The notes under the pieces were generated by a model. That model made no database searches. It saw only the letters and a list, made by a program, of their open reading frames with translations, and was not told where the DNA came from. A stretch of DNA of 24,092 nt, from positions 1 to 24,092 of the forward strand of contig NZ_JMLP01000036.1 in assembly GCF_000686805.1 (NCBI RefSeq), written 5' to 3'. Below are positions 1 to 24,092 of the stretch, piece after piece. Source of the DNA: Bacillus sp. UNC41MFS5 (GTDB lineage: Bacteria > Bacillota > Bacilli > Bacillales_B > DSM-18226). Both the position numbers and the translations under genes were made by a program. Numbering within the stretch: position 1 is the stretch's first letter; every line of letters starts with the position of its first letter.

Positions 1-71
1 TCGCTCGACTTGCATGTATTAGGCACGCCGCCAGCGTTCGTCCTGAGCCAGGATCAAACTCTCCAAGAAAG
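1..71 (-). rRNA. 16S ribosomal RNA, 5' end (partial)
   Basis: The reverse complement of this stretch reads into the universally conserved 16S start (GAGAGTTTGATCCTGGCTCA, then the GACGAACGCTGGCGGCGTGCC and ATGCAAGTCGAGCG blocks). Only the first ~70 nt lie in the window and the gene continues off the left edge. The exact mature 5' end (around 70-72) is estimated from Bacillus 16S genes. The promoters and boxA at 166-429 belong to it. Confidence 0.96.
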
Positions 72-165
72 TTGATTAGCTCATTTGTTACGTTGGCTCG
101 TGTTCTTACTATATTAATAGAAGAAACACGATTAATATTGTTTGTTTGCATGATTTTGTTTGTTT

Positions 166-180
166 AGTTTTCAAAGAACA
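166..180 (-). promoter_or_regulatory. rRNA antitermination boxA
   Basis: The minus strand reads TGTTCTTTGAAAACT, the Bacillus rRNA boxA that recruits NusB/S10 to make polymerase termination-resistant. It lies about 95 nt upstream of the 16S 5' end and downstream of all three promoters, as expected for an rrn leader. Confidence 0.85.
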
Positions 181-208
181 ATCTTGTTTGTCAGAAGCGA
201 CATTTGTT

Positions 209-237
209 ATTATATCAACTCTCTATTACGATGTCAA
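209..237 (-). promoter_or_regulatory. rRNA promoter, proximal (sigma-A)
   Basis: The minus strand carries perfect consensus TTGACA (232-237), a 17-nt spacer and TATAAT (209-214). The start point would be near 201-203. It is the closest of three promoters to the 16S gene and shares the spacer end AGAGAGTTGA and downstream AACAAATGTCGCTT with the middle copy. Confidence 0.93.
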
Positions 238-304
238 TATAATATTTTATTTTTATCAATCACTTTTAACAATCAAAACTCGTTTGTCAAAAGCGACATT
301 TGTT

Positions 305-333
305 ATTATATCAACTCTCTGTTGCTATGTCAA
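305..333 (-). promoter_or_regulatory. rRNA promoter, middle (sigma-A)
   Basis: Perfect TTGACA (328-333), 17-nt spacer and TATAAT (305-310) on the minus strand, exactly 96 bp upstream of the proximal promoter and nearly identical to it, including the downstream AACAAATGTCGCTT. Confidence 0.93.
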
Positions 334-400
334 TATAATTTTTTAATTCCTTTTCAATCACCTTTAACAATTAAAACTTGCTGTCAAAAGCGACTTCCTT

Positions 401-429
401 ATAGTATCACCCTCATATTATTTATGCAA
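401..429 (-). promoter_or_regulatory. rRNA promoter, distal (diverged copy)
   Basis: TTGCAT (424-429), 17-nt spacer and TACTAT (401-406) on the minus strand, again exactly 96 bp upstream of the previous promoter. Both hexamers deviate from consensus, so it is probably weaker. The downstream GTCGCTTTTGACA is shared with the other copies. Confidence 0.75.
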
Positions 430-486
430 CAAAAAGTTTTTTCTTTTTTTACAAAGGTCTTACGGTTTTCGGCTCAATAATAAATT

Positions 487-514
487 AGCCAGGAGATTAG
501 CATATCTCCTGGCT
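487..514 (-). terminator. terminator of the PBP gene
   Basis: Perfect 11-bp inverted repeat (487-497 with 504-514, AGCCAGGAGAT / ATCTCCTGGCT) 20 bp past the PBP stop codon. On the minus strand it is followed by a weak T-rich tail (AATTTATTATT). It also separates the PBP transcript from the rRNA promoters just downstream. Confidence 0.75.
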
Positions 515-533
515 CTTCACTGGTCTTATCTAT

Positions 534-2711
534 CTAATGATTCTTTTTTCCTTTACCTTTCCCTGGGTGCTTTTTCTTTTTCTCTTTTTGCTTTTCTTCT
601 TTTTTGGGCTTCTGCGAATTTTTAATCCCCACATTATTACTAGCAGGTTTCGCTTTGTTGAGAATCGGTTTTGGTTTTGGCGGCACTTCTGCAGAAGTAA
701 CCCCTTTAATATACAGTTCATTATTTACTCGATAGACACTGCTTGGCTGCTGAAAACCCGATGCATCCGTTCCAAATGACTGCATCATGTTTTTGAACAT
801 ATACTTTGCAATTGGTGTCGTCGTTGCGTCCATAAAGTTACCAGAACCGTTTTGTGCATATCCTGTCCAGACCGCCATGGTGTATTGCGGTGTATATCCT
901 ACGAACCAGCTATCATTCGTGGCGTTTTCCGGATATCCAAACTCCGCTCGGGTCGGTGCGTCAAAATTCGTAGTCCCTGTCTTCCCTACCACATATAGGC
1001 CAGGAACATCAGCCATTTTACCGCCCCCATCTTTTACAACGGTGCGTAACATATCAGTCACCATATATGCCGTGTAATCCTGCATGACCCGTTTTGGTTT
1101 CTCCGTAAAATGAACAACTTTACCATTTGGCAGGACCACTTTTTCGACAAAATGCGGTTTATTGTAGTTCCCATTATTTCCAAATGCACTATAAGCCCCT
1201 GCCATGGCTAATGGACTAACAGTATTGCTTCCAATTGCATAGGATTCGTATATTTGATTATTTTTAAAAGTAATGCCGAGATGTTGGGCAAAATTCTTTG
1301 CCTTTTCCATACCAACTGCCCTTAGTGTAAGAAGAGCAGGAATATTGTAAGAGTTGTTCAGTGCATTCCGTATGGTCAGCATTCCATGATACTTATGATC
1401 CCAGTTTGAAAGCGGCTGTCCCGTTGAATACGATGTCGGCTGGTCATTAATCAGGTGACCAGTGGACCACTTCAAATATTCAATCGCAGGACCATAGTCA
1501 AAAATCGGTTTAAATGTCGAGCCAGGTTGACGACTGAGATCGACCGCGAAGTTGTTACCTAGAAATTCAGCTTTATATTCGTTTCGCCCGCTGCCAATCG
1601 CCCGCACTTCACCGGTTTTTGTATCTAAAAAGACAAAGGCCCCCTGAAAAGCCGCATTTGGATAGGCAATGATTTCATTGGTGTTTAACATTTTATCTGC
1701 ATAATTCTGTGCTTTTGGATCGAGGGTAGTATAGATAGATAATCCATCCTCACTGATGTCGACATCCTTCAGTTTCCTCTTTACCTCTTTTACAACTGCA
1801 TCCAAAAACGCTTCGTAAGGAATAGTTTGTTGGTTGCTTTTTGGGACAAGTCCCTCAGTAACGGGAACTTTTGAAGCTTCCTTATATTGTTTCTCCGTTA
1901 TATAACCATCTCTAAGCATCGAACGCAAGACGATATTACGACGATTCGCGGCCGCTTCTTTGTTTTCCGGCTTGGTTGGATCGTAATTATTCGGACTCTG
2001 CGGCAGTCCGGCTATCAAGGCTGCCTGCGCGAGCGTCATTTTTTTCAAATCCTTTACTTCGATACCATAGTAACTCTTTGCGGCAGCAGCAACTCCGTAA
2101 GAGCGGTTTCCAAGGTAGATTTTGTTTAAATACATCATTAAAATATCGTGCTTGGAATATTTCTGTTCCAGCTGATAGGCCAAGTCCCATTCTTGCACTT
2201 TTCGCTTTAATGTTTTCTCCGGCGTCAAAAAGGAATTTTTAATCACTTGCTGAGTAATCGTACTTCCGCCCTGTGAGCCGAAATCTCCAGTTACGTTGAC
2301 AAAAATGGCCTTAGCCGTCCTTTTAATGTCAATCCCATGATGCTCATAAAAATGGGAATCTTCCGTGGCGATAAACGCTTGCTCCAGCACTTTTGGAAGT
2401 TGATCATAGGTAATTTTCGTTCGCTTTTCCTTCCCGTACTCATAAAGAAATTTTCCGTTTTTATCATAGAATTTCGTAGAAAGTGGATCCACTAGCTTAG
2501 AATCATCCAAATTAGGCGAATCCTTAATCATGGAAGCAAACGTGATCGCTCCTGCCCCTGTTGAAACAAGTCCAAGCACGAGACAGAGAATGATTATTTT
2601 TTTTAACAGCGACCCTTTTTTCTTAGGATTCCGATTGCTTCTTTGTTGATTCTGTCTTTCCCTTTCCGCTTGTTTTCGTTCCTCACGAGATTGATAGGTC
2701 TCTTCTGACAT
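534..2711 (-). CDS. class A penicillin-binding protein, PBP1A family
   Basis: Bifunctional peptidoglycan synthase that polymerises lipid II and cross-links glycan strands outside the membrane. Start chosen at MSEETYQS (725 aa), because GGGAGAG lies just upstream; an earlier in-frame ATG at 2747 has no ribosome binding site. Visible parts: basic cytoplasmic tail (1-36), one membrane anchor (about 37-61), GT51 glycosyltransferase with catalytic Glu117 in ATEDSHFYEHHG and the GSQGGSTITQQ motif (146-155), transpeptidase with nucleophile Ser398 (PGSTFK), SYN (454-456) and KTGT (577-580). The Lys/Pro-rich C-terminal tail (about 678-725) is low complexity. N-terminal wording resembles Bacillus PonA, but the protein is much shorter than PonA (~914 aa), so it is probably a paralogue. 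It appears monocistronic with its own terminator. Confidence 0.95.
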   Translation of the reverse strand: MSEETYQSREERKQAERERQNQQRSNRNPKKKGSLLKKIIILCLVLGLVSTGAGAITFASMIKDSPNLDDSKLVDPLSTKFYDKNGKFLYEYGKEKRTKITYDQLPKVLEQAFIATEDSHFYEHHGIDIKRTAKAIFVNVTGDFGSQGGSTITQQVIKNSFLTPEKTLKRKVQEWDLAYQLEQKYSKHDILMMYLNKIYLGNRSYGVAAAAKSYYGIEVKDLKKMTLAQAALIAGLPQSPNNYDPTKPENKEAAANRRNIVLRSMLRDGYITEKQYKEASKVPVTEGLVPKSNQQTIPYEAFLDAVVKEVKRKLKDVDISEDGLSIYTTLDPKAQNYADKMLNTNEIIAYPNAAFQGAFVFLDTKTGEVRAIGSGRNEYKAEFLGNNFAVDLSRQPGSTFKPIFDYGPAIEYLKWSTGHLINDQPTSYSTGQPLSNWDHKYHGMLTIRNALNNSYNIPALLTLRAVGMEKAKNFAQHLGITFKNNQIYESYAIGSNTVSPLAMAGAYSAFGNNGNYNKPHFVEKVVLPNGKVVHFTEKPKRVMQDYTAYMVTDMLRTVVKDGGGKMADVPGLYVVGKTGTTNFDAPTRAEFGYPENATNDSWFVGYTPQYTMAVWTGYAQNGSGNFMDATTTPIAKYMFKNMMQSFGTDASGFQQPSSVYRVNNELYIKGVTSAEVPPKPKPILNKAKPASNNVGIKNSQKPKKEEKQKEKKKKHPGKGKGKKNH

Positions 2712-2782
2712 TCTTCTTCTCTCCCATGTATATTTGTGGTTATGCAAAGTTGATATGATTGAAATGGAGGTATGATCGGCTA

Positions 2783-2788
2783 ATTATA
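2783..2788 (-). promoter_or_regulatory. possible -10 of the PBP gene promoter
   Basis: TATAAT on the minus strand about 70 nt upstream of the PBP start codon. No good -35 is seen at the right distance (best is TTTAAC with a 16-nt spacer), so this is tentative. Confidence 0.35.
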
Positions 2789-2835
2789 GAACTTCGTAAG
2801 CGGAGTTAAATTTATGAGGGGAACACGCAAAAAAA

Positions 2836-2861
2836 GAGCCACAGGGACGGTACGAGGGCAC
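2836..2861. repeat. copy of a short dispersed repeat (GCCAYAGKGACGGT family)
   Basis: GAGCCACAGGGACGGT followed by a degraded right arm. The same core occurs at 17849-17877 (GGGCCATAGTGACGGT), where both arms of a hairpin are intact. Read on the minus strand this copy runs into seven T residues, so it could add a weak transcription stop. It lies in a 390-bp gene-free stretch. Confidence 0.45.
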
Positions 2862-2884
2862 TGAAAAAGTCCAATATCTGAATT

Positions 2885-2930
2885 AGGCAGCTGAAAGTTT
2901 CAAATGAATTGAACTTTCAACTGCCTTTTT
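2885..2930 (+). repeat. 15-bp inverted repeat with T tail in a gene-free stretch
   Basis: Arms 2885-2899 and 2912-2926 (AGGCAGCTGAAAGTT / AACTTTCAACTGCCT) match except at one position. A TTTTTAATTT tail follows on the plus strand, but no plus-strand gene lies upstream. Just left is CACTGAAAAAGTCC (2859-2872). I suspect the end of a decayed insertion sequence, but no transposase remnant is visible. The rest of 2930-3103 shows nothing I can interpret apart from a 10-bp palindrome ACACTAGTGT near 2985. Confidence 0.4.
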
Positions 2931-3103
2931 AATTTATAATTAATGATATTAAAAGTTTAATCATTCTATCGTAAGTCAGACACTAGTGTTCCTGCAAACT
3001 TTACCTATTCAAAGGCGCAAAAAGTAATTATTAAACACTTAGCCTTGATTTTCCAAAAACAGCCAATAGCAGAACCAGTACCCCTCTAATTCTTCCATGT
3101 TCC

Positions 3104-5134
3104 TTATACAGGATAATGGCAGGCAACCAAATGTTCTGAATCCATTGATTTTAGTACCGGTACAACTTTCTTACACAGTTCTGTCGCGGCAGGACAACGC
3201 GGATGAAAACGACAGCCAGAAGGCGGATTGGCTGGTGACGGAACTTCGCCTTCAATGACAATCCTTTCTCTTCTTTTGTTTGGGTCAGCAATCGGAATAG
3301 CGGCCAAAAGTGCCTTTGTATAATGATGAGCAGGATGAAGAAATAATTCATCAGCAGGGGCCACTTCAACCAATTTCCCTAAATACATAACCCCTATCCG
3401 ATTTGAAATATGCCGAACCACATTCAGTCCGTGACCAATGAATAAGTAGGTTAATCCAAGATTATCCTGAAGATCTTGAAAAAGATTAATGATTTGCGAT
3501 TGGACAGATACATCCAATGCGGAAACAGCCTCATCCGCTACAATAAACTGTGGACTTAAAGAGATCGCTCTTGCAATTCCAATCCGCTGCCTCTGGCCGC
3601 CTGAAAATTCATTTGGGTACCGGTCATACCAACTAGGATTGAGTCCAACCAATCGCATAATTTCTAAGACTTTTTCTTTCTTTTCCTTACCCTTTAATGA
3701 TTGGTGTACCCATAGCGGTTCGCCAATTATATCTCCCACTTTCCACCTTGGATTGATCGAGCCATATGGATCCTGAAAAACAACTTGCATATCTGCTTTT
3801 GTTTCTTTTAATTCAGATCCGTTCAGACCGAATAAATTCTTCCCTTGGAACAAGACTTTTCCGCTTGTAGCTTTTTCCAACTGTAATATGACCCGTCCCA
3901 GAGTAGACTTGCCACACCCTGATTCTCCAACCAGTCCAAAGGTTTCTCCTTTTTTAATATCAAATGATACATCGTCAACGGCACGGACATATTTATTCTT
4001 CCTATTCAACATACCTTTTTCAATTGGAAAATACTTTTTTAGGGCCTTAATTTCAAAAAGTGGAGCTTCTTCAGTATGATTTTGTATGCTTAAACTTGTT
4101 TGTTCACCTTCATTGATATAGATGGAGGTTCCTGGATTAGCTGAAAAATGATTATTCGTTATTTCTATTTTTTGTGTGTGCCAGCATGCCACTTTATGAC
4201 CTTCATTTTCCACCAATGAAGGTTCCTCTTTTGTACAAATCTCGGTTGCGTATGGGCATCGAGGATGAAATCGGCAGCCAGATGGTACATCATCTAAGGT
4301 CGGTATGGAACCCTCTATCGAAAATAATCGGCTTCCTTGCCTGCTTTCTAAAGGTACAATCGATTGAAGTAGACCCTTTGTGTATGGATGACGTGGTTGT
4401 TCGAACAATTCAAATACAGATGCCTCTTCTACCACTTGTGCAGAATACATCACAACGATTCGATCCGCCATTTCAGCGGCGATCCCTAGGTCATGTGTAA
4501 TGAGTAGGATTGACATATTAAATTCCTCTTTTAATTCCTGAAGCAACCCAAGAATTTGTGCTTGGGTGGTTACATCCAGTGCCGTTGTAGGTTCATCGGC
4601 AATAAGCAATTCAGGGTCGCAAGCGAGTGCAATCGCAATCATGACACGCTGAAGCATCCCGCCTGAAAACTCATAAGGATATTGCTTCATTCTCAATTCG
4701 GGTTCAGGTATTCCCACCCTCCGCAACAAGCGAATGGCTTTTTCGGCTGCTTCTGATTTAGAAACACTGTTATGTTGAATGATTACCTCCGTAATTTGAT
4801 GACCAATGGTAAATACAGGATCCAAGGCAGACATCGGCTCTTGAAAAACCATGGCTATCTTTTTCCCACGGAGCTCTCTGATCTTTTTTTGCGAAAGCTC
4901 GATCAAGCTTTGACCTTCCAACTGAATGTCTCCATGTGTGATGATTCCATTATTAAAATCGATTAAACGCATAATAGAAAGCGAAGTAATCGTCTTTCCA
5001 CTGCCCGATTCACCAACTAAACATACAATTTCACCTTTATTAATTTGTAAACTGACATTGTTAACAGCGTTTATCATCCCTTTTTTTGTTTTAAATCCGA
5101 CGGATAATTCTTGAATATCTAACAGTTTTGTCAA
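3104..5134 (-). CDS. fused double-ATPase subunit of a peptide-type ABC importer (DppD-DppF like)
   Basis: Energises uptake through the two permeases encoded just upstream. The 676-aa protein is a tandem fusion of two nucleotide-binding domains, as in GsiA/YliA-type subunits. Domain 1: Walker A GESGSGKT (41-48), signature FSGG (156-159), Walker B LLIADE (176-181), switch His about 214. Domain 2: Walker [10 protein letters not shown] (403-411), signature FSGGQ (510-514), Walker B with DEAVSALD instead of the usual DEPVSALD, and GHGL instead of SHDL around the switch His (568). Each half ends in the [10 protein letters not shown] peptide-transporter motif. The start is TTG at 5134, with GGGAGG seven nt upstream. 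It is last in the cluster, 24 bp after the permease gene. Two intact ATP sites seem likely, the second slightly unusual. Confidence 0.95.
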
Positions 5135-5158
5135 CGCGCATCCTCCCTTCGAATTTCC

Positions 5159-6055
5159 TTAATTTCTCGAATGCTTTGGATCCAGCCTGTTCCGGAGTTC
5201 ATCGCCTATTAAATTCACTGAAGTAACTAAAATAGTAATGGCTAACCCTGGAAATGTAACAATCCACCAAGCAACGGAAATATAGGCTCGACCCTGTGAC
5301 AGTAAATAGCCCCAATCTGGAATTTCCTTAATAACACCCAACCCTAGAAAACTAAGACCTGTACCTATCAGAATGCTCGTTCCGACTCCAACGGCGGCCA
5401 TCACGAGAAGGGATGAGAGACAGTTTGGCAGAATATGACGAAAGATAATTTCAAAGTTTGATGTTCCTATCGCTCGAGAGGCATCCACGAAGGGACGGCT
5501 TTTTATGGCAATAACCTGGCTTCTTATGACCCTGGCATATCCAGGAATAGAAGCAATACTTATGGCTAAGATAATATTTCCTAGACTTGCACCAAGAGCT
5601 GAAGAAATAGCAATAGCTAGGAGAATATTAGGAATGGTCATCAAAACATCTATGAATCTCATTAAAATGGTGTCGATAACCCCTCCAGTGTATCCTGCAA
5701 TCAAACCGATTATGGTACCTGCCAATCCCCCCAATAGAACAGCTGCCACTCCCGTTAATAAGGATTGTCTTGCTCCATAAATAATTAAACTGAATATGTC
5801 ACGTCCGAATTGATCGGTTCCAAAAATATGAGATGAACTTGGGAAATTCATGATTAACTGAGTATTCATATCAGTAGGTGAGTAGGGTGCAATCCATTGT
5901 GGAAAAATGGCACAACAGATTAAAAAAACAATCATAAGCAATGAAAGAAAAACAATGATGTTGGACCACTTGAATCTCTTACCTGTATAACCCATTTTCT
6001 TTTTAGCAGCAGTTTGAGTTAATGGCTCTCTTACGGCACTAGAATTGGTTATCAT
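5159..6055 (-). CDS. ABC importer permease, DppC/OppC type
   Basis: Membrane subunit of the peptide/organic-solute importer. Start chosen at MITNSSAVREP (298 aa) because GAGGTG sits six nt upstream; longer in-frame starts would overlap the preceding permease gene. One membrane helix near residues 35-55 is followed by the OppC-type N-terminal region (APYSPTDMNT, FGTDQFGRD) and the binding-protein-dependent permease domain. The EAA-loop region reads DASRAIGTSNFEIIFRHILPN-like and contacts the ATPase. About six hydrophobic segments are visible and the length is normal for DppC. It lies 37 bp after the partner permease and 24 bp before the ATPase gene, so the three are almost certainly co-transcribed. 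Confidence 0.94.
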   Translation of the reverse strand: MITNSSAVREPLTQTAAKKKMGYTGKRFKWSNIIVFLSLLMIVFLICCAIFPQWIAPYSPTDMNTQLIMNFPSSSHIFGTDQFGRDIFSLIIYGARQSLLTGVAAVLLGGLAGTIIGLIAGYTGGVIDTILMRFIDVLMTIPNILLAIAISSALGASLGNIILAISIASIPGYARVIRSQVIAIKSRPFVDASRAIGTSNFEIIFRHILPNCLSSLLVMAAVGVGTSILIGTGLSFLGLGVIKEIPDWGYLLSQGRAYISVAWWIVTFPGLAITILVTSVNLIGDELRNRLDPKHSRN

Positions 6056-6092
6056 ATTTTTCACCTCACTCATAATACTTGTGTTCCAAAGA

Positions 6093-7022
6093 TTATTTAA
6101 TCGTAGTTTTTCGTACTCGAGGATCAATGTACGAATAAGAAACATCCACAAAGAAATTAACAAGAACGTACATAACGGCCGCCACTAAAATGACTCCTTG
6201 TATCATTGGAATATCCTTTTGATTAATGGCATCTACTACCACTCTTCCAATACCTTGTCTGGAAAATACCGTTTCTGTCACAACAGAGCCCGCTAGTAAC
6301 TCTCCGATCAAAATTCCTAAAATGGTAATAGCCGGTAAAAGCGCATTGCGTAAAATGTGCTGGAACATAATGATTTTTTCTGTAAGCCCTTTTGCCCTAA
6401 GCGTTACGACAAACTGTTCATTAATGATTTCTAGAACACTATTACGGACGATTCTTGTTAGTAATCCGGATTGGGTGATCCCAAGACAAAGAGCAGGAAG
6501 AACGAGCTGATTAATGTTTCCATTCCCGATTGCTGGGAACCAATTTAAGTTGACGGAAAAGATAAGAATCAAAAGAATTCCGAACCAAAATGTCGGCATA
6601 GAGATACTAAATAAACTACTGACTCTAACCATATAGTCCAGCCAGCTATTTTGATAAATGGCCGATAACACTCCAAGTAAGATCCCAACAGCAATGGCGA
6701 TCAATCCGCTTGCAAGAGTAAGAGATACAGTTGCAGAGATATTCATCATTAACTTATCCATCACTGGTTGATTATCTACAAAGGATTCACCCAAATCTCC
6801 TGTAAGCACGCCTGTTATATACTTAATATATTGCTCACCTGCTGATTGGTCTAAGCCCAGTCTATTCTGCAAATCTTCTACTCTCTCTTCGCTCATGCCT
6901 TCTCCTCCAATCATCCGGGCAGCATCGCCCGGCAATACATGAAGGAGAAAGAAGACGAATGTAACTGAGCCAAGGATGACGATAAGGGAGACCATTATTC
7001 TTTTTAAAAGAAATTTAAGCAT
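6093..7022 (-). CDS. ABC importer permease, DppB/OppB type
   Basis: Second membrane subunit (309 aa). It starts with the typical OppB/DppB N-terminus (KRIMVSLIVILGSVTFVFFLLHVLPGD pattern), has about six hydrophobic segments, and an EAA-loop region VTLRAKGLTEKIIMFQHIL followed by RNALLPAITILG. AAAGGAGA lies eight nt before the ATG. The gene sits 24 bp after the solute-binding lipoprotein gene. Membership of the DppB family is clear, but the family does not fix the substrate. The neighbouring monooxygenase and CoA-transferase genes argue for a small organic acid or thioether rather than a nutritional peptide. Confidence 0.94.
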   Translation of the reverse strand: MLKFLLKRIMVSLIVILGSVTFVFFLLHVLPGDAARMIGGEGMSEERVEDLQNRLGLDQSAGEQYIKYITGVLTGDLGESFVDNQPVMDKLMMNISATVSLTLASGLIAIAVGILLGVLSAIYQNSWLDYMVRVSSLFSISMPTFWFGILLILIFSVNLNWFPAIGNGNINQLVLPALCLGITQSGLLTRIVRNSVLEIINEQFVVTLRAKGLTEKIIMFQHILRNALLPAITILGILIGELLAGSVVTETVFSRQGIGRVVVDAINQKDIPMIQGVILVAAVMYVLVNFFVDVSYSYIDPRVRKTTIK

Positions 7023-7046
7023 ACCTATCTCTCCTTTTCGTACAAA

Positions 7047-8687
7047 TTATTGTTGAATCCATGTATCATAAAAATTAGGAAATCCCGGTGAATCAAATCG
7101 AATTCCTTTAACTTCTTTTACTGTTGCAAATGAGTAATTAAATAAATAAGTAGGAATGGAATAAACATTTTCAATGATGTATTCCTGTACCTTTTTATAG
7201 ATTTCCTGACGTTTCTGCGGATCTTGCTCTAAGTACCCTTGTTCTAACCATTCATCAAGTTCAGGTACATTGGCACGTGAAGGTGTAGCTAATCCATAGG
7301 GGCCTTTCGTTGAGAAAATCAATCGCATAACATCTGGATCCCCATAAAATTGACTGGCCGCAAACATATCATAATCTCCATCAAATCTTCGTTTATCATA
7401 TGCCCCCGCTGATAATGAGACGATGTTTAATTGAATACCTGCATCTTTTAACTGTTTTTGTAAGACGGTTATTAAATCAATCCGTTTTTCACGATTTCCT
7501 TGCGTATCAATTAAATCAATGGTTAATGGTTTCCCTTCCTTCTCCCAAAGGCCTTTAGATCCTTTTTTCCAGCCTGCTTCTTTTAGTTGTTTGGCCGTTT
7601 CGTCTACATCCTGCTTCCAGGAGTTTTCTACTTTATCATCGTAGCCAAACAAGTTTTTTGTAATGGGTGACCAAGCCTGTTCTGAAGTGCCCAGATAAAT
7701 GGTGTCGACTGCAGATTTAATATCTAGTGCCGAGCGTACCGCTTTTCTCACTCTTACATCGTTCCAAGGCTCTTTGCTAGGATTTAAATACAAGGAAAAA
7801 TTAATTTGACTCAATTGTGTTTCAAGCACATTAAATTGGTTATCCTTTTTTAAGGCTACTAGGTTTTGAGGTGGAATAATGTCAGCCGCATATACTTGTT
7901 TGCTCTGTAGAACCCCAACACGGGTAGCTTCTTCCGGTACAAATTGAATCGTAATTTTATCCAAGTATGCAGGCCCTTTGTGACCTGCATTTTCCGGCGC
8001 CCAATTGTAGTCTTCATTTTTCACCAATTCAACCTGAGTTCCCAGAGTAAATTTCTTTAATTTAAATGGTCCCGTTCCTACTGGATGCTGCGGAAATGCA
8101 TCTCCATATTTCTTAACAGCAGCAGGGGATACCATTCCTAAATCTGCTTTTGCAGCATTACTTAAAAACGGTGCAAAAGGCGTAGAAAAATTAATTTTCA
8201 CGGTAAACTCATCAATGACTTCAGAAGACTCATAGGGACCTAGCGCATTGATTGAATTGCTTGCTTTTGTTGCCGGGTCTATAATTCGATCAAAATTAAA
8301 TTTAACTGCTTCTGCATTGAATGGTGTTCCATCATGGAAGGTTACATCTTCTCGCAGCTTGAATGTGTAGCTTTTTTTATCTTCAGAAATTTCCCAAGAG
8401 GTTGCAAGCCATGGTTTAATGGTCCCATCCTCTAATTCAACTACTAAGCTATCATAAAGGGATCTCATAACACGCCCATTTTGGGCATTCCCAGATTTAT
8501 GAGCGTCCAGATTATCATTTGTCACAGTACCACCAAGTGCCCATTTCAATTCTCCACCTGGTGTGATTTCTCCCTCGGTCGCATTTTTGCTAGTTTCTTC
8601 ACTAGTGGATTTTGCAGCCGAGCATCCTGCTAAAACGATCATAATCGTTATTAAGGCTATTAATAGGTAATTCAGTGACTTTTTCAC
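7047..8687 (-). CDS. solute-binding lipoprotein of the ABC importer (SBP family 5)
   Basis: Extracellular substrate receptor of the importer. The start is taken as GTG at 8687 (546 aa) because GAGGG precedes it and this gives a proper lipoprotein signal: MKKSLNYLL, a hydrophobic core, then lipobox LAGC with Cys22 as the lipidated residue. An upstream in-frame GTG at 8771 would bury the signal peptide. Family 5 features: GGTVTNDNLDAHKS near the mature N-terminus, the LATSWEISEDKKSYTFKLRE block and HDGTPFNAEAVKFNFDR, which are hallmarks of DppA/OppA/NikA-type receptors. It is 80 bp downstream of the monooxygenase gene. The ligand cannot be read from sequence; the operon context suggests an organosulfur or related acid. 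Confidence 0.94.
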   Translation of the reverse strand: MKKSLNYLLIALITIMIVLAGCSAAKSTSEETSKNATEGEITPGGELKWALGGTVTNDNLDAHKSGNAQNGRVMRSLYDSLVVELEDGTIKPWLATSWEISEDKKSYTFKLREDVTFHDGTPFNAEAVKFNFDRIIDPATKASNSINALGPYESSEVIDEFTVKINFSTPFAPFLSNAAKADLGMVSPAAVKKYGDAFPQHPVGTGPFKLKKFTLGTQVELVKNEDYNWAPENAGHKGPAYLDKITIQFVPEEATRVGVLQSKQVYAADIIPPQNLVALKKDNQFNVLETQLSQINFSLYLNPSKEPWNDVRVRKAVRSALDIKSAVDTIYLGTSEQAWSPITKNLFGYDDKVENSWKQDVDETAKQLKEAGWKKGSKGLWEKEGKPLTIDLIDTQGNREKRIDLITVLQKQLKDAGIQLNIVSLSAGAYDKRRFDGDYDMFAASQFYGDPDVMRLIFSTKGPYGLATPSRANVPELDEWLEQGYLEQDPQKRQEIYKKVQEYIIENVYSIPTYLFNYSFATVKEVKGIRFDSPGFPNFYDTWIQQ

Positions 8688-8767
8688 ATTACTTCCCTCA
8701 TTTCTTTGTTCATTTATATAAAAAAATTCTATCTGCCAGCTTTTAAATCTCATTATTTCATCTATTT

Positions 8768-10096
8768 TCACAACCGGTGTGATAGTTTCCTTGCATAACG
8801 GTTCACTGGAATATCTAAACCTAAATGTCCACGCAGAGTATCATCCTCATATTGACTTCTAAATAACCCTCGTTCTTGTAAAATAGGGACTACACGCTCA
8901 ACGAATTCAGGCAGTCCTTTTGGTGTTGCAGCTTGAATGATAAATCCATCTGCCGCCTCTTCTTCATACCATTGTTGAATAAGGTCCGCTACTTTCTCTG
9001 GCGTCCCAACAAATTGTCCTTTCGGTGTTGCAAAATGAAGGGCAACTTGACGTAACGTTAAATTTCGTTCTCTTGCCATTCTTTTAATTTTGTCAGACGC
9101 ACTCCGACTACTTTCTCCAATATCGCCTAAATGCGGAAACGGTTCATCCAGAGGATATTGAGTGAAATCATGGTCATCAAAGGGTCTTCCTAATGCATGA
9201 AGGGCTTTTTCAATGGTAACAAGACTAGCAATCTCTTCATGTTTACGATCAGCTTCTTCTTGAGTATCACCAATGATGGGATTAATACCTGGCAAAATGG
9301 AGATATTGTCAGGATTTCTTCCAAATGCGCGGACTCTTTTTTTGATATCTGCATAGTATTGTTTCAAGTCCTCAAAACTTCCGCCGCCTGCAAAAATAGC
9401 ATCTGCATGTTTGGCTGCAAAGTTTCTGCCTTCTTCAGATTTTCCAGCTTGAAAAATAACGGGTTGCCCCTGTTTGGACCGAGCTATATTTAATGGACCT
9501 TTAACGGAAAAAAACTCTCCATTATGATTGAGCGTATGTAACTTTTTTTTATCAAAAAAGACCCCTGATTCTTTATCATAGACAAAGGCATCATCTTCCC
9601 ATGAATCCCATAACCCTTTTGTGACTTCAAGGAACTCTTCTGCCCTTTTGTATCGTACAGCATGAGGGGGATGGGCCTTTTTATTGTAATTATCCGCAGA
9701 TCCCGAAAGCCATGAAGTTACCACATTCCACCCAGCTCTCCCATGGCTGATATGATCCAGTGAAGCAAGCTGTCTAGCCAGAGTGTATGGCTCACTATAG
9801 CTCGCAGTAATGGTCGCAACCAATCCTATATGGTTTGTTACTGAAGCAAGTGCTGACAAAATAGTGACTGGTTCAAACCTATTTAAATAATGGGGGCTGG
9901 AATTTTCATTGATTGAAACACTATCCGCAATAAAAACAAAATCAAGTTTCCCCTCTTCTGCCTTTTGTGCCTGTTCCTTATAGAATTTGAAATTCGTACT
10001 TGCATTAGGTAAGGAATCCGGATGTCTCCAGTCTCCCCAGCCTCCTCCAACACCATGAATCATCGCTCCTAATTTTAATGTTCTTTGTTTTGCCAT
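8768..10096 (-). CDS. FMN-dependent monooxygenase, NtaA/SnaA/DszA (luciferase-like) family, copy 1
   Basis: Uses reduced FMN and O2 to oxidise a small organic substrate. The family includes nitrilotriacetate, dibenzothiophene-sulfone and dimethyl-sulfide monooxygenases and Bacillus CmoJ (YtnJ), which cleaves S-(2-succino)cysteine derivatives. The 442-aa length is typical. Family blocks: [14 protein letters not shown] near residues 14-27, [57 protein letters not shown], and C-terminal [13 protein letters not shown] strong GGAGGAG precedes the ATG. It lies between the crotonase (119 bp upstream) and the importer genes, linking import to oxidation. It relies on a flavin reductase encoded elsewhere; none is present here. 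It is roughly three quarters identical by eye to the product at 14925-16247. Confidence 0.93.
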
Positions 10097-10215
10097 CGTG
10101 ACTCCTCCATTCTAGAAAGATCTAGATTTGTAAATAAAAACTATAAGTATTAACATCGAAATACTTGGTTTTATGAAAGAACTGGCTTGCTTTCGAATCA
10201 ATCATCAAAGGAAAC

Positions 10216-10956
10216 CTATTTTGTAACATAATCCGTAAACCTTTGTTTAAAGTCCCCCATTCGAACTGAGTTCCTTGTGAGTTCATGCGTACCATGAAAC
10301 GGTTCATTACTTAGTTCTTTTAAGGTTTGGATGGCATGAGCCGGAACCCGATTCAAGGTTTTGGCCCAATTGTTTGACACATCGTGTGCTTCCTTTAGAT
10401 CCTCACATATTTCATGCACTAATCCAAAATCCTTCGCCATTTGGGCATCAATCTTCTTGTTTAACAATGTCACATATCGAGCCCTTGAAGCACCAATTTC
10501 ATTTATTAAGCGCTGGGTACCCAAGATCAAGCCAAATTGCGGACCTGGAAACCGAAAAACGGCTGAAGGTGTTCCGATTCTTAGGTCGCAAGAAAGTGCT
10601 AAATCCGCACCTGCTCCAAATGCATATCCATTGATCACCGCAATAGTGGGAATGTGGAAATGTGCTAACATGTCTAATAAAATCGATACATCCGTAAAGA
10701 ACTGTGCTGCTTCTTCATTCGTTAAGGATTGGATATATTTCACATCCACTCCCGAACTGAAGGCTTTCGTTACTTCACTGCTTAAAATCAGGGTACCTAT
10801 ATCTTCCCTGCCGCGAATGATTTCTAAGTACTTTCTCAAATCTTTGTATAAGATATTATTTATGGCGTTCAAATTAAGCGGACTGTTGATGAAAAGATGT
10901 GCTGTTTTTCTCTGGAAATCCTGATGATCCGTGATTACTAATTTAACTGTTTCCAT
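10216..10956 (-). CDS. atypical enoyl-CoA hydratase/isomerase (crotonase) family protein
   Basis: Crotonase-fold protein of 246 aa, expected to act on a CoA thioester made by the CoA-transferase of the same operon. The two oxyanion-hole regions are visible: AFSSGVD (65-71) and GYAFGAGADLALSCD (110-124), then FPGPQFGLILGTQRL (136-150). In canonical hydratases, Glu of GGGCELA and Glu of the following QPE motif are catalytic. Here the aligned residues are Asp118 and Gln140, so simple hydration is unlikely. Other crotonase chemistries (isomerase, hydrolase, dehalogenase-like or elimination) are possible. It starts 17 bp after the small NifX-like gene. AAAGGTG before the ATG is a modest ribosome binding site. 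The family is secure; the reaction is not known. Confidence 0.88.
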   Translation of the reverse strand: METVKLVITDHQDFQRKTAHLFINSPLNLNAINNILYKDLRKYLEIIRGREDIGTLILSSEVTKAFSSGVDVKYIQSLTNEEAAQFFTDVSILLDMLAHFHIPTIAVINGYAFGAGADLALSCDLRIGTPSAVFRFPGPQFGLILGTQRLINEIGASRARYVTLLNKKIDAQMAKDFGLVHEICEDLKEAHDVSNNWAKTLNRVPAHAIQTLKELSNEPFHGTHELTRNSVRMGDFKQRFTDYVTK

Positions 10957-10973
10957 CCTGACACCTTTCCTGC

Positions 10974-11351
10974 TTAGCCTTGTGGCACGTTACTTGGCTC
11001 GATTTCGTTCGCAGAAAGTTCTGTGGTTATTTCTAGTCCATGGTTATCAATTAACTGTTTTAATTCTGAAAAACTAGTTCCTGGTTGTACTCTGTAATAA
11101 ACAAATTCCTCTTTTTGTGCAGCTTCATATGACAAGTCACAAAGCATTTTCGGCGGAGCACATAAAAGATTGATGTTTCTTTCATTCAGCCACCTAATGA
11201 CGGCTCCTCTTTTTCCAGTTTGGAACTGTGTTGCCGGATTTTCAAAATCCTGTCGTTCACCTGTCTCAACATCGTATAAACGAATAATGTCGCCTTCAAT
11301 AATTGGTACAATCATTTCGTTTTCTCCTGATAATGTCATGGCTAATTTCAT
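10974..11351 (-). CDS. small protein with NifX/NifB-like fold (predicted)
   Basis: 125-aa cytosolic protein. I do not recognise it confidently. The pattern suggests the dinitrogenase iron-molybdenum-cofactor-binding fold: MKLAMTLSGEN at the start, then IIRLYDVETGE followed by ENPA, GKRGAVIRWLNERNINLLCA, and VYYRVQPGTSFSELKQLI. This matches the strand/helix order of NifX-type proteins but lacks the usual Gly/His-rich loop. Two cysteines (CAPPKMLC) could bind something. GAGGGA lies six nt before the ATG, and the gene sits 27 bp after the CoA-transferase and 17 bp before the crotonase, so it is a true operon member. A regulatory, scaffold or accessory role is as likely as an enzymatic one. Confidence 0.75.
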   Translation of the reverse strand: MKLAMTLSGENEMIVPIIEGDIIRLYDVETGERQDFENPATQFQTGKRGAVIRWLNERNINLLCAPPKMLCDLSYEAAQKEEFVYYRVQPGTSFSELKQLIDNHGLEITTELSANEIEPSNVPQG

Positions 11352-11378
11352 GGGAATTCCCTCTTCTCCTTCGCTTTT

Positions 11379-12575
11379 TTATCTTCCTGCCTCTGTTGGA
11401 TGAAGCCATTCTTCAATAACCTGTTCATTATGCTGCCCTAACTTTGGAGGCATCCGATAAATCTCAAATTCATAGTTTGTCATTTTCACTGGAAATCCTA
11501 CGGACGTTGTTTGTTCTCCATTTGGTAATTCCATTGTTTCCAAAATATTCAGTGATTTCGTAATAGGGCTTGCCAATGCTTCTGCGAAATTATTAACCGG
11601 AGCGGCGGGAACCCCTCTTCTGTCAAATTCAGCAATCCATTCCACCGCAGGTTTCGTTACAAAGACTTGCTCCAATATCGTTTTTAGCTCTTTTTGATTT
11701 TGAGCACGTAGGGACTGGGTGGCGAACCTCGGATCCTCGTATAAATCCGTTACATCCGCCGCTTCACACACTTGATACCACAGCTTATCATTTCCTGCAG
11801 CAATCACAAATGGCTGATCCTTTCCTTGATAGGCTTGATAAGGCGCATTTCTAGGATGTGCACTTCCTAATCGTTTTGGAGGTACCCCTTTTCCATAAAA
11901 TTCACTTGTTTGCAGTGCTGAAATACCAAGTACACTGCCAAGCATAGAACAATCAATGTACGCTCCCTTTCCTCCTTGCTTTACTTTTAAAATCGAAGCG
12001 GTAATCGAATACGCTGCATACAAACCGACGGCAAAGTCTGCAATTGGAACTCCGCATTTTACAGGTGGCCCTTCCTCCTCGCCGGTCACACTCATGAGTC
12101 CACTAAAGGCTTGAATGGTGACGTCAAAGGCTCCTTTTTTGGCAAAGGGGCCTTCTTGCCCATAACCTGAAATCGAGCAATAAACCAATTTGGGATGTTC
12201 TTGAGACAAACCGCTGTAGTGTAGTCCGAATTTTTCTAATACACCAGGCCGGTAATTTTCAACAATCACATCTGCTTTTAAACAAAGCTGCTTTAATACG
12301 TTCAGATCTTCCTGATTTTTAAAATCGATTGAGACGCTACGCTTATTTCTGTTTAACGAAGAAAAGTTTGCACTAAATTCCTCGTATTGTGAATTTTCAA
12401 TAAACGGAGGCCAGTTTCGCATCCCATCCCCGCCTTCTGGTCTCTCAATTTTAATCACATCTGCTCCAAGATCCGCTAATAGCATGCCGGTATATGGTCC
12501 AGCCGCAATTTGGCCAAATTCAAGGACTCGCACCCCAGTTAGTGGTTTCGTTTGATTCTGTTTCCATTTCTCCAA
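11379..12575 (-). CDS. class III CoA-transferase, CaiB/BaiF family
   Basis: Moves CoA from a donor thioester to a carboxylic acid, here probably the acid produced by the oxygenases. Length 398 aa, standard for the family. Diagnostic N-terminus PLTGVRVLEFGQIAAGPYTG and ADLGADVIKIERPEGGD (11-50), KRSVSIDF, VENYRPGVLEKFGL, and the catalytic aspartate region GAFDVTIQAFSGLMSVTG with Asp151. The start is TTG at 12575, with GTGGAG eight nt upstream. It is the first gene of the eight-gene cluster, so its 5' region should carry the operon promoter. Known relatives include the 3-sulfinopropionate CoA-transferase (Act) of thiodipropionate degraders, which fits the mercapto-acid dioxygenase nearby, but the acyl specificity is inferred, not seen. 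Confidence 0.93.
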   Translation of the reverse strand: MEKWKQNQTKPLTGVRVLEFGQIAAGPYTGMLLADLGADVIKIERPEGGDGMRNWPPFIENSQYEEFSANFSSLNRNKRSVSIDFKNQEDLNVLKQLCLKADVIVENYRPGVLEKFGLHYSGLSQEHPKLVYCSISGYGQEGPFAKKGAFDVTIQAFSGLMSVTGEEEGPPVKCGVPIADFAVGLYAAYSITASILKVKQGGKGAYIDCSMLGSVLGISALQTSEFYGKGVPPKRLGSAHPRNAPYQAYQGKDQPFVIAAGNDKLWYQVCEAADVTDLYEDPRFATQSLRAQNQKELKTILEQVFVTKPAVEWIAEFDRRGVPAAPVNNFAEALASPITKSLNILETMELPNGEQTTSVGFPVKMTNYEFEIYRMPPKLGQHNEQVIEEWLHPTEAGR

Positions 12576-12680
12576 ATAACCAGCTCCACTTTTTGTTTAT
12601 TAATATTTTCATGCGCACAGATCCTTTATAAACCCTTTATTCTGATTGAATTACTCGGTTTAAAGTTAGTATATATCACG

Positions 12681-12695
12681 ATAGTCCCCAAGTAT
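12681..12695. promoter_or_regulatory. possible LysR-type box upstream of the CoA-transferase operon
   Basis: The minus strand reads ATACTTGGGGACTAT, i.e. ATA-N9-TAT containing T-N11-A, the loose LysR consensus. It lies about 105 nt before the operon start, with TATACT just downstream as a possible -10 and no good -35, as is common for LysR-activated promoters. The dyad is only three bp per arm, so this is weak. The remainder of 12576-12856 holds only the repeat/terminator listed next. Confidence 0.25.
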
Positions 12696-12752
12696 AATTG
12701 AAAAATGGAAATCGTTCATTCAAAAAAATTGAAGTGTATACATGACTGTATC

Positions 12753-12778
12753 AAAAAAAAAAACGGTGTCAGGCACCG
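12753..12778 (-). terminator. terminator of the LysR gene made from a dispersed repeat
   Basis: The minus strand reads CGGTGCCTGACACCG (12764-12778), a near-palindrome, followed directly by 11 T residues (12753-12763). This is a compact intrinsic terminator about 80 bp past the LysR stop codon. The hairpin is one of three GGTGTCAGGCACC copies in the window (others at 20243 and 23487), so a mobile or dispersed repeat seems to serve as terminator here. Confidence 0.75.
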
Positions 12779-12856
12779 CCCTACAAAAGCGAGTGTCAAA
12801 ATAAACGATATCAAACTTGTATTTTCTGTAAATGCGAAACACCATTTGAAACACTC

Positions 12857-13732
12857 TTATACACTTTCTTTAATTGTCGTAATTAATCTTTGTACCGCCT
12901 TACTATTTTGAATGCCCTTTGCCTTTCTTACAATCCCCGTAACAACGCCAATTTCTAAATCCACAATCCTCCTTTTTACCGTCCCTTTTGGCAGGGTGCC
13001 AACGATGATATCCGGGATAACGGCTATTCCTAGGCCAGCCTGGACATATTCCTTTAAAGCAGACATACTGTTTACTTCTAATCCAATTTGAGGAGTAACA
13101 CCCGCTTTTAACAATGACATTTCTAAATGGATGCGATAATTACAAACAAACCCACTTAACAATAGCCGTTCATTATTAAAATCTGATAAAAAAATCTCCT
13201 TTTTCTCTGCAAATGGATGGCGGTCGGATATCAATATCGATACATCTTCCGTCAGTAACGGCTCAAATGTAATCGTGTGATCTAGTTCAGGTGTGTTACA
13301 AATCGCCAGGTCCAGTTCCCCTTCTTTAATCATTTCCGTTAATCGATTGGAGTTGTTAATTTCGATACTCATTTGGACCTTTGGATATTCGTCACAAAAA
13401 GGAGCCAAAATGTTTGGTAACCGATAAATCGCCATAGGTTCAATGGCACCGACCTTGATTTTACCCGTTTCTCCATTCAGCCATTCATCCATTGAGCTTT
13501 GTACGTACTCTAAATCATTAAGCAGTATAGAAGACTTCTCCAAAAAGACCCTGCCTGCCTCTGTTAAACAAATTTTTCTTCCTCGTTCAAATAACTTAAC
13601 ACCCAAATCCATTTCCAATTTTTGAATTTGCATCGTAACCGTTGACTGTACATAATTTAGTGCCTCAGCTGCTTTTTGAAAACTTCCAAAACGGGCAATC
13701 GTTTGGAATGTTTTGACTGCTTTCAAATCCAT
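12857..13732 (-). CDS. LysR-family transcriptional regulator
   Basis: DNA-binding regulator, probably of the CoA-transferase/monooxygenase/importer operon lying directly downstream on the same strand and perhaps of the divergent dioxygenase gene. N-terminal winged helix-turn-helix (about 1-60: MDLKAVKTFQTIARFGSFQKAAEALNY, QSTVTMQIQKLE, LFERGRKICLTEAGR), then the periplasmic-binding-like effector domain (about 88-291), with typical GAIEPMAIYRLP, GELDLAIC and VQAGLGIAVIP. Start chosen at MDLKAVK (291 aa), the usual LysR start; a TTG three codons earlier lies too close to AGGGGTGA. The effector is unknown. A strong promoter at 13905-13933 and a structured, terminator-bearing leader precede it. 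Confidence 0.93.
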   Translation of the reverse strand: MDLKAVKTFQTIARFGSFQKAAEALNYVQSTVTMQIQKLEMDLGVKLFERGRKICLTEAGRVFLEKSSILLNDLEYVQSSMDEWLNGETGKIKVGAIEPMAIYRLPNILAPFCDEYPKVQMSIEINNSNRLTEMIKEGELDLAICNTPELDHTITFEPLLTEDVSILISDRHPFAEKKEIFLSDFNNERLLLSGFVCNYRIHLEMSLLKAGVTPQIGLEVNSMSALKEYVQAGLGIAVIPDIIVGTLPKGTVKRRIVDLEIGVVTGIVRKAKGIQNSKAVQRLITTIKESV

Positions 13733-13763
13733 ATTTATCAATTCACCCCTAGAAGATTCTACT

Positions 13764-13898
13764 AAGAAAAAAGCGCAAAAAAGCCTATGAATCTAGGAAG
13801 ATTTCATAGGCTTTTCATTCATTTCAGCCCATAAGACATCTACCCTATTTATTAAGGGCCTCTAGTTGTCTAGCGGGCTTTATTACTTAATATTGTTA
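13764..13898 (-). ncRNA. structured leader with terminator and antiterminator (candidate riboswitch/attenuator)
   Basis: RNA expected from about 13898 to the T-tract at 13764-13780. Nested stem: AGCCC/GGGCT (13875-13879 with 13826-13830), AGACA/TGTCT (13867-13871 with 13834-13838), CTA/TAG, then CCCT/AGGG (13855-13858 with 13843-13846) with a GAGG bulge. After it comes a perfect 11-bp terminator stem (13803-13813 with 13781-13791) followed by TTTTTTGCGCTTTTTT. The segment TTATGGGCT (13826-13834), which includes the 3' arm of the outer stem, can instead pair for 9 bp (two G-U) with AGCCTATGA in the terminator. The three helices are thus mutually exclusive, the architecture of a transcription-attenuating riboswitch; outer-stem formation would favour termination. 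I cannot match it to T-box, SAM, purine, preQ1, fluoride or other classes I know. A small independent RNA is the alternative. Confidence 0.65.
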
Positions 13899-13904
13899 CT
13901 GTTT

Positions 13905-13933
13905 ACTATATTTTGACTTTTCCGATATGTCAA
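13905..13933 (-). promoter_or_regulatory. sigma-A promoter of the LysR leader
   Basis: Minus strand TTGACA (13928-13933), 17-nt spacer and TATAGT (13905-13910). Near-consensus; the start point is predicted around 13898, immediately before the structured leader. Confidence 0.8.
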
Positions 13934-13961
13934 GTTGGTTTTATCTATATTTTTGAAATCA

Positions 13962-13978
13962 ATTCATTTTTTTTGAAT
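13962..13978. promoter_or_regulatory. candidate LysR operator between the divergent genes
   Basis: Inverted repeat ATTCA-N7-TGAAT containing T-N11-A. It lies 28 bp upstream of the -35 of the LysR promoter and about 110 bp before the dioxygenase start, the usual position for a LysR autoregulatory site. The centre is a T-run, so chance is possible. Confidence 0.35.
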
Positions 13979-14087
13979 GAACTCTTCATTTCTTTCCATT
14001 TTACACTCCTTTATTTTCATTTTATGATCATTATAAACCTTATTATTCTGATTTTTATACTAAGAATTAAACAGGAGGCTCAAAAAA

Positions 14088-14681
14088 ATGGTCAATATTA
14101 ACCCTTTTCAAATTTTCGAAAAATCAGTAAGAAATGTGCTGCAGGAGACCAGTTCGGAAAAAGAGATTGTCACTAAACTTAAACCACACTTCCAATCATT
14201 TATTGAATCAGAAGGATTAGTACCTGATAGTTACAAAATACCGGCAGAGGAAAAGTATCGTCAATATTTACTGTACAGGCCAGAGGATGAAGCATTTTCG
14301 ATTGTAGCTTTTGTTTGGGGGCCTGGGCAAACCGCTCCGATACATGATCATTTGGTCTGGGGACTGGTGGGTATTTATGAAGGTGCCATTGAAGAAACAA
14401 GATATCGTGAAAAACAAAATGCTCCAGATGAAGCTGGCCTTCATTTGGATTTGGTGGATACAGTCATCGCGAAAAAACATGATATTTCTTTTGTCTACCC
14501 GCCAAACGCGGATATTCACAGTGTTCGTAATCCTTTTGACGAAATGGCTATCACTATTCATATTTATGGAACCGATATTGGAAAACAGAATCGTCACTCC
14601 TATCAAAAAGAACCGTATCAAATAAAACCGATTGTAACCCCACATTATAACAAAGTCCCGGTCTATTCCAATCAGGGTTAA
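14088..14681 (+). CDS. thiol dioxygenase of the cysteine dioxygenase family, 3-mercaptopropionate dioxygenase-like
   Basis: Non-haem iron cupin expected to add O2 to the sulfur of a small thiol, giving a sulfinic acid. Length 197 aa. The core YRQYLLYR, FSIVAFVWGPGQ, HDHLVWGLVG closely follows what I remember of Pseudomonas 3-mercaptopropionate dioxygenase (YQQYLL, FSVVSFVWGPGQ, HDHRVWGLIG). Iron ligands: His86, His88 and His144. The Ser-His-Tyr triad of that enzyme appears as Thr156-His158-Tyr160, the substrate-side Gln is Gln59, and Arg169 corresponds to its carboxylate-binding Arg168. This favours a mercapto-acid over cysteine. AGGAGG lies eight nt before the ATG. The gene is divergent from the LysR gene and ends in a strong terminator. 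Exact substrate is inferred. Confidence 0.9.
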   Translation: MVNINPFQIFEKSVRNVLQETSSEKEIVTKLKPHFQSFIESEGLVPDSYKIPAEEKYRQYLLYRPEDEAFSIVAFVWGPGQTAPIHDHLVWGLVGIYEGAIEETRYREKQNAPDEAGLHLDLVDTVIAKKHDISFVYPPNADIHSVRNPFDEMAITIHIYGTDIGKQNRHSYQKEPYQIKPIVTPHYNKVPVYSNQG

Positions 14682-14717
14682 AAAACGGTTAGGTTAGTTA
14701 AATAACAAATTAAAAAT

Positions 14718-14770
14718 GCTGTTCCATTAAAGAAAGGCCTGCCGCCTTATCTTATGGAACAGCTTTTTCT
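14718..14770 (+). terminator. terminator of the thiol dioxygenase gene
   Basis: 10-bp outer stem GCTGTTCCAT/ATGGAACAGC (14718-14727 with 14754-14763), nested inner stem AAGGC/GCCTT, then TTTTTCTTG on the plus strand, 37 bp past the stop codon. Confidence 0.88.
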
Positions 14771-14828
14771 TGTATATGTGATGTATATCTAATAGGTCTT
14801 AAGCAGGACCTATTACCCTGCGGCCAAC

Positions 14829-14868
14829 CAAAAAAACACACGAAACGATGTAAGAAATTTCGTGTGTT
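14829..14868 (-). terminator. terminator of the second monooxygenase gene
   Basis: 11-bp stem AACACACGAAA/TTTCGTGTGTT (14835-14845 with 14858-14868), followed on the minus strand by a run of T (14829-14836). It lies about 60 bp past the stop at 14925 and faces the plus-strand terminator. Between the two is an 8-bp inverted repeat (AATAGGTC/GACCTATT, 14791-14814) of unknown role. Confidence 0.88.
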
Positions 14869-14924
14869 ATCGTACTATTTTATATTAGAAGAAAGAAATC
14901 GTCGTTCATTCATGTAATTTTATA

Positions 14925-16247
14925 TTACTGTAGAACCTTTTTCGAATTACGGTTTTCGGGAACTTTTAATCCAAGATGTCCCCGCAATGTATCATGTTCG
15001 TATTCTGTACGGAATAATCCCCGGTCCTGCAGGATGGGAACCACTCGATCCACAAATTCAGGCAATCCTTTTGGAGTCGAGGCTCCCACAATGAATCCAT
15101 CAGCGGCGTTGTCTTCAAGCCACTCTTGGATTAAGTCAGCTACTCTTTCAGGAGTTCCAACGAATTCCCCTTTAGGTGTTGAAAATTCCAGAGCCACTTG
15201 ACGTAAGGTTAAGTTTCTTTCTTTCGCGCTTCTTTTAATAGTTTCGGATGTACCGCGATGGCTATCACTTCCTAAATCCCCTAGATCTGGGAATGGTTCA
15301 TCCACTGGATATTGGGTGAAGTCGTGATCATCAAAAGGTCTGCCCAACGCATGCAGCGCCTTATCGATTGTAACAAGGTTGGCGATTTCCTGATGCTTGC
15401 GGTCCGCATCCTCCTGCGTATCACCAATCACCGGAACGATACCGGGTAAGATGAACAATTCATCTGGGTTTCGTCCAAACTCACGTGCTCTTCTCTTCAC
15501 ATCTGCATAATAAGCTTGAGCCTCTTCCTTTGAATGATGTCCAGCGAAAATGGCATCTGCGTTTTTGGCGGCAAAGTCTCTGCCGCTTTCTGATACACCC
15601 GCCTGAAAAATGACCGGTTGACCTTGTTTCGAACGAGAAATATTTAACGGGCCCTTAACAGAAAAATACGTCCCTTTATGATTTAACGTATGCAGCTTTT
15701 CCTTATCAAAAAAGACACCTGAATCTTTGTCATAGACAAACGCATCATCTTCCCAGGAATCCCATAACCCCTTTGTTACCTCCAAAAATTCCTGTGCAAT
15801 CTTATAACGTTCCGAGTGGGAAGGGTGGCGGTCCCGGCTGTAATTATCCGCTGAACCTGACAACCAGGATGTCACCACATTCCATCCTGCTCTGCCATCA
15901 CTGATGTGATCCAATGAAGCGAATTGTCTTGCTGCTGTATATGGCTCGCTATAGCTGACAGTTACCGTACCGACTAATCCAATATGATGAGAATTACCGG
16001 CAATCGCTGATAAAATGGTCATCGGCTCGAAACGGTTCAAATAATGGGGACTGGAATTTTCATTAATTGAAACACTATCTGCAATAAAAACAAAATCCAA
16101 TTTTCCTTCTTCTGCTTTTTGCGCTTGCTGCCTATAAAAATCCCAGTTTGTACTTGCATTTGGCAGAGAATCAGGATGTCTCCAGTCTCCCCATCCACCA
16201 CCTACTCCATGAATCCAAGCACCTAAAACAATGTTCTTCTTCGCCAT
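14925..16247 (-). CDS. FMN-dependent monooxygenase, NtaA/SnaA/DszA (luciferase-like) family, copy 2
   Basis: 440-aa paralogue of the product at 8768-10096, sharing nearly all conserved blocks ([88 protein letters not shown]). Differences concentrate around residues 78-95 ([21 protein letters not shown] against [21 protein letters not shown]), the [10 protein letters not shown] segment and the C-terminal tail, consistent with a related but not identical substrate. GAGGAGGAG precedes the ATG. It is a single-gene unit with its own promoter and terminator, separated from the importer cluster by the regulator and the dioxygenase. Like copy 1, it needs a separate flavin reductase. Confidence 0.93.
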
Positions 16248-16377
16248 TTGAACTTCTCCTCCTCATTTTTTCAAAGCCTTCCTGTCTTCTGATTTGATTC
16301 CATGATACAGGATCTATGGAAAACATCTGGCCAACCCTATAAACAAATGATGATTCTCTCATCCCCATAGAAAGTGT

Positions 16378-16408
16378 GAGTATTGGCATTTAAAAATTAT
16401 CAATACTC
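16378..16408. promoter_or_regulatory. inverted repeat downstream of the monooxygenase-2 promoter
   Basis: GAGTATTG-N15-CAATACTC, 8-bp perfect arms. On the minus strand it lies about 30-60 nt downstream of the proposed -10 and 130 nt before the start codon, so it could be an operator or an mRNA hairpin. No T-tract follows, so it is not a terminator. Confidence 0.4.
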
Positions 16409-16437
16409 AGTAAACAGATATGATTAATCATAGTATG

Positions 16438-16467
16438 ATTATAGGATTCCAAAGAGAAATTTGTAAA
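16438..16467 (-). promoter_or_regulatory. promoter of monooxygenase copy 2
   Basis: Minus strand TTTACA (16462-16467), 18-nt spacer, TATAAT (16438-16443). The leader to the start codon is about 185 nt long. Confidence 0.55.
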
Positions 16468-16489
16468 ATTGAAAAAAATGAATAGTAAT

Positions 16490-16671
16490 TTCAAATATAT
16501 TGATAGTAAACGACTTGAATGATCGGATTCCAGTGGGTGGTCTAGGCACACGTTTTTTTCCGGCAACAAAGGCACAGCCGAAATAAATGCTGCCGATATT
16601 CACTAATGCTTCGACCAGTTTTACTTTTAACAGAGATATAAGTGATTGGATGGGTGCTCCTCTACTCCTGA
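16490..16671 (-). other. gene-free stretch with possible coding relic and truncated terminator
   Basis: Just past the PspA stop (16672) the minus strand shows AGAGGAGCACC, matching the 5' arm of the terminator that ends the other PspA copy (AGAGAAGCACC at 17931-17942), but the 3' arm is absent. Beyond it one minus-strand frame stays open without a start codon and reads protein-like (LVEALVNIGSIYFGCAFVAG, then KKRVPRPPTG). This may be the tail of a lost gene. A hairpin CGGCA/TGCCG with inner GGC/GCC covers 16561-16595 but has no T-tail in the needed direction. Confidence 0.3.
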
Positions 16672-17334
16672 TTAAAATGCGGCAGCTTTTTCATTCTTTA
16701 ATTTTTCAAGTTCCTTATTGAGTTCGTCATCGTTCACATATGCCATATCAAGCTGAGCTAATGGGCCCGCAAACTGATTGCCTGCTTGTACTTCTGCTTC
16801 CATCATTAAAATGCGATCTTCGGCATGGGCCACTCCTCTTGCAATATCATCCGTATTAAAGGAAACTGTTGCTTTTTGAATTTGTTTCATTGACTGTGCA
16901 ACATTCGCACGTGAAGCAAGCAAGATTTTCTTTTGCTGCAGTTGGTTATACTTTTCCTTCAGCTGGTTCAATTTTTCGATGAGGATTTGTGTTTGCCCCT
17001 TAAGCGACGCTAATTGCTCCTGATAGAGATGTAACTGCTTTTCATGGTTGAGCTTTTCCTGCACGGCAAGTTTGGCCATCTGCTCATCACCTTGTTCAAT
17101 AGCCAGTTTCGCCTGCCGAGTGCGCTTGTCCACTAAGGATTTGACTTCAGAAATAAGGGCCTCTTGTTTTTTCTCTACGAAAATTTGTCTTGCTAAAGCT
17201 TTCTGACCTTTGACGATTTCTTGTTCCATTTCCCTCGAATACTCATTTAGCATCGCAATCGGATCTTCGATTCCATCTAATAATCCATTAATATCCGCCT
17301 TTGCAATCGTCTTTAATCGTTTAAAAATACCCAT
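16672..17334 (-). CDS. PspA/IM30-family membrane-stress protein, copy B
   Basis: Membrane-associated coiled-coil protein of the phage-shock/Vipp1 (ESCRT-III-like) family that binds and stabilises stressed membranes. Start chosen at MGIFKRLK (220 aa), the family N-terminus, with GGAG ten nt upstream; an in-frame ATG three codons earlier lies right on the ribosome binding site. The N-terminal amphipathic helix (about 1-22, MGIFKRLKTIAKADINGLLD) and DPIAMLNEYSREMEQEI are classic PspA. Long coiled coil about 25-185, with the conserved ASRANVAQSMKQIQKATVSF region. The upstream membrane-protein gene ends one base before the start codon, so translation is probably coupled. It is a paralogue of the product at 17974-18651. 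Its downstream terminator looks truncated. Confidence 0.94.
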   Translation of the reverse strand: MGIFKRLKTIAKADINGLLDGIEDPIAMLNEYSREMEQEIVKGQKALARQIFVEKKQEALISEVKSLVDKRTRQAKLAIEQGDEQMAKLAVQEKLNHEKQLHLYQEQLASLKGQTQILIEKLNQLKEKYNQLQQKKILLASRANVAQSMKQIQKATVSFNTDDIARGVAHAEDRILMMEAEVQAGNQFAGPLAQLDMAYVNDDELNKELEKLKNEKAAAF

Positions 17335-17335
17335 T

Positions 17336-17746
17336 TTATACATTCTCCTTTTTTGTTAAAAGATTTTTTTCCCATTGATCTAATACACTTGCATTTTGGC
17401 TTGTTACCGGAATTTGTGAACCTGCCACAGAGGTGTTAATAAACTGTTTCATAGAAGAAGCTTTTGACTTCTTTCTAAGCCATCTTATTAATAGAACCAA
17501 AGCAGCTAGTCCAAGGATTAAGAAAAGCCAAGGGAATCCTCCGCCATGGTGAGCGCCATTCATCATCCCGTGGCCGCCGCTGCCAAAACCGCCGCGGTGT
17601 CCCATCATTCCACCAGGAACATGTCCATGAGGACCTCTAGCAAAAGCACTGCTCCCTCCTAGTAAAAAATGCAGTACGTTGATGACGAGTACCGTAGAGG
17701 CAACAATGACACCCCAGAAAATGCCCATTTTCACTTTTGTATTCAT
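17336..17746 (-). CDS. His/Gly-rich two-helix membrane protein, copy B
   Basis: 136-aa protein of unknown function. A first hydrophobic helix (about 8-31) ends in SSAFARG, which also resembles a signal-peptidase site, followed by a Gly/His/Met-rich segment (RGPHGHVPGGMMGHRGGF, about 37-68), a second helix (about 71-90), basic RWLRKKSK, and a cytosolic tail ending DQWEKNLLTKKENV. The His/Met-rich loop could bind metal or be a sensor segment facing outside; that is inference. The stop is one base from the PspA start. The same pairing occurs in the duplicate at 18653-19057, so the two products probably work together, this one perhaps tethering PspA. GGGAGA stands before the ATG. Confidence 0.88.
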   Translation of the reverse strand: MNTKVKMGIFWGVIVASTVLVINVLHFLLGGSSAFARGPHGHVPGGMMGHRGGFGSGGHGMMNGAHHGGGFPWLFLILGLAALVLLIRWLRKKSKASSMKQFINTSVAGSQIPVTSQNASVLDQWEKNLLTKKENV

Positions 17747-17795
17747 CTCGTTTATCTCCCTTCGTAATCTGATGAAATGAATATTAATTGAGTTT

Positions 17796-17815
17796 GGTGA
17801 AAACTTGGTGAAAAA
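17796..17815 (-). promoter_or_regulatory. direct-repeat box upstream of operon copy B
   Basis: The minus strand reads TTTCACCAAGTTTTCACC: two TTTCACC repeats 11 bp apart (one helical turn), about 50 nt before the start codon. The same box is conserved at 19108-19125 before copy A. Spacing and position suggest an OmpR-type response-regulator site next to a promoter without a clear -35; TAATAT lies just downstream. Confidence 0.5.
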
Positions 17816-17848
17816 GGGAGCCTATTTTTAAAATCTATCAATTTTTTT

Positions 17849-17877
17849 GGGGCCATAGTGACGGTTCTCCTGGCTCC
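17849..17877. repeat. short dispersed repeat, hairpin-forming copy
   Basis: GGGGCCA and TGGCTCC arms (17849-17855, 17871-17877) enclose TAGTGACGGTTCTCC. The core GCCATAGTGACGGT matches GCCACAGGGACGGT at 2836-2850. It sits between the two PspA operon copies. Confidence 0.45.
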
Positions 17878-17923
17878 AATGAGACTTGTGGTTACCACCA
17901 GAACCATCCCTATGGTTTCCTCC

Positions 17924-17966
17924 AAATATAAAGAGAAGCACCAGCCTAATTGGCGGTGCTTCTCTT
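17924..17966 (-). terminator. terminator of PspA operon copy A
   Basis: 12-bp perfect stem AAGAGAAGCACC/GGTGCTTCTCTT (17931-17942 with 17955-17966) with a further GCC/GGC inside, followed on the minus strand by TTTATATTT. It begins 8 bp past the stop at 17974. Confidence 0.88.
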
Positions 17967-17973
17967 CCTTCAA

Positions 17974-18651
17974 TTAAAATGCTGCCACTTTCTCTTTTTC
18001 ACCTTTTAATTTTTCGAGTTCCTTAGTGAGCTCTTCCTCGCTCACATAGCTATTGTATGCCGCGTCAAACTGAGCTAACGGAGCCGAAAACTGATTGCCT
18101 GCCTGTACTTCTGCTTCCATCAATAAGATCCGCTCTTCCGCACGAGCCACTCCTCTTGATATATCATCCGTATTGAAAGAGACCGTCACTTTTTGAATCT
18201 GTTTCATGGACTGAGCGACATTCGCACGTGATGCCAACAAGATTTTCTTTTGCTGCATTTGGTTGTACGTTTCCTTAAGCTCGTCCAATTTTTCGACGAG
18301 GATTTGCGTTTGCCCCTTAATGGAAGCTAATTGGTCTACATATAGTTGCAACTGGTTTTCTTTGCTGAGCTTTTCTTGCACTGCTAGTTTGGCCATCGCC
18401 TCGTCACCTTGTTCAAGTGCTAGTTTCGCCTGGTGAGTACGCTTATCCACCAAGGATTTAGTCTCATTGATCAGTGCTTCTTGCTTTTTCTCTACAAAAA
18501 TTTGCCGAGCTAATGCATTCTGACCTTTAACAATTTCTTGTTCCATTTCTCTTGAATACTCATTTAACATCGCAATTGGATCTTCAATCCCATCTAATAA
18601 TCCATTAATGTCGGCCTTTGCAATCGTCTTTAATCGTTTAAAAATACCCAT
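17974..18651 (-). CDS. PspA/IM30-family membrane-stress protein, copy A
   Basis: 225-aa PspA-family protein, highly similar to copy B along its whole length (same N-terminal MGIFKRLKTIAKADINGLLD helix and ASRANVAQSMKQIQK block). Start at MGIFK for the same reason as in copy B: GGAG lies ten nt upstream and an ATG three codons earlier sits on the ribosome binding site. Differences from copy B are scattered in the coiled coil, and the C-terminus is slightly longer (AAYNSYVSEEELTKELEKL, ending EKEKVAAF). It follows the partner membrane-protein gene by one base and ends in a complete terminator, so copy A is the first and better-preserved operon. Expected to be soluble and membrane-peripheral on the cytoplasmic side. 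Confidence 0.94.
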   Translation of the reverse strand: MGIFKRLKTIAKADINGLLDGIEDPIAMLNEYSREMEQEIVKGQNALARQIFVEKKQEALINETKSLVDKRTHQAKLALEQGDEAMAKLAVQEKLSKENQLQLYVDQLASIKGQTQILVEKLDELKETYNQMQQKKILLASRANVAQSMKQIQKVTVSFNTDDISRGVARAEERILLMEAEVQAGNQFSAPLAQFDAAYNSYVSEEELTKELEKLKGEKEKVAAF

Positions 18652-18652
18652 G

Positions 18653-19057
18653 TTATTCATTCTCCTTTTTAGTTAAAATGTTTTTTTCCCATTGATCCAA
18701 AACGCTAGCATTTTGGTTGGTTACCGGTATATGCGAACCTACTACAGAGGTGTCAATAAACTGTTTCATAGATGAAGTTTTCGATTTCTTTCTAAGCCAT
18801 CTTACTAAAAGAACTAGAACAGCTAGTCCAATAATAAGGAAGAGCCAAGGGAATCCTCCGCCATGGTGAGCGCCATGCATCATCTCCTGGCCTCCGCCAA
18901 ATCCGCCGCGCTGACCCATTTGACCAGCCCCATGTCCATGGGGACCTCTAGCGAAAGCACTGCTCCCGCCTAGAAGAGCGTGGAGTAAGTTGATCACCAG
19001 TACAGTAGAAGTAACGATGATACTCCAGAAAATACCCTTTTTTACTTTTGAATTCAT
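18653..19057 (-). CDS. His/Gly-rich two-helix membrane protein, copy A
   Basis: 134-aa paralogue of the product at 17336-17746. Helix 1 about 8-31, SSAFARG (32-38), His/Gly/Met/Gln-rich segment (39-68, including HGAHHGGGFPW), helix 2 about 70-86, then RWLRKKSK and a conserved tail (SSMKQFIDTSVVGSHIPVT, VLDQWEKNILTKKEN). The hydrophobic parts and the tail are better conserved between copies than the loop. AAAGGAGG lies nine nt before the ATG, a stronger site than in copy B. It is first in operon copy A, with its stop one base before the PspA start. Function unknown; a membrane partner or stress sensor for PspA is the natural guess. Confidence 0.88.
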   Translation of the reverse strand: MNSKVKKGIFWSIIVTSTVLVINLLHALLGGSSAFARGPHGHGAGQMGQRGGFGGGQEMMHGAHHGGGFPWLFLIIGLAVLVLLVRWLRKKSKTSSMKQFIDTSVVGSHIPVTNQNASVLDQWEKNILTKKENE

Positions 19058-19107
19058 TTCTTATAACCTCCTTTCGTTATCTGATGTAATGAATATTAAT
19101 AGAGAAT

Positions 19108-19125
19108 GGTGAAAACTTGGTGAAA
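19108..19125 (-). promoter_or_regulatory. direct-repeat box upstream of operon copy A
   Basis: TTTCACCAAGTTTTCACC on the minus strand, identical in core to 17796-17815 and likewise about 50 nt before the start codon, with TAATAT downstream. Conservation in otherwise diverging upstream DNA supports a regulatory role. Confidence 0.5.
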
Positions 19126-19137
19126 GGAGAAACTATT

Positions 19138-19184
19138 AAAAAAAAATCCACAGGTAAGGTTCCCTGACCAACTGAGATCCGTGG
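19138..19184 (-). terminator. possible terminator upstream of PspA operon copy A
   Basis: Minus strand CCACGG...CCTGTGG (19179-19184 with 19148-19154; one G-U and a small bulge), inner GGT/ACC, followed by ATTTTTTTT. It would shield the operon from read-through. The stem is imperfect, so confidence is moderate. Confidence 0.4.
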
Positions 19185-19255
19185 CGACTCCCAGATGGTA
19201 CTGACTTCATCCCAATATCTTAATCTTTGAATATATAAGAATTTATACCTATTAG

Positions 19256-19285
19256 TTGTGCCTTTTTTACCAAAAAAAGGCACAA
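19256..19285. repeat. perfect 13-bp inverted repeat
   Basis: TTGTGCCTTTTTT (19256-19268) pairs with AAAAAAGGCACAA (19273-19285) around a four-base loop. It lies about 75 bp before the plus-strand gene at 19359. No T-tract follows on either side beyond the arms, so it is either an unusual bidirectional stop or an operator. Nothing else is evident in 19186-19358. Confidence 0.5.
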
Positions 19286-19358
19286 AAAGAGGAAATAGAG
19301 GGGGCTATGAAGAAATTATGATTATATAACATATTTATTTTTTGGGGGAAATGGCGCC

Positions 19359-19901
19359 ATGAGACAAAGCCGACAATATAAATCTCCATATGCAGCAATG
19401 TTGTGGTCAAGTGTTTTACCAGGATTCGGGCAATTTTACAATAAGGAATATATTGTTGGGGCTGTGTTGATTGGCATGGAATTTGTAGTGAATTTGAACT
19501 CAAATCTGAATCTATCTCTAATCGACTCATTTATCGGGGATAGGAATTCAGCCCATCACGTAATTGATTATAGATGGGCGCTATTTTACCCATCCCTGTA
19601 CGGTTATGCCATTTGGCAAGCATTTAATGCAGCAATAGCCAATAATCATAAGATGATTGGGAAAGATGCGGACCAAAGGACATATTTGTCTGGCTTTTTT
19701 ATTGGAATGGTATTAGGCATGGATTTCGGATTATTTTGGCATGACTCTAGCTTTATCACACATTATACTGTTATCAGATTTTTGGATTACCCTGTCTTTA
19801 ACGGACTCGCATTTGGGTTGTTAATTGGAATCTTGGGACATATCATGGAAAATAAGGTTTATCGAAAACAAAAAGAACATCTTATAGCAGGTAGTAAATA
19901 G
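19359..19901 (+). CDS. membrane protein of unknown function
   Basis: 180-aa protein I do not recognise by name. It opens with SPYAAMLWSSVLPGFGQFYN, a pattern seen in TM2-like and related small membrane proteins (a turn with Pro-Gly-x-Gly-x-x-Tyr between two hydrophobic stretches). Four to five hydrophobic segments: about 11-23, 30-46, 73-92 (LFYPSLYGYAIWQAF), 110-126 and 146-163. A short polar loop (DRNSAHHVIDYR) follows the second segment, and the end is basic (ENKVYRKQKEH). GGGGGAAA lies about 10 nt before the ATG. It is the only plus-strand gene between the PspA and RND regions and seems to be a single-gene unit. Coding status is well supported by length and hydrophobic periodicity; function is unknown. 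Confidence 0.8.
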   Translation: MRQSRQYKSPYAAMLWSSVLPGFGQFYNKEYIVGAVLIGMEFVVNLNSNLNLSLIDSFIGDRNSAHHVIDYRWALFYPSLYGYAIWQAFNAAIANNHKMIGKDADQRTYLSGFFIGMVLGMDFGLFWHDSSFITHYTVIRFLDYPVFNGLAFGLLIGILGHIMENKVYRKQKEHLIAGSK

Positions 19902-19924
19902 GACATAATGTTTCCTCCCCTTTA

Positions 19925-19950
19925 AGAAGTGAGTTCCATTTACCACTTCT
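19925..19950 (+). terminator. weak hairpin after the 19359 gene
   Basis: AGAAGTG/CACTTCT arms (19925-19931 with 19944-19950), 23 bp past the stop codon. The tail CAATTCTATAA is poor in T, so this is only a possible terminator. Confidence 0.35.
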
Positions 19951-19967
19951 CAATTCTATAACCTCTC

Positions 19968-20169
19968 TTGGCTACCTTTCCTTCTCTTTCTTTATCACTT
20001 CGGGCGTCTATACCCCCTATTGACTACCTTCCCTTCTCTTTCTTTATCGCTTCGGGCGTCTATACCCCCTATTGACTACCTTCCCTTCTCTTTTTTCATC
20101 GCTTCGGGCGTCTATACCCCCTATTGACTACCTTCCCTTCTCTTTTTTCATCGCCTCAGTCGTCTATAA
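19968..20169. repeat. 52-bp tandem repeat, about four units
   Basis: Units start at 19968, 20020, 20072 and 20124, exactly 52 bp apart. Each runs TTGACTACCTTCCCTTCTCT, a TTTC/TTTTTTC segment, ATCGCTTCGGGCG, then TCTATACCCCCTA. Units 2 and 3 are almost identical; unit 1 has small changes and unit 4 degrades after ATCGCCTCAGTCGTCTATA. The period is not a multiple of three and no open frame uses it, so it is non-coding. It lies between two convergent genes. Confidence 0.92.
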
Positions 20170-20190
20170 AGAAAAATCTCCCTAGCAATC

Positions 20191-20224
20191 AAAAAAAGTG
20201 TCCTCCATCATACGATGAAGGACA
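20191..20224 (-). terminator. terminator of the RND permease gene
   Basis: Minus strand TGTCCTTCATC-GTAT-GATGGAGGACA-like stem (20199-20224; 10 paired bases with one mismatch), followed by CTTTTTTT (20191-20198). It begins about 20 bp past the stop codon. Confidence 0.8.
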
Positions 20225-20242
20225 AAATTAACCAATTTGAGT

Positions 20243-20255
20243 GGTGTCAGGCACC
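20243..20255. repeat. dispersed repeat GGTGTCAGGCACC containing a stop codon
   Basis: Second of three copies. Read on the minus strand, GGTGCCTGACACC supplies the last two codons (Gly, Ala) and the TGA stop of the RND gene, so the repeat forms the gene's 3' end. Confidence 0.75.
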
Positions 20256-23200
20256 AGCTTTCGCTGTCTCCCTCTCCCCACCAACATCCACGCGTTTCTT
20301 TCCTATTCTCCCTTTAATCGACTTCATCACATGGTACGTAGTCGGTACAATTACCAAGGTTAATAGTGTCGACGTCAATAATCCCGAGATAACCACAATC
20401 GCTAGGGATCTTGAAATTAAGCCACCTTCACTAGATAGGGCCAATGGCAGTAAGGCACCAATCGTGGCGAGTGCTGTCATGAGAATCGGACGAAGACGAG
20501 TTTTTCCGGCTTCGAGCAGAGCTGATTTGATTTCCATGCCTTTCTTCTCGTTCTGTTTCACGCGCTCCATCAACACAATCGCATTCGTGACCACAATTCC
20601 TATTAACATCAAAAATCCAACTAAAGCAGGCATCCCTAGTGCTTGGTTCGTCACATACAATCCTAATAACCCGCCCGAAAACAAGAATGGCAACGAAGAT
20701 AGAATCGCCACAGGCATTAACATATTCCCGAACGCGACAAGCATCACGATAAACACAAGTACAACGGCAACACCCATCGCCAACATCATATTCGTAAATC
20801 CTTCATTCATCGCTTGTGCTTGACCTTCGGAACGGACGTTCACTCCACTTGGTAAATCAATACTTTTCAGTCGTTTGTCTACTGCAGCTTGAACACCTGA
20901 CGAATTATCCGTCGTGATTCGACCCGTCACCTGCACATATTGCTGCTGATTTAAGCGGTACAACGCAGACGGACTTGGAGCTTTTTTGAGGCTGGCCACT
21001 TCGGAAAGGCTGACTTGCTGCCCCATCGGATTGGTCAATTTTTGATTCATAATATCAGCAATAGAATCCACCGAACCTCCATCCAATAACAAATTCAAAC
21101 TTGTAGTTTTTCCCTCTACTTGCATATCTCCCACACGTTCACCTGCAATCAGTTCCCGAACAAATCCGGCAACCATGATCGGGCTTAAGCCTTTTTCCGC
21201 TGCTTTCGTATCATTGATATCCAATTGCAACTGTTCCTTCACACCAGAAAGATTAGATTCGACATTTTCTAAGCCATCGATGTTTTTAATTTTATCCGTG
21301 ATCAGCTTCCCTGCGTTCTCTAAATCCTTGGCATTCCCGCCCTCCACAATTAGGGCTATACCACTCGTTCCAACAATCCCAACAGGCGCAAGAGCCACCT
21401 GCATCTCACCGTTAAGATTCTCCACTTCCGTTCTTACCCTTTTTTCAAAACTAGAAGTTTGTCCCTTTGTGGTACCATCCACTAGATCAATCGAAAAACG
21501 AATATGTTCCCCATTCACAATCGTTTGCGTATGTTTAATCTGCTTTTCCCCTTTTAAAATTTCTTCGATATTACCCGCGATCAGGTTTGCTTTTTCCAGT
21601 GAAGTTCCCTCTGGTAAATCAGCGGTTAAGCGATAGGAGACCGCTTTTTCCTGCGGTAAAAAGTTCTTCGGTATCATCGGGACTAATGCCAATGATCCAG
21701 CAAACATGACCAAGGCCAGCACAATCGTTAAAGCCCGTTTATTTAAGACCCATGTAAGAGTATTCTTATAGGCTTTTTGAAAGATAGATTCTTTTTCCTC
21801 TTTCGGTTTAATACGAAGTAGGAATAACTTGGCGAGCAATGGCACGACGGTCAACGAAACAATCAGTGAAAACGCCAGCGCCACGATGACCGTAATCCCA
21901 AATGGAGCAAAGAAACGTCCGATAATCCCTGGAACAAAGGAAAGCGGACCGAAAACGGCAATGGTCGTAAGTGTGGAGGACGTAATCGCTCCCCCCACTT
22001 CTTTGGCTGCCGTAAGCACCATTTTTTCATCACGTTTTGTGCTTGTTAAGGTTCGGCGGTACACATTTTCAATGACAACAATCGAATCATCAATGACACG
22101 ACCGACGGCTACCGCGATTCCCGCTAGTGTCATCATGTTTAAACTATAGCCAAAATATTTCAAGGTAATCATTGAGGCTAAAATCGATAGCGGAATGGAA
22201 AGAACAGCGACAATCGTTGCCCTGATATTACGAAGGAATAGGAACGTAACCAGCACCGCAAACAAGGTTCCAAGCAACACTTCCCTCAGCATTCCATCGA
22301 CAGATGTTTTCACTTCTTTGGATGTATCATATAACTTCGTTAATGTGTATCCAGCTGGAAGGTTTAATTCATCGAGCTTTTCTTTGGCCTGCCCCACCAC
22401 TTCAACGGTATTAGAACCGGCCTGTGCTTTCATCTCAACCAGAACCGCTGGCTTTTCATTTAAGCGCGTATAGACCGTTTCTTTTTTATTGCGATAAGAA
22501 ACGTCCGCAATCTCCGACATCTTTACTTTTTGAACTCCATTTGGTCCTTGAGACAAAATTTGAATATTCTCTACATCACCGACAGAATCCAGCTTGAAAT
22601 CAGCTTGCACATTCAAGGTTTTATCGTCCACATTTACTTGACCAGCTGGGAATGAAAAATGATGCGCTAAAAACGTTTGCTTGACGGTCTCATAGGTAAT
22701 TCCATGCTGCTTCATCTTTTCAGCATCCAGCTTTACCGCGACTTCCTTTTCCGTTTCACCCGAGATATCAATCGTTCCCACTCCGTCGATACCAGTCAAT
22801 GCTGGTTTAATTCGTTCATTGATGTATTCGGTCAAGTCGGATTGATTGGCTGAATTCGATGACAGAGCAAATGTAAAAACCGGCATCGCAGACGGACCGT
22901 CTTTGAGGATTTGAGGTTTTTCTGCTCCTGCTGGCAGTTGGATTGAAGCGACGGCGGTCGTGACATCCTTTTCCGCTTCATCCATATCCTTGCTCATCTC
23001 AAATTCAAGAATCCCCACGACCATATTACTGTGCGCTTCAATATACAAATTATCTAGTTTCTTTATTCCCGATAACGTGTTTTCTAACGGCTTGCCTACA
23101 TCCTCTAAACCCTGTTCAGGAGTCGCTCCAAGATATGGAACCTGCACGATGATATAAGGAATGTCGACATTCGGCATCGATTCCATCTTCATCGTTTTGA

Positions 23201-23288
23201 CTGAATAGACTCCCCCTGCAATCACCATCAACATGGCGATGAAAATAACCCCCGCATTCTTTAACGAAAACTTAATCCAAGATTTCAT
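20247..23288 (-). CDS. RND-family efflux permease (HAE1/SwrC-like)
   Basis: Proton-driven membrane exporter; Gram-positive members such as Bacillus SwrC (YerP) export lipopeptides and other amphiphiles. Length 1013 aa, about normal. Topology is the duplicated RND plan: helix 1 (about 10-28), large extracellular loop (about 35-335) beginning ESMPNVDIPYIIVQVPYLGATPEQ, helices 2-6 (about 335-480), helix 7 near 520, a second large loop, and helices 8-12 to the end. The proton-relay aspartates are Asp400 and Asp401 in GRVIDDSIVVIENVYR. The second half contains LVAFGNMLMPVAILSS and LVGFLMLIGIVVTNAIVLMERV. GGAGGGG lies ten nt before the ATG. No membrane-fusion or outer-membrane partner is nearby, as expected in a Gram-positive. 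The C-terminal KAGA and stop codon overlap a dispersed repeat. Confidence 0.95.
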   Translation of the reverse strand: MKSWIKFSLKNAGVIFIAMLMVIAGGVYSVKTMKMESMPNVDIPYIIVQVPYLGATPEQGLEDVGKPLENTLSGIKKLDNLYIEAHSNMVVGILEFEMSKDMDEAEKDVTTAVASIQLPAGAEKPQILKDGPSAMPVFTFALSSNSANQSDLTEYINERIKPALTGIDGVGTIDISGETEKEVAVKLDAEKMKQHGITYETVKQTFLAHHFSFPAGQVNVDDKTLNVQADFKLDSVGDVENIQILSQGPNGVQKVKMSEIADVSYRNKKETVYTRLNEKPAVLVEMKAQAGSNTVEVVGQAKEKLDELNLPAGYTLTKLYDTSKEVKTSVDGMLREVLLGTLFAVLVTFLFLRNIRATIVAVLSIPLSILASMITLKYFGYSLNMMTLAGIAVAVGRVIDDSIVVIENVYRRTLTSTKRDEKMVLTAAKEVGGAITSSTLTTIAVFGPLSFVPGIIGRFFAPFGITVIVALAFSLIVSLTVVPLLAKLFLLRIKPKEEKESIFQKAYKNTLTWVLNKRALTIVLALVMFAGSLALVPMIPKNFLPQEKAVSYRLTADLPEGTSLEKANLIAGNIEEILKGEKQIKHTQTIVNGEHIRFSIDLVDGTTKGQTSSFEKRVRTEVENLNGEMQVALAPVGIVGTSGIALIVEGGNAKDLENAGKLITDKIKNIDGLENVESNLSGVKEQLQLDINDTKAAEKGLSPIMVAGFVRELIAGERVGDMQVEGKTTSLNLLLDGGSVDSIADIMNQKLTNPMGQQVSLSEVASLKKAPSPSALYRLNQQQYVQVTGRITTDNSSGVQAAVDKRLKSIDLPSGVNVRSEGQAQAMNEGFTNMMLAMGVAVVLVFIVMLVAFGNMLMPVAILSSLPFLFSGGLLGLYVTNQALGMPALVGFLMLIGIVVTNAIVLMERVKQNEKKGMEIKSALLEAGKTRLRPILMTALATIGALLPLALSSEGGLISRSLAIVVISGLLTSTLLTLVIVPTTYHVMKSIKGRIGKKRVDVGGERETAKAGA

Positions 23289-23380
23289 TTCTCTTTTCCC
23301 CTCCGCAATATAAGTACTTTTTCAGTTTAACTATTTTCCCAACCTACTAAACTCGCTTTCTGGTTCTTTTTACCTTTTTT

Positions 23381-23386
23381 ATTATA
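23381..23386 (-). promoter_or_regulatory. possible -10 of the RND gene promoter
   Basis: TATAAT on the minus strand about 90 nt before the RND start codon. No recognisable -35 lies at 16-18 nt, which would fit an activated or repressed promoter. Confidence 0.35.
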
Positions 23387-23439
23387 GTTTTTCCATCCTA
23401 CCGCCAACATCGGGCAGTTGGTGTAATCTCAACTAAGAC

Positions 23440-23450
23440 CTAAGACTTAG
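23440..23450. promoter_or_regulatory. palindrome upstream of the RND gene (possible operator)
   Basis: CTAAGACTTAG is a perfect 5-bp palindrome around a central base, overlapping a direct repeat CTAAGAC-CTAAGAC (23433-23446). It lies about 55 bp upstream of the proposed -10. Confidence 0.3.
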
Positions 23451-23486
23451 AAAATTTTGCCAACAGGATTCTGTTAAAGTCATACT

Positions 23487-23499
23487 GGTGTCAGGCACC
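23487..23499. repeat. dispersed repeat GGTGTCAGGCACC, third copy
   Basis: Same 13-bp near-palindrome as at 12765-12777 and 20243-20255, here between the divergent RND gene and the small plus-strand membrane gene, without a T-tract. Confidence 0.7.
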
Positions 23500-23609
23500 G
23501 AAATTGATTAAAATGGTAAACTTCTAGTAGAATTTACTCAGGCATAAAGTTTGGTTAGGTTGAACGATTGAAAATGAGCCATAGGGAGAGGGAGTTAGGG
23601 AAAAATAGA

Positions 23610-23840
23610 ATGAATATAATTAGGAAGTTGTCTGATGGGGTATTAGCGCTGCTGATTACCATCCTGATTTATGCGGTATTTTTTGCGGTAGTTTCACAGA
23701 GTCCTGGAGATGAAATGAATAATAGTTTGATCGCCATGGCAACCTTTATAGCGATGACTTTTTTTATCAACTTTCCGGTATGTTGGTGGATTATAAAACG
23801 GATCATTAGAGCCACTCGAAAAAATAATTGGAATAAATGA
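23610..23840 (+). CDS. small two-helix membrane protein
   Basis: Predicted 76-aa protein of unknown function. Start chosen at MNIIRKLSDG because AGGGA lies eight nt upstream; an earlier in-frame TTG (23568) and ATG (23574) lack a ribosome binding site. Helix 1 about 9-29 (GVLALLITILIYAVFFAVV), a short polar loop (SQSPGDEMN), helix 2 about 37-59 (IAMATFIAMTFFINFPVCWW), and a strongly basic end (KRIIRATRKNN), placing both termini in the cytoplasm. It is followed immediately by a terminator, which supports a real single-gene unit. I cannot assign a family. Confidence 0.7.
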   Translation: MNIIRKLSDGVLALLITILIYAVFFAVVSQSPGDEMNNSLIAMATFIAMTFFINFPVCWWIIKRIIRATRKNNWNK

Positions 23841-23875
23841 AGCCCAGCTCCGAATGGAACTGGGCTTTTATGTTT
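23841..23875 (+). terminator. terminator of the small membrane protein gene
   Basis: AGCCCAG/CTGGGCT (23841-23847 with 23860-23866) with inner TCC/GGA, followed by TTTATGTTT, directly after the stop codon. Confidence 0.85.
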
Positions 23876-23934
23876 AATAGAGTTATACATGCATCGTTTG
23901 GAAAAATAAACAGTGGACATTTCTTCATCACAAC

Positions 23935-23961
23935 AAAAAGAACAACCCAATTGAGTTGTCC
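23935..23961 (-). terminator. rRNA operon terminator
   Basis: 9-bp stem (23953-23961 with 23940-23948, two G-U pairs) with AATT loop, followed by TTTTTG on the minus strand, 8 bp past the 5S 3' end. Confidence 0.8.
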
Positions 23962-23969
23962 TTTAATAT

Positions 23970-24087
<118 letters not shown>

Positions 24088-24092
24088 TATTT

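Follow-up and report, generated by a model that had tools for sequence, protein, structure and literature searches.

The 3-mercaptopropionate/3-sulfinopropionyl-CoA pathway (Mdo - Act or SucCD - Acd) is known from Advenella mimigardefordensis DPN7 and Variovorax paradoxus TBEA6, and the portions of the literature examined place CoA activation with Acd desulfination in two betaproteobacteria only. Excerpts of PMC5373536 describe the A. mimigardefordensis cluster as LysR, class III CoA-transferase, Acd and Mdo. Thiol dioxygenases (TDO) also occur in Proteobacterial clusters together with rhodanese, such as 3mdo-tst of P. protegens. According to excerpts of PMC12947264, extracellular 3-mercaptopropionate was modestly increased in P. 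protegens lacking 3mdo (1670 vs. 1457 pg/OD at 4 h), and the same text, citing earlier work, ranks 3-mercaptopropionate first in abundance among the thiols of fresh and marine waters. CmoJ (YtnJ) of B. subtilis belongs to S-alkylcysteine salvage.

We analyzed a window of 24,092 nt from Bacillus sp. UNC41MFS5, for which a catabolic system for organosulfur compounds had been proposed (the original prediction). We confirmed that the observation is real and that the named genes form one unit: all of them are open frames, and matches to the Opp, LLM, CoA_transf_3, ECH_1, LysR and CDO_I families bore out the families that had been named. The layout comprises two divergent units and a separate CmoJ2 unit, with the following features:

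3104..5134, minus strand: fused OppD-OppF type ABC ATPase of an importer (two-domain Opp/Dpp ATPase family match)
5159..6163, minus strand: OppC-type permease (family match; start uncertain, overlaps OppB)
6093..7022, minus strand: OppB-type permease (family match)
7047..8771, minus strand: family-5 solute-binding lipoprotein (family match)
8768..10096, minus strand: CmoJ1, NtaA/DmoA-type FMN monooxygenase, predicted to cleave C-S bonds (TIGR03860 and PDB matches)
10216..10956, minus strand: GAGAD/FPG-subfamily crotonase, predicted to stand in the desulfinase's place (ECH_1, residues, model)
10974..11351, minus strand: small protein of NifX/MTH1175 fold (fold match of AlphaFold model)
11379..12575, minus strand: class III CoA-transferase (CoA_transf_3)
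12690..12737, minus strand: regulatory element ahead of the CoA-transferase operon (matrix score 44.8 bits)
12857..13741, minus strand: LysR-type regulator (family match)
13774..13885, minus strand: structured, conserved lysR leader with a terminator, a candidate attenuator
13905..13933, minus strand: predicted lysR promoter TTGACA-17-TATAGT (consensus match only)
13959..14006, plus strand: regulatory element ahead of the dioxygenase (matrix score 43.9 bits)
14088..14681, plus strand: TDO of the 3-mercaptopropionate dioxygenase group (CDO_I, PDB matches, residues)
14925..16247, minus strand: CmoJ2, NtaA/DmoA-type FMN monooxygenase (PDB match; 78% identity to CmoJ1)
16461..16508, minus strand: regulatory element ahead of CmoJ2 (matrix score 33.3 bits)

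As far as the excerpts of the reports describe them, the Mdo-Act-Acd clusters likewise join a 3MDO-group dioxygenase to LysR and a CoA-transferase of class III. In contrast to them, the window lacks Acd and has a glutamate-less crotonase instead; it also adds an ABC importer, flavin monooxygenases in front and the NifX-fold protein. The absence of the desulfinase had been noted originally, and tblastn indeed found no Acd-like match in the window. We consider a LysR-controlled variant of the 3-mercaptopropionate/3-sulfinopropionyl-CoA route, with the crotonase in the desulfinase's place, to be the best explanation, at a probability of roughly 0.5. Such a system would use the sulfur, and probably also the carbon, of organosulfur carboxylic acids, and we infer its substrate, step order and crotonase chemistry as follows. 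The Opp-type importer would take up a thioether-type acid. CmoJ1 and CmoJ2, judged by their family, would use reduced flavin and O2 to break a C-S bond in it and so yield a short mercapto-acid, with 3-mercaptopropionate as the likeliest candidate, or the corresponding sulfinate. The TDO, which keeps key active-site residues, would convert the thiol to the sulfinate. The class III CoA-transferase would put CoA on the sulfinate (3-sulfinopropionate resembles the succinate handled by its relatives), and the crotonase would free the sulfur from the CoA ester, which is the job of Acd elsewhere, as the replacement of one by the other suggests.

Loci for comparison were found through similarity to NifX, TDO or the CoA-transferase and were not a random draw. 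The trio of TDO, class III CoA-transferase and FPG crotonase was complete in nine of 20 NifX-like loci; of the other 11, ten had no trio gene within 8 kb, and L050 ends at a contig edge. Gene order was conserved in the relatives, and the recurrence proposed as a check was found, with the CoA-transferase, NifX-like and crotonase genes adjoining LLM monooxygenases and TDO in other Bacillaceae. The trio recurred, with the same crotonase subfamily, on Proteobacterial plasmids of Bradyrhizobium, Cupriavidus and Polaromonas. The plasmid TDO loci compared came from 21 of 62 records (L009, L010, L014, L016-L033). These were picked for diversity and, in the case of L009, L010 and L014, for a NifX or CoA-transferase gene already known from them.

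A CoA-transferase was present in 11 of 26 TDO loci, two of which had Acd (defined here by an identity of 50% or more to the enzymes of L023 and L025), nine the crotonase and none both. For this count, the TDO of L014, masked by an overlapping frame, was taken from another comparison, and the crotonase of L024, split into two frames, was counted by similarity only. L023 and L025 have the layout of the Mdo-Act-Acd cluster, with the Acd and CoA-transferase pair of L025 lying about 5 kb from the TDO, and the L023 Acd exceeded the curated cut-off (659 of 600 bits). These clusters, together with the TDO residues, back the predicted analogy to the 3-mercaptopropionate route. Among the genomes of 18 NifX-bearing relatives, eight of them with the trio, none had an Acd (NF042439) over the cut-off (best 326 bits), and the canonical Acd pathway was rejected on this ground. 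Other genes of acyl-CoA dehydrogenase fold occur close to TDO or the trio in L003, L048, L049 and L063; the last lacks CoA-transferase and combines TDO and crotonase with an acyl-CoA dehydrogenase that reaches 290 of 600 bits against Acd. The original interpretation, largely right, was partly supported: comparison speaks for replacement of the desulfinase by the crotonase (the exclusion of Acd and crotonase, and 0/18 genomes with Acd over the cut-off); the substrate, thiodipropionate in particular, the order of steps and the release of sulfur by the crotonase stay at the level of predictions.

The importer and monooxygenase front end was exchanged among NifX-like loci (Opp with CmoJ, or Ssu with SsuD) or missing, and in L051 no LLM monooxygenase accompanies the trio. 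TDO, CoA-transferase and crotonase are inherited block-wise, and the front end is exchangeable; alkanesulfonates as the sole theme are therefore disfavored. In the window, CmoJ1 scored 563.7 bits against TIGR03860 (cut-off 279.7), and CmoJ2 was assigned to the same type by its identity to CmoJ1. The closest PDB entry for both was B. subtilis YtnJ (567 bits for CmoJ1 and 570 for CmoJ2). Unlike in CmoJ salvage, their partners are TDO, CoA-transferase and crotonase, and the CmoO sulfoxidase, N-acetyltransferase and deacetylase were absent from the 19 window proteins scanned, among which no flavin reductase was found either. CmoJ1 is 81-83% identical to CmoJ of L052-L054, and the importer ATPase 84% identical to its counterpart in L052/L053; two Novosphingobium TDO loci also have CmoJ (59-60% identity to the window's). 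The top NCBIfam model for the solute-binding lipoprotein was TIGR04028, under its cut-off (286.5 of 468.5 bits). With an Opp-type importer and CmoJ-type monooxygenases, the window differs from an Ssu alkanesulfonate system, which is defined by SsuD and SsuABC. Many relatives have Ssu-type genes, and their SsuD fell under the alkanesulfonate monooxygenase cut-off. In L048, the gene that separates TDO from the element encodes a DszC/SfnB-type sulfur monooxygenase (top model scores 287.9 and 236.8 bits, each under its cut-off), which fits upstream oxidation of a thioether.

Rhodanese beside TDO was the commonest arrangement in our sample (14 of 26 TDO loci, with an SsuD-type gene present in 12 of the 14), and, as in the window, most of these loci combine TDO with LysR, an ABC importer and an LLM monooxygenase. 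There, a multi-rhodanese follows the TDO, whereas in the window CoA-transferase and crotonase accompany it. This arrangement, like the SsuABC/SsuD-type front ends of relatives, would suit a role in sulfur scavenging, where the monooxygenases free sulfur, the TDO does no more than trim a thiol such as cysteine, and CoA-transferase and crotonase handle only the sulfur-free carbon skeleton. We consider such a role quite improbable, as it accounts neither for the joint presence or absence of TDO, CoA-transferase and crotonase while the monooxygenase swaps or disappears, nor for the mutual exclusion of Acd and crotonase.

The four top PDB matches of the TDO belong to the 3-mercaptopropionate dioxygenase group (best E 4e-26), in agreement with the core match noted originally. 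The iron ligands and the carboxylate-binding arginine of 3MDO are kept (His86, His88, His144 and Arg169 in the window; Arg168 in 3MDO), and the three Fe histidines and Arg168 were retained in 14 of 14 aligned rows. The protein is thus placed in this group by its sequence, with a predicted thiol to sulfinate activity, and the retained Arg168 disfavors a cysteine dioxygenase proper. Departures from 3MDO were seen at position 62, where Gln is Arg in the window, and at Ser155, which is Thr in six Bacillota rows of the alignment and Gly in L051. The window TDO is just 28-32% identical to four Proteobacterial TDOs. These differences could hint at a different mercapto-acid, one that carries its sulfur at the alpha position, e.g., mercaptoacetate or 2-mercaptopropionate, from whose alpha-sulfinyl-CoA the crotonase would lose SO2 as decarboxylating crotonases lose CO2. 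Chemically, this is the easiest desulfination for a crotonase, and the product enolate is stabilized. Such a substrate is nevertheless unlikely, since the TDO retains the Arg that holds the 3-mercaptopropionate carboxylate, and the crotonase-linked TDO of L010 (Proteobacteria) is 52-54% identical to Acd-linked TDOs, whose substrate should be 3-mercaptopropionate. L062 has TDO alone. Weaker Bacillales TDO matches (105-118 bits) lie in other surroundings, with an FPG crotonase in none of the four compared (L065-L068); G262 is a fifth weaker match (48 bits), outside this comparison. The second order-wide TDO search (299 genomes) overlapped in part with the genomes of the first.

The crotonase has the ECH_1 domain and fold of the enoyl-CoA hydratase superfamily (model pLDDT 92.5, TM 0.89 to 3isa). 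In contrast to enoyl-CoA hydratases, both catalytic glutamates are replaced (Asp118 and Gly138, by alignment to 9ula), and an ordinary hydratase was rejected on this basis. Asp and Gly occupied these sites in 120 of the 120 listed best homologues, the top matches of a profile built from the GAGAD/FPG subfamily itself; this subfamily gave 1509 matches at E <= 1e-20 among 7993 candidates scored. Crotonases stabilize an alpha-carbanion or enolate, and loss of SO2 from the beta carbon is not usual for them. Thiol beta-elimination from a 3-thio-acyl-CoA would suit a crotonase, and the steps could run in reverse order: the CoA-transferase would activate a thioether acid, the crotonase would eliminate the beta thiol from the CoA ester, and the TDO would then oxidize the freed thiol so that the sulfur can be taken. 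According to excerpts of PMC6370202, crotonase homologues of V. paradoxus TBEA6 act upstream, on thiodipropionate: their deletion blocks growth on TDP and not on 3SP, and Ech-20 is stabilized by TDP-CoA. This makes such an order conceivable here too, and L011, L013 and L015 have CoA-transferase and FPG crotonase without a detected TDO. We still regard it as unlikely. In V. paradoxus, the same excerpts assign CoA activation and desulfination to Act and Acd of the same cluster. If 3-sulfinopropionate were formed, a desulfinase would have to follow, and none of the 18 relatives' genomes has an Acd over the cut-off. That no locus of the 26 has both Acd and the FPG crotonase fits a replacement better than an upstream role.

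The CoA-transferase matched CoA_transf_3 with 393 bits and belongs to class III. Its clade is separate from the Acd-linked enzymes (35-37% identity to those of L023 and L025). The nearest enzymes outside Bacillota have a Rieske oxygenase (59% identity) or an LLM enzyme (54%) as neighbor and no TDO; the TDO-linked ones outside Bacillota are less close (51-53%), so that CoA-transferase and crotonase are not tied to TDO; in one locus comparison, the loci were set only against window proteins. Tentatively, and with the odds rather against it, we suggest that GAGAD/FPG crotonases travelling with class III CoA-transferases may be sulfinyl-CoA desulfinases of a second type that is unrelated to the first, or else sulfur-eliminating lyases; they would occur in Bacillota, Actinomycetota and Alpha- and Betaproteobacteria and be fed by different sulfinate-making oxygenases (thiol dioxygenase, sulfone-cleaving LLM monooxygenase or Rieske oxygenase). 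We found no description of the gene set in the open-access literature searched, and none linking a crotonase with a sulfinate desulfinase. If the proposed route is right, Bacillaceae would gain access to the sulfur of the 3-mercaptopropionate type, a large unnamed crotonase subfamily would gain a function, and new C-S cleaving chemistry on CoA esters would be added.

The window has three sites of an element of about 48 bp, one each ahead of the CoA-transferase operon, TDO and CmoJ2. Its matrix was built from seven related loci with the window left out of training; the patterns used for collecting had been chosen by visual inspection that included the window. The three elements scored 33-45 bits, compared with 3.5 for the next best site and a random maximum of 12.4. 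In five of six whole genomes searched, the perfect pattern was confined to this locus, with two copies each. The common element ties the CoA-transferase operon, TDO and CmoJ2 together as a co-regulated set. This element, the grouping conserved in nine loci and the recurrence of the trio in another phylum make a chance neighborhood of genes without common function very unlikely; nothing beyond the differing front ends would suggest one, and we give it next to no weight. The lysR leader sequence was found in one of 397 genomes, there at this locus. A known riboswitch before lysR was rejected, with no Rfam match at gathering and two weak matches at chance level (E up to 5). Sites in the promoter scan as a whole were no more numerous than in shuffles; the predicted lysR promoter rests on its consensus match.

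The NifX-like protein (125 aa) is not explained by the proposed pathway. It gave no Pfam (E <= 0.001), NCBIfam or PDB sequence match, PF02579 included; the NifX-like label held for the fold and not for a Pfam match. Its AlphaFold model (pLDDT 85.8) matched the NifX/MTH1175 fold (2re2, TM 0.72, E 3.6e-6), and also ORP, TM1290 and NifX 9ian (TM 0.59, E 0.04).

The window carries a real, compact organosulfur-acid system, which is apparently co-regulated, and every gene of the set listed by the original prediction was located in it, as follows.

11379-12575, minus strand: class III CoA-transferase, first gene of the minus-strand run
10974-11351, minus strand: NifX-like gene (125-aa protein)
10216-10956, minus strand: crotonase of the GAGAD/FPG subfamily (FPG crotonase)
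8768-10096, minus strand: FMN monooxygenase CmoJ1, best PDB match B. subtilis YtnJ (CmoJ)
7047-8771, minus strand: solute-binding protein
between the solute-binding protein and ATPase genes, minus strand: OppB and OppC
3104-5134, minus strand: fused OppDF ATPase, last gene of the run
12857-13741, minus strand: lysR, upstream of the CoA-transferase run
14088-14681, plus strand: thiol dioxygenase (TDO)
14925-16247, minus strand: FMN monooxygenase CmoJ2, best PDB match B. subtilis YtnJ (CmoJ)

CmoJ1 and CmoJ2 share 78% identity. According to the available text of PMC10863075, CmoJ acts on S-alkylcysteine sulfoxides, in which it breaks a C-S bond through flavin-dependent chemistry of the Pummerer type.

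The available text of PMC5373536 describes a cluster of LysR, CoA-transferase III, Acd (an acyl-CoA-dehydrogenase-like desulfinase), Mdo, AhpD and TctC in A. mimigardefordensis, where Mdo forms 3-sulfinopropionate, SucCD activates it to the CoA ester and Acd yields propionyl-CoA and sulfite; in V. paradoxus activation is ascribed to the class III transferase Act (PMC6370202, available text). The window is a variant rather than a member of this 3-mercaptopropionate route, because Acd is missing. The simplest reading is that TDO, CoA-transferase and crotonase, present without Acd, would carry the same Mdo-type flow of 3-mercaptopropionate with a different enzyme at the last step. We regard the reverse order, in which the CoA ester is made first, the thiol is eliminated and TDO acts afterwards, as a serious rival because of the precedent in V. 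paradoxus (PMC6370202, available text).

The Fe ligands His86/88/144 and Arg169 of TDO were kept in all 14 aligned rows, and Arg169 aligned with the carboxylate-binding Arg168 of Av3MDO (PMC8050391, available text). At the position of Ser155, Thr was found in all six Bacillota rows of the alignment and Gly in locus L051; the position of Gln62 is Arg in the window. In the crotonase, the hydratase glutamates map to Asp118 and Gly138 (PDB alignment). The AlphaFold model was confident (pLDDT 92.5), and the best-fitting solved structure among 50 listed matches was 3isa (TM 0.89), a putative enoyl-CoA hydratase/isomerase of Bordetella. Of 7993 scored candidates, 1509 had E ≤ 1e-20; in the best 120 of these, the top matches of a subfamily-derived profile, Asp and Gly were invariant at both glutamate sites, as were Arg126, Pro137-Gly138, Phe141-Gly142 and Arg239, an invariance that describes the subfamily and not crotonases at large. 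The comparison included a rat reference sequence. The oxyanion hole of a crotonase does not stabilise SO2 loss from the beta carbon. Elimination to acryloyl-CoA and water-assisted substitution to 3-hydroxypropionyl-CoA are possible outcomes, and an alpha-sulfinyl compound is a possible substrate.

We compared 26 TDO loci, two of them (L014 and L024) scored partly from a separate comparison, and counted as Acd any protein with at least 50% identity to the enzymes of L023 and L025. CoA-transferase was accompanied by FPG crotonase in nine loci and by Acd in two (Diaphorobacter, L023, and Paraburkholderia phenoliruptrix, L025); Acd and FPG crotonase occurred together in none of the 26. A multi-rhodanese adjoined TDO in 14 loci, 12 of these with an SsuD-type gene, and the remaining locus (L030) had another arrangement. 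In P. protegens, loss of 3mdo raised 3-mercaptopropionate modestly, and loss of its neighbor tst had no significant effect (PMC12947264, available text). Two Novosphingobium plasmids (L021, L029) combine TDO-rhodanese-SsuD clusters with a CmoJ 59-60% identical to that of the window; TDO and CmoJ are thus together again in another phylum. The trio of TDO, CoA-transferase and FPG crotonase was found by plasmid tblastn on plasmids of Bradyrhizobium guangxiense (L010) and Cupriavidus campinensis (L014), and also of Polaromonas P1-6 (L024), whose crotonase is broken.

The Acd of L023 cleared the curated cut-off (659 vs. 600 bits). No Acd above the cut-off was present in the 18 genomes bearing the NifX-like gene (best score 326), eight of which have the trio (G001-G004, G196, G288, G378 and G011, where it is divided between two contigs); extrapolated from these relatives, Acd is probably absent from the window's own genome. 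TDO matches occurred in 12 of 397 Bacillales genomes. Among the seven strongest, five adjoin FPG crotonase (G001, G196, G288, G378, G324), the genes of G011 lie on separate contigs, and the match in G309 has no FPG crotonase beside it. In G324 (L063, 9626-15144) the neighbors also include carboxylase, HMG-CoA-lyase-like and acyl-CoA-dehydrogenase genes, and CoA-transferase is absent from the locus, which raises the question of an alternative way to the CoA ester. This dehydrogenase reached 290 bits against the Acd model (cut-off 600) and slightly weakens the argument from mutual exclusion of Acd and crotonase.

In the CoA-transferase tree, a clade of 12 rows including the window's enzyme stood apart from the Acd-linked enzymes (support 100/98), with uneven branch lengths and several forks within the clade open. 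It also includes enzymes adjoining Rieske oxygenases (L011, L013), one of a phosphonate locus without a crotonase match (L012) and one of Rhodococcus (L015) adjoining a flavin monooxygenase of the LLM family, whose best model was that of sulfone monooxygenase SfnG (203 of 383 bits). Identity to the window's CoA-transferase was 59% for L011 and 54% for L015 vs. 51-53% for the Proteobacterial TDO-linked enzymes. Since the clade spans Rieske-, LLM- and TDO-linked loci, CoA-transferase and crotonase are a module paired with several oxygenases, and these findings speak against a simple account. That a crotonase-type desulfinase module has spread over several phyla is a bold claim, to which we give about one chance in three.

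The NifX-like protein had no match in the family search and 19 other relatives among 5.8 billion proteins at the sensitivity of the search. It has the NifX/MTH1175 fold and a single invariant cysteine, Cys71; its gene occurred in 15 of the 397 genomes sampled from a larger group within the order. We compared 20 distinct loci (window, L001-L004, L009, L048-L061). An LLM monooxygenase (SsuD- or CmoJ-type) lay within 8 kb in 18, the exceptions being L050 and L051, and the trio was complete in nine (window, L001-L004, L009, L048, L049, L051). Ten of the other 11 had no trio member within 8 kb; in the eleventh, L050, the crotonase is at a contig end and CoA-transferase and TDO of the same genome start another contig (L064). 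The front end of importer and monooxygenase is freely swapped: L001-L004, L009, L048 and L049 have Ssu-type importer genes and an SsuD-type monooxygenase, and L052 and L053 have an Opp set 79-84% and a CmoJ 81% identical to those of the window beside the NifX-like gene, with TDO, CoA-transferase and crotonase all absent from the stretch in view. A Cys/Met-metabolism PLP enzyme in the neighborhood of L053 and L054 is another sulfur context.

In L050, L051 and L064 the NifX-like gene adjoins an additional CoA-transferase and another kind of crotonase, followed by FPG crotonase, CoA-transferase and TDO (in G011 over two contigs); flavin monooxygenase is absent from the stretch in view. L051 also encodes a MaoC-like protein together with a membrane protein of the YeiH type (PF03601), and L050 a TRAP transporter. 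The CoA-transferase of L009 (Peribacillus plasmid, 13676-14865) is annotated as two pieces and the crotonase of L024 (Polaromonas plasmid, 8531-9306) lies in two frames; either the copies are decaying or the sequences contain errors.

In L048 the first gene of the TDO unit encodes a DszC/SfnB-type protein (3319-4500, minus strand), which scored 287.9 and 236.8 bits, under both cut-offs, and just 55 bits to Acd. DszC/SfnB is a sulfur monooxygenase family with an acyl-CoA-dehydrogenase fold. Relatives of the gene occur in L049 and L003 (15328-16452); the window has none. The gene likely provides a thioether-oxidising step, which fits conversion of thioether to sulfoxide or sulfone before LLM cleavage and slightly favors a sulfone/sulfinate reading.

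Seven relatives (L001-L004, L009, L048, L049) share an element of ~48 bp, two copies per locus, before CoA-transferase and before TDO or the first gene of its unit, with the dyad TTCA-N7-TGAA followed by TTTWTCAATTATACAA. A weight matrix was trained on these 14 copies; the window was excluded from training but was visible while the patterns gathering the copies were designed by eye. The matrix gave three strong sites in the window.

12690-12737: element before the CoA-transferase operon, score 44.8
13959-14006: element before TDO, score 43.9
16461-16508: element before CmoJ2, score 33.3

The next-best site in the window scored 3.5, and the maximum over 60 order-1 simulated sequences was 12.4. 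Because of these three elements, 3104-16247 looks like a single regulon, and the LysR protein encoded between the units is presumably its regulator. The perfect pattern was confined to this locus in five of six whole genomes (two copies each); in the sixth both copies carry two mismatches. When as many as two mismatches were allowed, 36 more sites were found elsewhere in the six genomes vs. 16 with a backward control pattern, so that the regulon may have further members.

A leader with a conserved element and terminator lies between the predicted lysR promoter and lysR.

Window 13774-13885, minus strand: leader
L001 7301-7411, L002 7443-7582, L003 7470-7601: same leader in relatives
L009 12455-12595, L004 4761-4900: same leader in relatives

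It holds a conserved GCCCACTAGACAWCTAGAGG...ATGGGC element besides the conserved terminator, and its region (13755-13905) gave a fold z of -4.7. In the window and most relatives the 3' arm AUGGGCU can alternatively pair with the 5' arm of the terminator; this pairing is poorer in L003 and L004. The leader could thus be a candidate attenuator or riboswitch; the consensus fold backs the small hairpin and the terminator only. Rfam gave no match at gathering, and the sequence core was found in one of 397 genomes, at this locus. L003 has a SAM riboswitch near the TDO end of the locus (6326-6416, minus strand).

At 16672-19057 the window has a PspA-like gene in two tandem copies, which looks like a duplication, and a small protein rich in Gly and His that has a membrane-type segment. 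An AcrB-type RND exporter is encoded at 20247-23288 in this genome of Gram-positive type. A terminal piece of a 16S rRNA gene (1-69) and a 5S rRNA gene (23970-24086) lie at the edges, and the whole region is flanked by rRNA genes on both sides.
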